NCBI RefSeq assembly: GCF_021026375.1
Contig: NZ_JAJNDB010000006.1
Coordinates: forward strand, 248,001-312,000
DNA: 64,000 nt
DNA from: Actinomycetospora endophytica
GTDB lineage: Bacteria; Actinomycetota; Actinomycetes; Mycobacteriales; Pseudonocardiaceae
Direction: 5' to 3'
Positions 1-64,000 of the stretch are shown piece after piece (the stretch's first letter is position 1; the number at the start of each line of letters is the position of its first letter). The translations under genes and the position numbers were made by a program. The notes beneath the pieces are model-generated. The model was not told the DNA's origin. It searched no databases and saw only the letters and a program-made list of their open reading frames with translations.

Positions 1-2
1 TC

Positions 3-941
3 GGCCTGCGACTCGTTCTCGAGGCGCTCCTCGTCGAAGGTCTCGACCTCGACCGGGAAGTGCCCGCAGAAGATCACCGCGTGGCCCCAGACGTTGCGCA
101 TCAGGTTCGCGACGAGGCCGCCGACCGCGGCGGGGACGAACGAGGGGCCGGACAGCGCCGGGAACACCACGTAGTCCTTGAGCATCTGCTTGCCCGCCTT
201 GCGGAGCATGCCCATGATCGCCGGCTTCTTGTCCGCCCAGGTCTTCTCGCCGCGCTGGACCTCGTCGATCTCGAGGTCGAACATCGCGATGCCCCACTCG
301 AAGATCAGGGCGAGCCCGGCGTTGCTGAGGAACTGGAACAGGTAGTGCGGCGCCCACGGCTGGTCCGGGTCGATCCGGAGCAGGTTGTACCCGATGTCCC
401 GGTCCTTGCCGTGGACGTTGGTGTACGTGTGGTGCAGGTAGTTGTGGGCGTGCTGCCAGCCCTCGGCGGTCGAGACCGCGTCCCACTCCCACGTCGTGGA
501 GTGGATCTCCGGGTCGCGCATCCAGTCCCACTGGCCGTGCAGGACGTTGTGCCCGATCTCCATGTTCTCGAGGATCTTCGCGACGCCGAGCGACGCGGTC
601 CCCAGGACGAAGGCCGGCGGGAACAGCGCGCCGAGCAGCATGATGCGCCCGGCGATCTCCAGCCCGCGCTGGGTCTTGATCACGCGGCGGATGTACTGGG
701 CGTCGGCCTCGCCGAGCGAGGACATGACCTCGTCGCGCATCGCCTCGAGCTCGGCGCCGATGCGCTCGATGTCCTCGGTCGACAGGTGCGCGGTCGACGG
801 CGTGATGTGAGCCGTGCTCGCCCCGGGGCGGCCGGGGCCGGTCGGGGTCTTCGCCTCGTTGATCCGGGTGACGTGGTCGGGGACGACCTCGGGGTTCGCG
901 ACGGTGCTGGTCGAGCGGAGCGAGGGGGAAGTGACACTCAT
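3..941 (-). CDS. Fatty acid (acyl-CoA) desaturase, 3' part outside window
   Basis: Membrane di-iron desaturase that would introduce a double bond into an acyl chain using electrons from the reductase gene just upstream. About 313 codons are visible from an ATG at 941; the C-terminus runs off the window. Two histidine boxes are visible, GHNVLHGQW and HNYLHHTYTN; the third, QxxHH, would lie beyond the edge. It closely matches the complete desaturase at 17732-18919 (shared GVAKILENMEIGHNV and LENExQ segments). It follows the reductase at 977-2089 by 35 bases, so the two are probably one transcript. The family includes mycobacterial DesA3. The substrate cannot be read from sequence. Confidence 0.9.
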   Translation of the reverse strand, partial: MSVTSPSLRSTSTVANPEVVPDHVTRINEAKTPTGPGRPGASTAHITPSTAHLSTEDIERIGAELEAMRDEVMSSLGEADAQYIRRVIKTQRGLEIAGRIMLLGALFPPAFVLGTASLGVAKILENMEIGHNVLHGQWDWMRDPEIHSTTWEWDAVSTAEGWQHAHNYLHHTYTNVHGKDRDIGYNLLRIDPDQPWAPHYLFQFLSNAGLALIFEWGIAMFDLEIDEVQRGEKTWADKKPAIMGMLRKAGKQMLKDYVVFPALSGPSFVPAAVGGLVANLMRNVWGHAVIFCGHFPVEVETFDEERLENESQA

Positions 942-976
942 TGCGGTCCTCCTGGAACGCCGGGGAGCGGTGGTCT

Positions 977-2089
977 CTAGAGGTCGAGGCGGCAGTCGCC
1001 GGCGGCGGCCGAGACACACGTCCGCACGACGACGGCGTCGTCCGCTTCGGTGGTGTCGTCGGCGATGTGCAACTCACCGGTCTGCAGGTCAAGGACGGCG
1101 CCGGAGCGCAGGCGCCCGACGCAGGTGTGGCAGATGCCCATGCGGCACCCGCTGGGCAGGAGCGCGCCGGCGTCCTCACCGGCGCGGAGCAGGGGGGTCA
1201 CCGCGTCGGCCTCGGCGACGATGCCGCTGGCCGTGAAGGTGACGCGTCCGCCGGTGCCCTCGGCGACCGGCTCGGGCGGACGGAAGCGCTCGACGAGGCA
1301 GGTCGCGCCGGCCTCGGCGACGTGGGCGGAGAACTCGTCGATCATCTCCGCCGGGCCGCAGACGAGGACGGTGCGCTCGCGCCAGTCGGGCACGAGGTCG
1401 TCGAGGTCGGCGGGACGGAGCCGGCCGGAACCGCTGTCGTGCTCGTGGACCCGCAGACGGGGCCGTGAGGCGGCGAGGCGGCCCAGGTCGTCGCCGTGCA
1501 CCCGCTCGCCGCGGCCGGAGTGGACGACGACGGTGTCGGCGCCCGTCGCCGTGCCGGCGCCACCGGCGAGGTGGCCGAGAATCGGGGTGATCCCGCTGCC
1601 GCCGGTCAGCGCGAGGAGCGGCCCGTCGTGCTCCGGGGCGAAGTCCCCGATCGCCGGGCCCAGGGTCAGCAGCTCGCCCGGCGCCGCGGTGCGGGCCAGG
1701 AAGGTGGACACCGAGCCGTCGGGCACGGCGGTGACGCTCACGGTCAGGTGTTCGTCGCCGGGGGCACTCGTGATCGAGTAGGTCCGCCAGTGACGGCGTC
1801 CACCGATCTCGACGCCGATCCCGAGGTGCTGGCCCGGCCGGTGACCGGCCCAGCCCGCGCCCGGCCGGATGGTGAGCTCGGTGGTCGCGTGGCCGACCGG
1901 GCGCGTGGCCACGATCCGGCCGCGGAGCGCCCTCGTCGACCACAGCGGGTTGACCAGGGCGAGGTAGTCGTCGGGCAGCAGTGGGGTGGCCAGGGCACGC
2001 GTCGCACGGGCGAGACGACGCGCGATGCCCCGCCGGGGGGCCTCCTCGCGTGGCTCCCGGATCCCGGGTGCCGGTGCTCGTGTGATCAC
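977..2089 (-). CDS. Ferredoxin reductase with C-terminal 2Fe-2S domain (desaturase partner)
   Basis: 370-residue electron-transfer flavoprotein: FAD/NAD(P)H-binding reductase core at about residues 50-280 (RTYSITSAP for FAD, GGSGITPILG for the nucleotide, VLVCGPAEM near the end of the core), then a plant-type 2Fe-2S ferredoxin domain with CRMGICHTC and a later RTC. The order reductase then desaturase matches the mycobacterial Rv3230c/DesA3 pair, so it most likely feeds electrons to the desaturase at 941. The start is a GTG with only a weak ribosome site and could be a little internal. Its loop [15 protein letters not shown] is compact; the paralogue at 18949-20121 has a 20-residue insertion exactly here. 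Confidence 0.9.
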   Translation of the reverse strand: MITRAPAPGIREPREEAPRRGIARRLARATRALATPLLPDDYLALVNPLWSTRALRGRIVATRPVGHATTELTIRPGAGWAGHRPGQHLGIGVEIGGRRHWRTYSITSAPGDEHLTVSVTAVPDGSVSTFLARTAAPGELLTLGPAIGDFAPEHDGPLLALTGGSGITPILGHLAGGAGTATGADTVVVHSGRGERVHGDDLGRLAASRPRLRVHEHDSGSGRLRPADLDDLVPDWRERTVLVCGPAEMIDEFSAHVAEAGATCLVERFRPPEPVAEGTGGRVTFTASGIVAEADAVTPLLRAGEDAGALLPSGCRMGICHTCVGRLRSGAVLDLQTGELHIADDTTEADDAVVVRTCVSAAAGDCRLDL

Positions 2090-2262
2090 GCACCCGACGG
2101 TAGGGAGACCCGCCGTCGTGCTCTACGCCGGAAGCGAGGAGGTGCCGACCGGTTCTGTTGCATCTCCACAAAGTCAGGATTGGTGCCCGCTCGGCGGGGC
2201 TTTCCACCCGATTCGACCGGTTTCTTCTGAGATTCCGGTCACGTCGTCTAGGGTTTGAGGGC

Positions 2263-2754
2263 GTGGCCGGGTGGACCGAGTTCTGTGTGCTCGCCCCCTC
2301 GATCGCCGCGGTCTTCGCGCGACGGCACGAGGCCACGGGGAAGCTCTGCATGCTCGGGACGCTGCGCCCCGACGGGTTCCCCCGCATCAGCCCGATGGAG
2401 CCGCGCGTGTTCGAAGGCGAGCTGTGGCTGGCGGGCATGCCGCACACCGCCAAGTTCGACGATCTCGCCCGCGACCCCCGCTTCACCCTGCACACCGCCA
2501 CCGTCGACACCCACGTCACCGAGGGCGACGCGAAGGTGTGGGGCACCGTCGAGGACGTCCACGACGAGGCCCTCCACGCGCGGTTCGCCGAGGCGATCTT
2601 CGCCGAGATCGGGCTCGACATCCGCGGTCAGCCGTTCGAGCACTGCTTCCGGGCCGAGATCGTCGGGGCGTCCGCCGTGGCGGTCGGCGGCGGCCACCTC
2701 GACATCACGACGTGGCGCGAAGGTCACCCCGAGACCGTGATCCGGAAGCACTGA
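2263..2754 (+). CDS. Pyridoxamine 5'-phosphate oxidase family protein
   Basis: About 163 residues with the split-barrel flavin-binding fold typical of this family: a substrate strand reading CMLGTLRPDGFPRISPMEP, then ELWLAGMPHTAKFDDLARDPRFTLHTA. Such proteins bind FMN, F420 or heme and reduce diverse substrates; true pyridoxamine phosphate oxidase function is unlikely at this length. I place the start at GTG 2263, because the upstream open frame encodes unlike, arginine-rich residues. It stands alone, divergent from the reductase operon and convergent with the alcohol dehydrogenase gene downstream. The substrate is unknown. Confidence 0.75.
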   Translation: MAGWTEFCVLAPSIAAVFARRHEATGKLCMLGTLRPDGFPRISPMEPRVFEGELWLAGMPHTAKFDDLARDPRFTLHTATVDTHVTEGDAKVWGTVEDVHDEALHARFAEAIFAEIGLDIRGQPFEHCFRAEIVGASAVAVGGGHLDITTWREGHPETVIRKH

Positions 2755-2763
2755 GGCCGGTCG

Positions 2764-4020
2764 TCACCGCACCGAGCGGGTGAGCAGCCCGACCAGCGCC
2801 CCCCGGTCCGCGGCGCGCGGGGCGTTGCGGCCGACCGGGTCGGCCGCGGCGGTCGTCGCGAGCGCGTCGATCTCCGGGCGCCCGAGCCCGAGCGCCTCGC
2901 CGTCGATCCCGACCGACACCCCGACGGCCTCGCACCAGCCGGCCAGCGCCTCGGGCACCGCGACGACGGGCACGCCGAGGGTCTCCGCGACGCGGGCCCA
3001 GGCCCCGTCGTCGGGGCCGGTGTCGCCCGAGACGATCCCGGTCCCGTCCAGCGACCAGGCGACGACCTCGGGAAGGACCAGGCCCAGCGCCCGGCCGTGC
3101 ACGACACCGTGGTGGGCGGTGATCGCGTGGCCGAGCGCGTGCACCAGTCCGAGCCCGCTGCGGGTGAGCGCCTGTCCGGCGAGGTGGGCGCCCACGAGCA
3201 TCTCGGCGCGCGCCGTCCCGTCCGCGCCGTCGCCCACCGCGGCCGGCAGCCAGCGCCACACCCGACGCAGGGCCTCGACCGCGAAGGCCTCGGAGACCGG
3301 GCTGCGACCCCGGCTGACCAGCGACTCCAGGGCGTGGACGAGCGCGTCGACCCCGGTCGCCGCGGTCGGTCCGGCCGGCAGGCCGTGGGTGAGCAGCGGG
3401 TCGAGCACGGCGACCCGCGGCGTGGTGCTCGCGTCGCCGCAGTAGACCTTGCAGCGCCGCGCGGGGTCCTCGAGCACGCCGAACCCGTTGGTCTCGGCGC
3501 CCGTGCCCGCCGTCGTCGGGACCGCGACCAGCGGCAGTCCGGGACCGGACGAGTCGGCGGCCAGGCGCGCGATGCCCTTGGCCGCGTCCAGCGCGGACCC
3601 GCCGCCCAGGGCCACGACGACCGGCCGCGAGCCCGGGAACGCCTCGGCGACGACGCCCGCGCCCGCCTCGACCGAGACCACTGTCGGGTTGCCCGGCACG
3701 TCGTCGATCACGACCGTCGGGCAGCCGACCCCCGCGAGCACGGCGAGGGCCTCGTCGACGATGCCGGTCGCGCGCAGGCCGCGGTCGGTCACGATCACCG
3801 CGCCGCCGGTGCGGGCGCCGGAGTGGACGTCGAGCACGTGGTCCCCGAGGCGGGCGAGCGCGCCGGGGCCGGAGTCGACGGCGGGTCCGGGCTCGTGGAC
3901 GAACGGGGTAGTCGCGGCGCAGGCACAGGCCGGTGTCAGCGATGCGGCGTTACTGACGCTGGACGTCAGCGACGCCGCATCGCTGACACGGGCGCCGGGC
4001 CGCGGCTCGACGGCGCTCAC
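2764..4020 (-). CDS. Iron-containing alcohol dehydrogenase with repeat-derived N-terminus
   Basis: 418-residue group III metal-dependent alcohol dehydrogenase or maleylacetate reductase type enzyme. It shows the NAD motif GGGSALDAAKG, PTTAGTGAE, and iron ligands in TGVDALVHALE and in HALGHAITAHHGVVHG. The only in-frame start ahead of the conserved FVHEPGP segment is GTG 4020, which overlaps the stop of the aldehyde dehydrogenase gene in a GTGA arrangement. Residues about 12-29, VSDAASLTSSVSNAASLT, are encoded by a palindromic repeat (family B), so the repeat must be translated. It is the last gene of an enolase-superfamily/aldehyde dehydrogenase/alcohol dehydrogenase operon. The alcohol or keto substrate is not known. 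Confidence 0.85.
   Translation of the reverse strand: MSAVEPRPGARVSDAASLTSSVSNAASLTPACACAATTPFVHEPGPAVDSGPGALARLGDHVLDVHSGARTGGAVIVTDRGLRATGIVDEALAVLAGVGCPTVVIDDVPGNPTVVSVEAGAGVVAEAFPGSRPVVVALGGGSALDAAKGIARLAADSSGPGLPLVAVPTTAGTGAETNGFGVLEDPARRCKVYCGDASTTPRVAVLDPLLTHGLPAGPTAATGVDALVHALESLVSRGRSPVSEAFAVEALRRVWRWLPAAVGDGADGTARAEMLVGAHLAGQALTRSGLGLVHALGHAITAHHGVVHGRALGLVLPEVVAWSLDGTGIVSGDTGPDDGAWARVAETLGVPVVAVPEALAGWCEAVGVSVGIDGEALGLGRPEIDALATTAAADPVGRNAPRAADRGALVGLLTRSVR
3934..3988. repeat. Palindromic element family B, copy 1 (inside alcohol dehydrogenase gene)
   Basis: Two 25-base arms (3934-3958 and 3964-3988) that pair at 23 of 25 positions around a 5-base loop CTGGA. Key motif is GTCAGCGATGCGGCGT with its complement. 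It is read in frame by the alcohol dehydrogenase gene. A second, partly decayed copy lies at 35153-35200 in the anti-sigma factor gene, read in the same orientation and frame. Confidence 0.85.
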
Positions 4021-5501
4021 AGCGCGAACCAGGTGGTCTTGGGCGCCGAGTAGGCCTCGAGCGCGGCCAGCGAGCGGTCCCGGCCGCCGCCGGTGTCCCC
4101 GCCGCCGCCGAACGGCGTGGTCACCGACGCCGCGTCGAACGTGTTCACCCAGACCGTCCCGGCCCGCAGCGCCGCCGCGGTGCGGTGCGCCACGGACACG
4201 TCGCGGGTCCACACCGACGCGGCCAGCTCGAACCGGGTCGCGTTCGCCAGCCGCACGCCCTCCTCGGCCCCGTCGCACTCGATCACCGACAGCACCGGCC
4301 CGAAGATCTCCTCCTGCGCCAGCCGCGAGGAGTTCGCGACCCCGTCGAGCACCGTCGGCTCGACGTACGTCCCGCCCACGACCGGCTCGAGCACCGATCC
4401 GCCGGACGCCACCCGCACCCCCGTGGAGCGCGCGAGGTCGAGGTAGCCGACGACCCGGTCCAGCTGGGTCCGGTCGACGATCGCCCCGAGCACGGTGTCG
4501 GGGTCGAGCGGGTCACCCACGGTGAAGGTCTTCGCGAGGTCGACGACGCGGCCGACCAGCTCGTCGTGCACCGCCCGGTCGACGACCACCCGGGAACCGG
4601 CGTGGCAGGTCTGCCCGGCGTTGTAGAAGATCCCCCAGGCGATCGCGGACGCCGCCGCCTCGAGGTCGGCGTCGGGCAGGACGAGCTGCGCGGACTTGCC
4701 GCCCGCCTCGACCGCCACCGCCTTGCCGTTCGACTCCCCCGAATAGCGGTGGAAGAGCCGTCCGACCTCGACCGACCCGGTGAATCCGACCTTGTCGACG
4801 CCGTCGTGCCGACCCAGCGCCGCACCCGTCGTCGGGCCGTCGCCGGAGAGCACGGTGAGCACCCCGTCGGGCAGTCCGGCCTCGGCGCCGAGCCGGGCCA
4901 GGATCAGCGCCGACGACGGCGACTGCTCGGCCGGCTTGACGATCACGCTGTTCCCGGCGGCGAGCGCGGGACCGATCTTCCACGAGGTGATGATCAGCGG
5001 GTAGTTCCACGGCACGACGGCGGCGACGACGCCGAGCGGCCGGCGGGTGATCGTCGCGAGGGCGCCCGGACCGGTCGGGGCGACCAGGTCGTAGTGCTTG
5101 TCGATCGCCTCGGCGTACCAGGCGATCACGTCCGCGCACGTGGGGACGTCGACCTGCAGGGACTCGCGGATCGGCTTGCCGGTGTCCAGCGTCTCGGCGA
5201 GCGCGAGCTCCTCGGTGTGCTCCCGGACGAGCTCGGCGAACCGCAGCAGCACCCGCTTGCGGTGCGCGGGCGCCGCGTCGGCCCAACACCCGTCGTCGAA
5301 CGCGCGGCGGGCGGCGCCGACGGCGAGGTCGACCTCGGCGGGCCCGGCGAGCGGCACGTCGCCGAGCAGCGAGCCGTCGCGCGGGGTGTGGTCGGGCAGC
5401 GACGCGTCGGCCGAGACCTCGCGGCCGTCGATGCGCAGGGTCGTGGTCGGGGCGAAAGCGGCGGCGCGCTCGCGCCAGCCGGCACGGTCGGTCGTGCTCA
5501 C
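4017..5501 (-). CDS. NAD(P)-dependent aldehyde dehydrogenase
   Basis: 494-residue ALDH superfamily enzyme oxidising an aldehyde to the acid in the cytoplasm. Visible motifs: VPWNYPLIITSWKIGPALA, GFTGSVEVG in the Rossmann fold, the general-base motif VEAGGKSAQL, catalytic Cys near residue 299 in NAGQTCHAG, and EEIFGPVLSV. The family usually has VELGGK rather than VEAGGK. The GTG start at 5501 is preceded by AGGAGAG; the longer open frame upstream is not homologous. It lies 28 bases after the enolase-superfamily gene and overlaps the alcohol dehydrogenase gene by 4 bases, so the three act in one catabolic route. Confidence 0.93.
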   Translation of the reverse strand: MSTTDRAGWRERAAAFAPTTTLRIDGREVSADASLPDHTPRDGSLLGDVPLAGPAEVDLAVGAARRAFDDGCWADAAPAHRKRVLLRFAELVREHTEELALAETLDTGKPIRESLQVDVPTCADVIAWYAEAIDKHYDLVAPTGPGALATITRRPLGVVAAVVPWNYPLIITSWKIGPALAAGNSVIVKPAEQSPSSALILARLGAEAGLPDGVLTVLSGDGPTTGAALGRHDGVDKVGFTGSVEVGRLFHRYSGESNGKAVAVEAGGKSAQLVLPDADLEAAASAIAWGIFYNAGQTCHAGSRVVVDRAVHDELVGRVVDLAKTFTVGDPLDPDTVLGAIVDRTQLDRVVGYLDLARSTGVRVASGGSVLEPVVGGTYVEPTVLDGVANSSRLAQEEIFGPVLSVIECDGAEEGVRLANATRFELAASVWTRDVSVAHRTAAALRAGTVWVNTFDAASVTTPFGGGGDTGGGRDRSLAALEAYSAPKTTWFAL

Positions 5502-5529
5502 GGGCGGCTCTCCTGGTGCGAGGGGTGGA

Positions 5530-6618
5530 TCAGACGGCGAGCGCGGCGCCGAGCCCGGGCGCCTGCGGGACGGCCAGCGTGCCGTCGGGGGACGGCCAGA
5601 GCGGTTCGGCGAGCAGGAAGTCACGCCGGTCCGGGGTCCAGCCGCCGGCCGGGTCGTAGGGGAACTCGAGGTACGGGCCGGCCCCGACCCCCGCCGCGAC
5701 GTGGAGGTTCGCGAGCAGCCCGAGCCCGTTGGACCAGGTGTGCGGCGTGAACCGGCGATGTCTGGCGGCCATCGTCTCCGCGAGGTGGCGGGTCCGGGAC
5801 ATCCCCAGCGAGAGCACCACGTCGGTCTGCACGACGTCGAGGGCGTCCGCCTCCACCAGCGCGGTCACCTGCGCGGCGCTGTCGAGCATCTCCCCCGAGG
5901 CGATCCGCAGCCCGGGGTTGTCCGCGCGCAGCACCTGGTGACCGGCGAGGTCGGCGTACGGCAGCGGCTCCTCGATCCACCCGGGCTCGTACTCGGCGAG
6001 CCGACGGACGAGACGCCGGATCCGGCTCAGCTCCACGGAAGGTCGGGTGTCGCCGGCCATCCGCCAGGCCTGGTTGAGGTCGACGAGGACGTCGAGCCGG
6101 TCCCCCACCGCCTCGCGCACCGCGGCCACCGACGCGACGCCGGGCTCCGGGTCCCGCGGGTCGACGCGCACCTTCACGGCGCGGAACCCGCGGGCGACCA
6201 GCTCGGCCGCGTCCTCGGCCCGGCGCTCCGGCGGCTGCACCGAGCACCACGAGGCGTAGACCGGCAGCCGGTCGGCCACTCCCCCGAACAGCACCGAGAC
6301 CGGCAGGCCCGCGACCTGCCCGAGGATGTCCCAGAGCGCCACCTCGAGCGGCCAGAACCGCCCGCCGTGGAACGCGATCGACTCGATGCGCCGGACCTGC
6401 GGCTCGATCGCGAGCGGGTCGGTGCCGAGGAAGTGCTCCAGGTGCGGCGCGAAGCCCGCCATGGTGTCGCCGGAGCCGATCCCGACGACCCCCTCGTCGG
6501 TCTCCACCCGCACGACGGTGGCGGCGAACGACCGACGCGGGTCGGGGTCCCACGCGGCGTGCATCGGCGGATCGAGGTCGATCTCGTGCTCGGTCACACG
6601 GATCTCGGTGATCTTCAC
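5530..6618 (-). CDS. Mandelate racemase/muconate lactonizing (enolase superfamily) enzyme
   Basis: 362-residue enolase-superfamily enzyme that would abstract a proton next to a carboxylate, typically in sugar-acid dehydration or racemisation. It shows the second-strand KVRVDP motif, metal ligands in DVLVDLNQAW, GWIEEPL and IASGEML, and a C-terminal TPHTWSNGLG histidine. The start GTG 6618 (VKITEIRV) matches the family N-terminus; the upstream frame does not. It is first in a three-gene operon with aldehyde and alcohol dehydrogenases and is divergent from an IclR regulator. A sugar acid or similar hydroxy acid is a plausible substrate, inferred from context only. Confidence 0.85.
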   Translation of the reverse strand: MKITEIRVTEHEIDLDPPMHAAWDPDPRRSFAATVVRVETDEGVVGIGSGDTMAGFAPHLEHFLGTDPLAIEPQVRRIESIAFHGGRFWPLEVALWDILGQVAGLPVSVLFGGVADRLPVYASWCSVQPPERRAEDAAELVARGFRAVKVRVDPRDPEPGVASVAAVREAVGDRLDVLVDLNQAWRMAGDTRPSVELSRIRRLVRRLAEYEPGWIEEPLPYADLAGHQVLRADNPGLRIASGEMLDSAAQVTALVEADALDVVQTDVVLSLGMSRTRHLAETMAARHRRFTPHTWSNGLGLLANLHVAAGVGAGPYLEFPYDPAGGWTPDRRDFLLAEPLWPSPDGTLAVPQAPGLGAALAV

Positions 6619-6687
6619 GCTGGTCCCGGGGTCGACGACAGGCCGCTCGCGAGTGCACGCCGCGGTGGACCACCCGGACAAGGCGAC

Positions 6688-6704
6688 CTTGCGGTGAGCG
6701 CAAG
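6688..6704. promoter_or_regulatory. Candidate IclR operator
   Basis: CTTGCG-GTGAG-CGCAAG: two perfect 6-base arms around 5 bases, in the 106-base gap between the enolase-superfamily gene and the divergent IclR gene. A second small palindrome GGTGGACCACC sits at 6664-6674. Placement suits control of both genes; binding is inferred. Confidence 0.45.
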
Positions 6705-6724
6705 TGCCCTGGTGAGGTGGCCAG

Positions 6725-7450
6725 GTGGACGGCGGCGCGGGGGTGCGGCGCGACGTGGACCTGCTCGACGCGCTCGCCGCACCCGAGGCCCAGGCGAGCG
6801 GCCTCGGCGTGGCCCGGCTGGCCGCGGTGACCGGCCGCACCGAGAGCCAGGTCTCGCGGGCCCTCGTGGTGCTCGCCGAGGAGGGCCTGGTCGAGCGCGA
6901 CCCGGAGAGCCGCCGCTACGCCCTCGGCTGGCGGCTCTACGCGTTCGCCGCCCGAACCACGGAGGCGCGCCTGGTGCGCACCGCGGGGCGGGTCCTGACG
7001 CGGCTCGCCGACCGGCTCGGCGTCGGCGCCCACCTGTGCCGCCTGCACGGCGAGGCCGTCGCGACGGTGCTGACCGTCGCCGGGGACGGCTCCGCGCCCC
7101 GCACCGGGTTCGACATCTCGGCCATGCCGATCGTGGTGAGTTCCGCGGGCCGGGCGCTGCTCGCGTTCCGGGACGAGGCCGGGCTGGCGCGTCGACTGAC
7201 CGAGCGCGGACTCGACCCGCGGATCGCGGCGCAGGTGGTCGCCGACGGCGTGGCCATCGTCGACGGCGAGCTCGACCCGCGCCTCGCCGGTGCCTCGGCC
7301 CCCGTCCGCGACGTGCACGGCGGCGTGGTGGCCGCGGTGAACGTGTCCGGGCCGGTCTCCCGGATGCGGCCCGTCCTGCCCGCCCTGGCCGCCGCGACCG
7401 TGGACGCCGCGGCCGAGCTGTCATCACGCCTGGCCTCGCCCCGGGCGTGA
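6725..7450 (+). CDS. IclR family transcriptional regulator
   Basis: 241 residues. An N-terminal winged helix (about 10-70: ARLAAVTGRTESQVSRALVV) is followed by an IclR effector domain (about 80-240) with VVSSAGRALLA and ASAPVRDVHGGVVAAVNVSG. IclR proteins bind small organic acids and usually control the adjacent catabolic genes. It is transcribed away from the enolase-superfamily/aldehyde dehydrogenase/alcohol dehydrogenase operon across 106 bases that hold two small palindromes. The start is GTG 6725. It very probably regulates that operon. Confidence 0.88.
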   Translation: MDGGAGVRRDVDLLDALAAPEAQASGLGVARLAAVTGRTESQVSRALVVLAEEGLVERDPESRRYALGWRLYAFAARTTEARLVRTAGRVLTRLADRLGVGAHLCRLHGEAVATVLTVAGDGSAPRTGFDISAMPIVVSSAGRALLAFRDEAGLARRLTERGLDPRIAAQVVADGVAIVDGELDPRLAGASAPVRDVHGGVVAAVNVSGPVSRMRPVLPALAAATVDAAAELSSRLASPRA

Positions 7451-7469
7451 TCGCGGGTACCCGTCCGGT

Positions 7470-7901
7470 GTGCTGCTCGTCGTCGTGCACCTGGCCGCGG
7501 TCTGGTTCTGCGTCGGACTGGTGTGGGTCGTGCAGGTGCTGGTCTATCCCGAATTCCGGGCGATCGAGCGGTCGGCCTGGCGCGAGCACCACGACCACCA
7601 CACCCGGTTGATGACGTGGACGGTGTGCGGCCCGTGGGCGGTGCAGGGGGTGACGTGCGCGGCGCTGCTGGTGTGGCGTCCGGCCGGCGTCCCGTTCTGG
7701 CTCGCGGTGGTGGCCGGGGTATGTGGGGCCGCGACGGTCGCGGTCACGCTCGGCCTCTCGGTGCCGTGCCATCGCCGGCTCGCGGTCGCCTACGACGACG
7801 GCGTGCTCGACCGCCTCGTCCGCACCAACTGGTACCGCACGGCCGCGTGGACCGCCGGGGGCGTCGTGGCGGTCGCGATGGTGCTGCTCGCTGCGCCGTG
7901 A
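7470..7901 (+). CDS. Four-helix membrane protein of unknown function
   Basis: 143 residues with hydrophobic segments near residues 1-22, 48-68, 72-95 and 120-142. Conserved-looking features are VYPEF after helix 1, HHDHHTRLMTW before helix 2, and LVRTNWYRTAAWT before the last helix. This pattern recurs in small uncharacterised bacterial membrane proteins; I cannot name a function. It follows the IclR gene by 19 bases and may be co-transcribed with it. Start GTG 7470. Confidence 0.6.
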   Translation: MLLVVVHLAAVWFCVGLVWVVQVLVYPEFRAIERSAWREHHDHHTRLMTWTVCGPWAVQGVTCAALLVWRPAGVPFWLAVVAGVCGAATVAVTLGLSVPCHRRLAVAYDDGVLDRLVRTNWYRTAAWTAGGVVAVAMVLLAAP

Positions 7902-8141
7902 CTCGGGGCGGCGCGCTCCCTCCCCGGGAGGCCAGCGATCACGCAACGTCACCACGCACCCGTCTCGACCCCGCAGCCGTCCCTGGTGTCTCCGGAGCGG
8001 ACACCGCCGACGGGCCCGGCCGCTGCCGTCGGTGACGAGCCGCGGGCCCGCGATGGCCCAGGCCGGTCCCGGAACCGCAGTGATCGACTTCTGCGCGGCG
8101 GAACGCGTCAGATGTGAGCTGTTCCGCCGCACACGTCGCGA

Positions 8142-8738
8142 TCAGGCCGGGCGCCGCGACCGATGGGTCCCGACGGCGGCGCGGGCCGGGTCGAGCCGGA
8201 GGTGGGTGCCGCGCAGCGCGTCGGAGGCGTCGTCGAAGAGCGACCCGTCGGGCGGGAACGTCACCGCCAACGGCCCGACCCGCAACGTGCCGCTGCCCAG
8301 CACCGCGAACCGCACCCCGGCCCGACCGCGCAGCGCGGCGTGCGCGCCGGGCGCGAGGACGGCGTCCATCCACGCGCAGGGAGCGGCCGGGCGGCGGCCG
8401 CCGAGCAGGACCGGGCCGTCGCCGGAGTCGAGCAGGACGTCGGTGCCGCGCAGGGCCTCGACGTCGAGGCCGCGGGTGACGATGGTGCGGCGGGCGAGGG
8501 CGGGGTCGAACCGGGGCACGCCGAGCTCGTCCGCGACCGCCTCCAGGGCCTCGGCGGCGACGATGGTCAGCGCGGCGTCCCGGTGCGCCCGCCCGCCGGC
8601 ATAGCGGTCGCCGACGACGCCGTGTCCCGCCCGCAGCTCGATCGACTCCGGGGAGAACGTGTCGACCGGCGTCGGGCCGTCAGCGGGCCGCCCCTCGAAG
8701 GCGTGCCGGGGCGACACGACGAATCGCTCGATCCGCAC
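8142..8738 (-). CDS. MOSC domain protein
   Basis: About 198 residues. The MOSC fold is indicated by GHGVVGDRYAGGRAHRDAALT, then PCAWMDAVLAPG and GVRFAVLGSGTLRVG; in this family a cysteine such as the one in PCAW carries sulfur for molybdenum cofactor or other transfer reactions. I choose GTG 8738 because GGAGGG lies 6 bases upstream; an in-frame ATG at 8780 would start inside the promoter region. It is divergent from the GntR regulator of the amino-sugar operon; a role in that operon is not obvious. Confidence 0.75.
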   Translation of the reverse strand: MRIERFVVSPRHAFEGRPADGPTPVDTFSPESIELRAGHGVVGDRYAGGRAHRDAALTIVAAEALEAVADELGVPRFDPALARRTIVTRGLDVEALRGTDVLLDSGDGPVLLGGRRPAAPCAWMDAVLAPGAHAALRGRAGVRFAVLGSGTLRVGPLAVTFPPDGSLFDDASDALRGTHLRLDPARAAVGTHRSRRPA

Positions 8739-8772
8739 GAATCCCTCCGTGTCCGGACAGGTCCGGACCTCT

Positions 8773-8804
8773 TGATTCATTCAGGTCAGAGGTCTATACC
8801 TCTG
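8773..8804 (+). promoter_or_regulatory. Leaderless promoter and DasR/NagR-like operator of the amino-sugar operon
   Basis: TTGATT at 8773 and TATACC at 8795 are spaced by 16 bases and end a few bases before GTG 8805/8808, implying a leaderless mRNA. Overlying the -10 is an 18-base palindrome CAGAGGTCTATACCTCTG (8787-8804), close in form to dre operators of the DasR/YvoA GntR family (TGGTCTAGACCA core). It implies autoregulation by the adjacent GntR protein. Promoter assignment is by eye. Confidence 0.65.
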
Positions 8805-9554
8805 GTGGTGGCGGCCAGGCGATCCACCGAGGTGAGCGCCCGCGTCGCCGCGCTGTGCGCCGAACTCGGCCCCGGTGCCATGTTGCCAGGCGAGCGGGAG
8901 CTCTCGGGGCGATTCGGTGTGTCGCGCGCGACCGTGCGCAAGGCGCTGGAGGAGCTGATGGCCCGGCGGGTCGTCGAGCGCCGTCACGGGGCGGGGACGT
9001 TCGTCCGCCGCCCGGCCGTGGCGCAGCCGCTGATGGCGACCTCGTTCGGCGACGACATGCGCCGGCGGGGCCTGGAGCCGTCGTCGCGCCTGCTGTGGTG
9101 GGACACCGTCGTGGCGGACACCGAGCTGGCGGGGCGGCTGGAGATGCCCGGCGGCGAGGCGGTCCTGCGGGTGTGCCGGGTGCGCCTCGCGGACGGCGAG
9201 CCGATGACGCTCGAGACCCTGCACGCCCCGGCCGAGCGGGTCCCGGGGCTCACCGGGGAGGACCTCGAGGGCGCCGCCTCCTACTACGACATCCTCGTGA
9301 CCCGGTTCGGGCGGCGGATCCGGTCCGGGACCCAGTCCGTCGCGCCGGTGGTGCTCGAGGCTCACGAGGCGGACCTGCTCGGCGTGCCGCCGGGCGATGC
9401 CGCGCTGCGCTTCGTCCGGACCTCCCGGGACCAGCACGGTGAGGTCGTCGAACGTGTCGAGTCGCTCGCGCGCGGGGACCGCTACCTCATCGAGATGGAC
9501 ATCATGCCGCCCCGGGACGGGGCCGAGCCGGTGAGCTCGGGAGCGATGCCGTGA
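8805..9554 (+). CDS. GntR/HutC family regulator of amino-sugar genes
   Basis: 249 residues. An N-terminal winged helix (about 5-70: LPGERELSGRFGVSRATVRKAL, then GAGTFVRRP) is joined to a UTRA effector domain (about 85-240) ending RGDRYLIEMDI. This is the DasR/NagR/YvoA architecture, whose effectors are glucosamine or GlcNAc phosphates. It heads the operon encoding MurQ, AnmK and NagA, and a dre-like palindrome covers its own promoter. There is no ribosome site before GTG 8805 or 8808, fitting leaderless translation. Its stop overlaps the next start (GTGA). Confidence 0.88.
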   Translation: MVAARRSTEVSARVAALCAELGPGAMLPGERELSGRFGVSRATVRKALEELMARRVVERRHGAGTFVRRPAVAQPLMATSFGDDMRRRGLEPSSRLLWWDTVVADTELAGRLEMPGGEAVLRVCRVRLADGEPMTLETLHAPAERVPGLTGEDLEGAASYYDILVTRFGRRIRSGTQSVAPVVLEAHEADLLGVPPGDAALRFVRTSRDQHGEVVERVESLARGDRYLIEMDIMPPRDGAEPVSSGAMP

Positions 9555-11371
9555 CGACCGTCGTCGCCGTCGACATGGGCCGCTCCGGGGCCCGGGTCCT
9601 GCGGCGCGAGCCGGGCTGCCCGGACATCCGCCGGACGACGCCCGCGGGGGCCGGGCTCGGTGACGCGGGCGGCCCCGCGGCCGTGGCGGCCGCGGTGCGC
9701 GCGGCGGTCGCGGCCCCGCCCACGGACGGGCCCTGGTCGCTCGTCGTCGGGGTGCCCGGCGCGCTCACGCACCCGGGCGCGGCCGAGGAGCTCACCGACC
9801 TCCTCGCCTCCGGCTGGCACGGTCCCGACCCGATCGCGGTTGCCCTGAGCTCCGACGTCGTCGCGTGGCACGCCGGCGCGTTCGCGGCCCCGTCGCCCGG
9901 AAGCCAGGTCGTCCTCGCCGTCGGGACGGGCGCGGTGGCGCTCGGGGTCGGGGCCGACGGGCGGGTCCGTCGCGTCGACGGCCACGGCCTGCTGCTCGGC
10001 GACTCCGGCGGCGGTGCCCGGCTCGGGCAGGAGGGTCTGCGGGCGGCGCTGCGGGCCCTGGACGGCGCGGGGCCGGCGACGGCGCTGGCCGGCCCGGCGC
10101 GGGAGATGCTCGCCGGGCGCCCGGATTCGCCCGCGGCGTTCGCCGGCTTCGCGCCCGCGGTGCTCGCGGCCGCCGACGGTGGTGACGGGGTGGCGCGGGC
10201 CCTGGTCGACGACGCCGTCACCGCTCTCGCCGCGACCGTCGACGCCGCGGGTGGCTCCCGGGCCGGCACCGAGGTCGCCGTCGTCGGGGGCCTCGCGGAC
10301 GCCCTCGCGCCGCGGCTCGCGGACGCCCGGCCCGACCTGGATCTGCGCGGCCCCGACGGGGACGCGATCGCGGGGCTGCTCCGCCTGCTCGACGACCCCG
10401 GGACGGCGCACGAACCGTTCGTCACCCGCCGCGCCGCCCCGGTGCCCGGTCAGACGTGGGGTCTGGCCGCGGAGGTCGACCGGCTGCCGACCGAGCTCGT
10501 CCGGGCCGGCTCCGAGGAGCTCGACGCCCTGACGACGCCGGTCCTGGTCGCGCGCCTCCTCGACGGGCAGGCGGCGGCGCCGGCCGCGGTCGCGGCGGTC
10601 GCGGGGGCACTGACCCAGGCGGTCGACGTGCTCGCGGAAGCGTTCCGCACCGGCGGGCGGCTGGTCTACGCCGGTGCCGGGACCTCGGGGAGGCTGGCGA
10701 TGCAGGACGCCGCCGAGCTGCCGCCGACCTTCGGCATCGACTCCGCCCGGGCGCTGGCGCTGCTCGCGGGCGGGGCGGGTGCGGCCGGGGCGGCGGTGGA
10801 GAACGCCGAGGACGACGACGTCGCCGGGCGGGCCGACGTCGAGGCGGCGGGGGTCGGTCCCGGTGACGTGCTGATCGGGGTGGCGGCGTCCGGGCGCACG
10901 CCCTACGTGCTCGGCGCGCTGCGGGCCGCGGACGATCGGGGGGCGGCCACGGTCGCCGTCGTGAACGCGACCGGCAGCCCGGCCGCGGCCCTCGCCGGGA
11001 CCGCGATCGAGCTGGTCACCGGCCCGGAGGTGCTCGCGGGCTCGACCCGGCTGGCCGCGGGCACCGCGCAGAAGGTCGCGCTGAACACGCTGACGACGGC
11101 GGCCATGGTGCGGGCCGGGGCGACCTACGGGCCGTGGATGGTCGGCGTCCGCGTCACCAACGCGAAGCTGCGGCGGCGCGCGGAGCGGATCGTGTGCGAC
11201 GCGGCCGGGGTCGACATCGGCCTCGCGCGGGCGGCCCTCGCGGACGCCCACGACGACGTTGCGACGGCTCTGGTCGCGCTGCTCGCCGGCCTCGACGGCG
11301 ACTCCGCGCGGGCCCGGCTCGCGGCGGCGGGCTCGGTGCGTGCGGCGGTCGACCCGGAGGCGATCGGGTGA
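9551..11371 (+). CDS. murQ: Fused BadF-type amino-sugar kinase / MurNAc-6-phosphate etherase
   Basis: 606 residues with two full enzyme halves. Residues about 1-290 are an ASKHA sugar kinase of the BadF/N-acetylglucosamine kinase type (DMGRSGARV, VLAVGTGAVALG, LLLGDSGGGARLGQEG). Residues about 295-606 are MurQ: LTTPVLVARLL, AGAGTSGRLAMQDAAELPP near 375, and GVAASGRTPYVLGAL. MurQ cleaves the lactyl ether of MurNAc-6-phosphate to give GlcNAc-6-phosphate. Fusion would let one protein phosphorylate the sugar released from anhydro-MurNAc or GlcNAc and then process it. It overlaps its neighbours by 4 bases on both sides. The exact kinase substrate, GlcNAc or MurNAc, is not decidable here. Confidence 0.9.
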   Translation: MTTVVAVDMGRSGARVLRREPGCPDIRRTTPAGAGLGDAGGPAAVAAAVRAAVAAPPTDGPWSLVVGVPGALTHPGAAEELTDLLASGWHGPDPIAVALSSDVVAWHAGAFAAPSPGSQVVLAVGTGAVALGVGADGRVRRVDGHGLLLGDSGGGARLGQEGLRAALRALDGAGPATALAGPAREMLAGRPDSPAAFAGFAPAVLAAADGGDGVARALVDDAVTALAATVDAAGGSRAGTEVAVVGGLADALAPRLADARPDLDLRGPDGDAIAGLLRLLDDPGTAHEPFVTRRAAPVPGQTWGLAAEVDRLPTELVRAGSEELDALTTPVLVARLLDGQAAAPAAVAAVAGALTQAVDVLAEAFRTGGRLVYAGAGTSGRLAMQDAAELPPTFGIDSARALALLAGGAGAAGAAVENAEDDDVAGRADVEAAGVGPGDVLIGVAASGRTPYVLGALRAADDRGAATVAVVNATGSPAAALAGTAIELVTGPEVLAGSTRLAAGTAQKVALNTLTTAAMVRAGATYGPWMVGVRVTNAKLRRRAERIVCDAAGVDIGLARAALADAHDDVATALVALLAGLDGDSARARLAAAGSVRAAVDPEAIG

Positions 11372-12681
11372 TCGTCGTCGGGATGCTGTCGGGGACGTCG
11401 ATGGACGGCCTGGACACCGCGGTCTGCGAGATCGAGGTTCCCGACGGAGCAACTGAGCACGCCGATAGGGGGGCTGCGAGCCTGACCGTGCTGGGTCACC
11501 GGTCGGCGCCGTGGCCCGCCGACCTGCAGGAACGGCTGCTCGCGGTCCTCCCTCCGGCGCGGACCACCGTCGAGGAGATCGCCTCGCTGGACAACGCCGT
11601 CGGGCAGGCGGCCGGCCGAGCCGCCGACCAGGCGCTGGAGGCGGTCGGGGTTCCCGGGGACCTGGTCGCGTGGCTCGGGCAGACGGTGTTCCACGGGATC
11701 GCGGGCGGCACGGCGACGGGCGGGCTGCAGCTGGGTCAGCCGGCGTGGATCGCGGAGGCGACCGGCCTGCCCGTCGTCTCCGACCTGCGCGCCACCGACA
11801 TCGCCGCGGGCGGTCACGGGGCACCGCTGGCGAGCACGCTCGACGCGCTGTGGCTCGCGACCGGGGAACGGACGATCGCCCTGAACCTCGGCGGGATCGC
11901 GAACATCACCGTCGTCGCCCCCACCATCCCGCACGAGGGGAACCCTCATCCCGCTAGAGCGACCGGATCCTCCCCTCACGGCCGACCGACGGTGATCGCC
12001 TACGACACCGGCCCCGCGAACTGCTGGCTCGACGTCGTCGCCCACCGCGCCACCGGCGTGCCCTACGACGTCGACGGGGCACTCGCGGCCTCCGGCACCG
12101 TCGACGACGCGCTGCTCGACCACCTGCTCGCCGAGCCCTACTACGCGGCGCGGCCCCCGAAGACGACCGGCCGCGAGCTGTTCACCGCGGCCGCTCTGGA
12201 CGCCGCGGTGGCCGCCACGAGTCCGGGGATCGAACCTGCGGATCTGGCCGCGACCCTCGTCGCGCTGACCGCCCGCACGGTGGCCGACGCGTGCCGGGCG
12301 CACGGACCGGTCGAGGTCGTCGGGTCGGGCGGCGGGATGGACAACCCGGTACTCCGCGCCGCGCTCGCCGAGGCGCTGGCCCCGACGCGGCTCGTGTACT
12401 CCGACGAGCGCGGTCTGCCCTCGGCCGCGAAGGAGGCGGTCCTGACCGCGCTGCTCGGTGCGCTGACCTGGCACGGCGTGCCCGGGGTACGGCCGGGCGC
12501 GACGGGCTCGCACACCGCGCGGGTGCTCGGCCGGATCAGCCCCGGGCGCCGACCGCTGCGCCTCCCCGAGCCGGTCGGGGCCGTCCACGCGCTCCGGATC
12601 GGGCCGCCGCGAGGGGAGGATCCGGTCGCTCTAGGGGGCCGAGGGGTCCCCTCGTGCGGGAGTGGCGGGGTGCAGGCGTGA
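11368..12681 (+). CDS. anmK: Anhydro-N-acetylmuramic acid kinase carrying two repeat insertions
   Basis: 437 residues, longer than the usual 370-390. AnmK hydrates and phosphorylates 1,6-anhydro-MurNAc to MurNAc-6-phosphate, the substrate of MurQ. Motifs: VGMLSGTSMDGLD, GQTVFHG, NLGGIANITVV, YDTGPANCWLD, and GSGGGMDNP. Residues about 189-204 (HEGNPHPARATGSSPH), between two conserved strands, are encoded by a family A palindromic element. A second, inverted copy supplies most of the last 25 residues, beyond the family's usual end (RVLGRISPG). Start GTG 11368 overlaps the murQ stop; its own stop overlaps the nagA start. Whether the enzyme tolerates the insert is untested. Confidence 0.9.
   Translation: MIVVGMLSGTSMDGLDTAVCEIEVPDGATEHADRGAASLTVLGHRSAPWPADLQERLLAVLPPARTTVEEIASLDNAVGQAAGRAADQALEAVGVPGDLVAWLGQTVFHGIAGGTATGGLQLGQPAWIAEATGLPVVSDLRATDIAAGGHGAPLASTLDALWLATGERTIALNLGGIANITVVAPTIPHEGNPHPARATGSSPHGRPTVIAYDTGPANCWLDVVAHRATGVPYDVDGALAASGTVDDALLDHLLAEPYYAARPPKTTGRELFTAAALDAAVAATSPGIEPADLAATLVALTARTVADACRAHGPVEVVGSGGGMDNPVLRAALAEALAPTRLVYSDERGLPSAAKEAVLTALLGALTWHGVPGVRPGATGSHTARVLGRISPGRRPLRLPEPVGAVHALRIGPPRGEDPVALGGRGVPSCGSGGVQA
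11931..11980 (+). repeat. Palindromic element family A, copy 1 (inside anmK)
   Basis: About 50 bases bounded by GAGGGGA and TCCCCTC, with an internal core TAGAGCGACCGGATCC identical in all three copies. Read in frame as HEGNPHPARATGSSPH. Same orientation and frame relative to its gene as the copy in the ferredoxin reductase at 19388-19440. Confidence 0.9.
12608..12660 (-). repeat. Palindromic element family A, copy 2 (3' end of anmK, inverted)
   Basis: Reverse orientation relative to copy 1. Contains GAGGGGAGGATCCGG, CGCTCTA and a terminal CCCCTCGTGCGGG. It is translated in frame as [17 protein letters not shown] and forms most of the AnmK C-terminal extension, ending 21 bases before the anmK stop and 17 bases before the nagA start. 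Confidence 0.9.
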
Positions 12682-13817
12682 GACGGCGGCTGGGCGTGGG
12701 CGCGGCCCTCGTCGACGGCGTGCTGCATCCCGGCGACGTGGCGGTCGCGGACGGCGTCGTCGAGGCGGTCGGGCTCCCGGCGGCGCGGGGCGGGGCGCTC
12801 GCCGTCGCCGGGCTGGTGGACGTGCAGTGCAACGGCTACGCCGGGATCGACCTCACGACGCTGGGCGACGCCCCCGACGTCGAGCGGGTGGACGCGTTCC
12901 GCCGCGCCGTGGCCGCCGACGGGGTGACCGCCGTCGTCCCGACGATCATCACCGCGGCGCCCGACACCCTGACCGGGGCGCTCGCCTGTCTCGACGAGTC
13001 ACGCGGGAGCAACGACGGCGCCCGGCTGCTCGGCGCCCACGTCGAGGGGCCGTTCCTCGCCCCCGCGCGGCGCGGCACCCACCCGCCGCAGCACCTCCGA
13101 GCACCTGACCACGGATGCTTCACCCAGCTCCTCGACGCCGGCGACGTCGCGATCACCACCCTCGCCCCGGAGCTCGACGGCGCCCTCGACCTCGTCCGCC
13201 GGGCGACCAGCCGGGGCGTCACGGTGATGGCCGGACACTCCGACGCCACCGCCGCCCAGGCCCACGCCGGGTTCGACGGCGGGATCACCGGCGCCACGCA
13301 CCTGTTCAACGCCATGAGCGGGTTCGACCACCGCGCACCCGGACTGGCCGCGGCCGCCCTCGCCCACCCGGGCACCGTCGTCTCCGTGATCGCGGACGGC
13401 CACCACGTCGCCCCGGACGTGCTGCGCGTGATCGCCGCCGCCGCGGCCGGGCGGTGGGCGCTCGTCACCGACGCGACCGCGGCCGCCGGGATGCCCGACG
13501 GCCGATTCACCCTCGGCGACGTCGAGCTCACCCTCGCCGACGGCGCCGTCCGCAACCCCGACGGCACCCTCGCGGGCAGCGCGGCGACCCTCGCCGGCTG
13601 CGTCCGGACGGCCGTCGCCGCGGGCATCGACCTCGCCGCGGCGCTCGTCGCCGCCACCGCGACACCGGCCGGGATCGTGCCGCCCAGCCGGCGCCCGCAC
13701 CGCGATCTCGGCCGGCTGCGCCCCGGCGGGGTCGCCGACGTGACGGTGTTCGACGACGCTCTCGAGGTCACGACGGTGCTGGTGGCGGGCCGGCCCACGA
13801 TCGCCGGCAGCGAGTAG
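12678..13817 (+). CDS. nagA: N-acetylglucosamine-6-phosphate deacetylase
   Basis: 379-residue amidohydrolase that removes acetate from GlcNAc-6-phosphate, feeding glucosamine-6-phosphate to glycolysis or wall synthesis. Motifs include GLVDVQCNGYAGID, AHVEGPFL with the catalytic metal-site Glu, the metal histidines in MAGHSDAT and HLFNAM, and VTDATAAAGMPDG with the catalytic Asp. Start GTG 12678 overlaps the anmK stop (GTGA). NagB is not in the window. The gene is third of the recycling enzymes in this operon. Confidence 0.93.
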   Translation: MRRRLGVGAALVDGVLHPGDVAVADGVVEAVGLPAARGGALAVAGLVDVQCNGYAGIDLTTLGDAPDVERVDAFRRAVAADGVTAVVPTIITAAPDTLTGALACLDESRGSNDGARLLGAHVEGPFLAPARRGTHPPQHLRAPDHGCFTQLLDAGDVAITTLAPELDGALDLVRRATSRGVTVMAGHSDATAAQAHAGFDGGITGATHLFNAMSGFDHRAPGLAAAALAHPGTVVSVIADGHHVAPDVLRVIAAAAAGRWALVTDATAAAGMPDGRFTLGDVELTLADGAVRNPDGTLAGSAATLAGCVRTAVAAGIDLAAALVAATATPAGIVPPSRRPHRDLGRLRPGGVADVTVFDDALEVTTVLVAGRPTIAGSE

Positions 13818-13829
13818 GAGGAGGCGGGC

Positions 13830-15329
13830 GTGCACGACGTCGTCAACCTCGCGGTCATCGTCGCCTACCTGGTGGCGATCGCCGTGATCGGTCTGAAGCT
13901 CTCCGGTCGGCAGCGGTCGGCCACCGACTACTTCACCGGGGAGCGCTCGCTGCCGTGGTGGGCGGTGATGTTCTCGATCGTCGCGACCGAGACCTCCACG
14001 CTGACCGTGATCAGCGTTCCGGGGGTGGCGTACGGCGGGTCGTTCTCGTACGTCGAGCTCGCCGTCGGGTACCTGGTCGGGCGGATCCTCGTGGCGTTCG
14101 TGCTGCTGCCGCTGTACTTCCGCGGCGGGTTCGTCTCCGCCTACCAGTACCTCGGGCAGCGCTTCGGGCGGCCGACGCAGGGGCTGGCCTCGCTGACGTT
14201 CCTGGTCACGCGGCTGCTCGCCGAGGGCGTGCGGCTGTTCGCCGGCGCGATCCCGATCAAGCTGCTGCTCGCCGAGTTCGGGCTGGACGTCAACTACTTC
14301 GTCATCGTCCTGGCGATCACCGCGGTCACCGTCGCCTACACCTACGTCGGTGGGATCAAGGCGGTGGTGTGGACCGACTTCCTGCAGATGGGGCTCTACG
14401 TCGTCGGTGCGGTGGTCTGCGTGATCGTGCTCGCGACGCAGGTCGACGCCGGCGGCTGGGCGGCCGCGTGGGACGCCGGGAAGTTCACCGTCTTCGACTT
14501 CTCGAAGCCGATCCTGACCAGTCCGTACGCGTTCGTCACCGCGGTCGTCGGCGGAGCGCTGCTGACGATGGGCTCGCACGGCTCCGACCAGCTGATCGCG
14601 CAGCGGGTGCTCTCCTGCCGCTCGCTCTCCGACGGGCGCAAGGCGATGATCGGCTCGGCGGTGGCGATCGGGGTGCAGTTCGGACTGTTCTCGCTGGTGG
14701 GGGCACTGCTCTGGGCCCGCAACCGCGGGGCGTCGCTGTCGTCGCTGCACCTGACCAGCGACCAGCTCTTCGGCGAGTTCATCCTGCGCGACCTGCCGAT
14801 GGGCCTGTCCGGGCTGCTCGTCGCGGGCATCCTCGCCGCGACGATGGGGTCGCTGTCCAGCGCGTTGAACTCGCTGTCGACCTCCACGATCGCCGACCTC
14901 GTGGAGTCCTGGGGGCGGTGGCGGCCGGACGAGGCGACGATGCTGCGGGTCGCCCGATGGATGACCGGGGTGTGGGCGCTGATCATGGTCGGGTTCGCGT
15001 CGCTGTTCACGACCACGCAGGACCCGGTGGTCGAGCTCGGGCTCTCCATCGCCTCCTACGCCTACGGCGCGCTGCTCGGGGCGTTCCTGCTCGGGCGGCT
15101 CGTCCCGCGGGCCGACGGGGTGGCGTCGTTCGTGGCGTTCGTCGCGACGCTGATCGGGACCGCCTGGGCTGCGCTGGGCATCGACATCGGCGGGCAGCCG
15201 CTGGCGTTCCCGTGGTTCGTGCCGCTCGGCGTGGTGATCACTCTGGCGATCGGCGGGGTGATCTCGTTGGTCCGCCCACGACGGGAGCCCGTGGACGATC
15301 CGGAGCCGGAGCCGGTCGCGTCGGCCTGA
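13830..15329 (+). CDS. Sodium:solute symporter (SSS family), probable amino-sugar or muropeptide-sugar importer
   Basis: 499 residues with about 13 predicted membrane helices. SSS features include the early YFTGERSLPWWAVMFSIVATETST segment, GGIKAVVWTDFLQM and AATMGSLSSALNSLSTSTIADL. Start GTG 13830 follows AGGAGGAG by a normal spacing and lies 12 bases after nagA. As the last gene of the GntR-MurQ-AnmK-NagA operon it most likely imports an N-acetylated amino sugar, anhydro-MurNAc or a sialic-acid-like compound; the substrate is inferred from context only. Confidence 0.85.
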   Translation: MHDVVNLAVIVAYLVAIAVIGLKLSGRQRSATDYFTGERSLPWWAVMFSIVATETSTLTVISVPGVAYGGSFSYVELAVGYLVGRILVAFVLLPLYFRGGFVSAYQYLGQRFGRPTQGLASLTFLVTRLLAEGVRLFAGAIPIKLLLAEFGLDVNYFVIVLAITAVTVAYTYVGGIKAVVWTDFLQMGLYVVGAVVCVIVLATQVDAGGWAAAWDAGKFTVFDFSKPILTSPYAFVTAVVGGALLTMGSHGSDQLIAQRVLSCRSLSDGRKAMIGSAVAIGVQFGLFSLVGALLWARNRGASLSSLHLTSDQLFGEFILRDLPMGLSGLLVAGILAATMGSLSSALNSLSTSTIADLVESWGRWRPDEATMLRVARWMTGVWALIMVGFASLFTTTQDPVVELGLSIASYAYGALLGAFLLGRLVPRADGVASFVAFVATLIGTAWAALGIDIGGQPLAFPWFVPLGVVITLAIGGVISLVRPRREPVDDPEPEPVASA

Positions 15330-15333
15330 ACCG

Positions 15334-15651
15334 TCACGACCCGCCGTCGTCGGGAACCCCGGAACGCGCGCTGCCGTCGGGTGCGGTGTGCGAGGCGCCG
15401 GCGGTCGAGCCGTCGATGGCCGGCGCCCGCTGGCCGGTGCCGTAGTAGACCCAGAGATCGCCCGGATGGTGGGCCGAGCAGTCGGTGTCGTCCACGCGGA
15501 CCGCGGCCGGGCTGGAGCAGACCTCGTTGGTCGTCGAGTCGGCCTGCAGCCACGCCCCGACGCCGAAGACCACGGCGATGACGGCCAGGCCGATCCAGAA
15601 GCTCGCGAGCACGCCGCCGAACCCGTCGCGGTCGTCGGTGCGCTTCGCCAT
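15334..15651 (-). CDS. Small single-pass membrane protein, unknown
   Basis: 105 residues. A short basic N-terminus (MAKRTDDRD) is followed by one hydrophobic helix at about 14-34 and a small exported-looking tail containing NEVCSSP and DTDCSAHHPGDLWVYYG, with two cysteines that could pair. No family recognised. It follows the S9 peptidase gene by 3 bases in the same direction, so the two are probably co-transcribed. Confidence 0.6.
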   Translation of the reverse strand: MAKRTDDRDGFGGVLASFWIGLAVIAVVFGVGAWLQADSTTNEVCSSPAAVRVDDTDCSAHHPGDLWVYYGTGQRAPAIDGSTAGASHTAPDGSARSGVPDDGGS

Positions 15652-15654
15652 GCG

Positions 15655-17616
15655 TCAGTCCAGGTTCTCGATCGCGACCGGCTCGATGCCCTCGTCGTCG
15701 GGCAGTGTGAACCCGAACAGCCGCGCGTAGAACGCTAGCTCGGCGTCGAGCGCCCGGCGGATGTTCGCGGCCTGCCGGAACCCGTGCTGCTCCCCCGCGA
15801 ACAGCAGGTAGGCCACCGGGACACCGCGGGCGCGGAGCGCGTCGACGATCATCTCCGACTGGTTCGGCGGGACGATCGCGTCCTCGTCGCCCTGCAGTAC
15901 GATCAGCGGCGTCGCGAACTGCTCGACGTGGTGCAGCGGCGAGCGCTCGACGTAGACGTCCCGGTCGGCGGGGTAGGGCCCGACGAGCCCGTCGAGGTAG
16001 CGGGACTCGAACTTGTGGGTGTCGCGGGCGAGCGCCTCGAGATCGGCGACGCCGAAGTGATCGGCCCCGGCCGAGAACGGGGTGTCCTCGCGGGCCAGCG
16101 CCGCGAGCGTGGTGAACCCGCCGGCCGAGCCGCCGCGGATGGCCATCCGGTCCCGGTCGACCCGGCCGGCGTCGGCCAGCGCGCGGGCCGCCGCGAGGCA
16201 GTCCGCGACGTCGACGATCCCCCAGGCACCGTCGAGCTGCTCGCGGTAGGCGCGGCCGTAGCCGGTCGAGCCGCCGTAGTTGACGTCGACGACCCCGAAG
16301 CCCCGGCTCGTCCAGTACTGCAGCCCGACGGCGAGCACCGGGGTCGCCGCGCCGGTGGGGCCGCCGTGGATGACGACGAGGAGTGGCGGGAGCTCGTCAC
16401 TCGGGCCGGTGTGGGTGCCCGACGGCGGGTAGTACAGCGCGTGCGCGTCGCGGGGGGCGCCGTGCGCGTCGACCGAGAGGAAGGTCATCGGCTCCGGGAC
16501 GGACAGCGTCGTCGGGTCGAGGCCGAGGTCGCGTGGGGCGCGCAGGGTGGTGACGGTGCCGTCGGTGGTGACGCGGTGGATCCCGGGTTCGGTGGTGGGT
16601 GAGCCGGCGACGCAGAGGACGGCGTCGGGTCCGTCGGCGCGTACCGAGCGGATGGCGGTGAACCCGGTGTCGAGGAGGTTCACGGTCCGGTCGGGTTTCC
16701 GCACGGCGAGGGCGTCGAAGCCTGCCGAGGAGCGGGCGAACACGACGGTTCCGTCGTTGAGCATCGCGGAGCGCGACCCGCCGAGTTGCCAGCCCGGGAC
16801 CCCGATCTCGGCGTCGAGGACCACCAGCGGTTCGACGACGCCGCCGACCGGCCAGCGGTAGAGGTTCCACCACCCGGTGCGGTCGGAGAGGAAGACCAGC
16901 GACCCGTCGGGCTGCCAGGCGGGCTCGGCGACCGACTCCTCCGGTCCACCCGCGACGACGGTCTCGTGACCGCTCGCCAGATCCCGGACGGTGAGCACGG
17001 TGTCGTCCCACGGCATCGACGGGTGGTCCCACGAGATCCACGCGAGCCGGGCGGCGTCGGGCGAGAGGCGCGGGGCGGCGACGAAGTCCGGTCCGCTGAC
17101 CATGACCTCGGGTGTCGACGGTGTCCGCGCGTCGAGGCGGACGATCTCGTTGACGACCTCGGTGGCCGGGCCGTCCGTCGTCGGGTGGTGCTCGCGGACG
17201 CAGACCAGCCAGGTCCCGTCCGGGGCGACGTCGCCGTCGGCGTAGCGGTCGCCTCTGCTGACGGCCGGCTCGGGGGTCAGCGGGGTGACGTCGTTTCCCT
17301 CGAGCCGTCGGAGCCGCTGGTCGGTCCACTCGACGTAGAACACGACGCCCGGCTCCGCGGCGCTGGTCCACCAGCTCCCGCCGCCGTACTCGTGCACCGC
17401 GCTCCGGGCGTTGCCGCCGTCGGGGAGCAGGTCGGTGCAGGTCCCGTCGGGGTCGCGGCGCACCAGCGCGATCCGGCCGCCCTCGGTCGCGCGGCCCTCC
17501 CCCCAGACGACCGCTCCGGTGCCGTCCGGGCGGACCTCGTCGAGGCGGACGGCGGCGGCGACCACGAGCTCGGAGGTGATCGGCGTCGGCCACGAGCCGT
17601 AGGAGGAGATCGACAC
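15655..17616 (-). CDS. S9 family prolyl oligopeptidase
   Basis: 653 residues. An N-terminal beta-propeller (about 1-370) is followed by an alpha/beta hydrolase domain. The catalytic Ser is in IRGGSAGGFTTLAAL, the Asp in LQGDEDAIVPPNQSE and the His in FAGEQHGFR; the oxyanion region is VIHGGPTGAA. It resembles dipeptidyl aminopeptidase/acylaminoacyl-peptidase enzymes that trim short peptides, usually in the cytoplasm; no signal peptide is seen. Start GTG 17616 (VSISSYGSW); an adjacent upstream GTG cannot be excluded. Confidence 0.9.
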   Translation of the reverse strand: MSISSYGSWPTPITSELVVAAAVRLDEVRPDGTGAVVWGEGRATEGGRIALVRRDPDGTCTDLLPDGGNARSAVHEYGGGSWWTSAAEPGVVFYVEWTDQRLRRLEGNDVTPLTPEPAVSRGDRYADGDVAPDGTWLVCVREHHPTTDGPATEVVNEIVRLDARTPSTPEVMVSGPDFVAAPRLSPDAARLAWISWDHPSMPWDDTVLTVRDLASGHETVVAGGPEESVAEPAWQPDGSLVFLSDRTGWWNLYRWPVGGVVEPLVVLDAEIGVPGWQLGGSRSAMLNDGTVVFARSSAGFDALAVRKPDRTVNLLDTGFTAIRSVRADGPDAVLCVAGSPTTEPGIHRVTTDGTVTTLRAPRDLGLDPTTLSVPEPMTFLSVDAHGAPRDAHALYYPPSGTHTGPSDELPPLLVVIHGGPTGAATPVLAVGLQYWTSRGFGVVDVNYGGSTGYGRAYREQLDGAWGIVDVADCLAAARALADAGRVDRDRMAIRGGSAGGFTTLAALAREDTPFSAGADHFGVADLEALARDTHKFESRYLDGLVGPYPADRDVYVERSPLHHVEQFATPLIVLQGDEDAIVPPNQSEMIVDALRARGVPVAYLLFAGEQHGFRQAANIRRALDAELAFYARLFGFTLPDDEGIEPVAIENLD

Positions 17617-17663
17617 GCGGCCCACGCTATCGCCGGGCCGGTTCGGTCCCGCCGCCCCTTTGC

Positions 17664-17725
17664 TGATCAACAGCACATGAGGTGCCTCGCACGGCCTCCT
17701 GCTCGGCCTCATGTGCTGTTGATCA
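17664..17725. repeat. Perfect 19-base inverted repeat (hairpin E)
   Basis: TGATCAACAGCACATGAGG at 17664-17682 and its exact complement at 17707-17725, with a 24-base loop. It lies just after the desaturase stop on the minus strand and could act as its terminator, but there is no U-run. Only one copy in the window. Confidence 0.8.
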
Positions 17726-17731
17726 ACTCCT

Positions 17732-18919
17732 TTACGCGGCGGCGGCCGCCGCCGCGCGGGCCTCCCGCGCCGCGGAGGGCGTCGTCGAGGCGTTCTCACG
17801 ACGCAGTCCCTCCGACTCGTGCGCCGCCTGCTCGGCCGCCGCCTTACGGTTCGGGAGCGCGAGCCGCCAGATGGTGCGGATCGACTTCCAGAACTGCTTC
17901 GGGAACGGCCCGATGTTGTACGGGAGGTCGTACTTCTCGCAGATCGCCTTCACGCGCTCCGCGATCTCGGGGTAGCGGTTCGACGGCAGGTCCGGGAACA
18001 GGTGGTGCTCGATCTGGTAGCCGAGCGAGCCGGACATGACGTGCATGAGCCGCCCGCCGGTGAAGTTGGCCGACCCGAGCAGCTGGCGCAGGTACCACTC
18101 GCCCTGCGTCTCGTTCTCGAGCTGTTCCTCGGTGAACACCTCGGCCCCGTCGGGGAAGTGCCCGCAGAAGATGATCGCGTACGACCACACGTTGCGGATG
18201 AGGTTCGCGGTCATGTTCGCGGTCAGCGTCGTGAGGAAGAACGGGCCGGTCAGCAGCGGGAAGAGCAGGTAGTCCTTGCCCATCTGCCGGCGCATCTTGC
18301 GGCCGACCTGCTCGAGCTTGGCCCGGAACTCCTCGGGGTCCTGGACGTCGCGGCGCAGCAGTCCCTCGATGTCGAGGTCGTGGATCGCCACGCCGTGCTG
18401 GAAGAGCAGCATCAGCAGCGTGTTGAACACCGGCTGGCCGAGGTTGACCGGGTGCCACTTCTGGTCGGACGTGACGCGGAGGATCTCGTAGCCGACGTCC
18501 TTGTCCTTGCCGATGACGTTCGTATAGGTGTGGTGCAGGTAGTTGTGGGAGTGCTTCCACTGGTCGGCGGGGCAGACGTTGTCCCACTCCCACGTGGCCG
18601 AATGGATCTCGGGGTCGTTCATCCAGTCCCACTGGCCGTGCATGACGTTGTGGCCGATCTCCATGTTCTCGAGAATCTTGGCCACGCCGAGGAGAGCGGC
18701 GCCCGCCATCCACAGCGGCGGGATCGGGCTGCCGAACAGCGCCACGCGGCCCGCGATCTCGATGCGGCGCTGCGTGCGGATGATCGAGCGGATGTACTCC
18801 TCGTCGGAGGCCCCGCGCGACGCCTCGACGTCGCGGCGGATCTGGTCGAACTCCTCGCCGAGCGCCTCGACGTCGGCGTCGGTCAGGTGGGCGAACTCCG
18901 TGATGTCGGAGATGGCCAT
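17732..18919 (-). CDS. Fatty acid (acyl-CoA) desaturase
   Basis: 395-residue membrane di-iron desaturase with all three histidine boxes: IGHNVMHGQWDWM near 95, HSHNYLHHTYTN near 130 and YQIEHHLFPDLPSN near 315. Hydrophobic stretches flank the boxes. Start ATG 18919 follows GGAAGGGGAG. The C-terminus ends in an alanine run. It is 29 bases downstream of a ferredoxin reductase gene, repeating the arrangement at 1-2089. It is probably a delta-9-type acyl-CoA desaturase of the DesA3 group that adjusts membrane fluidity; regiospecificity is not readable. Confidence 0.93.
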   Translation of the reverse strand: MAISDITEFAHLTDADVEALGEEFDQIRRDVEASRGASDEEYIRSIIRTQRRIEIAGRVALFGSPIPPLWMAGAALLGVAKILENMEIGHNVMHGQWDWMNDPEIHSATWEWDNVCPADQWKHSHNYLHHTYTNVIGKDKDVGYEILRVTSDQKWHPVNLGQPVFNTLLMLLFQHGVAIHDLDIEGLLRRDVQDPEEFRAKLEQVGRKMRRQMGKDYLLFPLLTGPFFLTTLTANMTANLIRNVWSYAIIFCGHFPDGAEVFTEEQLENETQGEWYLRQLLGSANFTGGRLMHVMSGSLGYQIEHHLFPDLPSNRYPEIAERVKAICEKYDLPYNIGPFPKQFWKSIRTIWRLALPNRKAAAEQAAHESEGLRRENASTTPSAAREARAAAAAAA

Positions 18920-18948
18920 GGTCGGACTCCCCTTCCGTGAGGTGGGTT

Positions 18949-20121
18949 CTAGAGGTCGATGACGCAGTCGCCCGACGCCGCGCTCACGCAGGTCTGGACG
19001 GTGCGGGTGGCCTGGTCGGTCGGCGCGACGCGTGCCTCGGTGCCGTCGCGCAGGTCGCGCACCGCGCCGGAGCGCAGCGGGGCGACGCAGGTGTGGCAGA
19101 TGCCCATGCGGCAGCCGAACGGCATCGGGATTCCGGCGCGCTCGCCGGCGTCGAGGACCGTGGTCGCGCCGTCGGCCTCGACGGTCCGCCCGGAGCGGGC
19201 GAACGTGATCGTGCCGCCCTGCGACGACGCGGCGTCGGCCGAGAACGAGGCGGCGAACCGCTCGAGGTGCAGCGCGTCGGTGAGGCCGGCGTCCGCCCAG
19301 AGCTTCTCGGCGTCGTCGAGCATGGCGGCGGGGCCGCACGCCCAGGTCTCCCGCTCGCGCCAGTCCGGGACGAGGTCGTCCAGGCTCGTGCGAGGGGAGG
19401 ATCCGGTCGCTCTACCGGGACGAGGGTTCCCCTCGTGCGGGGCGGGCCGGAGGGCGAGCCGGCCGGCCGTCGCGGTGTGGTGCGAGACGATCCGCCAGTC
19501 GGGGTGGCGCCGGGCGAGCAGGTCGAGCTCGTCGGCGAAGAGCGCGCGCTCGGCGTCGGGCGCGCAGTGCACGACGGTCACGTCGTGCAGGGATCCGCTG
19601 CCACCACGACGGTCCAGCGTCCGCAGCATCGCCATGATCGGCGTGATCCCGCTGCCCGCGGTGAGCATGAGGACCTTGTCCGGCAGCGGGTCGGGCAGCA
19701 CGAACTCCCCGGCGGGCGGGGCGAGGCGGACGATGGTGCCGGGCGCGACGCCGTGCACGAGGTGACGCGACGCGAAGCCCTCGGGCATCGCGCGCACCGT
19801 CACCACGAGCCGCCGGCCGTCGCGCGACGGCGGCGTCGTGAGCGAGTACGAGCGCCACACGAAGCGCCCGTCGATCTGCACGCCGATCCCGATGTACTGG
19901 CCGGCGGCGTGGGTGAAGCTCCAGCCCCAGCCGGGCTCGACGACGAGCGTCGCCGTGTCCTCGGCCTCCGGGGTGACGCTGACGATGCGGCCCCGCAGCT
20001 CACGGGCGGACCACAGCGGATTGACGAGGGTCAGGTAGTCGTCGGGGAGCAGCGGGGTGGTGAAGCGGGTCGCGGCGTCGCGCAGTCGTCGCGCGAGCGG
20101 CGAGTCTCCGATCGCTGTCAC
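18949..20121 (-). CDS. Ferredoxin reductase with 2Fe-2S domain carrying an in-frame repeat insertion
   Basis: 390 residues. Reductase core has RSYSLTTPP for [16 protein letters not shown] for the nucleotide and WACGPAAML; the C-terminal ferredoxin domain has CRMGICHTC and QTC. It is the partner of the desaturase 29 bases downstream. Residues 229-244 ([16 protein letters not shown]) are encoded by a family A palindrome. The paralogue at 977-2089 reads [15 protein letters not shown], whereas this protein has 24 residues between GRL and LDDLVPDW, a net gain of 20 residues. Start GTG 20121 follows AGAGGAGAGA. The insertion lies on a loop before the nucleotide-domain CGP motif. Confidence 0.92.
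19388..19440 (-). repeat. Palindromic element family A, copy 3 (inside ferredoxin reductase)
   Basis: Read on the minus strand it starts GCACGAGGGGAACC and ends GGATCCTCCCCTCGC, with the same TAGAGCGACCGG core as the anmK copies. Translated in frame as [16 protein letters not shown]. The neighbouring paralogous gene lacks it. Confidence 0.92.
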
Positions 20122-20244
20122 GGTCTCTCCTCTGCCTGGTGAATTACTAGGTACCAGGAGTACCGGAGACCGACGGTTACCGCTACCCACGGTACCGGGT
20201 GAGTGTGTTGTTCCGGCTCACAGCCGGGTTCGTGGGCCGGCCCA

Positions 20245-20290
20245 CATGTGCGTGCGTTTCCGTGTCCTGGCACGGAAACGCACGCACATG
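20245..20290. repeat. Palindromic element family C, copy 1
   Basis: Two perfect 20-base arms (CATGTGCGTGCGTTTCCGTG and complement) around TCCTGG, followed by GGCCGGAGGCC. It lies between two divergent genes, where a terminator would have no use. Confidence 0.88.
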
Positions 20291-20398
20291 GGCCGGAGGC
20301 CCGAACCCGGTAATTAGTTCCCGATCGCGCCCGGCCGCCGACCCCTCCGCCCCGCTTGACTCGGAGTCGACATCGTTGCCGGACGCGAGGAGGACCCC

Positions 20399-20908
20399 GT
20401 GAACGCCGGAGCGGATCTGGCGGTGGACCTCGTGGTGCTCGCCGTCGTCGCCCTCGCCGCCTTCCGCGGCTGGCGGCGCGGGGGTACCGCGCTGGTGCTG
20501 TCGTTGGCGGGCGCGGTCGCCGGGGTGCTCCTCGGCGGCTGGATCGCGACCTGGTGGGACGCGTCCTCGACGGTCCTGCTCGTCGTCGCGATCGTGGTGG
20601 GCGGACTGATCGGGCTCGGCGCGGGCCGTCGCCTCGCCGACTCGCTGGCGAGCCGCGGCGGGGGCCGGATCGCGCGGCCGCACCTGCTCGAGCGGGTGGT
20701 CGGGGTCGTCGCGCACGGCGGGCTCGCGCTCGTGGTGTGCGTGGCGATCGGGGCCGCGGTGGCGGCCGTCGGACCCGCCGGGCTGAGCCAGGCCGTCCGG
20801 GGCAGCTCGGTGCTCACCGCGACCGCCGCGCACCTGCCGACCGCATCCCAGGTGGCCGACCGGGTGCCGGGGCTGGGCCGGGTCATGGCCGTCGGGGGGA
20901 CCTCGTGA
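20399..20908 (+). CDS. CvpA-like membrane protein
   Basis: 169 residues with four predicted helices. The N-terminal layout, including AAFRGWRRGGTALVLSLAGAV, and the glycine-rich helices resemble the CvpA family, which includes the membrane part of Marp-type proteases; no protease domain follows here. Start GTG 20399 has GAGGAGG upstream. It overlaps the FHA gene downstream by 4 bases, so the two are probably co-translated. Role unknown. Confidence 0.65.
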   Translation: MNAGADLAVDLVVLAVVALAAFRGWRRGGTALVLSLAGAVAGVLLGGWIATWWDASSTVLLVVAIVVGGLIGLGAGRRLADSLASRGGGRIARPHLLERVVGVVAHGGLALVVCVAIGAAVAAVGPAGLSQAVRGSSVLTATAAHLPTASQVADRVPGLGRVMAVGGTS

Positions 20909-22215
20909 GCGCCCCGATCCCGACGCCGGCCCCGGCCCGCGCGCCGCTGCTCGGCACCCGCGGGAAGCTCTGGCTCGGCGGCGGTGCGGTCGCCCTGCTC
21001 CTGCTCTGGTGGATGACGGGGTCGCTGCTGGTCGCCCTGCTGGTCGTCGTGCTCCTGGCCCTCGGCGCCGGCCTGGCGGTCGTCGTCGCGGCCTGGGCCC
21101 GACCCCGCCCCGAGCCGCTGGACGCCCCGACCGCGGAGCGCGCCACCACCGACCTCTCGCTCGCCCCGCCGGCGGGGGCACCGGTTCGACGGGTCCTCCG
21201 GCTCGCCCTGGCCCGCCCGTGGGTGCACGGCGACGGGCTGCTGCGCGCCACCGCGACCCGGCTCGACGGCCACGACGCCCTGGTCTGGACCCCGCGCGGC
21301 CAGCAGGTCGCGGCCCCGCACCTGTGGGTGGAGTGGCACCCGGTCGATGCGGCCGAGGTCGCGCAGCGCCGCCCGCTGGAGGCGCTGGCCCGGGAGCTCG
21401 CCGAGGGCTACGTGACCCACGGCGCCGAGCAGGGGGTGCGCCGGCTCGCCGACCGCACCTGGGTCCACCTGCTGGTCTCGGACGACGTGCCGCTGGGCCG
21501 CGTCGTCGTCACCGCCGCGTTCTCGGAGCCGCAGCAGCCGCCGGTGGCCGCCGCGTGCGCCTCGACGTCCGCGCCGCTCGCCCCCGCGCGCGGTGCGGCC
21601 CCTCCGGCCCGGGCGCTGCCCCCCGCGCCCGGGCCGGAGCACCCCGGCCCGGCTGCCGGACCGGCACACCCCGGGCCGGCGCGGCGGCCCGGGCCGCCCG
21701 GACCTCCCGCCCCCGCACGGCCCGCAGGGACCCTCGCCACGATGGCGACGGTGTCCGTCCCGGCGCGGCTGCGGACCGTGATGGGCAGGGTCGGCCGGGC
21801 GGCCCGGGACGCCGGACTCGTCCCCACCCCCGCGGCGCGGGCGGTGCTCGTCGTCGACGACCCGGCCGGCTCCCGCCTCGGCGACACCGACGTCGAGGGC
21901 CGGGTGGAGCTGGGGCGCGACCCGGCGTGCGGGGTCGTCGTCGACCACCCGAGCGTCTCGTGGCGCCACGTCGCCCTCGCCCCCTCGGCCGGCGGCTGGA
22001 CGGTCACCGACCTCGGCTCGACCAACGGCACGACGGTCGACGGCGTCCGCGTCACCGGCTCGACGCCGCTGTCGCCCGGCGCGTCCCTCGCGCTCGGCAC
22101 CGACGGCCCGCGCCTGCGGCTGCAGGTGCCCGAGCCCGGTCCGGCGGTGCGCACGGACGCGACGACGACGGCACCGGTGGTGTCCCGTGGCACCGTCGTC
22201 TCCCGGGGATACTGA
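20905..22215 (+). CDS. Membrane-anchored FHA domain protein
   Basis: 436 residues. Two N-terminal hydrophobic segments (about 23-60) precede a middle domain, then a proline/alanine-rich linker (about 215-280) and a C-terminal FHA domain (about 315-410): VELGRDPACGVVVDHPSVSWRH, then TDLGSTNGTTVDG. These are the phosphothreonine-binding loops (GR, SxxH, STNGT). FHA proteins read Ser/Thr kinase phosphorylation, often in cell-wall or division control. Start GTG 20905 overlaps the CvpA-like stop. The kinase is not in the window. Confidence 0.85.
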   Translation: MSAPIPTPAPARAPLLGTRGKLWLGGGAVALLLLWWMTGSLLVALLVVVLLALGAGLAVVVAAWARPRPEPLDAPTAERATTDLSLAPPAGAPVRRVLRLALARPWVHGDGLLRATATRLDGHDALVWTPRGQQVAAPHLWVEWHPVDAAEVAQRRPLEALARELAEGYVTHGAEQGVRRLADRTWVHLLVSDDVPLGRVVVTAAFSEPQQPPVAAACASTSAPLAPARGAAPPARALPPAPGPEHPGPAAGPAHPGPARRPGPPGPPAPARPAGTLATMATVSVPARLRTVMGRVGRAARDAGLVPTPAARAVLVVDDPAGSRLGDTDVEGRVELGRDPACGVVVDHPSVSWRHVALAPSAGGWTVTDLGSTNGTTVDGVRVTGSTPLSPGASLALGTDGPRLRLQVPEPGPAVRTDATTTAPVVSRGTVVSRGY

Positions 22216-22243
22216 GATCGGGAGGACGACGGCGGGAGGGTGC

Positions 22244-23029
22244 GTGAGGCAGGTCCGCGACCCGGCGCGGCGGCTGCCGCTCGGCGGTCTGGCTCTGCTC
22301 GACGTGCGGACCGAGCGGCGGATCTCGGTGCCGTGGGGCGACACCGCGACGATCGGCCGCAACGGCGCCTCGGACCGGCACGTGCACGTCGGCGACGACC
22401 AGGTGTCCCGCGTCGCGGCCGAGATCGAGGTCCGCGACGACGCCTACCTCGTGATCAACCGCCAGCGCCACGGCGGGCAGCTGACCTTCCTCGTCCCGGG
22501 CGTCGCCGGGCAGGACCGCATCCGCGCGGGCAACGGACTGCTGGTGCGCGACTCGCGCGCCTCGCTGGGCCTCTGGCTCGCCGACGGCCGCGAGATCACG
22601 CTGGCGCTGCTGGCGTTCGGGCCGGTGGGCGCCGCGTCCGAGGTCCCCGACCTGGCCGGCGGCGCCACCGTCAACGCCGCCCTGCCCACCGACGAGACGT
22701 GGTGGTCGGTCCTGGTCGCGGCCTGCGGGCCGACCCTGATCGCCGCCGCGCAGAGTCCCGACGGCGTCGCGAGGGACGTCCACGGCGACGCCGACCAGAT
22801 CACCGCGTGGCACCGGGAGGCGGGCCGGCCGGCACCGAGCCCCAAGACCCAGAGCGAGGCGTTCCGCCACGCCCAGCGATGGTTGCGCGGCGTGCGGCTC
22901 AACGACAAGACCCGCGGTTGGCGGGTCGCCGTCGTCGACCAGGTGATCGGCCTGCGCCTGGTCACCCTCGACGACGTACGGCGTCTGTTCCCGTCGCAGG
23001 TCCCTTCGGACCTGCCCGGACGGGGCTGA
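22244..23029 (+). CDS. FHA-like domain protein, function unknown
   Basis: 261 residues. The first third resembles an FHA fold (ATIGRNGASDRHVHVGDDQVSRVAAEIEV), lacking the STNGT loop. A C-terminal segment (EAFRHAQRWLRGV, then VAVVDQVIGLRLVTLDDVRRLFP) looks helical and may be a small DNA- or protein-binding domain. Start GTG 22244 follows GGGAGGG and is 28 bases after the FHA gene, suggesting one operon of CvpA-like, FHA and this gene. No enzyme motifs seen. Confidence 0.65.
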   Translation: MRQVRDPARRLPLGGLALLDVRTERRISVPWGDTATIGRNGASDRHVHVGDDQVSRVAAEIEVRDDAYLVINRQRHGGQLTFLVPGVAGQDRIRAGNGLLVRDSRASLGLWLADGREITLALLAFGPVGAASEVPDLAGGATVNAALPTDETWWSVLVAACGPTLIAAAQSPDGVARDVHGDADQITAWHREAGRPAPSPKTQSEAFRHAQRWLRGVRLNDKTRGWRVAVVDQVIGLRLVTLDDVRRLFPSQVPSDLPGRG

Positions 23030-23258
23030 CCGGCCCTGCCCGACGCGCCAGGGAATGCCACGACTCGCTACAGAAGGGTCGACACCGTAGCGTGCGGGTC
23101 AACGCCGCGACGCGGTGTGAAGGGGGAAGGCGTCCTCGTCCCGTCGGAAGAGTGACGCGCTGTTCGCGGTGGAGTGCTTCGCGGTCGGTCACCTCACCGA
23201 GGTCTACGCCTCGTGGTCGGCGAAGGAGTCCTCCGGCGCCAGGGGGAACGAGGACACG

Positions 23259-23792
23259 ATGACTCGACAGGACGGGTCGACGGAGCCGGACGATCCACGC
23301 CCGGCGAACACGAACGGTGTCGGCCCGGGTGATCCACCCGAGACTCCGGAGCCGCTGCGGGGCGCACCAGGCTTCCTCGTCCGGCGGCTCTACCAGGCCT
23401 ATTCGGCCGCATGGCTGCGACATGTGGACACCGCGCTCACCGGGCCGCAGTTCGCGGTCATGACCGCGGTGCACTCCTATCCGCGCATCGACCAGGGGTC
23501 GCTGGCGGCGTCGGTGGCGCTCGACCGCTCGACGATGGCCGACGTGTGCCGTCGCCTCGAGGACCGGGCGCTCATCCGGCGGGACACCGCACCGGCCGAC
23601 GGGCGCCGCAAGCTGCTCACCCTGACCAGCCAGGGCGAGTCGGTGCTCGCGGACGTGACGTCGCGCGTCGGCCGGCTCAACCTGCGCCTGATGCGCGGCG
23701 AGGAGGAGGCCGGGGAGTTCGCGAGCCTGCTCGCGACCCTCGACAAGCTCAGCGAGCGATGGGAGCAGGTCGCGGACGAGGACGCGGTGTAG
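23259..23792 (+). CDS. MarR family transcriptional regulator
   Basis: 177 residues. A disordered N-terminus (about 1-30) precedes a MarR winged helix: LTGPQFAVMTAVHSYPRIDQGSLA, then SVALDRSTMADVCRRLEDRALIRRDTAPADGRRKLLTLT, the classical recognition helix and wing. Such regulators respond to aromatic or phenolic ligands. Start ATG 23259 has a purine-rich GGGGGAACGAGG upstream. Its 3' end overlaps by 44 bases the oppositely oriented small membrane protein gene. The target is unknown. Confidence 0.85.
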   Translation: MTRQDGSTEPDDPRPANTNGVGPGDPPETPEPLRGAPGFLVRRLYQAYSAAWLRHVDTALTGPQFAVMTAVHSYPRIDQGSLAASVALDRSTMADVCRRLEDRALIRRDTAPADGRRKLLTLTSQGESVLADVTSRVGRLNLRLMRGEEEAGEFASLLATLDKLSERWEQVADEDAV

Positions 23793-24096
23793 GACCGGGC
23801 CCGTCGTCGCCGTCGTCGGCGGCGGCGTCGGTCTCGTCACCCCCGGCTCCGTCACCCCCGGCCTCGTCTCCCCCGCCGTGGCGCCGCTGGCGCCGCATGA
23901 GGAGCAGGCCGATGCCGAGCATCAGCGTTCCCGCGATCAGCAGCACCGCGACCACGAACGGCAACCACCCCTGGCTGAGCAGCGCGAACGCGAGGACGTA
24001 GGCGGACGCGAGCACACCGAGCGGAAAGCCGAGTCGGAACAGGAACCGGTTGCGGTCGGTGTCCGGCGGCGGCCAGGTCGGGGTGGCACCGAGCAT
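23749..24096 (-). CDS. Small two-helix membrane protein, unknown
   Basis: 115 residues: a proline-rich start (MLGATPTWPPPDTDRNRF), two hydrophobic helices at about 22-68, a basic RRQRRH stretch and an acidic/glycine-rich tail. ATG 24096 is chosen because the preceding open frame is arginine-rich non-homologous sequence. It overlaps the MarR gene tail to tail. No family recognised. Confidence 0.55.
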   Translation of the reverse strand: MLGATPTWPPPDTDRNRFLFRLGFPLGVLASAYVLAFALLSQGWLPFVVAVLLIAGTLMLGIGLLLMRRQRRHGGGDEAGGDGAGGDETDAAADDGDDGPGPTPRPRPRPAPIAR

Positions 24097-24151
24097 GGGG
24101 TGACGGTACGCGCATCGACTCCCGGCCCGGCGTCGGGAAGGCTGTGCCCGC

Positions 24152-25969
24152 GTGAGCCGCGGCGCCCGTTTCGACGACCTGCGCCACGGCCGCGCCCGGT
24201 GCTTCGACCCGCCGGACGAGGTCCTGGTCGCCACCACCCCCGACGAGGTCGCCGGGGTGCTCGCCGGCGTGGACGCGGCGACCGCGGCCGGGGCGTGGGC
24301 GTACGGCCACCTCGCCTACGAGGCGGCCACCGGCCTCGATCCCCACCTGGTCACCCACCCCCCGGAACCCGACGGTCCGCCGCTCGCCTGGTTCGGGCTG
24401 ACGCGGACACCGCCGCGGGAGGTCCCGGTCGTCGAGCGGGCGGACGCCCCGACGGGGCGCTGGTCACCGCGGGAGGGGGCCGCCGGACATGCCGCGGCCG
24501 TCGCGCGGGTGCAGGAGCACATCGCCGCCGGGCTGACCTACCAGACCAACCTCACCGCGCGCGTCGACGGCGAGCTCGACCTGGCCGCCGACCCGGATCT
24601 CACCGGCCTCTACGCCGACCTCGCGCACGCCCAGCGCGGCGCGCACCACGCGCTGCTCGACCTCGGCCGCTTCGTCGTGGTGAGCGCGAGCCCGGAACTG
24701 TTCGTCCGCCGCGACGGCGACGAGCTCACGCTGCGCCCGATGAAGGGCACGGCGGCCCGCGGACGCACCTCGGCCGAGGACGCGGCGATCGCCGCGCGGC
24801 TGCGGGCCGACCCCAAGGAGCGCGCCGAGAACGTCATGATCGTCGACCTGCTGCGCAACGACGTCTCGCGGGTGGCGGTCGAGGGGACGGTGCGGGTCGG
24901 GTCGCTGTGCGCGGCGGAGCGCTTCGAGACGGTGTGGCAGCTGACCAGCGGGATCACCGCCACCGCCCGGCCGGACACCGGGGTGCTCGAGCTGATGCGG
25001 GCGCTGTTCCCGTGCGGCTCGGTGACCGGCGCGCCGAAGGGCTCGACGATGCGCCTGATCACGGAGCTGGAGGACGACCCGCGCGGGGTGTACTGCGGCG
25101 CGATCGGCTGGGTGGCCCCACCGGACCACGGCACCGACCTGCCGGACCTGCAGTTCTCGGTCGCCATCCGCACCGCGGTGGTGGACCGGACGCCGCCCGA
25201 CGCCCCGCCCGGCACCGCCCGCGCCGTCTACGGCACCGGCGGCGGTATCACCTGGGACTCCGACCCCGCCGCCGAGCACGCCGAGACCCGCGCCAAGGCC
25301 CGCGTGCTCACCCACCGCCCGCCCGCCGTGGGCCTGCTGGAGACATTCGCGGTGCGCGGCGGGCACGCGGTGAACCGCGAGCGCCACCTCGCGCGGCTGG
25401 TGGACTCGGCCGCGTTCCTCGGCCTGGACGCCACGGCGGTCCGCCCGACGGTGGACGAGCAGCTCACCGGCGTCCGGGAGGCCCGCGTCCGGGTGGTGCT
25501 GCGTCCCGACGGCGCCGTCGAGGTCACCCTCGCCCCGCTCCCGTCCGACGGCGGCCCGGTCGTCCTGGCCCCGCCGCTGGTCACCGACCCGGTCGACGCC
25601 TCGGCGCGCTGGCCCCACCACAAGACCACCGACCGGGAGCCCTACACGCGCCGGCTCGCCACCGCCCGTCGCACCCACGCCGACGCAGACGACGTCGTGC
25701 TGGTCAACACCGCGGGAGAGCTCACCGAGACGACGATCGCGTCGCTCGCCGTCCGCCTCGACGAGCGCTGGTTCACCCCTCCGCTGGGCGGCGGCGCGCT
25801 GCCGGGGGTCGCGCGGGCGGTGCTGGTCGAGCGCGGCGACCTCACCGAGCGCATGCTGTCCCCCGACGACCTCGAGCGGGCGAGCGGACTCGCCGTCGTG
25901 AGCTCGCTGCGCGGGTGGCGGCCGGCGGTGCTCGCCCCGGCGCTCACGCCCTGGTCGGCGCGTCCGTGA
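24152..25969 (+). CDS. pabB: Fused aminodeoxychorismate synthase component I / aminodeoxychorismate lyase
   Basis: 605 residues. Residues about 1-395 are a chorismate-utilising PabB domain (SASPELFVRRDG, RPMKGTAARG, NVMIVDLLRNDVSRV, GSVTGAPKGSTM, YCGAIGW). Residues about 400-605 are a PLP fold IV PabC domain (LLETFAVRGG, KTTDREPY with the lysine that would bind PLP, GELTETTIASLAV). Together they convert chorismate plus ammonia to 4-aminobenzoate for folate. The glutaminase PabA is not in the window. PabB-PabC fusions are known in bacteria. It tail-overlaps the SnoaL-like gene by 26 bases. Confidence 0.9.
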   Translation: MSRGARFDDLRHGRARCFDPPDEVLVATTPDEVAGVLAGVDAATAAGAWAYGHLAYEAATGLDPHLVTHPPEPDGPPLAWFGLTRTPPREVPVVERADAPTGRWSPREGAAGHAAAVARVQEHIAAGLTYQTNLTARVDGELDLAADPDLTGLYADLAHAQRGAHHALLDLGRFVVVSASPELFVRRDGDELTLRPMKGTAARGRTSAEDAAIAARLRADPKERAENVMIVDLLRNDVSRVAVEGTVRVGSLCAAERFETVWQLTSGITATARPDTGVLELMRALFPCGSVTGAPKGSTMRLITELEDDPRGVYCGAIGWVAPPDHGTDLPDLQFSVAIRTAVVDRTPPDAPPGTARAVYGTGGGITWDSDPAAEHAETRAKARVLTHRPPAVGLLETFAVRGGHAVNRERHLARLVDSAAFLGLDATAVRPTVDEQLTGVREARVRVVLRPDGAVEVTLAPLPSDGGPVVLAPPLVTDPVDASARWPHHKTTDREPYTRRLATARRTHADADDVVLVNTAGELTETTIASLAVRLDERWFTPPLGGGALPGVARAVLVERGDLTERMLSPDDLERASGLAVVSSLRGWRPAVLAPALTPWSARP

Positions 25970-26438
25970 GCCGTCGCCGTGGGAGCTCGGCGGGGTCGAG
26001 CCCGAGCTGATCGGCGAGCCCCAGCAGGTCCCACACCATCCGGCACCGGACGACGAGCGAGCGCCGCACGCCCACGACGGTCACCACGTCGACCTCCGCG
26101 GCGCGGCCGGTCGCCGCGATCCCGGGCAGCAGCCAGGGCATCTCGCGGTCGTGCGTGAAGGAGACGGTGTCCTCGTCGACGACGTGCCAGCGGTCGCCGG
26201 TGCGTGACCGGCGCCGCACGACGAAGTCGTCGGGCAGCCCGGGAGCGACCTGCTCGGCCAGGAACCGCCGGACGTCGTCCGCGCCGGCCGCGCCGGTACC
26301 CGTCGGGTCGACCCGCAGCGTGGCGTCCGGGGTGATCAGGGCGTGGGCGGCGTCGGGGTCGGCCGCGAGGACGGCGCCGAGGAACGCGTCACGGACGCGC
26401 TCGACCTCGACCATGAGATCCTGTACGGCCTTCGTCAC
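25944..26438 (-). CDS. SnoaL-like (NTF2 fold) protein
   Basis: About 164 residues. An NTF2-like cone fold is indicated by VERVRDAFLGAVLAADPDAAHALITPDATLRVDP and by a mid-domain DDVRRFLAEQVAPG. These are small ligand-binding or hydrolase/isomerase domains. The start could be GTG 26438 (GAGGTGC upstream) or ATG 26414. It follows the P450 gene on the same strand after 164 bases and might be linked with it. Function unknown. Confidence 0.65.
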   Translation of the reverse strand: MTKAVQDLMVEVERVRDAFLGAVLAADPDAAHALITPDATLRVDPTGTGAAGADDVRRFLAEQVAPGLPDDFVVRRRSRTGDRWHVVDEDTVSFTHDREMPWLLPGIAATGRAAEVDVVTVVGVRRSLVVRCRMVWDLLGLADQLGLDPAELPRRRLTDAPTRA

Positions 26439-26602
26439 GCACCTCACGATGCGCGAGCAGACCTCACCCGGCAACCGCGGTGACGGCCCCGGCACCAGCT
26501 GGGTGCTCAACGGGGGCCGGAGCCGCCCCGGTCGACGGCTCTCGGCCCCCGACGCGCCGGTGGTGCCCGGAGGGTCGGGGCGACCAAACGGTTGCCCCAC
26601 GC

Positions 26603-27817
26603 TCACCAGGTCACGGGCAACGCCTTCACACCCCCGGTGAGGTGCTGGGTCCGCACCTCGATGTCGTCGAGGTCGGCGGCGAGGCGCAGGCCCGGCAGGC
26701 GCCGCGCGATCGTCGAGAAGACGGTGCGCAGCTCGGTGCGCGCGAGGCTCGCCCCGATGCAGAAGTGCCCGCCGTGCCCGAAGCCGACGTGGGCGCGCTC
26801 GGTGCGGTCCGGGTCGAAGTCCTCGGCGTCCGCGAACGCCTCCGGGTCCCGGTTGGCGGCGTTGATCGAGAGGATGACGGCGTCGCCCTCGGCGATCGTG
26901 ACGCCGCCGACCTCGACGTCGGTGTGCGCGTAGCGCAACAGCCCGAGATCGCCCGGCGCGCCGAGGCGCATCATCTCCTCGACGTGGGCGTCGGTGCGCC
27001 CGTCCGGGTCGGAGACCAGGTCCTCCCAGCGCTCGCGGCGGGTGAGCAGCATCAGGCTGCCCAGCCCGATCCGGTTCACCGTCGTCTCGTGGCCGGCGAA
27101 GAGCAGGCCCACCGAGAGCCGGATCATCTCGTCGTACTCGTAGGAGTCGTCCTCGGCCTGGGCGCGCACGAGGTCGGAGATGACGTCCTCCCCCGGCTCG
27201 GCGCGCTTCTGCTCGGCGAGGTCGGTCATGTAGCGGCGGAACTCGGCGCGGGCGCCCGTGGCGTCCACGTCGGGCGAGTAGGTCGCCATGCGGTCGGAGA
27301 GGTCGCGGAAGTAGTCGCTGTGCTCGTGCGGCACCCCGAGCAGGCGGCAGATGACGGCGACCGGCAGCGGCACGGCGAGGTTCTCGTGCAGGTCGGCGAC
27401 GCCGTCCGGGGAGGCCTCCTCGGCCGCGATCAGGTCGTCGACGTAGCCGTCGACGAGCGCCTGCACGTCCTCGCCCATCCGACGCATCCGCTTCGCCGAG
27501 AAGGCCGGCGTGAGGAGGCGCCGCATGCGGGTGTGGTCGGCCTCCTCGGTCTCGTACGTGCCGGACGGACCCTCCTGCACGGCGCCGTGGGTGATCCGCG
27601 CGGCCTGCTCCGGGTGCGGGTGCGACCGGCCGAGGCGCTTGTCGCCGAGCAGGTCGCGGACCTCGGAGAACCGGGTGACCAGCCAGGCGGGGTCGCCGGC
27701 GGGCGTGGTGACGGGGGCGACCGGCGCCTCGCGGCGCAGGACGTCGTAGAGCGGGGCCAGTTCGAGGACGTTCGGGCGGGTGAAGGGCAGTGCGGGACGC
27801 TCGGGCGCGACGGTCAT
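26603..27817 (-). CDS. Cytochrome P450
   Basis: 404-residue soluble bacterial P450. The I-helix oxygen motif is LLFAGHETT (the acid-threonine pair reads E-T-T), the K-helix ExxR is EEMMR, and the heme loop is FGHGGHFCIGASLAR with the thiolate Cys at 353. Start ATG 27817 follows GAGGAG; an in-frame ATG lies 12 bases upstream. It is divergent from a TetR gene across a 115-base region with a 15-base palindrome. Substrate unknown; ferredoxin partners are not adjacent. Confidence 0.95.
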   Translation of the reverse strand: MTVAPERPALPFTRPNVLELAPLYDVLRREAPVAPVTTPAGDPAWLVTRFSEVRDLLGDKRLGRSHPHPEQAARITHGAVQEGPSGTYETEEADHTRMRRLLTPAFSAKRMRRMGEDVQALVDGYVDDLIAAEEASPDGVADLHENLAVPLPVAVICRLLGVPHEHSDYFRDLSDRMATYSPDVDATGARAEFRRYMTDLAEQKRAEPGEDVISDLVRAQAEDDSYEYDEMIRLSVGLLFAGHETTVNRIGLGSLMLLTRRERWEDLVSDPDGRTDAHVEEMMRLGAPGDLGLLRYAHTDVEVGGVTIAEGDAVILSINAANRDPEAFADAEDFDPDRTERAHVGFGHGGHFCIGASLARTELRTVFSTIARRLPGLRLAADLDDIEVRTQHLTGGVKALPVTW

Positions 27818-27862
27818 GGCACTCCTCACAGTGGTGGTGACGTCACTGACCGTACGTCTTCA

Positions 27863-27877
27863 TGGCAGTAACTGCCA
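27863..27877. promoter_or_regulatory. Candidate TetR operator
   Basis: TGGCAGT-A-ACTGCCA, a perfect 7+1+7 palindrome between the divergent P450 and TetR genes. A further GTGACGTCAC palindrome is at 27836-27845, nearer the P450 start. Binding is inferred. Confidence 0.5.
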
Positions 27878-27932
27878 CAAATAAGGGTGGCTAGGGTGTG
27901 CGGAACCGGTCACGTCGGACGGAGGGGGCGTC

Positions 27933-28583
27933 ATGACGACCGAGCAGGCCGAGGCGAGTGGCGCCCGTCGCGGCCGCCCGCCCGAGAGCGAGGAGCAGCG
28001 CGAACGCCGCCGCCTCGCGATCTCGCGGCACGCCGTGCGGCTGTTCCGCGAACAGGGCGTCACCGAGACGACCGGCGAGCAGATCGCCCACGCCGCGGGG
28101 GTCTCCGAGCGCACCCTGTGGCGGCTCTTCCGCGCGAAGGAGGCCTGCGTCGAGCCGGTGCTCACGACCTCCCTCGACGACTTCGTGGCGGTGCTGCGCA
28201 GCTGGCCGGAGCACCTCGAGCTCGACGAGCACCTGCGCTCGGTCTACGCGGTGGACCTCACCCCGTCGGATGCCGGGACCGTCCTCGCCGTCGTACGCCT
28301 GACCCGCGACGAGCCGGGGCTGCGCGCGGTCTGGCTCGTCCTGCACGAGCGGGCCGAGCCCACCATCGCCGCCGCCCTGGCCACCCGCCTCGGGCTGCCC
28401 GTCGACGACCTCGACGTCCGTCTCCGTGCGGCTGCCGTCAACGCCGCCCTGCGGGTGCTGACCGACGAGCTCGCCTGGGCCGTCGCGGACGCCGAGGTCA
28501 CCACCGCGGCCCTCGAGCGACACCGCGACCGGCTGGCCGAGACGCTGCGCACCCTCACCCGCCGGCCGGGCGGTGCGCGATGA
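27933..28583 (+). CDS. TetR family transcriptional regulator
   Basis: 216 residues. An N-terminal helix-turn-helix (about 25-70: AVRLFREQGVTETTGEQIAHAAGVSERTLWRLF) precedes a helical ligand-binding domain. Divergent from the P450 gene and overlapping the short-chain dehydrogenase gene by 4 bases (ATGA). Likely represses both and itself through the palindrome at 27863-27877, a placement-based inference. Effector probably a P450 substrate. Confidence 0.88.
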   Translation: MTTEQAEASGARRGRPPESEEQRERRRLAISRHAVRLFREQGVTETTGEQIAHAAGVSERTLWRLFRAKEACVEPVLTTSLDDFVAVLRSWPEHLELDEHLRSVYAVDLTPSDAGTVLAVVRLTRDEPGLRAVWLVLHERAEPTIAAALATRLGLPVDDLDVRLRAAAVNAALRVLTDELAWAVADAEVTTAALERHRDRLAETLRTLTRRPGGAR

Positions 28584-29359
28584 GCCGGGTGTTCGTGACC
28601 GGCTCGGCCGACGGCCTGGGGCTGATGGCCGCGCGGCTGCTCGCCGACGACGGCCACGCGGTGACCCTGCACGCCCGCGACGGTTCCCGCGCCGCCACCG
28701 CCGCGGCCGCACTCCCGGCCGCGGAGCGCGTCGTCGTCGGGGACGTGTCCTCGATCGCGGGGATGCGTGCGGTCGCCGAACAGGCCGACGAGGGCGGGCC
28801 GTTCGACGCCGTGATCCACAACGTCGGCGTCGGCTACCGCGAGTCCCGTCGACGGGAGACCGCGGACGGGCTCGCCCACGTGTTCGCGATCAACGTGCTC
28901 GCCCCGTACCTGCTCACCGCGCTGATGCAGCGCCCGGCGCGCCTCGTGTACCTCAGCTCCGGGATGGCCCGCGGCGGGAGCGCCGACCTCGACGACCCGC
29001 AGTGGACCCGGCGTCGCTGGGCGGGCGCGCGGGCCTACTCCGACAGCAAGCTGTTCGATCTCGTGCTCGCGTTCGGCGTCGCACGCCGCTGGCCGGACAT
29101 CCCGACGAACGCCGTCTCGCCGGGCTGGGTGGCGACGAGGATGGGCGGCGCCGGCGCCCCCGACGACCTCGCCGCGGGGCCCGACACCCAGGCATGGCTG
29201 GCCGTCTCCGACGAGCCGTCGGCCCAGGTCACGGCCACGTTCTTCTACCACCGGAGCCCGATCGACCCGCCCGCCGCCGCGCACGACCCCGCCCGGCAGG
29301 ACGCCCTGCTCGACTACTGCGCCGAGCTCACCGGCGTCCCCCTGCCCGATCAGCGCTGA
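28580..29359 (+). CDS. Short-chain dehydrogenase/reductase
   Basis: 259 residues. Cofactor glycine motif TGSADGLG, DVSS at the adenine end, HNVGVGY in place of the usual NNAG, catalytic Ser in LVYLSSGMA and the Tyr-Lys pair in AYSDSKLFD. NADP-type binding is plausible from HARDGSR after strand 2. It overlaps the TetR gene by 4 bases and its tail overlaps the ANTAR gene by 10 bases. Substrate unknown; context suggests a shared pathway with the P450. Confidence 0.85.
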   Translation: MSRVFVTGSADGLGLMAARLLADDGHAVTLHARDGSRAATAAAALPAAERVVVGDVSSIAGMRAVAEQADEGGPFDAVIHNVGVGYRESRRRETADGLAHVFAINVLAPYLLTALMQRPARLVYLSSGMARGGSADLDDPQWTRRRWAGARAYSDSKLFDLVLAFGVARRWPDIPTNAVSPGWVATRMGGAGAPDDLAAGPDTQAWLAVSDEPSAQVTATFFYHRSPIDPPAAAHDPARQDALLDYCAELTGVPLPDQR

Positions 29360-29958
29360 GCGGAGATCACCTGGACGGCGACGGCGAACGGGGACGTCCC
29401 GGCCTGGCGCGCGCGGCCTACGAGCAGCGCGTAGGCGGTCTCGGCGTCGCACTCGTGCTGGACCATGAGGACACCGGTCGCGGTGTGGATGGCGGTGCGC
29501 TGCTCGAGCAGCGCGGCGGGATCGGACGGGGACATCTGCTCGGCGGGTGCGCCGACCAGCGGACCCGCGAGATGGGCACCGTTGTCGGTGACCTCCGGCC
29601 GGGCGGGGCGCACGTACGGCGTCGGGAACGGGACGACGCGGGCCCCGCCCGCCACGGCCGGGAGCGCCGCGACCTCCGACCGCTCGCGGACGGCGCGCAC
29701 GACGCGGTCGCAGTGCAGGTCGACGGCGGCGGCCAGTTCCCGGACCAGCCAGGTGATCGACGGGTCCGCCTCCCCGACGACCTGCGCGACGGCCGCCGCG
29801 AAGCGGCTGCCGGTCCGGACGAACTCGTCGAGCATCTCGAGCCGCCAGGTCAGGTCGTCCGCGCCGGACGGCCGCAGAGCGTCACCGTAGCGGGCCAGAC
29901 TCCCCAGCGCGTTCGTCGCCTGTTCGGCGATCGTCCGCCCGGAGTCGTCCGACAACAT
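29350..29958 (-). CDS. ANTAR-domain protein
   Basis: 202 residues. A C-terminal ANTAR-like RNA-binding helix bundle (about 150-202) reads RTAIHTATGVLMVQHECDAE, then YALLVGRARQAGTSPFAVAVQVI. The N-terminal 140 residues are helical with no recognised sensor domain; usually GAF or PAS occupies this place. ANTAR proteins act as antiterminators by binding dual hairpins in nascent RNA. Lone gene with its own promoter region. Confidence 0.7.
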   Translation of the reverse strand: MLSDDSGRTIAEQATNALGSLARYGDALRPSGADDLTWRLEMLDEFVRTGSRFAAAVAQVVGEADPSITWLVRELAAAVDLHCDRVVRAVRERSEVAALPAVAGGARVVPFPTPYVRPARPEVTDNGAHLAGPLVGAPAEQMSPSDPAALLEQRTAIHTATGVLMVQHECDAETAYALLVGRARQAGTSPFAVAVQVISAQR

Positions 29959-30052
29959 GACGCCAAGTTACTAGGTGGCGGTCAGATTGGACACGGTCGG
30001 TCTATTCGCGATCCCATGGCGCAGCGCCGTTCCCGGGGTGCGCCGACGGCGG

Positions 30053-30313
30053 TCAGAGCACGGGGATGGCGAGGGCCCAGTCAGCCGGCGGCGTCGCGGG
30101 CGCGCGGGGCGTCGACGGTTCCGCCCCGCTCGTGTCGTCGACCACGCCGAGGACGATCTGGGTGGCCACCGCCGACGGTGTCTGCCCGGTGGCCGCGCAG
30201 CACTGCGCGAGCCGGGAGCGGGCGTCCTCCTCGCCGAGCCGGTAGCGCTCGACCAGCGTTCTCACTGCGGCCTGGACGACGGTGCAGTCGCGTCCGCGGT
30301 CGTCGGGGGTCAT
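30053..30313 (-). CDS. Short stand-alone ANTAR-like protein
   Basis: 86 residues consisting mostly of one ANTAR-like bundle (AVRTLVERYRLGEEDARSRL, then CCAATGQTPSAVATQIV) plus a proline/alanine-rich tail. No sensor domain. It may pair with other ANTAR proteins nearby. The 236 bases upstream (30314-30549) show no further gene. Confidence 0.55.
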   Translation of the reverse strand: MTPDDRGRDCTVVQAAVRTLVERYRLGEEDARSRLAQCCAATGQTPSAVATQIVLGVVDDTSGAEPSTPRAPATPPADWALAIPVL

Positions 30314-30549
30314 CGGGTCAATCCCTCCGCAGGGTGCGGTGCTTGCCGGAGCGAACTACGCAAGCGCTTGCGACACTACGGACCGCGACCCGGCTTCGGA
30401 ACCTCCGACGAGTGAACGCCGAGTGACTCTCGAAGCCGACGCACAGTCTGCCGTCTCCCGCGCCGACGATGGGCGGCGGTCGTTGCGACCGTGCTCACAC
30501 CGGGGCTGACCTGCGGTCTCGCTGCTTCTCGTCCGGAGCAGGGCGGGCG

Positions 30550-31173
30550 TCAGCGCTCGTGCCGACCTGATCCACTCCGGGGCGCGAGGAGCCGCGGAAC
30601 CATCCTTCTGGTGGTCTCGACGTACTCGGCGTAGCCCGGCAGGTCTCTCAGGAGGAGCGCGTCCTCGGCATCCATACGATGCTGATAAGCCGTTCCGACG
30701 GCAGTGAGCGTCAGGGCCGGCGCCAGGGCGTTACGGGCCGTGAGCGCTGCGCCGGCCCAGAGCAGCAGCACGCTCAGGTAGCCCGGGTGCCTCACGGAGC
30801 GGTACGGGCCGCTCCGCACGACCGGCTGGCCGTCGACGACCCGGAGCGTCCGCGCGTAGTGCCCCCGCAGGGTGCGCATGGCCCACACGCGCAGACCGAC
30901 GGCTCCGAACTGGACGAGGAGCCCGATCGGACCGCAGCTGCGCGGGAGCCGCACGGAGGTCGCGAGCAGCGGGCTCACGACGATCGCGCCGGCCGAGAAG
31001 AAGTAGGCCCGCGTCAGCTCGCCGACGCCGTCCCGGATCTCCGCGGCGCCGGAGTCCTCGCCGATGACCTCGGGCCGGACCGCCTCCATCGCCCGGATCC
31101 CGGCGAAGGCGCCGGCCACCCCCGCCGTCGCCCACGCGGTGTCACGGAGCCGCCGCGGCCCGCGTCGTCCCAT
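30550..31173 (-). CDS. Isoprenylcysteine carboxyl methyltransferase-like membrane protein
   Basis: 207 residues with about four membrane helices. The C-terminal half has the family signature RSGPYRSVRHPGYLSVLLLWAG followed by a helix and YAEYVETTRRMVPRLL, typical of ICMT/phospholipid methyltransferase-type SAM enzymes. Start ATG 31173 (MGRRGPRRL); the longer frame upstream is arginine-rich noise. Substrate unknown in bacteria. Confidence 0.75.
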   Translation of the reverse strand: MGRRGPRRLRDTAWATAGVAGAFAGIRAMEAVRPEVIGEDSGAAEIRDGVGELTRAYFFSAGAIVVSPLLATSVRLPRSCGPIGLLVQFGAVGLRVWAMRTLRGHYARTLRVVDGQPVVRSGPYRSVRHPGYLSVLLLWAGAALTARNALAPALTLTAVGTAYQHRMDAEDALLLRDLPGYAEYVETTRRMVPRLLAPRSGSGRHER

Positions 31174-31213
31174 GGGTCGGAGCCTGGCAGCGTCCCGACG
31201 TCCGCCGCAACGC

Positions 31214-31588
31214 TCAGACGAGCCCCGGGACGCCCGACGGCAGGTCCGGCGGGAGCGCCCACGTCCTGCGGTAGGGGTTCCAGAACGCGATCTTGGCGAC
31301 CGGCAGCTTGTCGATCGTGGCCCGTCGGACCACGTAGCTCTGGGACGGGAACTCACAGCGGCTGTCGAGCCCGCCCCGATAACGACGCAGGACCGCGAGC
31401 TCGGACAGGCGCCGTTCGAAGTCGGTGCTGATCAGGAGGATCATCGACTGGTCGTCGGCGGCCGCGAACGTCTCGGCGGTCATCCACATCGGGCGCACCG
31501 ACGCCAGCTCCTCGTACACCTCACGGAGCAGGGGGCGGTCCCGCCCCCGCTCCTCGGCGCGGAGTCGGTACGAGACAGCGAACGTCAT
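31214..31588 (-). CDS. Conserved-looking protein of unknown function
   Basis: About 124 residues: MTFAVSYRLRAEERGRDRP, an acidic/helical segment, DQSMILLISTDFERRLSEL, and a C-terminus VVRRATIDKLPVAKIAFWNPYRRTW. No signal peptide or membrane helix. ATG 31588 is 8 bases after GGGGAG; a GTG two codons upstream is also possible. I do not recognise the family. Confidence 0.5.
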   Translation of the reverse strand: MTFAVSYRLRAEERGRDRPLLREVYEELASVRPMWMTAETFAAADDQSMILLISTDFERRLSELAVLRRYRGGLDSRCEFPSQSYVVRRATIDKLPVAKIAFWNPYRRTWALPPDLPSGVPGLV

Positions 31589-31967
31589 CGACACTGCTCC
31601 CCTCGAGGGCAGGTGCGCTGCTCAGCGACCGGTCGGCGATGCGGAGAGTCATCTCCTCCGCCTCCATGATGACGCCGCCCGACCAGCATGCACCCGCGGT
31701 CCCGTACTTACCGTGAGACCGTTCGCCACCACGAGGCGCCGCGTTACGCGGATGTCGGAATGGTTCACCCGTTCGGCCTCGAACCGGACATCGGGCGCTG
31801 ACGGCCCCGGGCTCCCGTGGCCCCCTACCGGCGGCCCGGGACCTCGCCCACCGGGTCGCCGTGGGGCTCGCCGGAGGACTGTGCACGGGCGTTCCCGGCC
31901 CGGACGCCGACGGAAACGTCACCGGGACGTCCGGCGCCGCTCGACCAGTCAGGACCTGAGCGGGGCC
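31589..31967. other. Gap without a recognisable gene
   Basis: 379 bases between the unknown gene at 31214 and the GAF protein at 31968, both on the minus strand. Open frames here are short and lack a plausible start or codon pattern. It presumably holds the promoter of the 31214 gene; I see no strong palindrome. Confidence 0.5.
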
Positions 31968-32666
31968 CTAGTCGGACTCGGTCGTCTCGGCCCCGTCGGC
32001 GTGGCGGGTGAGACGTTCAGCCACGGCCACCGGGTCCGCGAGCGGCTCGAGGTGGGTGAGCAGGAGACGCTCGGCGTTGGGGCGGTCGAGTCGCAGGCGC
32101 CGGCTGATGGTCTCCACCGCGAGCGCGTAGCGGGACTTGGCCGGGTCGACCGGGCCGTAGAGCAGGTGGGCGGCGCGGACGGCGAACATGTCGACGACCA
32201 TCGTCGTGTCGAGGTCGAAGGCCTGCGGGGCCCGGGCGTAGAGGTCCAGGGCCGTTCGCCCGCGGGGCGTGCTGCGCAGCGTGATCGAGACCAGCGACCG
32301 GAACGGTGGCGCGATCTCGAGCGGGGAACTGGCACCCCAGACCGCGGCCGAGGCCAGGTCCTCGATGGCGATGAACGAGCGCGGCCACGGCTGCGTGATC
32401 GCCTCGTCGAACAGCGGCCCGCGGCCCGCTTCGTTGTGCCGGCCGTCGATCTCGGCGATGGCCGGGTCCGTGCAATGGGTGGAGCGGACCCGCCCGGCGC
32501 GGACGTACGAGATCGCCGCGGCCTCGACCGCCGGAATGCTCCCGAGGCACGCCGCGACGGTGGCGTCCAAGGGGTCGTACCCGGGTGGCCGGTGTGCCTC
32601 GCCCCCGACCAGGACCCGGTGCAGCGCCTCGTCGAGGCCGTTCCGGTCTTCGCCGGCCGACGCCAT
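31968..32666 (-). CDS. GAF domain protein with ANTAR-like tail
   Basis: About 232 residues: a GAF sensor domain (about 20-170: VEAAAISYVRAGRVRSTHCTDP, GPLFDEAITQPWPRSF, LVSITLRST) and a short C-terminal ANTAR-like helix pair (YALAVETISRRLRLDRPNAERLLLTHL). This is the GAF-ANTAR arrangement common in actinomycetes, sensing a small ligand to control antitermination. ATG 32666 has AGGGGG upstream; a GTG at 32774 would extend it by 36 residues. Confidence 0.7.
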   Translation of the reverse strand: MASAGEDRNGLDEALHRVLVGGEAHRPPGYDPLDATVAACLGSIPAVEAAAISYVRAGRVRSTHCTDPAIAEIDGRHNEAGRGPLFDEAITQPWPRSFIAIEDLASAAVWGASSPLEIAPPFRSLVSITLRSTPRGRTALDLYARAPQAFDLDTTMVVDMFAVRAAHLLYGPVDPAKSRYALAVETISRRLRLDRPNAERLLLTHLEPLADPVAVAERLTRHADGAETTESD

Positions 32667-32955
32667 CGCGGACCCCCTGAGCACTCCGTCGCGACCGTGG
32701 AGGCTCACCGTGGTCCGGGAGGCCTCCGGGTGATCGCTCGTCGCCGTGCGTGCCTGGTCAGGGACGAGTGCCACCGTCGATGGTCACTATCCAGTGAACG
32801 TACCCGCTGATCGCTCAGCGAATCGTTGAGGTCGGAGACCGGGAGCGTCGGGGACCGGCGCGATCAGCCGTCATCCGACGAACGAAGGGTCCGTACCGCT
32901 CCGGAGGGCTCAGCCGGCCTGTTCCGGTGGGGACCCATCGGCTCGGTCCGCCGGG

Positions 32956-33318
32956 TCAGGAACGACCTTCACGACGGTGCGCGATCTGGAAGACGTTGCC
33001 GAACGGGTCCGCCACCATGGCCCGGCGATCTCCGTAGAACGTGTCGACCGGATCCTCGATGCAGCGGGCGTCGGCCGTCATCGCGCGCCCGAAGGCCGCG
33101 TCGGCGTCGTCGACGTACACGTAGAGGAAGGCGGGGAACAGGTCCCGCTCCCCCGCCTCGCTGACCATGACGGTGGTGCCTTGCAGGTCGACCTCGGCCG
33201 GTCGGCCGTCCGTCACCTCACCGCTCGCGCCGAACACGTCGCGCAGGAACGCCACGGCTCCCGCGACGTCGGACACGACCATCCGCGGGATCACCGATCC
33301 AGCAGTCGCCTCGGGCAC
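32956..33318 (-). CDS. VOC superfamily (glyoxalase/bleomycin-resistance fold) protein
   Basis: 120 residues. Single VOC module: IPRMVVSDVAGAVAFLRDVFGASG, then FLYVYVDDADAAFGRAM and a closing YGDRRAMVADPFGNVFQIAHRREG, the typical repeat of beta-alpha-beta units. May bind a metal or an antibiotic. Start GTG 33318. Stands in a group of small unlinked minus-strand genes. Confidence 0.75.
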   Translation of the reverse strand: MPEATAGSVIPRMVVSDVAGAVAFLRDVFGASGEVTDGRPAEVDLQGTTVMVSEAGERDLFPAFLYVYVDDADAAFGRAMTADARCIEDPVDTFYGDRRAMVADPFGNVFQIAHRREGRS

Positions 33319-33365
33319 GTCGACGAGTCTGGCGCAGTCCGCTGTGCCGGGTCCACGGTTCAGGG

Positions 33366-33641
33366 TCAGCGTCCTCGGCGGACGTGGACCGTGTTGTCCT
33401 CGAGGTCGATCCGAGCGTCCCGGTCGTGCGGAGGTTCGACCAGCTCGGTGGCCGCGTCCTCGTAGTGCTCGGCCTTCTGACGGACGCCGGGCATGTACCC
33501 GGGAACGAAACCGACCGCACCACTGTCGACCAGCTCATAGGTACTCGAGTTCGGTGCGTCCCGACCGTCCCGCCGGCGCCTCACGGCGAGAGCTCCGACG
33601 ACGAGTGCCACCACGACGACGCCCAGAGTGATCGCGAGCAT
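33366..33641 (-). CDS. Small single-pass membrane protein, unknown
   Basis: 91 residues: a membrane helix at 2-20, a basic stop-transfer (RRRRDGRD) and a polar cytoplasmic tail with PGVRQKAEHYEDAATELVEPPHDRD. Start ATG 33641 follows GGAGGGAGCG. No known family. Confidence 0.55.
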   Translation of the reverse strand: MLAITLGVVVVALVVGALAVRRRRDGRDAPNSSTYELVDSGAVGFVPGYMPGVRQKAEHYEDAATELVEPPHDRDARIDLEDNTVHVRRGR

Positions 33642-33721
33642 GGCTTCGCTCCCTCCAGCGGCGTGGCCGGGCGGCCGCCGCTCGGAGTGGATCTTAGAGG
33701 GAGTGAACTCGGGCGTAAACG

Positions 33722-33773
33722 ACGAAGGCCCTGGCCTCGGCTCCTTGCGGAGCCCTGACCAGGGCCTTTCTGC
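33722..33773 (-). terminator. Terminator of tRNA-Val(CAC)
   Basis: On the minus strand, just after the tRNA, AAGGCCCTGG pairs with CCAGGGCCTT around a loop that itself contains a GGCTCC/GGAGCC stem. A closely related hairpin follows the tRNA-Val(GAC) gene at 37136-37190. Confidence 0.75.
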
Positions 33774-33774
33774 G

Positions 33775-33846
33775 TGGGCGATACTGGGATCGAACCAGTG
33801 ACCTCTTCGGTGTGAACGAAGCGCTCTCCCCCTGAGCTAATCGCCC
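33775..33846 (-). tRNA. tRNA-Val (anticodon CAC)
   Basis: 72 bases, acceptor GGGCGAT pairing with ATCGCCC. The anticodon arm CTTCG-TTCACAC-CGAAG gives anticodon CAC, and the T arm contains GGTTCGATCC. No encoded CCA. The body is nearly identical to tRNA-Val(GAC) at 37061-37135 outside the anticodon arm. Confidence 0.95.
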
Positions 33847-33866
33847 GCAGCGTCGCCCAGCCTAAC

Positions 33867-34358
33867 TCACGCCATGATCGGGCTGTGCAGCCAGGTCCAC
33901 TCCCCCAGGCCGACGATCCTCGCGACGAGCCAGAGCGCGTCCAGCAGCCACAGCGTCGCCAGCACGACGATCAGCGTCGCGAACCCCAGCAGTAGCTGGA
34001 CGAACGGGTTCTGTCGCTTCACCCAGGCCGCCCAGCGGTCGTAGTAGCCGCGCGCGAAGCGCAGCAGGCGGCCTGCCCAGGCGAACTCGGTGGCGAGGAT
34101 CCCGAGGCCCGCGAAGACGACCAGCCAGCCCGGGCCGGGGTACGGGATCAGGATGACGCCGAGCACCAGGACGACGGTGCCGAGCACGCCGATCCCGATC
34201 CGCCACGCGAGGTTCCAGCCCGGCCGGGCACGGACCTTCATCCGCAGCGCCCGGAGCCGGACGCGGGTCGCGTGCAGGCGCCCGCCCCGGGGAGCCGGCG
34301 GGGCGAACCCGTCGTCGGGAGGCGCCGGTCGGTCGGGCCTGGCCTGTGGCTGCGTCAT
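33867..34358 (-). CDS. PGPGW (TIGR02611-type) membrane protein
   Basis: 163 residues. The diagnostic motif YPGPGWLVVFAGLGILATEF lies between helices 1 and 2; two more hydrophobic segments follow near 120-145. Function unknown; the family is common in actinomycetes. Start ATG 34358 follows GAGGAAG. The C-terminus lies 20 bases from the tRNA-Val(CAC) 5' end. Confidence 0.82.
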   Translation of the reverse strand: MTQPQARPDRPAPPDDGFAPPAPRGGRLHATRVRLRALRMKVRARPGWNLAWRIGIGVLGTVVLVLGVILIPYPGPGWLVVFAGLGILATEFAWAGRLLRFARGYYDRWAAWVKRQNPFVQLLLGFATLIVVLATLWLLDALWLVARIVGLGEWTWLHSPIMA

Positions 34359-34437
34359 CGACTTCCTCGAGGCGTCGGCCGGCGGTGCCGGTCTGGCGGG
34401 TCGGGCACGGCTCGCCGGCGTCGCGGCCCCGGCTCGG

Positions 34438-35454
34438 TCAGTCCGCCGTCTGACCGCTCGCGACGACCTGGGTCGGCGTGGCGGGCACGGTGTGACCGGG
34501 CTCGAGGGACACCGCGAACCCGGCGAACCGTCCAGCCGCCTCCACCGAGGGTACGGACTGCACGAGCGGGCCTGAATCGGACATCTGGATCGTCGACAGC
34601 CCGACCGGCTTGCCGTCCGCCAGACCCCACAGAACGTAGGTGTGGTCGGGGTCGGCGGGCGTCAGCCCGGAGGACAGCACCTCGGACCCGCGGCCCCGGT
34701 CGACGACGAGGCCGGCGAAGCCGCCCTGCGGGGTCGCGAGGACCGCGTGCGGGGTCCCGGGCTCGGAGGCGGCGTTCATGATCTCCACCACCTGCTGGTT
34801 CTGCGCCGCCGACGCGGTGGCGGCGTCGCGCTGCTCGGTCAGCGACCGGTTCGCGGCGACCAGCCCACCGATCGCGACGACGACGGCGACGGCGGCCGCG
34901 AGGGCGAGCCCGGCGGTCGCGCGGCGGGCCCATCGACGACGGCCGGCCTCGGGAGCCCGATGACGGCGTATGGGCACGACGGCGGGTGCGGGCTCGGTCT
35001 CGACGAGCGTCGGGTCGGGCGAGGCGACCTCGACGACGTCGGCCGCTGGATCGGCGGTCGAGGCCGTGGAGTTCGAGGATGGCGAGCTCGGGGATGCCGC
35101 GTTCGACGACGCCGAGTGCGAGGACACCGCGTTCGGGGACGTCGAGTTCGAGGATGTGGCGTTGCTGACGTCCAGCGTCAGCGGTGCCGCATCGCTGACG
35201 TCCGCCGAGCCGGGTTCCTCGGCAGCCGCCGCCAGCAGCGCCGTCCGCAACGACGCCGGCGGGTCCACCTGCTCCACGGCCGTCCCGAGCAGCGTCGTGA
35301 CGTCCTCGGTCTCGGCCACGATGCGCAGGCAGCCCTCGCACTCGTCGAGGTGCGCCGCGAAGACCTCCGCCTCGTCCGGCTCGAGGCCGTGCATCACCCA
35401 CGCTACGGCGAGCTCGGGGTGCCCGTGCGCGGAGGCGGGCAGCGGGGCGGTCAT
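34438..35454 (-). CDS. rskA: RskA-type anti-sigma factor with expanded Ser/Asn-rich linker
   Basis: 338 residues. An N-terminal zinc-finger-like anti-sigma domain (about 10-75; HLDECEGC) is followed by a long linker (about 85-150), one membrane helix (about 178-200) and an extracytoplasmic RskA domain (GGFAGLVVDRGRGSEVLSSGL, YVLWGLADGKPVGLSTI). It should hold the sigma factor encoded just upstream and release it on a surface signal by proteolysis. The linker contains a family B palindrome (DVSDAAPLTLDVSNAT) and a degenerate Ser/Asn run. Start overlaps the sigma stop (ATGA). The family is usually about 230-260 residues, so the linker is expanded. Confidence 0.85.
   Translation of the reverse strand: MTAPLPASAHGHPELAVAWVMHGLEPDEAEVFAAHLDECEGCLRIVAETEDVTTLLGTAVEQVDPPASLRTALLAAAAEEPGSADVSDAAPLTLDVSNATSSNSTSPNAVSSHSASSNAASPSSPSSNSTASTADPAADVVEVASPDPTLVETEPAPAVVPIRRHRAPEAGRRRWARRATAGLALAAAVAVVVAIGGLVAANRSLTEQRDAATASAAQNQQVVEIMNAASEPGTPHAVLATPQGGFAGLVVDRGRGSEVLSSGLTPADPDHTYVLWGLADGKPVGLSTIQMSDSGPLVQSVPSVEAAGRFAGFAVSLEPGHTVPATPTQVVASGQTAD
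35153..35200. repeat. Palindromic element family B, copy 2 (inside anti-sigma gene)
   Basis: Right arm 35176-35200 (CGTCAGCGGTGCCGCATCGCTGACG) is full length in form; the left arm 35153-35170 (GATGTGGCGTTGCTGACG) is shorter and partly decayed. Loop TCCAG. Matches the copy at 3934-3988 and is read in the same frame, as VSDAAPLTLDVSNAT. Confidence 0.8.
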
Positions 35455-36095
35455 GACGGCCCCTCCTCGCCGCCGCGGTCCACGTGCCCCTCGAGCAGGC
35501 CCCGCAGCGTCCGGACCGCGGTGAACATCCGCGACTTCACCGTCCCGAGCGGGATGCCGGCGATGCTCGCGACCTCACGCTGGGTGAAGCCCCCGAAGTA
35601 CGCCAGCGTCAGCGCCTCGCGCTGCTCCGCGGGCAGCGCGGCGAGCGCCTCGCGGACGTGGCCGGCGACGACGGCGTCGAGCGCGGCCTCGTCGGCTCCC
35701 GGCCCGGACGGGAGGTTCCACTCGTCACCCTCCTCGCCCGGCGGGACGGTGTGCCTCCGTCGGGTGGCCTCGCGACGCACTGCATCCACCGCGCGGTGGT
35801 GGACCATCGTCATCAGCCAGGCCGAGACGCTGCCGCGCGCGGGGTCGTACCGCTCGGGGTGGCGCCAGACGAGGAGGAACACCTCCTGCACGACGTCCTC
35901 GGCGAGCGCCTCGTCCACGCACACCCGGCGGGCGAGCGAGTAGGCGCGCCGCGAGAAGCGGTCGTAGAGCTCTTCGAGAGCGCGTGGCGCCCGTGAGGTG
36001 ACCGCTCGGAGGAGTGTGGCGTCCGCCACAGCATCGTCGGACACCTGGTCACGCTGCGCAGCCACTTCGGCACCGCGCTGCGAAGCGTCCGACAC
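35451..36095 (-). CDS. sigK: ECF RNA polymerase sigma factor (SigK-like)
   Basis: 214 residues. Region 2 (about 35-110) reads RALEELYDRFSRRAYSLARRV, DVVQEVFLLVW and SAWLMTMVHHRAVDAVRR; region 4 (about 145-200) reads LPAEQREALTLAYFGGFTQREVASIAGIPLGTVKSRMFTA. Its partner is the RskA-type anti-sigma encoded directly downstream with a 4-base overlap. Start GTG 36095. Mycobacterial SigK controls secreted antigens; the regulon here is unknown. Confidence 0.9.
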   Translation of the reverse strand: MSDASQRGAEVAAQRDQVSDDAVADATLLRAVTSRAPRALEELYDRFSRRAYSLARRVCVDEALAEDVVQEVFLLVWRHPERYDPARGSVSAWLMTMVHHRAVDAVRREATRRRHTVPPGEEGDEWNLPSGPGADEAALDAVVAGHVREALAALPAEQREALTLAYFGGFTQREVASIAGIPLGTVKSRMFTAVRTLRGLLEGHVDRGGEEGPS

Positions 36096-36333
36096 GGGTG
36101 ACTCCTGCCTGATCGTCTCTTGTCCGGGGGAGACGCAGCACAGGTTAGTGCTCCTGGGGGTCCCCGCACGCTCCGGCGGGGAGGGTGGGTCGTTACGGAA
36201 CCGGACGGGGTAAGGGCTCCACCGGGTACTCGTAAGATGCTCTCGGTGCGTGAGCCGGGTGAACCAGCGTCACAGGCTCGGCCGACGGTCGTTCCCCACT
36301 TCGACAGCAGCGTGCGCGAAAGGCAGCCTTCGA

Positions 36334-36753
36334 ATGCACAACGACCACGTCACGATCCGGTCCACGGCGGTCTTCGACCTCATCGGACCGCCGAACCCGC
36401 CGGTGCCCGTCCAGGTCGAGCTCCGCTACGACACCCGCGACCCCTACGCCGTGCAGGCCGCCTTCCGTACCGGGCGCGCCGGCTGGGTCGAGTGGGTGTT
36501 CTCGCGTGACCTCCTCACCGAGGGGCTCATCGACACCGCGGGCGACGGCGACGTCCGCATCCGCCCCGCCGAGGGCGAGGCCGTGGAGATCGAGCTCTCC
36601 TCCCCCTCCGGACACGCGACCTTCCGCGCCCTGGCGCGTGAGGTGTCGGAGTTCCTCCAGCGCACCCACGAGGTGATCGAGCCGGGCGCCGAGGACGACT
36701 GGCTGGACCTCGAGCACGCGCTGGGGCTGCTGCTGTCGACCGACCCCTCCTGA
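36334..36753 (+). CDS. ssgB: SsgB-like sporulation/cell division regulator (SALP)
   Basis: 139 residues, the expected SALP length. The family pattern is visible: HNDHVTIRSTAVFDLIG, VELRYDTRDPYAVQAAFRTG, WVEWVFSRDLLTEGL and a helical C-terminus FRALAREVSEFLQRTHEVIEPG. In Streptomyces SsgB recruits FtsZ to septum sites; outside Streptomyces the role is less clear. ATG 36334 is chosen over an in-frame ATG 28 codons upstream because homology begins there. Confidence 0.88.
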   Translation: MHNDHVTIRSTAVFDLIGPPNPPVPVQVELRYDTRDPYAVQAAFRTGRAGWVEWVFSRDLLTEGLIDTAGDGDVRIRPAEGEAVEIELSSPSGHATFRALAREVSEFLQRTHEVIEPGAEDDWLDLEHALGLLLSTDPS

Positions 36754-36848
36754 GAACGACCCCCCTGATCGGGGGCGCGCACGATGCAGTAGAGTTCTCG
36801 TCGTCGGCAGGGAGAGCGGAAGTCACCCGCTGTTTCCTTCGACGACAT

Positions 36849-36921
36849 GCGGACGTAGCGCAGTTGGTAGCGCATCACCTTGCCAAGGTGAGGGTCGCGG
36901 GTTCGAGTCCCGTCGTCCGCT
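36849..36921 (+). tRNA. tRNA-Gly (anticodon GCC)
   Basis: 73 bases. Acceptor GCGGACG/CGTCCGC, anticodon arm TCACC-TTGCCAA-GGTGA giving GCC, T loop GTTCGAGTC. First of a three-tRNA cluster. Confidence 0.96.
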
Positions 36922-36987
36922 CGGGAGCAGGCCCCCTCGGCGTCGGGCCCCCAGGGGTTCGAATGGGAACACTGTCTCCGAACTCCC

Positions 36988-37059
36988 GGCGGAGTGGCCG
37001 AGTGGCTTAGGCAAGGGCCTGCAAAGCCCTGTACGCGGGTTCGATTCCCGCCTCCGCCT
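36988..37059 (+). tRNA. tRNA-Cys (anticodon GCA)
   Basis: 72 bases. Acceptor GGCGGAG/CTCCGCC, anticodon arm AGGGC-CTGCAAA-GCCCT giving GCA, T loop GTTCGATTC. 66 bases after tRNA-Gly and 1 base before tRNA-Val. Confidence 0.95.
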
Positions 37060-37060
37060 C

Positions 37061-37135
37061 GGGCGATTAGCTCAGTGGGAGAGCGCTACCTTGACACGGT
37101 AGAGGCCACTGGTTCAATCCCAGTATCGCCCACCA
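37061..37135 (+). tRNA. tRNA-Val (anticodon GAC)
   Basis: 75 bases including encoded CCA. Acceptor GGGCGAT/ATCGCCC, anticodon arm CTACC-TTGACAC-GGTAG giving GAC, T loop GTTCAATCC. Paralogue of tRNA-Val(CAC) at 33775-33846. Confidence 0.96.
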
Positions 37136-37190
37136 CGAAGGCCCTGGTCAGGCCCCCACACGGGGTCGTCGGCCAGGGCCTTTCGTCATC
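37136..37190 (+). terminator. Terminator of the tRNA-Gly/Cys/Val cluster
   Basis: CGAAGGCCCTGG pairs with CCAGGGCCTTTCG around a loop holding CCCC/GGGG. Related to the hairpin after tRNA-Val(CAC). Confidence 0.75.
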
Positions 37191-37252
37191 TTCCGGGGAA
37201 TCTCGCGATCGGGCGGATTACGGGTGTGACGGCCGGGTACGCCCTCCGGGCC

Positions 37253-37621
37253 ATGGCGATGACAGTCGAGTCGTTCGACGACTCCACCCCAGCCTTCGGG
37301 ATCCCGGCGGCCACCGAGCGGGAGCCCGGGAAGCACCGGGATCCCACCGGCAGCTTCGCGGCGCCGAGCTCGACGATCGAGGAGCAGTCCCGGCTCGACC
37401 GCCGCCGGGTGCACAGCCTCACGGTCGCGATCTTCGCGGGCACCGTGATCATGGTGTTCGGGGTCCTGAGCCTTCTGCAACCGGATCACCAGGGGTGGCT
37501 CCCCGTGGCCGTCGGGTTCGCGGTGGTGGCCGTCGCGACCCTCGTCCTCGTCCTGGACCCGCCGCGCCGCGGCCTCATGTCGCGTCGCCACCTCAAGGGC
37601 CGACGCAACCGCCGGCACTGA
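37253..37621 (+). CDS. Small two-helix membrane protein, unknown
   Basis: About 122 residues: a polar N-terminus (about 1-55), helices at about 58-77 and 85-103 (TVAIFAGTVIMVFGVLSLL; WLPVAVGFAVVAVATLVLVL), then a basic tail MSRRHLKGRRNRRH. Three in-frame ATGs (37226, 37253, 37259) are possible starts. No family recognised; it lies just after the tRNA terminator and is convergent with the SGNH hydrolase gene. Confidence 0.55.
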   Translation: MAMTVESFDDSTPAFGIPAATEREPGKHRDPTGSFAAPSSTIEEQSRLDRRRVHSLTVAIFAGTVIMVFGVLSLLQPDHQGWLPVAVGFAVVAVATLVLVLDPPRRGLMSRRHLKGRRNRRH

Positions 37622-37630
37622 GGTGTCCCG

Positions 37631-38353
37631 TCAGGTCCGGGCCGGCGGCAGCACACCGAGCCGCGCGAGGTCCGCGCCGAGGAGGTCGGCGATCCGGGCG
37701 TGCCCCGCCGTCGTCGGGTGGATGTGGTCCGACCCGATCAGCGCCGCCTGTGCGTCGGTGAACCAGCCCTCGGCGAGAGCGTCCACGTAGGGCAGCCCGG
37801 CCCGGCGGGCCGAGGAGCCGACGGCCGCGTCCACGCCCGCCAGCGCGGCGGCCTGCCGCGAGTTCGACGCCACCGGCCCGACGACGACGATGCGGGTCCG
37901 CGGCAGCTCGCGCTCGAGCCGGGCGAACATCGCGTCGGCCGCGGTGCCCACCGCCGCGGGCGCCGCCGACCCGTCGTTCTGCGAGCCCTCCACGACGAGC
38001 ACCGCCGGCTGCGCGGCCACCATGCGCTCGACCTGCTCCGCCTCGTACGGGAGCGTCCCGGCCGGGTGCGCGACGTACCCGGTGCCGCCGACCGCCGTGG
38101 TCCCCCACCGCCAGCCGACCCGGTCGGCGATCATCATCGGGAAGCCGGTGCCGCCCGCGCCACCGATCACGGTGCCCGCGGCGAAGGAGTCCCCGATCAC
38201 GCCGAGCATCGGGCGGGTCCCGACGGCGGCGGTGGCGGCGACGGGCGCCGGGTGCACCTCGGCGGCGGCCCGGACGTCGGCGTTCACCCGGACGACGAGC
38301 AGCCCGGCGAGCACGGCGAGTACGGCGGCCGCCGCGACGGTGACGATGCGCAT
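37631..38353 (-). CDS. Secreted or membrane-anchored SGNH/GDSL hydrolase
   Basis: 240 residues. An N-terminal hydrophobic signal/anchor (1-25) precedes an SGNH esterase domain: block I IGDSFAAG with the catalytic Ser, a Gly in GGTGY, block III EGSQNDG and block V GSDHIHPTTAG with the Asp-His pair. Acts outside the membrane on an acyl ester, perhaps of cell-wall polysaccharide or lipid. Start ATG 38353 follows GGGAGGA. Confidence 0.85.
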   Translation of the reverse strand: MRIVTVAAAAVLAVLAGLLVVRVNADVRAAAEVHPAPVAATAAVGTRPMLGVIGDSFAAGTVIGGAGGTGFPMMIADRVGWRWGTTAVGGTGYVAHPAGTLPYEAEQVERMVAAQPAVLVVEGSQNDGSAAPAAVGTAADAMFARLERELPRTRIVVVGPVASNSRQAAALAGVDAAVGSSARRAGLPYVDALAEGWFTDAQAALIGSDHIHPTTAGHARIADLLGADLARLGVLPPART

Positions 38354-38707
38354 GGTCCTCCCATCGGTGATCTCCTGCTGGGAGACTCGTGAGGGGCCCG
38401 GTGGTCGTTAGCGCAGCGCACGGGCCCTCACCCGATGGAACGTCATTCGATCGAGTGGCTCTCGGATGAGTGCTCGATGTCCGACCTGAAGGAACGGTTC
38501 GGCGTTCGGAGCAGCGCCAGCCGTCATCCGGTCTCTTTTCTCGCCGTTCGCCGCACGACGACGGCCCCTGCTCGGCATCCGGCCCCGCGCTCTCTCAGCT
38601 CCGGTGGTCCCGGCGGGCGGGATCCCTACCGTCGGCGCCGCACCTGCCGCGGAACTTCCCCGAGACCGCGACGGGCCACGCTCCCCATCACCGGAGGTAC
38701 TTCGTCC
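38354..38707. other. Divergent intergenic region with one hairpin
   Basis: 354 bases between the SGNH hydrolase and the secreted repeat protein. No gene seen; an open frame that runs into the downstream gene has no family-like sequence. A hairpin pairs GTGAGGGGCCCG (38389-38400) with CGGGCCCTCAC (38421-38431), one bulge. It presumably holds both promoters. Confidence 0.5.
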
Positions 38708-39850
38708 ATGCGCCCCGATCTGCAGCAGGATCCGCGCCCGGAGTTCGGCATCCCCGTGCCCCCGGACGCGGCCCGCGCGCGGTACGACGACCCCGCGGCC
38801 GGTCCCCAGGGTCAGTGGTCGGGTGCCCAGCCCGCCGTCGGCCCGTACTCCGGGCCCGTCCCCGCGCCGCCCGCACCCCCCGGCCCGTACTCCGGTCCGC
38901 AGCCCGCCGTCGGGCCCTACTCGGGACCGCAGGCCGCCGCCCCGCGCACGGCGTCCACGGGCTCGTGGGCCGCGGCCGAGCAGGGTTACCCGCCCCCCGC
39001 GCCGCAGGCGGACCCCACGGTGCGCCACTCCCGTCGTAGCGAGTACACCGCCTACGACGCCGCGCCCGCCGGCTACGACCCCTACGAGGGCCACCCCAGC
39101 GGCCCGCTGCCCGCCGGCTCCGGGCACCGGCGCGGCGGCGAGCGCCGCGGCGGCGGCACCGGCCGCGGTCGTCGGCGGGCGATGCTCGCGCTCATCGCCG
39201 CGGCCGCGGTGGTGGCCGGTGCGGCCGGCTACGTCGCGATCGCCCGCTGGGGCGCGTCGTCCGGCACGCCCGCCGCCGCCCCGACGGGCGGCGCGCAGGT
39301 CGCCGCGACCGCGCTGACCGGGCCCAACCTCGCGACGAAGCAGACGCCGCTCGGCCTCGTCGCCACCAGCGACGGCTTCACCGTGTACGAGTACACGAAG
39401 GACACCAACAAGCCGCCGAAGGCGACGTGCACCGACGCGTGCGCGACGGCCTGGCCCCCCGTGCTCGCCGGTGACACCCCCTGGCTCAAGGGCGTGTCCG
39501 CGGAGAAGGTCGGCAGCGTCGACCGCCCCGACGGCACCAAGCAGCTGACCCTCAACGGCTGGCCGCTCTACCGCTACGCCAAGGACACCAAGCCGGGTGA
39601 CACGACCGGCAACGGCGTCGGCGGCACGTGGAAGGCCCTCGGCCCCGAGGGCAAGCCGGTCGCCGGGAACGCGGCTCCCGCGGGCGGCGCGGCCGGTGGC
39701 TCCGGCGGCGGCACCGCTCCGGCCGCCGGCGCGGCCTCGGGCGGCTCGGCGTCGGGCTCGGGCTCGGGTGGCTCCGGGTACCAGGCGCCGGCCGCTCCGG
39801 CCCCGGCCTCGTCCGGTGGCGGCTCGTACGGCGGGTCCTCCGGGTACTGA
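38708..39850 (+). CDS. Membrane-anchored protein with secreted PF03640-type repeats
   Basis: 380 residues. A proline-rich cytoplasmic N-terminus (about 1-155) contains repeated PYSGP units (GPYSGPQPAVGPYSGP). It is followed by a membrane helix (about 160-178) and an extracytoplasmic domain (about 200-310) with the repeat of unknown function: DGFTVYEYTKDT, CTDACATAWPPVL and LNGWPLYRYAKDTKPGDTTGNGVGGTW. The tail is Gly/Ser/Ala-rich and likely disordered. Such domains occur in surface lipoproteins of actinomycetes. Start ATG 38708 has GGAGG upstream. Confidence 0.8.
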   Translation: MRPDLQQDPRPEFGIPVPPDAARARYDDPAAGPQGQWSGAQPAVGPYSGPVPAPPAPPGPYSGPQPAVGPYSGPQAAAPRTASTGSWAAAEQGYPPPAPQADPTVRHSRRSEYTAYDAAPAGYDPYEGHPSGPLPAGSGHRRGGERRGGGTGRGRRRAMLALIAAAAVVAGAAGYVAIARWGASSGTPAAAPTGGAQVAATALTGPNLATKQTPLGLVATSDGFTVYEYTKDTNKPPKATCTDACATAWPPVLAGDTPWLKGVSAEKVGSVDRPDGTKQLTLNGWPLYRYAKDTKPGDTTGNGVGGTWKALGPEGKPVAGNAAPAGGAAGGSGGGTAPAAGAASGGSASGSGSGGSGYQAPAAPAPASSGGGSYGGSSGY

Positions 39851-39884
39851 GCCCGGTTGCGGCCGCCCGGCCCCTGCGGCAGAC

Positions 39885-39934
39885 CACGAACGGCTCGTTC
39901 GTCACCTTGAACCGTGACGAACGAGCCGTTCGTG
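39885..39934. repeat. Perfect 21-base inverted repeat (hairpin F)
   Basis: CACGAACGGCTCGTTCGTCA plus C at 39885-39905 and its exact complement at 39914-39934, with an 8-base loop. It lies between two converging genes, so it may be a two-way terminator; the arms also hold an internal GAACG/CGTTC palindrome. Confidence 0.8.
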
Positions 39935-39948
39935 CATTTCCGGGGCCG

Positions 39949-40395
39949 CTACCGCTCCGGCGGCTCGACCGTCACCGGGAACGCGACGGACCGCGCGATG
40001 AAGCAGGCCTCGTGGGCCGCGTGGTGCAACGTCGTGAGGTCCGGCGCCCCGCCCGCGACGGTGATCTCCGGGTGCAGCACCACCGACGAGACGGACCACC
40101 CGCCGTCGTCGTCCTTGGTCATCCGCCCGACGGGGTGGTCGGTGTAGGCGGTGACCACGACCCCGGCGTCGGCGGCCACGTGCAGGAAGCTCAGCAGGTG
40201 GCACTGCGAGAGCGCCGCGACCAGCAGCTCCTCCGGGTTCCAGCGGGCGGGGTTGCCGCGGAACGAGCGGTCGGCGGACCCGTCGAGCGAGGGCTTGCCG
40301 TCGGCGGAGACGACGTGGTCGCGGGTGTAGGAGCGGTAGTCGACGGTGCCCGGGTCGTCGTGCCAGGCGACGGCGAGCCGGTACTCGTGCGCCAC
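39949..40395 (-). CDS. OsmC family peroxiredoxin-like protein
   Basis: 148 residues. OsmC fold with NPEELLVAALSQCHLLSFLH, which holds the first redox Cys, and HEACFIARSV with the second. The pair reduces organic hydroperoxides. Start GTG 40395 lies 3 bases after the stop of the alpha/beta hydrolase gene, so they are co-transcribed. It is convergent with the PF03640-type gene across hairpin F. Confidence 0.88.
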   Translation of the reverse strand: MAHEYRLAVAWHDDPGTVDYRSYTRDHVVSADGKPSLDGSADRSFRGNPARWNPEELLVAALSQCHLLSFLHVAADAGVVVTAYTDHPVGRMTKDDDGGWSVSSVVLHPEITVAGGAPDLTTLHHAAHEACFIARSVAFPVTVEPPER

Positions 40396-40398
40396 GGC

Positions 40399-41187
40399 CT
40401 ACACCCGGGCCAGGCGGGCGTTGCCGAGGATCACCTCGGCCACGAGGGCCGGGTCGTCGGCCATCGGGATGTGGCCGCAGCCGGGGAGCACGACGACGTG
40501 GGCCTGGGGCAGCAGCGTGCGCAGGCGGCGGATCTGGGCGCGCGGCAGCAGGTAGTCGCGGTTTCCCCACCCGACCATCGTCGGGACCTTCGACGGTCGT
40601 GGCGTCGTCCACCGGTCGAGGCCGGCCATCATCGCGGCGAAGCCCTCGCGGGGGCGGGCGAGTCCCTGGAGGTCGCGGCTCAGCACGTCGGGGTCCTGCC
40701 GACCCGGGTGGGCCATGATCAGCCCGGTGAGGGCGACGCGGCCGGCGGAGCTCGCGAGCACCCGGTCCAGGCGTTCGCGGGACATCCCCTGCAGCACCTT
40801 CGAGGCGCCGCTGAGCACCCCGCGGGCCCAGGCCCGGCCGACCGGCGACCAGAACCCCGCCGGGGAGAGCGCCGTCGCCGACGCGACCGTGCCGCGCGCG
40901 GCCATCTCGAGCGCGACCAGGCCGCCGAGCGAGTTCCCGGCGACGTGCGGGCGCTCCAGGCCCAGCTCCCGGGCGAGGTCCTCGACCGCGTCGACGAGCG
41001 GGGCGGCCGACCCGTCGAAGTCCGGCTCGACGTCGGCGGACTCGCCGTGCCCGGGCAGGTCGACCGCGATCACGTCGTGCTCGGCCTCGAGGTAGGGCAC
41101 GACGGTGTCCCAGGCCTCGCGGCGGTGGGTGACGCCGTGGACGAGGATCAGCGGCTCCCCGCGGCCGGAGCGGGAATGGGCGAGCAC
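40399..41187 (-). CDS. Alpha/beta hydrolase
   Basis: 262 residues. Oxyanion HGVTH, nucleophile elbow VAGNSLGGLVALE, acid region VGWGNRDYLLP and catalytic His in PGCGHIPMADDP. Cytoplasmic esterase or related hydrolase of unknown substrate. Start is a GTG at 41187 (VLAHSRSGRG); a family D palindrome lies immediately upstream at 41209-41282, in its promoter region. Confidence 0.85.
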   Translation of the reverse strand: MLAHSRSGRGEPLILVHGVTHRREAWDTVVPYLEAEHDVIAVDLPGHGESADVEPDFDGSAAPLVDAVEDLARELGLERPHVAGNSLGGLVALEMAARGTVASATALSPAGFWSPVGRAWARGVLSGASKVLQGMSRERLDRVLASSAGRVALTGLIMAHPGRQDPDVLSRDLQGLARPREGFAAMMAGLDRWTTPRPSKVPTMVGWGNRDYLLPRAQIRRLRTLLPQAHVVVLPGCGHIPMADDPALVAEVILGNARLARV

Positions 41188-41208
41188 GGGGGCCTCCGTC
41201 GGGTCGGT

Positions 41209-41282
41209 AGGTGCACTTCGCGCTCGTGAGCAGTAATTGACGCTCTGGCGTCAATTACTGCTCACAGGCGCGGAGCGCACCC
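41209..41282. repeat. Palindromic element family D, copy 1
   Basis: Inner arms GTGAGCAGTAATTGACGC (41226-41243) and exact complement (41248-41265) around TCTG; outer arms GGTGCACTTCGCGC and GGCGCGGAGCGCACC. Outer part matches the copy at 47500-47575. Lies between the quinone reductase stop and the alpha/beta hydrolase start. Confidence 0.85.
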
Positions 41283-41285
41283 TAT

Positions 41286-42257
41286 TCACTCCCGGGGACG
41301 GACGACCACCTTGCCGGTGACCCGCCGCTCGGCGAGCTCCCCGACCGCGGCCGAGGCCTGGGCCAGCGGGTACGTCGCGCTGATCGGCGGCGCGAGCAGG
41401 CCCGAGGCGATGTCGTCGGTGAGCTCGGCCCACTGCGCGCGCATGAAGTCGGGATCGCCCATGGCCCACTCGCCCCAGGCCGCCCCGACGACCTCGGTGT
41501 TGCGCAGCAGCAGCCGGTTCACCTTCACCGTCGGGATGTCGCCCGCGGTGAACCCGACGACGAGCAGCCGGCCGCCGCGGCGGAGGCTGCGCAGCGAGTC
41601 GGTGAAGCGGTCACCGCCGACGGGGTCGACGACGATGTCGACGCCCGCCTTCCCGGTGATCTCCAGCGCCGCGTCCTTGAACCCGTCCACCAGCACCGCG
41701 TGGTCGGCGCCGGCCGCCCGCGCGACCTCGGCCTTCCCCTCGGTGGACACGACGGCGATCACCGTCGCCCCGCGCGCCTTGGCGAACTGGATGCACGCGA
41801 TCCCGACGCCGCCGGCCGCGCCGTGGACCAGCACCGTCTCGCCGTCCGCGAGCCGGCCGCGCAGGCCGAGCACGAAGTGGGCCGTCAGGTAGTTCATCGG
41901 CAGCCCGGCGCCCACGTCGGCGGACACCCCGTCGGGCAGCGGGAAGACCTGGCTCGCGGGCGCGACCACGCTCGGCGCGAACCCGCCGACGACGCACATC
42001 GCCGCGACCCGGTCGCCCGGGGCGAGCCCGGACCCGTCGGGAGCGGTGCGCACCGTGCCGGCCACCTCGGAGCCGAGCGTGAACGGCAGCTCGGGGCGCA
42101 TCTGGTACTCGCCGCGGGTGAGCAGCAGGTCGGGGAAGACGACGCCGGCCGACTCCACGTCGATCAGGACCTGGCCCGGTCCCGCCACCGGTTCGTCGAT
42201 CTCGACGACCTCGAGCGCCTCCGGGCCCTCGAGCTTGCTCACCTGCACCGCGCGCAT
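41286..42257 (-). CDS. Zinc-independent quinone oxidoreductase (MDR superfamily)
   Basis: 323 residues. A GroES-like fold (about 1-120: LLTRGEYQMRPELPFTLGSEVAG) precedes an NADPH-binding Rossmann domain with VLVHGAAGGVGIACIQFAKARGATVI and VDIVVDPVGGDRF. No structural or catalytic zinc cysteines, as in quinone/enoyl reductases. Start ATG 42257. A family C palindrome is 25 bases upstream, and the stop is followed by a family D palindrome. Confidence 0.9.
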   Translation of the reverse strand: MRAVQVSKLEGPEALEVVEIDEPVAGPGQVLIDVESAGVVFPDLLLTRGEYQMRPELPFTLGSEVAGTVRTAPDGSGLAPGDRVAAMCVVGGFAPSVVAPASQVFPLPDGVSADVGAGLPMNYLTAHFVLGLRGRLADGETVLVHGAAGGVGIACIQFAKARGATVIAVVSTEGKAEVARAAGADHAVLVDGFKDAALEITGKAGVDIVVDPVGGDRFTDSLRSLRRGGRLLVVGFTAGDIPTVKVNRLLLRNTEVVGAAWGEWAMGDPDFMRAQWAELTDDIASGLLAPPISATYPLAQASAAVGELAERRVTGKVVVRPRE

Positions 42258-42282
42258 GCGCCCTCCTTCGGCCTCCGGCCTC

Positions 42283-42322
42283 GTGCGTGTGTTTCCGTGT
42301 CCAGACGCGGAAACACACGCAC
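42283..42322. repeat. Palindromic element family C, copy 2
   Basis: GTGCGTGTGTTTCCGTGT (42283-42300) with complement at 42305-42322, one mismatch. Flank GGCCTCCGGCC at 42270-42280 is the family's conserved side motif, here on the opposite side, so this copy is inverted relative to copies 1, 3 and 4. Confidence 0.85.
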
Positions 42323-42365
42323 ACCCGACGTCGGCACCCTAGAGCCGATGATCGACGGCAGCCGA

Positions 42366-42411
42366 CATGTGCGTGCGTTTCCGTGTCCAGACACGGAAAC
42401 GCACGCACATG
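42366..42411. repeat. Palindromic element family C, copy 3
   Basis: Perfect 21-base arms (42366-42386 and 42391-42411) around CCAG, the tightest hairpin of the family. It begins 5 bases after the stop of the flavin oxidoreductase gene and is followed by GGCCGTCAGGCC. Only 43 bases separate it from copy 2. Confidence 0.9.
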
Positions 42412-42415
42412 GCCG

Positions 42416-43588
42416 TCAGGCCGACTGCCAGGACCCGGCCGGCGGCAGGCCGATCGACGGCGCGTGCCCGCGGAAGTTCTCCAGCCAGTGGCGCCAGTCG
42501 TCGGGGAGCAGCGTGAACGGCGCGTCGTGGCCGAGCTCGCGGGCCGCCCACACCGGCCAGTGCGGGTTGGACAGCGCCGGGCGCCCGAGCAGCACGACGT
42601 CGGTCATGCCGGTCTCGACCGCCCGGTTCGCGTTCTGCGGGACGCCGAGGTTCCACGAGCACACCGTCGGGATGCCGACCTCGCGCCGCACCCGCGCGGA
42701 ACGCTCGAGCATGAAGCCCGGGTCGTTCATCGGGGGCTTCTCGGCCATGTCGTCGGTGTTGAACCCGAGACTCATGTCGGCCGCGTCGAGCCCGTGCTCG
42801 GCCATCCACCCGACCGCCTGCACCGAGTCGTCGAACTGGATGCCGTCGGGGTGGAAGTCGTCCGAGCCCAGCCGCATCGTCAGCGGGTAGCGCTCCGGCC
42901 ACACCTCGCGGACGGCGTCGAGCGCCTCGAGCAGGAAGCGGGCCCGGTTCTCGACCGAGCCGCCGTACTCGTCGTCGCGCTGGTTCGCCAGCGGCGAGAA
43001 GAACTCGGCGGCCAGGTAGCCGTGCGCGAAGTGCATCTCCAGCCACTCGTACCCGGCGTCGGCGGCCCGCCGCGCCGCGTCCGCGTACGACCGGTGCAGC
43101 CCCCGGATCTCGTCCTTGGTCAGCGCGTGGACGTCGAAGGGGTGGTCGCCGCCGTAGGGGATGTTCGACGGGCCGGAGACCTGCCAGCCGCGGTCGTGGT
43201 CCGGCGGCAGCTGCGCGCCCGACCCGTACTCGCCGACCTGCCCGTGCGCGGCGACCTCGCTGCCCTTGCGCCCGGTGTGCCCGAGCTGGATCCCGGCGAC
43301 CCCGCCCTGCCGCTTGATGATGTCGGTGACCCGGGCGTGCCCCTCGATCTGGTCGTCGCTCCAGATGCCGGCGCAGTCCACCGTCGTGCGGCCCTCCGGC
43401 ACGATCGCGACCTGCTCCGGGAAGACCAGCCCGAAGCCGCCCGCCGCACGGGCCCCGAGGTACATCACGTGGTAGTCGTTCATCGCGCCGCTGCGGTCGG
43501 CGCACGCGTGCATCGTCATCGGCGACATGCCGATGCGGTTGCGCAGCGTCACGCCCTTGAGGGTGAACGGGGAGAAGAGGTCGGGCAC
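42416..43588 (-). CDS. Old yellow enzyme-type NADH:flavin oxidoreductase
   Basis: 390 residues, TIM-barrel FMN enzyme. It begins DLFSPFTLKGVTLRNRIGMSPM. It has IQLGHTGRKG for the FMN/substrate site, the HFAHGYLAAEFFSPLANQRDDEYGG region and VVLLGRPALSNPHWP at the phosphate loop. It probably reduces enoates or similar electrophiles. Start GTG 43588; a 17-codon upstream extension lacks homology. Confidence 0.9.
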   Translation of the reverse strand: MPDLFSPFTLKGVTLRNRIGMSPMTMHACADRSGAMNDYHVMYLGARAAGGFGLVFPEQVAIVPEGRTTVDCAGIWSDDQIEGHARVTDIIKRQGGVAGIQLGHTGRKGSEVAAHGQVGEYGSGAQLPPDHDRGWQVSGPSNIPYGGDHPFDVHALTKDEIRGLHRSYADAARRAADAGYEWLEMHFAHGYLAAEFFSPLANQRDDEYGGSVENRARFLLEALDAVREVWPERYPLTMRLGSDDFHPDGIQFDDSVQAVGWMAEHGLDAADMSLGFNTDDMAEKPPMNDPGFMLERSARVRREVGIPTVCSWNLGVPQNANRAVETGMTDVVLLGRPALSNPHWPVWAARELGHDAPFTLLPDDWRHWLENFRGHAPSIGLPPAGSWQSA

Positions 43589-43716
43589 GGGTGCGCCTTT
43601 CGGGTCTGGGGAGGACTCTCCGACGAGGATTGTGCGCAATCGTTTCGAGCGAAACCCGACGACGTTGCAGCCGTGTGTCCCGTGACGGGCCCGCGATCTC
43701 CCCGGGGTACCCGGGT

Positions 43717-44385
43717 TCAGGTCAGGCGGTGCACCGCGGTGGGGGTGACCGCGCGCCCCTCCAGGTCGGCCGTCTCGGGCACGTCGTAGCTCGCGAGCTG
43801 CGTGACCCGTTTGCGGGGCAGGTACTCCCGCCCCGGATCGCCGACCAGGACCTCGACGCCGGCCGCCACCGCCTCGTCGAGGAACTCCCCCATCAGCCGC
43901 GCCATCGGCTGCTCGTAGAACACGTCGCCGGCGAGCACCACGTCGACGTCCAGTTCGACGTCCTCGGCCTCGTCACCCACCAGGTCTCCGACGACGTCGA
44001 GGGTCACCCCGTTCAGCGCCGCGTTCCGAGCGGTCGCCACCCGGGCGCGCGCGTCGGAGTCGGAGGCGACGACGGCCGCCGCCCCGGCCTTCGCGGCGGC
44101 GATCCCGACGATCCCGGAGCCGGCGGCGAGGTCGAGCACGCGCCGGCCGGCCACGATCTCGGGCCGGTCGAGGACGTGACGCGCCAGTGCCTGCCCGCCC
44201 GCCCACGCGAACGCCCAGAACGGCGGGGCCTCCTCGTCGGTCTGCGACCAGGTGCGGTGGATGTCGTCGGCGAGCAGCAGCGTCACCTCGGGCACGAGCG
44301 GCGCGGCGCCGGGCGCGGTCCAGCTCGTGACCTCCGCGTCGAGTGCGCTCCCACCGGCCGTCACATCATCGTCACCGGCCGTCAC
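43717..44385 (-). CDS. Class I SAM-dependent methyltransferase (ETFB/PrmA-like)
   Basis: 222 residues. Motif I reads RRVLDLAAGSGIVGIAAAKAGA, then VVASDSDARARVATARNAALNG, and motif IV reads DVVLAGDVFYEQPMA. The N-terminal EEAPPFWAFAWAGGQALARHVL is typical of the lysine methyltransferase group that includes ETFB methyltransferase. The protein target is unknown. Start ATG at 44385 or 44361. Confidence 0.82.
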   Translation of the reverse strand: MTAGDDDVTAGGSALDAEVTSWTAPGAAPLVPEVTLLLADDIHRTWSQTDEEAPPFWAFAWAGGQALARHVLDRPEIVAGRRVLDLAAGSGIVGIAAAKAGAAAVVASDSDARARVATARNAALNGVTLDVVGDLVGDEAEDVELDVDVVLAGDVFYEQPMARLMGEFLDEAVAAGVEVLVGDPGREYLPRKRVTQLASYDVPETADLEGRAVTPTAVHRLT

Positions 44386-44468
44386 GAGAAGACTCCGGAC
44401 GGACGCAGCGCGGACGAATCAGCGCCCCTACCCTGTTCGGCAACGGCGAGACCTCGGGGAGGCAGAGC

Positions 44469-44717
44469 ATGTCCGACGACGACGCGACACAGGACGCCGT
44501 TCTGCTCTTCCTCGGCGGCCCGCTGGACGGGCGGGTGGAGGTGCGCGAGGCACGCCACGGCGCTCCGCTGCCGACGGTGACCCACACCCACCTCCACGAC
44601 GGCCCGAAGGTCGTCCACCACTACGACCTGCACCCGCTCGCGGCGGGCGCCGGTGTCTACCACCTCCGGGCGGAACCCGCACCCGAGGTGGAGACGGCCG
44701 ACCAGAACACCGCCTGA
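44469..44717 (+). CDS. Small protein of unknown function
   Basis: 82 residues: MSDDDATQDAVLLFLGGPLDG, then RHGAPLPTVTHTHLHDGPKVVHHYDLHP and an acidic tail. Histidine-rich centre could bind metal. ATG 44469 follows GGGGAGG. Convergent with the LigJ gene, 7 bases apart. No family recognised. Confidence 0.6.
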   Translation: MSDDDATQDAVLLFLGGPLDGRVEVREARHGAPLPTVTHTHLHDGPKVVHHYDLHPLAAGAGVYHLRAEPAPEVETADQNTA

Positions 44718-44724
44718 CCCCCCG

Positions 44725-45744
44725 CTACCGGCCCTGGGCGCGCAGGAGGGTGTCGAGGCGGGGGTAGACCCGGCGGGCGTTGCCCTCGTAGATCCGGGCC
44801 GCCTGGTCGTCGGGGAGCTTGAGGGCGTCGACGTAGCGGCGGGTGTCGTCGAAGTGGTGCCCGGTCCGGGGGTCGATGCCGCGCACGGCGCCGACCATCT
44901 CGGAGCCGAACAGGATGTTGGCCGGGTCGATGACCTCGAAGAGCAGGTCGATGCCGGGCTGGTGGTAGACGCAGGTGTCGAAGAAGACGTTGCCCATCAC
45001 GGCGTCCTCGACCGGTGGCCGACCGAGCATGTCGGCCAGCCCGCGGAACCGGCCCCAGTGGTACGGGACCGCTCCTCCGCCGTGTGGGATCACCAGGTGC
45101 AGCTCCGGTAGGTCGCGGAACAGGTCGGCCTGGAGGAGCTGCATGAACGCGGTGGTGTCGGCGTTGAGGTAGTGCGAGCCGGTGGCGTGGAAGTTCGGGT
45201 TGGTCACCGCCGAGACGTGCACCATCGCCGGGACGTCGGCCTCGATCATGGCTTCGTAGAACGGGTACCAGGACCGGTCGGTCAGCGGCGCCGCGCTCCA
45301 GTGCCCGCCGGAGGGGTCGGGGTTGAGGTTGACGCCGACGAATCCGAGTTCGTCCACGCAGCGCCGTAGTTCGGCGATGGAGTGCCCGATGGGGACGCCC
45401 GGGGACTGCGGGAGCTGGCCGACCCCGGCGAAGCGCTGCGGGAAGACCCCGACGACGCGGGCGACGAGGTCGTTGCAGGCCCGGGTCCAGACGGTGCTGA
45501 CCGCCTCGTCGCCGCGGTGGTGGCCCATCGCCGAGGCGCGCGGCGAGAAGATCGTCAGGTCGATGCCGCGGGCGTCCATGAGCGGGAGCTGGCTGCCCTC
45601 GATGGTCTCGCGGATCTCGTCGTCGGTGATCTCCGGATACAGCGGGGCCAACTCGCCGGCGTCGTAGGCGGTGGTCTGGGCGTCGCGCCAGGCGGTGTGG
45701 GCGGCGGGGGCGGTGGTGTAGTGGCCGTGGCAGTCGATGATCAC
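44725..45744 (-). CDS. ligJ: 4-oxalomesaconate hydratase
   Basis: 339-residue amidohydrolase-fold enzyme that adds water to 4-oxalomesaconate, giving 4-carboxy-4-hydroxy-2-oxoadipate, in the 4,5-cleavage (2-pyrone-4,6-dicarboxylate) route. It starts IIDCHGHYTTAP, a LigJ-type opening with the metal HxH. Further metal or catalytic residues lie in VHVSAV, LVIPHGGGAVPYHWGRF and NILFGSEMVGAVRGID. Start GTG 45744 overlaps the preceding gene (GTGA). Last gene of the cluster with GalD and LigK. Confidence 0.88.
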   Translation of the reverse strand: MIIDCHGHYTTAPAAHTAWRDAQTTAYDAGELAPLYPEITDDEIRETIEGSQLPLMDARGIDLTIFSPRASAMGHHRGDEAVSTVWTRACNDLVARVVGVFPQRFAGVGQLPQSPGVPIGHSIAELRRCVDELGFVGVNLNPDPSGGHWSAAPLTDRSWYPFYEAMIEADVPAMVHVSAVTNPNFHATGSHYLNADTTAFMQLLQADLFRDLPELHLVIPHGGGAVPYHWGRFRGLADMLGRPPVEDAVMGNVFFDTCVYHQPGIDLLFEVIDPANILFGSEMVGAVRGIDPRTGHHFDDTRRYVDALKLPDDQAARIYEGNARRVYPRLDTLLRAQGR

Positions 45745-46523
45745 GTGCGGGCTCCCTGGTCACGGAGGGCGGCGAGCAGGTCGTGGGCGGCGGTGGCGGA
45801 GCGGGGTTCGACGCCGAACTCGCGCAGCTGCTGGGCGGCGGCCGCCATCTCGTCGGCGCGACGGCGGGCGTGGCGATGCGTGCCGTCGACCAGCCGGTTC
45901 AGGGAGTCCTCGGTGAACCCGGCCAGCTCGGCGGCGACGTTGTCGGCGAGCCACTGCTCGCAGCCGGCGGCCTTCGCGCCCTCGAGCGCCTCGACCACGG
46001 CGGCGGCGAGGCCCTTATAGAACACGCTGCGCAGCAGCTTGCGGGAGATCGCGGTGCCGGCCGGGCCGGGCTGGACCGTGACCTCGGCGCCCAGCGGGCG
46101 CAGCATCGCCGCGTACCGGTCCGCGGCCTCGCCGGAGACGAGCATCGGGGTGCGCAGGCCCTTGCCGGGCACCGGGGACATCAGGGCGACGTCGACGACG
46201 TCCGCCGCGTCAGCCGCCGTCGTCACCAGTCCCGCCTTGACCCCCGGGGAAGCCGTGTTGAGGTCCGCCCAGACGGTCCCGGGCCGCAGGCCGGGAAGTG
46301 CGTGGGCGAGCGCGACGGCGGCGTCGTGGGAGCTGTTCGCGGACAGGACCAGCTCGGCGTCGCGGACCGCGTCGGCCTCGTCGTCCCGACGCTCGACCCC
46401 GCGCGGCGGCGCGACCTTCGGGTCATAGCCCCGTACGTCCGCGCCGGCGGCGACCAGGTCGGTCGCGATCTCCGAGCCGGCCTCGCCGAGCCCGAGCAGC
46501 GCGACTCGCAGCGGGGTCGTCAT
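45741..46523 (-). CDS. NAD(P)-dependent 6-phosphogluconate dehydrogenase-like oxidoreductase (DUF1932)
   Basis: 260 residues. N-terminal Rossmann motif VALLGLGEAGSEIATDL and mid-domain ADLNTASPGVKAGL, with SPVPGKGLRTPMLVSG; the C-terminal helical half matches the DUF1932-type extension. Members oxidise beta-hydroxy acids. Placed between the extradiol dioxygenase and LigJ with 4-base overlaps on both sides, it might supply the missing dehydrogenase step or process a side product; this is inference. Confidence 0.8.
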   Translation of the reverse strand: MTTPLRVALLGLGEAGSEIATDLVAAGADVRGYDPKVAPPRGVERRDDEADAVRDAELVLSANSSHDAAVALAHALPGLRPGTVWADLNTASPGVKAGLVTTAADAADVVDVALMSPVPGKGLRTPMLVSGEAADRYAAMLRPLGAEVTVQPGPAGTAISRKLLRSVFYKGLAAAVVEALEGAKAAGCEQWLADNVAAELAGFTEDSLNRLVDGTHRHARRRADEMAAAAQQLREFGVEPRSATAAHDLLAALRDQGART

Positions 46524-47476
46524 GCGTTCTCACCGACCGGCGGGGTGCCGTGGGTGTGGAACGACTCGATGGTCTTGAGCCCCCACGCCTGGCCCTTGGC
46601 GCGTTCGGTCTCGGTCCAGTCGACCGGCTGCCAGTCGGGGGCGAGCACGAGCCGTGCTCCGGCGTTGCACAGCTCGATGCGGTTGCCGCCGGGCTCGTAG
46701 ACATACAGGAAGAACGTCTGCTGGATCGCGTGCTTGTGCGGGCCGGTCTCGATGAACACACCCTGATCGATCGCGATGTCGGCGGCACGCAGGATGTCCG
46801 CGCGGGTGTCGGTCGCGAACGCGATGTGGTGCAACCGGCCCGGGGTGGCGGTGCGGTCGCGGGTGTAGACCGCGTCGTAGCCCTTGTTGGTGAAGGTCGT
46901 CCAGCTGCCGGCGACGGTGCCGTCGTCGAGCACGATCTGCTCGGTCACCAGCGCGCCCAGGGTGTCGCGCAGGTAGTCCCGGTTGGGCACCACCTCGACA
47001 CCGAGGAAGTTGACATGGTCCAGCCGGCGCACCCCCACCCCACGGTTCGGGTAGGCCTGCGCCTGGTTCTTCAGCGACGGCGCCAGCCCGGCCGGCGCGC
47101 GATACCACTCGGACTCGTAGTAGATCCCGAACTCGTGGCCGTCCGGGTCGCGGAACAGATAGGTGGGGCCGATGCCGGGGTCGCCGTCGACCCAGCCGAT
47201 GCCGTGGCCGCCGGCCTCGATCTCCGTGACCCGGCGTTCCAGGGCCTCCGGGGACGCGGCGCGCACGTTGGTCCGTCCGATGCCGGAGGTCTCGTGGGCG
47301 GTGAGCTTGACGGTGGTCTGCTCGTAGTCGTCGAACGCGTGCAGGAACACCGAGTCGCCGACCGTCTGCGTCACGGTCAGGCCCAGGTAGTCGGTGAAGA
47401 ACGCGACGGACTCGTCCAGCACCCGGGTGCGCAGCTCGAGGTGGGCGAGGTGGGCGACCTCGTGCATCGGTGGCAT
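46520..47476 (-). CDS. Type I extradiol ring-cleavage dioxygenase (VOC family)
   Basis: 318 residues with two VOC modules. Likely Fe(II) ligands are the His in RRLDHVNFLGVEV, the His in RLHHIAFATDT and the Glu in GGNRIELCN; the catalytic region before it reads VFIETGPHKHAIQQTFFLYVYEP. It should cleave an aromatic catechol adjacent to the diol. Protocatechuate 4,5-dioxygenases of the Lig type are a different fold (type II), so the substrate here is uncertain. ATG 47476 or 47467. Upstream lies a family D palindrome separating it from galD. Confidence 0.88.
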   Translation of the reverse strand: MPPMHEVAHLAHLELRTRVLDESVAFFTDYLGLTVTQTVGDSVFLHAFDDYEQTTVKLTAHETSGIGRTNVRAASPEALERRVTEIEAGGHGIGWVDGDPGIGPTYLFRDPDGHEFGIYYESEWYRAPAGLAPSLKNQAQAYPNRGVGVRRLDHVNFLGVEVVPNRDYLRDTLGALVTEQIVLDDGTVAGSWTTFTNKGYDAVYTRDRTATPGRLHHIAFATDTRADILRAADIAIDQGVFIETGPHKHAIQQTFFLYVYEPGGNRIELCNAGARLVLAPDWQPVDWTETERAKGQAWGLKTIESFHTHGTPPVGENA

Positions 47477-47499
47477 CTGTGCTGCTTCCGTCCGAGTCG

Positions 47500-47575
47500 T
47501 AGGTGCGCTGCGCGCTTGTGAGCACTCATCCCTGCCAGAGCACGGATCAGTGCTCATGAGCGCGCAGCGCACCTC
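47500..47575. repeat. Palindromic element family D, copy 2 (overlaps the galD 3' end)
   Basis: AGGTGCGCTGCGCGCTTGTG (start of left arm 47501-47526) pairs with the right arm 47549-47574, 24 of 26 positions. The right arm encodes the last eight residues (GALRAHEH) and supplies the galD stop codon. Confidence 0.85.
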
Positions 47576-48638
47576 GGGGATAGGCGACCCCGTCCATGAG
47601 CGTGCGGGCGGTGCGCACGACCCCGGAGCGCACGACGCGCGGCGGGGAGGCGGAGGTGTCGACGACGACGTCGACCAGGAAGTGCCCCGTCGGGTGCTCG
47701 ACGTCGACGCGGCTCGAATCGGAGGGCCAGTCATGCGTCAGCTCGTGCCCCACGGCGCCGGGCAGCAGCATCCCGGTGACGACGCTGACCGCGGCCAGCA
47801 CGCCGATCGCGGTGTGCGGCACGACCGGGATGAACGAGCGCGTCGCCACCTGGCCACCATCGGCCGGCGGAGCCAGCAGCACGGTCTTTGGCACCGACGA
47901 CCGTGCCACGTCACCGAGCCCCATCAGCGCGCCGGCCTTGGTCCGGAAGGCGTCGATCCGCTCCGCGAGGCCGGTGTCGGCAGCGAGATCCTCGTGGCTC
48001 TCGTGGCCGGTCAGCCCGAACGACGAGGCCTGCGCCAGAACCACCGGCATGCCGTTGTCGACGCAGGTGACCTCGACGCCGTCCACGACATCGCGCACCT
48101 GCCCGGTCGGCAGCAGCGACCCCGTCGTCGACCCCTCGGTATCGGTGAACGCGAGCGTGATCCCGGCCGCGGTCCCGGGGACCCCGGCGATCGCGACGTC
48201 GCCGCGCAGCTCCACCTCCCCGCCGGGCGTCGGCACCGTCGCGACGGCCACGCTGTCGGAGTTGACCATCCGGATCCGCACCACCGTCTCGCCGTCGACG
48301 GCCGGGACCAGGCCGCGCTCGATCGCGAACGGCCCCACCCCGGCCAGGATGTTGCCGCAGTTCTGCGCATCCGAGACGGTCGCCTCGGCGACGCCGAGCT
48401 GCAGGAACAGGTAGTCGACGTCGACGTCGTCACGCGGCGAGGATGAGACCACCGCGACCTTGCTCGTCAGCGACGTCGCCCCGCCCAGCCCGTCGATCTG
48501 CCGCGGATCGGGAGTGCCCATCAGCCGCAGCAGCAGGTCCTCACGGGCGGCCGGATCGGCCGGCAGGTCGGCGGCCTCGAAGAACAGCCCCCGTGACGTC
48601 CCGCCGCGCATGATCGTCGTGCGGACGCCCTCACCCAT
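47547..48638 (-). CDS. galD: 4-oxalomesaconate tautomerase (PrpF family)
   Basis: 363 residues. PrpF fold with TIMRGGTSRGLFFEAADLP, GLGGATSLTSKVAVVS, DAQNCGNILAGVGPFAIE and TGVRDVV-like segments. GalD and LigU are the two characterised PrpF enzymes that isomerise 4-oxalomesaconate; which reaction applies here is not decidable. The C-terminus would usually end near TARTLMDGVAYP; the further RGALRAHEH comes from a family D palindrome. It overlaps the ligK stop region by 8 bases, indicating translational coupling. Confidence 0.85.
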   Translation of the reverse strand: MGEGVRTTIMRGGTSRGLFFEAADLPADPAAREDLLLRLMGTPDPRQIDGLGGATSLTSKVAVVSSSPRDDVDVDYLFLQLGVAEATVSDAQNCGNILAGVGPFAIERGLVPAVDGETVVRIRMVNSDSVAVATVPTPGGEVELRGDVAIAGVPGTAAGITLAFTDTEGSTTGSLLPTGQVRDVVDGVEVTCVDNGMPVVLAQASSFGLTGHESHEDLAADTGLAERIDAFRTKAGALMGLGDVARSSVPKTVLLAPPADGGQVATRSFIPVVPHTAIGVLAAVSVVTGMLLPGAVGHELTHDWPSDSSRVDVEHPTGHFLVDVVVDTSASPPRVVRSGVVRTARTLMDGVAYPRGALRAHEH

Positions 48639-49338
48639 CGGAGGCCCGCCGGTACTCGTCGTGGGTCACGTAGTCGATCCCCAGCCCGGCGAGGCGGTCA
48701 CGCAGGCCGTAGCGGTCGAGCCCGAGCTCGCCGCGCTCGAACGCCGCGCGGGTCGCGGCCTCCTTCTCGACGCGGGCGGCGGCCGCCGCGAGCGCGTGGG
48801 GCACGTCGCCCCGCGGGACGACCGCGACGCCGTCGTCGTCACCCAGCACCACGTCGCCCGGGTGCACCGTCTGCCCGCCGAGCACCACGGGCACGTTGAC
48901 CGCGCCCGGCGTCGCCTTCACCGTGCCCTGCGCGCTGACCGCCCGCGACCACGCGGGGAAGCCCATCTCGCGCAGCTCGGCGACGTCGCGCACGCCGCAG
49001 CCCAGGACGACGCCGCGGACACCCCGGTGCGCCAGCGAGGTCGCGAACAGCTCCCCGAACAGCCCGTCGGTCGACGGCGAGGTCGTGGTGACCACCAGGA
49101 CGTCGCCAGGCCGGCACTGCTCCACCGCCACGTGGATCATGAGGTTGTCGCCGGGCCAGCACACGGCGGTGACCGCGGTCCCCCCGACTCGCGCGCCCGG
49201 CCACGCGGGCCGCAGCTCCGGCCCGAGGTAGCCGACGCGGCCGAGCGCCTCGTGCACCGTCGCGACCCCGTACTTCCCCAACGTCGAGGCGTCCTCGACG
49301 TCCGCGCGTGGCGGATCGGTCACGACGACCGTCCTCAT
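48631..49338 (-). CDS. ligK: 4-carboxy-4-hydroxy-2-oxoadipate aldolase/oxaloacetate decarboxylase (RraA fold)
   Basis: 235 residues. RraA-type fold: VATVHEALGRVGYLGPELRPAWPG, GDNLMIHVAVEQCRPGDVLVV, GCGVRDVAELREMGFPAWSRAV with the substrate Arg, and DVVLGDDDGVAVVP with the metal-site Asp residues. It splits the hydrated intermediate into pyruvate and oxaloacetate, the last step of the route. First gene of a five-gene minus-strand cluster; divergent from an MFS transporter across an ATTGTnnACAAT operator. Confidence 0.88.
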   Translation of the reverse strand: MRTVVVTDPPRADVEDASTLGKYGVATVHEALGRVGYLGPELRPAWPGARVGGTAVTAVCWPGDNLMIHVAVEQCRPGDVLVVTTTSPSTDGLFGELFATSLAHRGVRGVVLGCGVRDVAELREMGFPAWSRAVSAQGTVKATPGAVNVPVVLGGQTVHPGDVVLGDDDGVAVVPRGDVPHALAAAAARVEKEAATRAAFERGELGLDRYGLRDRLAGLGIDYVTHDEYRRASDG

Positions 49339-49400
49339 CGGGCGGCACTCCCCTCGCCGGCGGATCGACTACCGCCCCGAGCGTTCGTCAGCGGCGCTCG

Positions 49401-49412
49401 ATTGTCAACAAT
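49401..49412. promoter_or_regulatory. FCD-type GntR operator, site 1
   Basis: ATTGT-CA-ACAAT between ligK and the divergent MFS transporter gene. Same arms as the site at 51681-51692 beside the regulator. TTGTnnACAA-like spacing is typical for FadR/VanR-subfamily regulators. Confidence 0.65.
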
Positions 49413-49496
49413 TTCGGCTCCCTTCTTGTAGCCGAACCGTCGGTGTGTCTACGGTCACCGCTCCATGGGATCGGCACACCGAAGCGGGGAGAGGCC

Positions 49497-50930
49497 ATGA
49501 CCGGGACGACGGAGCCGGGTCGGCTCATCGGCGAGATCACCGCCCGACTGGACCGGCTCCCGCGCCACGCGGTGTCGTGGGCCGCGACGGGCATCACCGG
49601 GCTCGCGCTCTTCGTGGTGTTCTTCTGCAACTTCGACATCAACGTGTCGTTCATCCAGACCTGCACGGGGATCGTCCCCGGCTGCACCGACGCGAGCGCG
49701 GACGGCTTCCTCGCGCTGCCGGTGGTGCTCTACCTGCTGGGCTACATGCTCGGCGGACTGGTCGTGGCGCCGCTGTCCGACCGCCGCGGCCGCCGGCCGA
49801 TCATGTTCGTCGGGCTGGTGTTCGCCCTGGTCGGCTCGGTGCTCACGGCCGTGAGCGGCGACTACGCGTTCTTCGTGATCGCGCGGGCGGTGACCGGGGT
49901 GGCGATGGGCACGCTGCTCTCGGTCGGCAACACCTACATCGGCGAGGTCGCGCCGGCCCGGGCCCGCGCGGCGTACACCGCGACGACGTTCGTGCTGTGC
50001 GCCCTCGGCGCCACGCTCGGGATCGGTCTCGGCGTCGTGCTGACGACCCCCGGGGCGCCGTTCCCGGCGGGGCTGCCGATCGCGGTCGGGGACTCGCTCG
50101 CGAGCGGCTGGCGCTGGATCTACGCACTGGCCGCGCTCGTCGCCCTCGCCGCGCTGCTCGCGGTGCTCGCCCTGCCGGAGTCGCCGCGCTGGCTGCTCCA
50201 GCACGGCCGGTACGACGACGCCGAGCGGGTCGTCGCCGGGCTCGAGGCGCGGGCCCGACGACGGGGGCCGCTGGCCGATCCCGAACCCGCGCCGGACGTC
50301 GCGTCCGCGGCCGACCCGACGGTGGCGCTGCGCGAGATCGTCGCCGACCCGCTCTACCGGCGCCGCCTCGTACTGCTCACCCTGATGTGGTTCTTCGGGT
50401 ACGCGACGGTGTTCGGCTACTCCACCGGCTCCACCGCGATCCTCACCGGGCTGCACTTCACCGCGCCCGTCGCCGGGATGATCTCCGCGGTCGGCGGGCT
50501 GGGCTTCCTCGTGCAGGCGCTGTTCTCCGCCCGGTACTCCGAGGCGCTGGAGCGGCGCGCGTGGTTGCCGGTGGCCGCGGTGATGACGATGGTCGGCGGC
50601 ATCGTCGTCGCCGTGCTCGGGCAGAGCATCGCCTGGGCGTTCGTCGGGTCGTTCCTCGTGTTCTTCGGCTTCAACGTGTGGGTGCCGCCGACGTTCGCGC
50701 TCTCCGCCGAGAGCTTCCCGACCCGGGTGCGCTCGGCCGGGTTCGGCCTGGTCGACGGGCTCGGCGTGCTGGGCGGGGCGGCCGGGGTGCTGGTCATCGC
50801 CCCGCTGGTCCCGATGCTCGCGCCGCTGCCCGCGCTCGTGCTCGTCTCGAGCTTCCTCGTCGTCGCCGCGGTGATCGCGCAGTTCACCCCGCGGGCCCGC
50901 AACCGCGCGCTCGAGGACCTCTCGCCGTGA
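49497..50930 (+). CDS. MFS transporter, probable aromatic-acid importer 1
   Basis: 477 residues, about 12 helices. MFS signature loop 2-3 DRRGRRPIMFVG, GEVAPARARA in helix 5 region, the central PESPRWLLQHGRYDDAERV and the second-half SAESFPTRVRSAGFGL. ATG 49497 follows GGGGAGAGG. The upstream open frame is rejected as it runs over the operator. Context (ligK divergent, ligI nearby) suggests uptake of an aromatic or pyrone acid. Confidence 0.88.
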   Translation: MTGTTEPGRLIGEITARLDRLPRHAVSWAATGITGLALFVVFFCNFDINVSFIQTCTGIVPGCTDASADGFLALPVVLYLLGYMLGGLVVAPLSDRRGRRPIMFVGLVFALVGSVLTAVSGDYAFFVIARAVTGVAMGTLLSVGNTYIGEVAPARARAAYTATTFVLCALGATLGIGLGVVLTTPGAPFPAGLPIAVGDSLASGWRWIYALAALVALAALLAVLALPESPRWLLQHGRYDDAERVVAGLEARARRRGPLADPEPAPDVASAADPTVALREIVADPLYRRRLVLLTLMWFFGYATVFGYSTGSTAILTGLHFTAPVAGMISAVGGLGFLVQALFSARYSEALERRAWLPVAAVMTMVGGIVVAVLGQSIAWAFVGSFLVFFGFNVWVPPTFALSAESFPTRVRSAGFGLVDGLGVLGGAAGVLVIAPLVPMLAPLPALVLVSSFLVVAAVIAQFTPRARNRALEDLSP

Positions 50931-50938
50931 GAGCCGGG

Positions 50939-51601
50939 TCAGGGCAGCCGCGAGGTGCCCACCTGCGGGAGCGTCTCGATGACGCTCGCGAGGTGGGCGC
51001 GCATCGCGGCCTCGGCGCGTGCGGCGTCCCGGGCCCGGACCGCCTCGATGATCTCGAGGTGCTGGGGCAGCGACACCGACGCCCGGCCCGGCAGCAGCGC
51101 GAGCCGGAACTGGTGGCGCACGTTCTGCCCGCGCAGCCGCTCGAGCACGCCTTCGGCCACCTGCTGGCCGGCGGCCGCCCGTACCGCGGTGTGCAGCCGG
51201 CGGTTGAGGTCGGAGTACGCGAAGACGTCGCCGCGCTCCACAGCGCCGCGCATGTCGTCGCCGATCTGGCGCAGCGCCTCGAGGTCCTCGTCGGTCGCGC
51301 GCTCGGCGGCCTTGGCGGCGCACAGGCCCTCGACGACCATGCGCACCTCGGAGATCTCGATCGCCTCGCCCAGCGAGACCGCGCGCACCCGGGCGCCGCG
51401 GTTCTGGACCCGCTCGACCAGCCCCTCCGCGGCGAGCTGGACCAGCGCGGTGCGCACCGCGGCGCGGCTGGCCCCGAACTGCACCGAGAGGTCCGCCTCG
51501 ACGAGTCGCTGGTTGGGGGCGAACTCGCCCTCGTGGATGGCGGTGCGCACGAGGTCGACGACGTCCTCGGTCCCGCCCGCGGCTGAGGTCACCACGCTCA
51601 T
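50939..51601 (-). CDS. GntR family regulator, FCD subfamily
   Basis: 220 residues. Winged helix (about 10-75: QRLVEADLSVQFGASRAAVRTALVQLAAEGLVERVQNRGARV) and an FCD effector domain (about 85-210) with EISEVRMVVEGL, YSDLNRRLHTAV and LPQHLEIIEAV. Acts probably on the ATTGTnnACAAT sites at 49401 and 51681, repressing the lig genes and itself until a pathway acid is present. ATG 51601 follows GAGGGGG. Confidence 0.88.
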   Translation of the reverse strand: MSVVTSAAGGTEDVVDLVRTAIHEGEFAPNQRLVEADLSVQFGASRAAVRTALVQLAAEGLVERVQNRGARVRAVSLGEAIEISEVRMVVEGLCAAKAAERATDEDLEALRQIGDDMRGAVERGDVFAYSDLNRRLHTAVRAAAGQQVAEGVLERLRGQNVRHQFRLALLPGRASVSLPQHLEIIEAVRARDAARAEAAMRAHLASVIETLPQVGTSRLP

Positions 51602-51680
51602 CGCCACCCCCTCGTCCGAACGGGACGGACAGTACGCGTCCCCGTCACCCAGACTGCCAGCCACCAGTATCTGATCCAAG

Positions 51681-51692
51681 ATTGTGAACAAT
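51681..51692. promoter_or_regulatory. FCD-type GntR operator, site 2
   Basis: ATTGT-GA-ACAAT, in the 153-base gap between the divergent regulator and ligI genes. Shares both arms with the site at 49401. Confidence 0.65.
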
Positions 51693-51754
51693 ACTTGCGC
51701 CGATTGTGGCGGGCGTGGAGAGTGAGCGGGCCGTCACAGACCGGGAGGACCACC

Positions 51755-52681
51755 GTGGGCTCTCCGAGCTTCACCCCGACCCCGGGGTGGCTGGATCACG
51801 ACCGCCACCCGTCGTCGCCGACGTTCCGGTTGCCGCCCGGCACCGTGGACGCGCACTGCCACGTCTTCGGACCGGGCGCCGTCTTCCCTTACGCGCCGGA
51901 GCGCAAGTACACCCCCACCGACGCCGGGCGCGACGAGCTCTTCGCCCTGCGCGACCACCTCGGGGTCAGCCGCTCCGTGATCGTCCAGGCGACCTGCCAC
52001 GGCGCCGACAACCGGGCGATGGTCGACGCCGTCCGCGCCGCCGGCGACCGCGCCCGCGGGATCGCCACCGTCCGCCCCGACGTCACCGACGCCGAGCTGG
52101 CCACGCTGCACGAGTCGGGCGTCCGCGGGGTGCGCTTCAACTTCCTCAAACGCCTGGTCGACGCCGCCCCGGCCGACGACCTCGCCGTGATCGCCGCGAA
52201 GATCGCCCCGTTCGGCTGGCACGCCGTCGTCTACTTCGAGGCCGAGTCGCTCGACGAGCTCGAGGGCGTCCTCGGCGGCCTGCCGGTACCGCTGGTCGTC
52301 GACCACATGGGCCGGCCCGACGTCACCCGCGATGTCCACGGCACCGCGTTCTCGCACTTCCTGCGCTTCGTCGACCGCCACGACGTCTGGGTCAAGGTCA
52401 GCTGCCCGGAGCGGCTCTCCGTGTCCGGGCCGCCGGCGCGCGACGGCGAGCGCGACGCCTACCGCGACGTCGTGCCGTTCGCCCGCCGGGTCGTCGCCGA
52501 GTTCGGCGACCGCGTGCTCTGGGGCACCGACTGGCCCCACCCCAACCTCACCGACCACATGCCCGACGACGGCCTGCTCGTCGACCACGTCCCGCACGTC
52601 GCACCGAGCTCCGGGTCGCAGCAGCGGCTGCTCGTCGACAACCCGATGCGGCTCTACTGGCCCGAGGAGGTCCGGCCGTGA
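51755..52681 (+). CDS. ligI: 2-pyrone-4,6-dicarboxylate hydrolase
   Basis: 308 residues, amidohydrolase (cog3618) fold that opens the lactone of PDC to 4-oxalomesaconate. Motifs match the Sphingobium LigI pattern: VDAHCHVFGP, ERKYTP, IVQATCHGADN, GVRFNFLKRLVD, VVDHMGRPDV, WGTDWPHPNLTDHMPDDG and NPMRLYW. No divalent metal is needed in LigI. GTG 51755 follows GGGAGGA. It overlaps the next MFS gene (GTGA). It joins with GalD, LigJ and LigK to take PDC to pyruvate and oxaloacetate. Confidence 0.93.
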   Translation: MGSPSFTPTPGWLDHDRHPSSPTFRLPPGTVDAHCHVFGPGAVFPYAPERKYTPTDAGRDELFALRDHLGVSRSVIVQATCHGADNRAMVDAVRAAGDRARGIATVRPDVTDAELATLHESGVRGVRFNFLKRLVDAAPADDLAVIAAKIAPFGWHAVVYFEAESLDELEGVLGGLPVPLVVDHMGRPDVTRDVHGTAFSHFLRFVDRHDVWVKVSCPERLSVSGPPARDGERDAYRDVVPFARRVVAEFGDRVLWGTDWPHPNLTDHMPDDGLLVDHVPHVAPSSGSQQRLLVDNPMRLYWPEEVRP

Positions 52682-54069
52682 GCGCACCCCTCGCCGCCGC
52701 GAGCGCCCAGCAGCGCCTCGACCGGCTCCCGATCTCCCGGTTCCACCGGATCACGCTGATCGCGGTGTCGTTCGCCTACTTCTTCGAGTTCGCCGACATC
52801 AACACCTTCGCCGTCACCGCCCCGCGACTGATCAAGCTCTGGGGCGTCACGGTGAACCAGATCGCCTACGTGACCTCGACGTCGTTCGTCGGGATGTTCG
52901 TCGGCTCGATCGTCGCGGGCGCGCTGGCCGACCGCATCGGGCGCAAGCGGGCCCTGACCGCGACCACGGTCTTCTTCGGGCTCTTCTCGCTGGTCTCGGT
53001 GTTCTCGTGGGACGTCGTCTCGCTCGGCGTCTTCCGCTTCCTCACCTCGGCGGGGCTCGCCGCGATGACGGTGGTCGCGGTCATCTACCTCTCCGAGCTC
53101 TTCCCCGCCGCGAAGCGCGGCCGCTTCCAGGCGTACGCGATCGCCATCGGCATCTGCGGGACGCCCGCGACGAGCCTGCTCGCGAGCGCCCTCGTCCCGG
53201 TCGCCGACTGGACGTGGCGGTTGGTCTTCCTCTGGGGCGCCCTCGGGCTGGGCTTCGTGTTCTTCCTGCGCCACCTGGCCGAATCGCCGCGCTGGCTGGA
53301 GAACCGCGGCGAGACCGAGCGGGCCGACGAGGTCCTGCGCTCGATCGAGGCCCGCGTCGAGGCCGAGCACGGCCCGCTGCCCGAGCCGGAGATCCCGACG
53401 GCGGCCCCCGCCGCACCCGCCGTCGAGGGTGCCTCCGCCGACGAGCCCCGCTGGCGGCTGCTCCTGCGGCGACCGGTGCTGATGCCGACGCTGCTGCTCT
53501 GCGTCCTGTGGGTCACCCAGACCATCGGCTTCTTCGGCTACTCGAGCTGGGCCCCGACGCTCCTGGCCAAGCAGGGCTTCAGCGTGGAGAGCTCGATCTT
53601 CTACGTCGCGCTCACCACCGTCGGCGCCCCGCTGGGCTGCCTGCTCGCCGCCGCCGTCATCGACCGCGTCGAGCGCAAGTGGTGCCTCGCGGTGTTCGGC
53701 GCCGCGATCGGTCTGTTCGGCCTGCTCTACGGCCTGACGTTCGACCCGGTGCTGATCGTGGTGTTCGGGTTCCTCGTCAACCTGGTCGAGCGCGGCTACA
53801 CGGCCCTGGCCTACGCGTACTCCCCGGAGCTCTTCGACACCCGCACCCGGTCCCTGGGCACCGGCATCTCGTACGGCGTCGGACGACTCTCCAACGCCGC
53901 GGGCCCACTGATCATCGCGGCGCTCTACACCGGCTCGGGATACCAGGCGGTGTTCGTGTTCATCGCCGCCACCTGGTTCGTCGGCGCCGTCGTCGTGGCC
54001 CTCTTCGGACCGCGCACGAGGCAGCGACCACTCGACCGTGCGCCGGCGGTGAGCCCCGCGTCCGCCTGA
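52678..54069 (+). CDS. MFS transporter, probable aromatic-acid importer 2
   Basis: 463 residues, 12 helices, sugar/metabolite:H+ symporter type. FADINTFAVTAPRL in helix 1, ADRIGRKRALT in loop 2-3, YLSELFPAAKRGRFQAY, AESPRWLENRGETERA after helix 6 and YSPELFDTRTRSLGTG in helix 11 region. Co-transcribed with ligI through a 4-base overlap. Substrate is probably PDC or a related di- or tricarboxylate; inference from position. Confidence 0.88.
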   Translation: MSAPLAAASAQQRLDRLPISRFHRITLIAVSFAYFFEFADINTFAVTAPRLIKLWGVTVNQIAYVTSTSFVGMFVGSIVAGALADRIGRKRALTATTVFFGLFSLVSVFSWDVVSLGVFRFLTSAGLAAMTVVAVIYLSELFPAAKRGRFQAYAIAIGICGTPATSLLASALVPVADWTWRLVFLWGALGLGFVFFLRHLAESPRWLENRGETERADEVLRSIEARVEAEHGPLPEPEIPTAAPAAPAVEGASADEPRWRLLLRRPVLMPTLLLCVLWVTQTIGFFGYSSWAPTLLAKQGFSVESSIFYVALTTVGAPLGCLLAAAVIDRVERKWCLAVFGAAIGLFGLLYGLTFDPVLIVVFGFLVNLVERGYTALAYAYSPELFDTRTRSLGTGISYGVGRLSNAAGPLIIAALYTGSGYQAVFVFIAATWFVGAVVVALFGPRTRQRPLDRAPAVSPASA

Positions 54070-54097
54070 GCCGGCGGCGTATCCGGGACAATGGCCG

Positions 54098-56626
54098 GTG
54101 ATGAGTACCCCGGCCCTCCTCCCCTCCCCCGGCGCTGACCCCGACGAGCTGTTCGAGGGCTTCTCCGCGTGGGCGGCCGAGCGTGGGCTGGAGCTCTACC
54201 CCGCCCAGGCCGAGGCGCTCATCGAGCTCGTCACCGGCGCCAACGTCATCGTCTCCACCCCCACCGGGTCCGGGAAGTCGCTCATCGCGCTGGGCGCCCA
54301 CGTCGCGGCGATGTCCCGCGGCGAGCGCACCGTCTACACCGCGCCGATCAAGGCGCTGGTCAGCGAGAAGTTCTTCTCCCTCGGCGCGCAGCTCGGCTAT
54401 GCGAACGTCGGGATGCTCACCGGTGACGCGGCGGTCAACCCCGAGGCCCCGGTCATCTGCTGCACCGCCGAGGTGCTGGCGAACTGGGCGCTGCGCGAGG
54501 GGGCGGCGGCGGACATCGGCCAGGTCGTGATGGACGAGTTCCACTTCTACGCCGACCCGGACCGCGGCTGGGCCTGGCAGGTGCCGCTGATCGAACTGCC
54601 GCAGTGCCAGTTCCTGCTGATGTCGGCGACCCTCGGCGACGTCTCGTTCTTCCAGAAAGACCTCACCGCGCGCACCGGCCGCGAGACCGCCGTCGTCGCG
54701 CACACCGAGCGCCCGGTGCCGCTGTCGTTCCGTTGGTCGACCACACCGCTGCACGAGACGATCTCCGAGCTGATCTCGGGGAACCAGGCACCGGTCTACA
54801 TCGTGCACACCACGCAGGCGGCCGCCGTCGAGCAGGCGCAGGCGCTGATGAGCCTCAACGTCTCGACCCGCGAGCAGAAGGAGCAGATCGCCGAGCTGAT
54901 CGGCTCCTTCCGGTTCACCGCCGGGTTCGGCAGGACGCTCTCGCGCCTGGTCCGCCACGGCATCGGCGTGCACCACGCGGGGATGCTGCCCAAGTACCGC
55001 CGGCTCGTGGAGACCCTCGCCCAGGCCGGCCTGCTCAAGCTCATCTGCGGGACCGACACCCTCGGCGTCGGGATCAACATCCCGATCCGGACGGTGCTGT
55101 TCACGGCACTGACGAAGTTCGACGGCCAGCGCGTGCGCCACCTGCGGGCGCGGGAGTTCCACCAGGTCGCGGGCCGAGCGGGCCGCGCCGGGTACGACGT
55201 CGCGGGCTACGTCGTCGTGCAGGCCCCCGAGCACGAGGTGGAGAACGCGAAGCGTCTCGCGAAGGCCGGCGACGACGTCAAGAAGCAGCGGCGCGTGGTG
55301 CGGGTGAAGCCGCCGGACGGGTTCGTCTCCTGGTCGGAGCGCACCATGGAGAAGCTCGTCGAGGCCCAGCCCGAGCAGCTGACCAGCCAGATGCGGGTGA
55401 CGACGGCGATGTTGCTGCAGGTCGCGCAGCGCCCCGGCCCGTACTTCCCGGCCATGCGCCACCTGCTCGAGGACAACCACTCCGACCGGCCCACGCAGCG
55501 CTGGCTCATCCTGCGGGCCGTGCAGCAGTTCCGCGGGCTGCTGGAGGCCGACGTCGTCGAGCGGCTGGAGGTTCCCGACGACGCCGGGCGCACCGTCCGG
55601 CTCGTCGACGACCTGCAGGTCGACTTCGCGCTCAACCAGCCGCTCTCCCCGTTCGCGCTCGCCGCGTTCGACCTCCTCGACCCGGAGTCGCCGACCTACG
55701 CCCTGGACATGGTGAGCGTGGTCGAGTCGACCCTCGACGACCCGAAGCAGGTGCTGCGCGCCCAGGAGAACTCGGCCCGCGGCGAGGCGGTCGGCGCGAT
55801 GAAGGCCGAGGGGCTCGAGTACGAGGAGCGGATGGAACGCCTCGAGGAGATCACCTGGCCGAAGCCGCTGCTGGAGCTGCTGGAGCCGGCGTTCGAGTCC
55901 TACCGCAAGGGCCACCCGTGGGTCGGCGACGTCGAGCTCTCCTGCAAGTCCGTCGTGCGGGACCTCTACGAGCGGGCCATGAACTTCACCGAGTTCGTCT
56001 CGCACTACAAGATCGCCCGCTCCGAGGGCCTCGTCCTGCGCTACCTGACCGACGCCTACCGCGCGCTGCGCCAGACGATCCCGGACGTGTCCCGCACCGA
56101 GGACCTCGAGGACGTCATCGCCTGGCTCGGCGAGCTCGTCCGCCAGACCGACTCCTCGCTGCTCGACGAGTGGGAGACGCTGACCAACCCCTCCGAGCTC
56201 GACGCGGCGGGCGCGGACGCGGCGCCGATCGACCAGGGCCCGCCGCCGGTCACCCGCAACGCGCGGGCGTTCCGCGTGCTCGTGCGCAACGAGATGTTCC
56301 GTCGCGTGGAGCTCTTCGAGCGCCGCTGGCCCGCCGATCTCGCCGAGCTCTCCGGCGACGACGGGCCCTCCACCGACGAGTGGGCCGACGCGATGGAGCG
56401 CTACTTCGCCGATTACCCGACCCTCGGCGCCGGCCCCGACGCCCGCGGTCCGGCGCTGTTCCGGGTGGACGACAAGGGGCGGACGTGGGAGGTCCGCCAG
56501 GTGTTCGACGACCCCGAGAACGACCACGACTGGGGGATCACGGCCACCGTCGACCTCGACGCCTCCGACGAGATCGGCTCCGCGGTCGTGCAGGTGACCC
56601 ACGTGGGGCCGTTCTCCGTGGTCTGA
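54098..56626 (+). CDS. Ski2-like DEAD/DEAH helicase with DUF3516 C-terminus
   Basis: 842 residues. Walker A STPTGSGKSLIAL (about 54-66), APIKALVSEKF, the DEAD-box variant MDEFHFY, MSATLG, the second RecA motif IGVHHAGMLPKYRR, GTDTLGVGINIPIRTVLF, and motif VI HQVAGRAGRAGYD. The C-terminal 400 residues match the DUF3516 extension of actinobacterial helicases, in the Ski2/DOB1 line of RNA helicases. Start GTG 54098 or ATG 54101. The reading frame ends with three in-frame TGA codons in a 9-base tandem repeat. Confidence 0.9.
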   Translation: MMSTPALLPSPGADPDELFEGFSAWAAERGLELYPAQAEALIELVTGANVIVSTPTGSGKSLIALGAHVAAMSRGERTVYTAPIKALVSEKFFSLGAQLGYANVGMLTGDAAVNPEAPVICCTAEVLANWALREGAAADIGQVVMDEFHFYADPDRGWAWQVPLIELPQCQFLLMSATLGDVSFFQKDLTARTGRETAVVAHTERPVPLSFRWSTTPLHETISELISGNQAPVYIVHTTQAAAVEQAQALMSLNVSTREQKEQIAELIGSFRFTAGFGRTLSRLVRHGIGVHHAGMLPKYRRLVETLAQAGLLKLICGTDTLGVGINIPIRTVLFTALTKFDGQRVRHLRAREFHQVAGRAGRAGYDVAGYVVVQAPEHEVENAKRLAKAGDDVKKQRRVVRVKPPDGFVSWSERTMEKLVEAQPEQLTSQMRVTTAMLLQVAQRPGPYFPAMRHLLEDNHSDRPTQRWLILRAVQQFRGLLEADVVERLEVPDDAGRTVRLVDDLQVDFALNQPLSPFALAAFDLLDPESPTYALDMVSVVESTLDDPKQVLRAQENSARGEAVGAMKAEGLEYEERMERLEEITWPKPLLELLEPAFESYRKGHPWVGDVELSCKSVVRDLYERAMNFTEFVSHYKIARSEGLVLRYLTDAYRALRQTIPDVSRTEDLEDVIAWLGELVRQTDSSLLDEWETLTNPSELDAAGADAAPIDQGPPPVTRNARAFRVLVRNEMFRRVELFERRWPADLAELSGDDGPSTDEWADAMERYFADYPTLGAGPDARGPALFRVDDKGRTWEVRQVFDDPENDHDWGITATVDLDASDEIGSAVVQVTHVGPFSVV

Positions 56627-56647
56627 GGGGTCTGAGGGGTCTGAGGG
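56621..56647 (+). repeat. 9-base tandem repeat creating three in-frame stops
   Basis: GTCTGAGGG repeated three times (56621, 56630, 56639). Since the unit is 9 bases, each TGA is in frame with the helicase gene. Confidence 0.9.
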
Positions 56648-56650
56648 ATC

Positions 56651-57217
56651 TCAGTGCAGGCCGGCCGCCTCCCGTGCCCGCCGCCGGCGAACCTTCGCCC
56701 GCTGCCACCAGGTGCGCTCGGACTCGGCGGTGACGGTGAGCTGGAGACCGTGCACCACGTGGATCACCAGCCCCGCGGCGACCGCCAGGTTCGCGCGCCG
56801 GTACAGCCCGTAGGTGGTCACCGCGGAGCGCACGGTCGACCGGATCCGCCGACGGAAGGCGGCGAGGTCCAGGTCGCGCTCCTCGTGCGGGACGAGACTG
56901 ACCGGCCACCCCTGCCGGTGCGCCACGTCGGGCTCGCGCACGACGTGCCCGGCCGCCTCGAGCCGGCGGAGCATCTTGGACGTGGTGCTCCGGGTGAGGC
57001 CGACACGCTCACCGATGGCTCCGCTCGACAACGAACCCAGCCGTCGCAACAGGTCCAGGGTGTGTAGTTCCGGGAGCCCGAGATCGAGCCGGGCCGCCAC
57101 CGACTCCCGGTAGCGCTGGACGACCGGGAGGAGATGATCGACCAGCAGGTCGGTCAGTTCGTCGGTGGCGGCGACGATCTCCGCCTCGCGTTCCTGCTTG
57201 TGGTCCGCCTCGGTCAC
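56651..57217 (-). CDS. MarR-type winged-helix regulator
   Basis: About 188 residues. Helix-turn-helix and wing at LELHTLDLLRRL-like: LPELHTLDLLRRLGSLSSG, then RVGLTRSTTSKMLRRLEAAGHVV, matching MarR recognition helices. The C-terminal third is helical and hydrophobic, unlike standard MarR. Start uncertain: GTG 57217 (VTEADHKQE) or ATG 57277. Divergent from a LuxR gene across a region with twin palindromes (family G). Confidence 0.72.
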   Translation of the reverse strand: MTEADHKQEREAEIVAATDELTDLLVDHLLPVVQRYRESVAARLDLGLPELHTLDLLRRLGSLSSGAIGERVGLTRSTTSKMLRRLEAAGHVVREPDVAHRQGWPVSLVPHEERDLDLAAFRRRIRSTVRSAVTTYGLYRRANLAVAAGLVIHVVHGLQLTVTAESERTWWQRAKVRRRRAREAAGLH

Positions 57218-57303
57218 CGGACCACTCTGGGCGTCTCCGACGGAGCGCGGAGGCCGTTCGCGCGAAACTCCGATCATCGCGGTCCGCAGCCGGGCGCCCG
57301 GCA

Positions 57304-57324
57304 ACCGAGTCACCGTGACTCGGT
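57304..57324. repeat. Family G palindrome, copy 1
   Basis: ACCGAGTCAC and its complement around a central C (21 bases, perfect), followed by CACACCAGAGCA. Repeated in the same orientation at 57411-57431. Could be an operator or a short repetitive element. Confidence 0.8.
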
Positions 57325-57410
57325 CACACCAGAGCATTTCCCCCTGCAGGCAACGTCCGCGGCGTCGCGATCCGCAACCCGACCTCCGCAGGCGGAACCG
57401 CGACGGCCCG

Positions 57411-57431
57411 ACCGAGTCACGGTGACTCGGT
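57411..57431. repeat. Family G palindrome, copy 2
   Basis: ACCGAGTCAC and complement around a central G, followed by CGCACCAGAACA. 107 bases from copy 1, giving a direct repeat of about 33 bases. Confidence 0.8.
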
Positions 57432-57642
57432 CGCACCAGAACACGTGGCCATCCCGGAGTCCGCAGACCGCTGGTTCGTTCGACGGCGACCCACTCGCGC
57501 AATCTGATGGTCCGGACGGCGGTCGCCCGCTCGGCCGTGACGGTCGGACGGCGCGACGGCTTACTGGACGCTTCGAGGGACAGGGGCTGGCAGACGGGTC
57601 GTCACACGCACCCCACGCGCTACACGGCGTCACACTCGACCC

Positions 57643-58443
57643 ATGGCTGCCCCGCTTCTCGCGCCGGGGGCACCGGGGGGTCAGCGCGCGGAGTTCTGGC
57701 TCGACCTGGTCGCCTCGCTCTGCGCGAGCCCACTCGACCATCTTCCGGACGCGGTCGTCGCCGACGCGCTGACCGCCAGCTTCGAGGCCACCGCGACCGC
57801 CGTCCACGTCCGCCGCGGGCCGCACGTCACGCAGACCGTGCACGGCCCGCACGAACCCGCCGACCGGTGGGAGGAGGCGAACCGGTTCGCCCGGACCCGT
57901 GCGGCCGTCGAGCATCCGCTCCTGGCGTACTATCTCGCGACCGGGGACGACCGCGCCCACGACCTCGACGACGTCCCGGTGCTCATCGACCGGCACGGCT
58001 GCGGGGACTGGCGCGAGCAGGCCCGCGCCCAGGCCGTGGACCGGCAGATCGCCGTGCCGCTCGTGCACGCGCCGGGTCACCACCACAGCTACGTCATCGG
58101 CCGCAGCGAGCCGTTCGCACCCGAGGACGTGCGGTTCGCGCGGCGGCTCCAGGGCCTGCTGCGGGGCCTCGCCGGCCAGATCGCCGCGACGCGTGAGGTG
58201 CCCGGTGACCTCGCGGCCGATGTCGGGCTGACCCCGCGCGAGACCGCCGCCCTGGTGGCGGTGGCCGAGGGCCTGACCGCCGACGCCGTGGCCCGGCGCC
58301 TCGGGATCAGCCCGCGCACCGTCCACAAGCATCTCGAGCGCGCGTACGCCAAGCTCGGCGTGCGTGACCGGGTGTCCGCGGTCGTCCGGGCGGGACGCCT
58401 CGGGCTGCTCCCGACGACCGCCGGGTCAGCTCTTCTTCCGTGA
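57643..58443 (+). CDS. LuxR-type transcriptional regulator
   Basis: 266 residues. C-terminal LuxR helix-turn-helix (about 200-260): LTPRETAALVAVAEGLTADAVARRLGISPRTVHKHLERAYAKLGVRDR. The N-terminal 190 residues resemble a GAF-like sensor (PLLAYYLATGDDRAHDLDDV, VDRQIAVPLVHAPGHHHSYVIGRSEPF). Its 3' end overlaps the xth gene by 18 bases. Ligand unknown. Confidence 0.85.
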   Translation: MAAPLLAPGAPGGQRAEFWLDLVASLCASPLDHLPDAVVADALTASFEATATAVHVRRGPHVTQTVHGPHEPADRWEEANRFARTRAAVEHPLLAYYLATGDDRAHDLDDVPVLIDRHGCGDWREQARAQAVDRQIAVPLVHAPGHHHSYVIGRSEPFAPEDVRFARRLQGLLRGLAGQIAATREVPGDLAADVGLTPRETAALVAVAEGLTADAVARRLGISPRTVHKHLERAYAKLGVRDRVSAVVRAGRLGLLPTTAGSALLP

Positions 58444-59292
58444 CCCGCCCTTCTTCGCCCCGAGCGACGGGGGCGGCACGACCGGACCGAGGTCGCCGTC
58501 GGGAGCCTCGTCGAGGTCGAGCATCACCGGGGCGTGGTCGGACGGGCCGGTGCCCTTACGGGCCTGCCGGTCGATCCAGGTCGCGGCGCGGCGCTCGGCG
58601 ATCGGCGCACCGGCCAGGATCAGGTCGATGCGCATGCCGCGGTCCTGGTGGAAGGCGCCGCCGCGGTAGTCCCAGTAGCTGAAGACCTTCTCCGAGGGCC
58701 AGCGCTCGCGCACCACGTCGTGCAGGCCGGTCTTCTGCAGCGCGGCGAGCGCGTCACGCTCGGGCAGCGTCACGTGGGTGGACTCCGCGAACGCCTCGAC
58801 GGAGTAGACGTCGGCGTCGGTGGGGGCGATGTTGAAGTCGCCCGCCACGATCGTCGTCGACGGGTCGCCCGCCTCCACGGCGTCGCGCAGCGCGGCCAGC
58901 CACTCCAGCTTGTAGGCGTAGTGCGGATCCTGCGGGTCCCGCCCGTTGGGCACGTACACCGAGGTCACGCGCATGCCGCCGCAGGTCGCGGTGACCGAGC
59001 GCGCCTCCTGGTGCGGGTAGCCGGGGCCGCCGGCCAGGCCCACCACGACGTCGTCGAGGCCGACCCGCGAGAGCAGCGCGACGCCGTTCCAGCGCCCCTC
59101 GCCGTGATGGGCCACGGCGTAGCCGCGCTCGGCGAGCGGCGCCCCGAAGGTCTCGTCGAACGCCTCGTCGGAGAGCTTGGTCTCCTGCAGGCACACGACA
59201 TCGGGCGCGCGCTCGTCGAGCCAGCCGAGCAGGCGCGGCTCGCGGGCCTTCGCGGAGTTCACGTTCCAGGTCGCCACTCGCACGCCCGCCAC
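58426..59292 (-). CDS. xth: Exodeoxyribonuclease III
   Basis: 288 residues. ATWNVNSAKAREPR, LQETKLSDEAF with the catalytic Glu, SVYVPNGRD, the VAGDFNIAPTDADVY loop and TGPSDHAPVMLDL with the catalytic Asp-His. AP endonuclease/3' exonuclease of base-excision repair. The lysine-rich tail GAKKGGSRKKS is an actinobacterial add-on. Starts GTG 59292. Confidence 0.92.
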   Translation of the reverse strand: MAGVRVATWNVNSAKAREPRLLGWLDERAPDVVCLQETKLSDEAFDETFGAPLAERGYAVAHHGEGRWNGVALLSRVGLDDVVVGLAGGPGYPHQEARSVTATCGGMRVTSVYVPNGRDPQDPHYAYKLEWLAALRDAVEAGDPSTTIVAGDFNIAPTDADVYSVEAFAESTHVTLPERDALAALQKTGLHDVVRERWPSEKVFSYWDYRGGAFHQDRGMRIDLILAGAPIAERRAATWIDRQARKGTGPSDHAPVMLDLDEAPDGDLGPVVPPPSLGAKKGGSRKKS

Positions 59293-59319
59293 GCTAGCCG
59301 GGGAGTCCGACAGCCGCGC

Positions 59320-59781
59320 TCAGCCCTCCACGGTGCGCTTCACCGTCGCGAGCGTGTGCTCCATCCCGGCCTTGTTGTGCGACGGGCTGTCGCTGGTGCG
59401 GCCCTTCCCGACGAGCGCGGCGATCGGGGTGCGCTTGTCCTGCCAGCGCTGGGTCACCTTGGTGCCCGCGCCCTCCGACTCGAGCGTGAAGCTCCAGCGC
59501 GCGACGCTCTGCCCGACGACGTCGACGTCCCAGCTGATCGTCCGCTGGGGCTCGTACTCGGCGATCGTGCTCGTCGTCGGCCAGCGCAGGATGCCCTTGC
59601 GGTTCCATCCGATGAAGCGCGCTCCCGGCCTCGGCCCGTCCGCGCCGCCGAGCCAGCGGATCGAGTAGGTCTCGGGCGAGATCTCGCCGATGCGGGAGGG
59701 GTCACCGACCAGTTCCCAGACCGCCGCCGGGGGCGCGTCCACGACCTCGCTGACCACCACGTCGGGCGCCTTCTCCGCCAC
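59320..59781 (-). CDS. SRPBCC family (polyketide cyclase-like) protein
   Basis: 153 residues, START-like fold: VVVSEVVDAPPAAVWELVGDP, ARFIGWNRKGILRW, RTISWDVDVVGQSVARWSFTLE and a long C-terminal helix with NKAGMEHTLATVKRTVEG. A hydrophobic ligand-binding protein. GTG 59781 follows GAGGAGG; the longer frame upstream is not homologous. Confidence 0.8.
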   Translation of the reverse strand: MAEKAPDVVVSEVVDAPPAAVWELVGDPSRIGEISPETYSIRWLGGADGPRPGARFIGWNRKGILRWPTTSTIAEYEPQRTISWDVDVVGQSVARWSFTLESEGAGTKVTQRWQDKRTPIAALVGKGRTSDSPSHNKAGMEHTLATVKRTVEG

Positions 59782-59962
59782 GTTCGGCCTCCTCGTCTCC
59801 GCAGTGCGGTACCCGTCGGTACCACGAGTGAGCGCGCACTCTAGGGGCAACGACGGTCACACCGCTCGTCTAGCGTGGGAACTCGGCCCGTCGGAGTGCC
59901 GGTTACCCTGGTTCCGGATCGATACAGAACCTGCCCACCCCGGACACGGACGGACCTCCCCC

Positions 59963-61288
59963 ATGTCGCTGGCGCTCGACGACCTCCGGGTCCGCTCCCT
60001 CGGTGCGTGCGAGTACGACTCGCCGTTCGCCGAGATGCTCTCCACGAAGCGCACCTCGCCGCACTACGTCGCCGAGGACGACCGCGTGCTCGTCGACGAC
60101 ACCGTCTCGGTGCTGCTCTCGCACGGCGTCCCGATCGACCAGGTACCGAGCTTCGAGGCGGCCGGCCCGCGCAAGAAGATCTACTTCGACCCGGCCGAGA
60201 CCACCGTCGGGATCGTCACCTGCGGCGGACTGTGCCCCGGGCTCAACGACGTCATCCGCGGCATCGTGCAGGAGCTCACCGAGCACTACCGCGTCAAGCG
60301 CATCGTCGGGTTCCGCAACGGGTTCAAGGGCCTGGCGAAGGACGCCCGGAACTCGGTGACCGACCTGACCCTCGACGCCGTCCGGGACATCAACAACGAC
60401 GGCGGCACGATCCTGGGCAGCTCCCGCGGCGCCCAGGACCCGGACGAGATGGTCGACTCGCTGCTCATCCACGAGGTCGACGTCCTGTTCGTCATCGGCG
60501 GCGACGGCTCGATGCGGGGCGCGATGCGGCTCGTGGAGCGGGTCGACGAGCGCGAGCTGGACATCAGCGTCGTCGGGGTCCCGAAGACGATCGACAACGA
60601 CCTCCCCTACACCGACCAGAGCTTCGGGTTCCAGACGGCGTTCGCGCGGGCCACCGACTTCATCGCGTCGGTGTTCATCGAGTCCCAGGCCGCCGAGCAC
60701 GGCGTCGGGATCGTCAAGCTCATGGGCCGGCACTCCGGCTTCATCGCCTGCTACGCGGCGCTCTCGGTGAACGAGGCCAACTTCGTCCTGATCCCCGAGG
60801 TGCCGTTCGGCCTCGACGGCGACGACGGACTGCTCTGCCGGGTGGAGAACCGGCTGCGCGAGCACGGCCAGGTGGTCATCGTGGTCGCCGAGGGCGCGGG
60901 CCAGGACCTGCTGGAGTGCGACGGGGCGAAGGACGCCTCCGGCAACGACAAGCTCGGCGACATCGGGCTGTTCCTCAAGGACCGGATCACCGACCGGCTC
61001 ACCGAGGTCGGGCTCGCGCCGACGGTGCGCTACCTCGACCCGTCGTACGCGATCCGGTCGGTGGCCGCGAACGCCTACGACAGCGTCTACTGCGTGCGCC
61101 TGGCCCACGCGGCCGTGCACGCGGCGATGGCGGGCCGGACCCAGACCGTCGTCGTGCGCTGGCGGCGGCGCTTCGTGCACGTGCCGATGGCGCTCATCAC
61201 CGGCCACCGCAACCAGGTCGACCCGGACGGGGACCTGTGGATGTCGGTGCTCGAGGCGACGGGCCAGCCGGCGACGTTCGGCCGCTGA
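59963..61288 (+). CDS. pfkA: Long-form 6-phosphofructokinase
   Basis: 441 residues. GGLCPGLNDVIR at the substrate/nucleotide start, GGDGSMRGA, the catalytic PKTIDNDLPYTD, MGRHSGFIA and an about 80-residue N-terminal extension typical of the plant/trypanosome group. Gly at the GGDG position with Lys in PKTIDND is the pattern of ATP-using members of this long group rather than the GGDD of pyrophosphate enzymes. Start ATG 59963. A family C palindrome lies after the stop. Confidence 0.88.
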   Translation: MSLALDDLRVRSLGACEYDSPFAEMLSTKRTSPHYVAEDDRVLVDDTVSVLLSHGVPIDQVPSFEAAGPRKKIYFDPAETTVGIVTCGGLCPGLNDVIRGIVQELTEHYRVKRIVGFRNGFKGLAKDARNSVTDLTLDAVRDINNDGGTILGSSRGAQDPDEMVDSLLIHEVDVLFVIGGDGSMRGAMRLVERVDERELDISVVGVPKTIDNDLPYTDQSFGFQTAFARATDFIASVFIESQAAEHGVGIVKLMGRHSGFIACYAALSVNEANFVLIPEVPFGLDGDDGLLCRVENRLREHGQVVIVVAEGAGQDLLECDGAKDASGNDKLGDIGLFLKDRITDRLTEVGLAPTVRYLDPSYAIRSVAANAYDSVYCVRLAHAAVHAAMAGRTQTVVVRWRRRFVHVPMALITGHRNQVDPDGDLWMSVLEATGQPATFGR

Positions 61289-61297
61289 CGCGCCCCT

Positions 61298-61337
61298 GTG
61301 CGTGCGTTTCCGTGCTCAGACACGGAAACGCACGCAC
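61298..61337. repeat. Palindromic element family C, copy 4
   Basis: Perfect 17-base arms GTGCGTGCGTTTCCGTG and complement around CTCAGA, followed by GAGGCCGAAGGCC. Between two converging genes. Confidence 0.88.
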
Positions 61338-61349
61338 GAGGCCGAAGGC

Positions 61350-61748
61350 CTAATTGACCTTGACGAGGTCCACGACGAACACCAGGTGGGCGTTCGGCGG
61401 GATGACGCCGCCCGCGCCCTGCGGGCCGTAGCCCTGGTGCGGCGGCACCACGAGGATCCGGCGCCCGCCCTCGCGCATGCCCGAGATCCCCAGCTTGAAG
61501 CCGTCGATCACCTGGCCGAGCGGGAACTCGACGGGCGTCCCGCCGCGGCCCCAGGACGAGTCGAATTCGCCGCTGTCGGCGACCCGGATCCCCTGGTACT
61601 GCACCTGCACGGTGTCGCGGACGGCCGCTTCCTTGCCGCTCCCGACGACGAGGTCGGTGATGTCCAGGTCGCTCGGCAGCGTGTCGGGGGTGACCGACGC
61701 GCCCGGCGAGCGGGTCAGGTCCTCGGCGTTCTCCACGGTGACAGCCAT
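61350..61748 (-). CDS. FKBP-type peptidyl-prolyl cis-trans isomerase
   Basis: 132 residues. FKBP fold: VQVQYQGIRVADSGEFDSSW, FPLGQVIDGFKLGISGMREGGRRILVVPPHQGYGP and IPPNAHLVFVVDLVKVN. Catalyses proline isomerisation in protein folding. Short N-terminal tail, no signal peptide, so cytoplasmic. Start ATG 61748. Confidence 0.92.
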   Translation of the reverse strand: MAVTVENAEDLTRSPGASVTPDTLPSDLDITDLVVGSGKEAAVRDTVQVQYQGIRVADSGEFDSSWGRGGTPVEFPLGQVIDGFKLGISGMREGGRRILVVPPHQGYGPQGAGGVIPPNAHLVFVVDLVKVN

Positions 61749-61792
61749 GCCTCCACCGTAGGGACCCCGTCGACCGGCCCGCGAGGCCGGGC

Positions 61793-62461
61793 TCACCGCA
61801 CCAGACCCGACCGGAAGGCGAGCACGACCGCCTGGACCCGGTCGCGGCACCCGGTCTTGGCCAGCACGTGACCGACGTGGGTCTTCACCGTCGCCTCGCT
61901 CACCACGTGCTCGGCCGCGATCTCGGCGTTCGTCAGACCCCGGCCCATCAGCGTCAGCACCTCGCGCTCCCGCGGGGTGAGCCCGGCGAGCACGTCACCG
62001 GAGGGCGACGCGTCACCGGCTCCGAGCAGGGGCGCGGCGTGCCGGAGCAGCCGGCGGGTCGAGGCGGGGTCGACGACGGCGTCGCCCCGGTGCACCGCCC
62101 GCACGGCGTCGATCAGCGCCTCGGGCCGGACGTCCTTGAGCAGGAATCCGGCGGCCCCCGCTCCGATCGCGGAGACGACGGCCTCGTCGAGGTCGAACGT
62201 GGTCAGCACGACGACCCGGACCTCGGGATGCGCCGCCACGGCCCGCCGGGTGGTCTCGATGCCGTCGAGGCCCGGCATGCGGACGTCCATAAGCACGACG
62301 TCGACCGCGGTCGTCCCGAGCAGCGCGAGTGCCTCGGTGCCGTCGCCGGCCTGCGCGACCACCTGCAGGTCCCCGGCGGACTCCAGCACCATGGCGAAGC
62401 CGGACCGCACGATCTCCTGGTCGTCGACGAGCATCACCCGGGCCGCGCCGTCCGGGTTCAC
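61793..62461 (-). CDS. NarL/LuxR-type response regulator
   Basis: 222 residues. Receiver domain (about 8-125) with acidic DDQE, the phospho-Asp in VVLMDVRMPGLDG, TTFDLDEAV and LLKDV; LuxR domain at about 158-215 (LTPREREVLTLMGRGLTNAEIAAEHVVSEATVKTHVGHVLAKTG). Pairs with the histidine kinase upstream; starts overlap (GTGA). Target genes are not known. Confidence 0.92.
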   Translation of the reverse strand: MNPDGAARVMLVDDQEIVRSGFAMVLESAGDLQVVAQAGDGTEALALLGTTAVDVVLMDVRMPGLDGIETTRRAVAAHPEVRVVVLTTFDLDEAVVSAIGAGAAGFLLKDVRPEALIDAVRAVHRGDAVVDPASTRRLLRHAAPLLGAGDASPSGDVLAGLTPREREVLTLMGRGLTNAEIAAEHVVSEATVKTHVGHVLAKTGCRDRVQAVVLAFRSGLVR

Positions 62462-63588
62462 GACGGTGTCCGCGGCAGTCGGGCGGTCAGGGCGAACCCG
62501 CCGTCGGGACGTGGCCCGGCCTCCAGCTCGCCGCCGGCCCGCGACACCCGGTCGCGCAGCCCGGTCAGCCCGCGGCCGCCCGCGGGCACCCGCGCGGGCA
62601 CGTATCCGCCGTCGTCGCGGACCTCGACGACCAGCCGGTCGAGTTCCCAGCTCAGGACGACGAGGGTACCGACGGCGGGTCCGGCGTGCTTGACGACGTT
62701 GGTGAGACCTTCCTGCACCACGCGGTAGGCGGCCAGCCCGGCAGACGGGGCGACCGGGCCCGGGGAGCCGCGGGTCTCGCACGTGACCGGCCGGCCGGCG
62801 GCGCGCTCGCGCTCGACGAGGGTGGGGACGTCGGCGGGGCCCGGGCCGTCGGCGGGACCACCCTCCGGTTCGGCCAGCACGGCGAGCAGCCCCCGGACCT
62901 CGTCCAGCGCGGCGCGTCCGGTCTCGGCGATGCCCTCGAGAACGACCGCGGCCCGCTCCGGATCGCGCGGGGCGACCAGGCGCCCGCCGTCGGCCTGGAC
63001 GACGATGCCGGTCAGCGAGTGCGCGACGACGTCGTGGACCTCCGCCGAGAGCCGCGACCGCTCGGCCAGCACCCCGAGACGCACCTCCTGGCGCCGGGTG
63101 CCCAGTACGGCCCGGCGCAGCGCCGCGACCAGCCACACACAGGCCGCGGCCAGCACGGCGACGACCGCGGCCACCCCGACCACCGGCCCGCGGAACCCGG
63201 CCCCGACGACCGGTACGACCGAGCCGAGCAGCATCACCCCGGCCATCGCGGGCCCGGCCCAGCGCGGCCCGTGGACGACCACCGAGTACGCGGCGACGAG
63301 GATCGCCGGCGCGGCCCCGATCACCCCGACGGTGAACCCGCCGACCAGCCCGACCACGGCGACCGCCAGCGCCGCGGCGAACGGCCACCGCCGCCGAGCC
63401 GCCGGCGGGACGGACGCGGCGACCCCCGCCACCGTCGAGCCGTTCCAGAAGTGCTCGGGGCTGTGGCCCCGCCCGGCGACCACGACGCCGACGAGCGCGA
63501 CCACGGCGGCCAGCAGCGCGTCGGCCACCACGGGCCGGGCCCGCAGCGCCGCCACGGCCCGCTCGGCCGGCCACCGGTCCTCGCTCAC
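62458..63588 (-). CDS. Sensor histidine kinase (NarX/DesK-type, HisKA_3)
   Basis: 376 residues. About five hydrophobic segments (about 17-150), then the dimerisation/phosphoacceptor helix LSAEVHDVVAHSLTGIVVQADGG with the His, and an ATPase domain with QEGLTNVVKHAG (N box) and GRGLTGLRDRV (G box). Start GTG 63588; a longer frame upstream is not like kinase sequence. Partner of the response regulator downstream. It may control the RDD gene that diverges from it. Confidence 0.9.
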   Translation of the reverse strand: MSEDRWPAERAVAALRARPVVADALLAAVVALVGVVVAGRGHSPEHFWNGSTVAGVAASVPPAARRRWPFAAALAVAVVGLVGGFTVGVIGAAPAILVAAYSVVVHGPRWAGPAMAGVMLLGSVVPVVGAGFRGPVVGVAAVVAVLAAACVWLVAALRRAVLGTRRQEVRLGVLAERSRLSAEVHDVVAHSLTGIVVQADGGRLVAPRDPERAAVVLEGIAETGRAALDEVRGLLAVLAEPEGGPADGPGPADVPTLVERERAAGRPVTCETRGSPGPVAPSAGLAAYRVVQEGLTNVVKHAGPAVGTLVVLSWELDRLVVEVRDDGGYVPARVPAGGRGLTGLRDRVSRAGGELEAGPRPDGGFALTARLPRTPS

Positions 63589-63682
63589 CGGTCCATGATC
63601 GTGGATCTCCTCCCGTGGGTGGAGACGGAGATCGGTCCGCGGGCCGATGGCACCCGGTCGTGCGCCGGGCAGGGTCTCCGCC

Positions 63683-64000
63683 ATGACGATCACCACCGCG
63701 ATCCCGACCGCCGCCCCCGCCCCGATCGCCTCACTGCGCCGACGCCTGGCGGGCTTCGTCCTCGACCTCGTGGGCTGGGGCGTGCTCTCCCTGGGCGTGT
63801 GGGCGCTCGAGCACGGGGGCGTGCTCGGCCGCCTCGCGCCCCTGCCCTATCCGACCTGGCAGAACTGGCTGATCCCGACGCTGTTCGTCGTGCTCATGAT
63901 CATCGTGCCGGCCCTCTGCGGACGGACGGTGGGCATGGCGGTGCTGCGGATGCGGGTGCGGGCCGCCGACGGCCGGGGACGGGTCGGGTTCTGGCGCATG
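63683..64000 (+). CDS. RDD family membrane protein, 5' part
   Basis: 106 codons visible. RRLAGFVLDLVGWG at the first helix with the RDD-type Arg/Asp, a second helix (WLIPTLFVVLMIIVPAL) and GRTVGMAVLRMRVRAADG. Start ATG 63683. Divergent from the histidine kinase gene. Confidence 0.82.
   Translation, partial: MTITTAIPTAAPAPIASLRRRLAGFVLDLVGWGVLSLGVWALEHGGVLGRLAPLPYPTWQNWLIPTLFVVLMIIVPALCGRTVGMAVLRMRVRAADGRGRVGFWRM

Follow-up and report, generated by a model that had tools for sequence, protein, structure and literature searches.

REP sequences, as characterised in the accessible part of PMC3733652, are palindromes of 20-40 bp with a GTAG or CGTC terminal tag outside the stem. They lie mostly in intergenic regions near 3' ends, between convergent or codirectional genes, form inverted doublets, occur in some cases in ORFs and supply TAG to flanking genes; Table 1 of that source lists no transposase association for the CGTC superfamily. 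RPEs (Rickettsia palindromic elements), according to the accessible part of PMC2229807, are Rickettsia-specific units of 105-146 bp found both in frame in unrelated genes and between genes. The same part describes the MITEs Correia, ERIC/RU-1 and RU-2 as inverted-repeat units of about 100-200 bp, some fused to genes in frame, and target duplications are listed for four of the seven families in its Table 1. In-frame palindromes within proteins are known from Rickettsia, O. terrae, Thauera, enterobacteria and others, as far as the available parts of both sources go (PMC3733652, PMC2229807). Our search of the open-access literature found none for Actinomycetospora or actinobacteria. The name O. 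terrae stands for Opitutus terrae.

Here we analysed a short palindromic element in a stretch of 64,000 nucleotides from Actinomycetospora endophytica (contig NZ_JAJNDB010000006.1; hereafter the window). It resembles REP/REPIN sequences as a small multicopy palindrome, mainly intergenic, placed near 3' ends, with inverted doublets among mostly single copies, some copies in ORFs and a TAG for its neighbours. It differs from REP in its constant length of 50 nt (vs 20-40), its lack of a terminal GTAG or CGTC tag and a right arm that is asymmetric in most copies, and from GTAG REP/REPIN in that no Y1 transposase was found in 18 genomes of the genus. Like RPEs, it lies in frame within unrelated protein genes and also between genes; unlike RPEs, compared by their description, it is 50 nt long, belongs to another phylum and was found only in Actinomycetospora in a scan of 84,980 species. 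With MITEs it shares dispersed inverted-repeat units, some in frame with genes, and it differs from them in its 50-nt length and in the lack of any consistent target duplication found. A preliminary description of this DNA had likened its behaviour to that of RPEs, and in-frame insertion in unrelated proteins is supported by 53 copies, 27 host families and empty orthologues for three hosts. Behaviour like that of an RPE is supported, and identity as an RPE is not.

The 50-nt core of the first copy (11931 to 11980, forward strand) is in frame in AnmK, an anhydro-N-acetylmuramic acid kinase (PF03702; 11368 to 12681, forward strand), where it is read as HEGNPHPARATGSSPH. It is preceded by a C-rich leader (11918 to 11930, forward strand) that is missing at empty AnmK sites. 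The second copy (12608 to 12657, reverse strand) is antisense to AnmK and forms part of its C-terminal extension. The third (19389 to 19438, reverse strand) is in frame in a ferredoxin reductase-like gene with FAD_binding_6, NAD_binding_1 and Fer2 domains (18949 to 20190, reverse strand; start at 20121 by the gene finder used here), and base profile and reductase comparison place its C-rich leader at 19439 to 19450 (reverse strand). ORF translation agreed with the preliminary description that all three copies are in frame, two in AnmK and one in the reductase, and they share the core and the GAGGGGA/TCCCCTC arms it had reported, with pairwise identities of 45/50, 46/50 and 45/50. They also lie at the places it gave. 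A search of the window for the two arms separated by 20-40 nt gave three matches, vs a mean of 0.00 in 100 shuffles, whereas the 16-nt core alone with at most three mismatches gave four matches vs 1.4 expected, a number reached by 7 of the 100 shuffles. Significance is thus carried by the core with both arms, and the 16-nt core alone would be insignificant. The earlier count of five open frames out of six was right for the third copy only; the first has 3/6 and the second 4/6. Rfam at gathering thresholds found four tRNAs only in the whole window.

Across dispersed copies, the unit is a constant 50-nt imperfect palindrome with sharp ends and fixed arm spacing. Outer arms of 10 bp flank a centre usually reading TAGAGCG, so that TAG sits centrally, with GC[A/G]C... 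at one end and ...CTCGCG or CTCACG at the other. The core is preceded by a C-rich leader of about 7-13 nt; in intergenic copies C makes up about 45-80% at -12 to 0 upstream of the core, and C enrichment is general in the family.

Comparison of orthologues showed that the copy at 11931 is present in two of six AnmK orthologues, those of this genome and G005, at the same loop, and is missing from those of G002, G008, G013 and G017. The second copy is present in one of the six, the other five proteins stopping before it. The third is found in three of eight reductase orthologues (this genome, G009 and G010), and is absent from the other five and from 20 paralogous sequences. An MmgE site is likewise filled in this genome and G005 only, and empty in G017 and G008. 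The right junctions of the first AnmK copy differ by several residues between the filled orthologues. By alignment, the net insert in both window genes is 57-63 nt rather than 50, because extra flanking bases are present; the fixed unit itself lacks the divisibility by 3 that the preliminary description had proposed to look for. The inserted residues were missing from within-genus orthologues and from the solved AnmK relatives aligned, and a PDB search with the ferredoxin reductase gave no match at 1e-20. In three genes the orthologous site is thus filled in some genomes and empty in others, which shows that the copies are true insertions in host genes. AlphaFold models of the two window hosts were of low confidence (56 and 62) and offer weak support.

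All 48 matching stretches in the 84,980-species scan came from Actinomycetospora. A model search at E 0.01 gave matches in 14 of 18 genomes of the genus; 11 loci read in six of these (G001, G003, G006, G007, G012 and G016) were all of a related sister type, and the family is therefore counted, by clear copies, in 8/18 genomes rather than 14/18. For the same reason, the 53 model matches in this genome probably include sister-type and both-strand matches. At E 1e-5 the model matched 89 times in G009, 51 in G005 and 38 in G002, and a reversed-sequence control of 1.23 Mb gave no match of score at least 20. The element thus recurs through this genome and its relatives, well beyond the window to which the preliminary description was limited.

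Copies with a matrix score of at least 30 in the fetched loci were classified by position, 223 in total (35 in this genome, 87 in G009, 49 in G005, 32 in G002, 11 in G010 and 9 in others). Four near a locus end were dropped, and one of the remaining 219 (L130, intergenic) is sister-type. The results showed 131 intergenic copies near 3' ends, 53 wholly within genes and in frame, and 35 overlapping a gene end. Intergenic copies lie a median of 31 nt from 3' ends, and the 130 with both neighbours fall between convergent (47), codirectional (69) or divergent (14) genes. Coding sequence makes up about 90% of the DNA, vs 53/219 copies wholly genic, so the element is depleted inside genes, where it is found only in open frames; the enrichment in genes considered at the outset is reversed.

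The 53 in-gene copies, sampled mainly from four genomes, are spread over 27 host families, including RecO, UreF, an SRP-type GTPase and a NuoEF-like protein. The insert lies inside a Pfam stretch in 4 of 23 hosts, vs 15.2 expected, in a test that omitted four of the 27 families (three with no Pfam match, one unscanned) and in which coverage was hand-widened past the best stretch for AnmK, an ABC-F-like protein and a PfkB protein, a step that puts AnmK among the inside cases and increases the expectation. In 19 of 31 host-by-frame cases the element is read on one and the same strand and in one frame (P 3.8e-6), a preference that exceeds what openness predicts. Judged from these sequences, in-gene copies should add about 20 residues, usually in loops, linkers or protein ends.

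We also searched for what might move the element. Y1 transposase (RAYT/IS200, PF01797) was detected in 0 of 18 genomes of the genus, vs 5 of 14 control genomes; some of the genus assemblies are incomplete in places, so this absence is not proof. Flanks compared for target duplications of 2-8 nt at 16 offset pairs gave no consistent excess of matches, two 4-base offsets giving four matches vs about one expected among 96 tests. The analysis turned up no gene for mobilisation, no transposition intermediate and no recent insertion. An arrangement of inverted copies that flank one gene at a distance of about 1.1 kb (L068 and L321) was considered as a transposon or autonomous parent. It was rejected, as the two genomes share one orthologous three-gene locus whose two spacers each hold their own element copy. 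The middle protein had no Pfam match at 1e-5, and its flanking genes resemble leuS and an inositol-phosphate synthase.

We consider that this is a small non-autonomous REP-like repeat family of the genus Actinomycetospora, inserted and then sorted by selection (probability about 0.8). The family, its insertion, the open frame and the positional bias are direct observations within this reading. The element is presumably mobile: an agent apparently other than a Y1 (RAYT/IS200) transposase would insert copies and leave no detectable target duplication, and selection would then sort them. Most surviving copies sit shortly after a stop codon, in many cases where two genes converge, alone or in tail-to-tail pairs, and some provide the stop codon of the preceding gene. 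Survival inside a gene would call for a net insert that is a multiple of 3, an open frame through the element and a site that in most cases falls in a linker, loop or terminus; translation of such copies would add about 20 residues, most of them polar, and they are presumably harmless. Weighing against this reading are the missing mobilising gene, intermediate and recent insertion, the frame preference, the clade-specific bases described below, the two 4-base offsets with more matches than expected and the low confidence of the host models. Covariation between copies within a genome, sought at outer pairs 3-49 and 4-48, was also absent, and pair 4-48 is C.A in 26/192 copies.

Copies at sites common to two clades bear clade-specific bases, which runs against simple insertion followed by descent and suggests homogenisation or re-insertion. 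One explanation is parallel insertion into preferred spots rather than descent with homogenisation, a reading with a reasonable chance that nonetheless stays short of even odds. Besides the clade-specific bases, it is favoured by the AnmK and MmgE sites, filled only in this genome and G005, where a tree with moderate support needs two gains, or one gain and two exact losses, and by the AnmK right junctions lying several residues apart. Against it, of the 21 pairs at shared sites between genes or at gene ends, 10 keep their stop-codon distance within 3 nt, vs 12.9% of random pairs (some pairs being non-independent). The distances are also the same throughout one conserved doublet, and one of its G002 copies retains an A-like variant also present in the G009 counterpart. 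With about the same chance, the family may undergo concerted evolution, the current version of each lineage continually overwriting copies at ancestral sites, in genes and behind them, by gene conversion or in-place re-insertion. If so, peptide segments encoded in unrelated proteins would change together in each clade. A 1988 review by Higgins et al., cited in PMC3733652, reportedly asks in its title whether REPs evolve in concert.

It is rather unlikely that the elements are primarily functional 3'-end hairpins (terminators, attenuators or stabilisers of mRNA ends) under selection, with in-gene copies as accidental spill-over from gene ends. This would fit the siting of copies after stop codons and where genes converge, and those 19 of 35 gene-end copies in which the central stop codon of the element terminates the gene. 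It would also fit the stem, whose positions 5-11/41-47 pair in 99% or more of 192 copies, and the sister GAAGGGC family, which is mostly intergenic (66/76) and shows compensatory differences from the element at arm pairs 7-45 and 11-41, in a set chosen by a pattern favouring those bases. Against the hairpin explanation stand the 53 copies wholly within genes and, in the accessible part of PMC3733652, the similar placement of REP repeats. Moreover, no copy of this family was found in 10 of 18 genomes and none of either family in 4 of 18 (two of these four assemblies being incomplete), so any 3'-end role is dispensable.

That the elements are REP/REPIN sequences of the GTAG or CGTC superfamilies, the GTAG kind being moved by RAYTs, is very improbable and mostly refuted. 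Among neighbours less than 60 nt apart within one fetched locus, 23 pairs were tail-to-tail, none head-to-head and 13 tandem, most of the 223 copies being single; these doublets, the palindromes and the 3'-proximal placement agree with such an origin, as do the intragenic units and the TAG given to flanking genes in the available description (PMC3733652). Against it are the untagged ends, the length of 50 nt rather than 20-40 bp and, for the GTAG kind only, the 18/18 genomes unmatched by PF01797. A conserved enzyme motif, or chance likeness in GC-rich DNA with many long spurious ORFs, is already refuted and has almost no chance of being right, as the residues are missing in orthologues and paralogues, the same DNA is intergenic elsewhere, and the shuffle and reversed controls are empty.

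In this genus, palindromes of this sort occupy 27 host families; their sites are filled in some species and empty in others, one frame is clearly preferred, and no RAYT was found. Actinomycetospora offers a natural test set for the spread of short repeats without a known transposase, for the tolerance of proteins to about 20 foreign residues, and for the concerted evolution of short dispersed repeats.

The three palindromic copies claimed in the preliminary description were recovered by direct reading and by the arm pattern, which, with both arms and a spacer of 20-40 nt, matched 3 sites in the window against a mean of 0.00 in 100 shuffles. The unit is 50 nt long (GCACGAGGGGAACCCTC..., a TAGAGCG centre, ...GGATCCTCCCCTCGCG), and any two of copies 1-3 are identical at 45-46 of the 50 bases. 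Copies 1 (11931-11980, +) and 2 (12608-12657, -) lie in the AnmK gene (11368-12681, +), and copy 3 (19389-19438, -) in a ferredoxin reductase gene (18949-20190, -). Because the open frames number three, four and five of six for copies 1-3, respectively, the earlier statement that five of six are open fits copy 3 alone and fails for copies 1 and 2. The arm spacing was constant among the copies read. At least 99% of 192 copies have positions 5-11 paired with 41-47, although these positions are almost invariant. Pair 4-48 differs across clades: it is C-G in one, while among the 58 copies of genomes G005 and G002 it is T-A in 27 and a C.A mismatch in 18. An alternative pairing of the left arm with adjoining bases (4-9 with 13-18) gives two competing folds. 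A profile of 188 copies, broken down by class and genome, showed a sharp right edge and C enrichment with some T over about 12 positions 5' of the core. No consistent target duplication was found at the flanks over 16 offset pairs; the largest departures (k 4, two of the 16) were 4 matches versus about 1 expected.

The preliminary description had called for searches of this genome and of others, and the element was found to recur in both. Using one copy with its flanks as the blastn query, we obtained 50 matches at E 10 in this genome (6.98 Mb), some 30 being close to full length, and a model built from 29 copies matched it 53 times. At E 0.01 the model had matches in 14 of 18 Actinomycetospora genomes (0 to 105 per genome). 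Eight of these had strong best matches (E 1.6e-9 or better), and the copies read there belong to the element family; in the remaining six, the 11 loci read were of a sister type. A scan of 84,980 species, which required an exact match to one pattern and may omit records of this genome, returned 48 DNA stretches, every record being titled Actinomycetospora. In a 200-genome sample of the Pseudonocardiaceae, nine genomes matched at E 1e-4, eight being Actinomycetospora and the ninth, from another genus, having a single weak match (E 5e-5).

Alignment of host proteins with orthologues, also proposed earlier, revealed filled and empty sites. Among the six AnmK orthologues found in the 18 genomes, copy 1 was present in this genome and in the same loop of G005 and missing from G002, G008, G013 and G017, and copy 2 was present in this genome only. 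The ferredoxin reductase copy was found in this genome, G009 and G010; it was missing from G002, G005, G008, G013 and G017, and from 20 paralogous sequences. A copy near the start of an MmgE/PrpD family gene was shared by this genome and G005, and missing from G017, G008, G003, G016 and G007. The net inserts in AnmK and the reductase were 57-63 nt by alignment and comprise the 50-nt core together with bases flanking it. At the level of sequence comparison, these orthologues demonstrate insertion of the element in all three genes. The AnmK insert coincides with a gap stretch of two solved relatives, and AlphaFold models of the two window host proteins, of low overall confidence, predicted both inserts as unstructured loop. 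Directly upstream of AnmK, 9551-11371 is one 606-aa ORF in which SIS domains are joined to a BadF-type ATPase region, presumably a kinase-etherase fusion.

All placement classes rest on a codon-usage gene finder trained on the window and the fetched loci. After removal of 4 edge copies from 223, the 219 classified copies (one of sister type) comprised 131 intergenic, 53 wholly within genes and 35 across a gene end, counts that rest mainly on four genomes and under-represent weak copies. Coding sequence makes up about 89-90% of the DNA, yet only 53 of 219 copies lie in genes; the element thus avoids genes, and the enrichment there that had been suggested for testing proved to be a depletion. 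Intergenic copies lay at a median of 31 nt from 3' ends, with 47 of 130 between convergent and 14 of 130 between divergent genes; element-free gaps of at least 70 nt in the window and in named loci at least 7 kb long were convergent in 24 and divergent in 46 of 148. At gene ends, a mid-element stop codon terminated the same-strand gene in 19 of 35 cases (18 TAG, 1 TAA). Neighbouring copies within the same fetched locus were tail-to-tail in 23 cases, tandem in 13 and head-to-head in 0, the tail-to-tail gaps being 15-19 nt in 15 of 23 and 25-29 nt in 6. A gene without a Pfam match, with related versions in two genomes (L068 1424-2431 and L321 1697-2665), has element copies in both flanking spacers.

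The sister family, GAAGGGC...GCCCTTC (CGAAGGGCACCTTCG..TAGA..GCCCTTCG; loci L345-L374 and L405-L424), differs at pair 7-45 (G-C to A-T) and pair 11-41 (A-T to C-G), the set having been collected by a pattern favouring these changed bases. This pattern occurred in 13 of the 18 genus genomes, and the reversed pattern gave 0 matches in them. Sister copies have both symmetric and asymmetric right arms and lie mostly 3' of genes; 66 of 76 classified were intergenic and 2 in genes. The in-gene share differs from that of the element (2/76 versus 53/219, Fisher P 5e-6), a contrast that is indicative, the two families having been sampled differently. L380, a third sister copy within a gene, was picked up with a different pattern.

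The in-gene copies fall in 27 host families, including AnmK, a biotin-dependent carboxylase, a MaoC-domain protein, a protein kinase, a TPP enzyme, a P-type ATPase, an SRP54-type GTPase (which we take to be FtsY-like), RecO, UreF and a NuoEF-like protein. The insert lay within a Pfam-matched stretch in 4 of the 23 hosts with Pfam matches, compared with 15.2 expected. One strand and frame (xREGNPRxxRAxxSSPR) was read in 19 of 31 host-by-frame cases, against a share of 0.22 expected from openness alone (P 3.8e-6), the cases being not strictly independent since some hosts give several frames; same-strand reading exceeded opposite-strand reading by 21 to 10 (P 0.03). Frame openness does not account for this preference; a bias in insertion or the character of the encoded peptide may be its cause. 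We infer that in-gene copies are translated, and that the element is mobile and harmless. In the protein kinase family (L050, L202, L250, L306), copies lie 3' of the kinase domain at slightly differing places in four genomes, with two copies in G009, and this region is an element hot spot.

According to PMC3733652, REPs are placed 3' of genes, can pair as inverted dimers, are also found within ORFs and supply TAG stop codons. The element shares this placement, the in-ORF units and the TAG donation, and some copies form inverted pairs, although most of the 223 are single. It is not classed as a REP because tests of size and of a terminal tag both came out differently from REPs (50 nt, and no GTAG or CGTC at either end) and, for the GTAG kind, because no RAYT (Y1 transposase, PF01797) was found in the 18 genus genomes; nor is it classed as a Rickettsia palindromic element, because of its size and host range. 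Actinobacteria, Streptomyces, Frankia and Mycobacterium are never mentioned in the main text of that paper, and no description of such an element in Actinomycetospora was found in the open-access literature searched.

Other repeats were seen in the window. Palindromes of the GATGCGGCGTTRCTGACG...CGTCAGCGACGCCGCATC type (3941-3981 and 35153-35193) both lie within predicted genes (2764-4020, -, and 34438-35454, -) and are possibly a second in-gene family. The GTGCGTGCGTTTCCGTG...CACGGAAACGCACGCAC palindromic repeats (20240-20301, 42275-42336, 42361-42422 and 61290-61351) were intergenic in 4 of 4 copies by the gene finder trained here. The near-perfect palindrome GACCGAGTCACGGTGACTCGGTC occurs at 57303-57325 and 57410-57432, about 85 nt apart. 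A neighbouring gene pair exists in two diverged copies about 18.1 kb apart (1-2089 and 17732-20190), covering DNA repeats D1, D4, D6 and D13; the second contains the ferredoxin reductase, which shares 49% identity with its counterpart in the first.

Four-gene trees covering the copy-rich genomes placed this genome, G009 and G010 in clade A, and G017, G005, G002, G008 and G013 in clade B, with support for the inner nodes of B of 61-87 (protein) and 85-93 (codon positions 1 and 2). Elements of the three clade A genomes can be told from those in G005 and G002 by seven positions. Whether or not its site is shared between the clades, a copy matches the bases of its own clade to a similar degree: of a possible 7, mean scores for shared and unshared copies were 5.39 (n=33) versus 5.61 (n=96) in A and -4.16 (n=25) versus -4.61 (n=56) in B, where four A-like copies were found. 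At a shared A-B site, about 11-13 of the 50 bases differ between the copies, 0.3-1.4 fewer than between unrelated inter-clade copies and more than between copies of one genome (about 7-11). In clade A itself, copies at shared sites were closer (this genome to G009, 8.0 versus 9.5; G009 to G010, 4.0 versus 7.0). Of the 21 A-B pairs at shared intergenic or gene-end sites, not all of them independent, 10 kept their distance to a stop codon within 3 nt, versus 12.9% of random pairs. Given these kept distances and the clade-typical bases, many shared sites look ancestral and the element sequences there look replaced. At the AnmK and MmgE sites, however, the lack of a copy in most clade B genomes speaks for two gains. 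Concerted replacement and parallel insertion may both be acting on this family.
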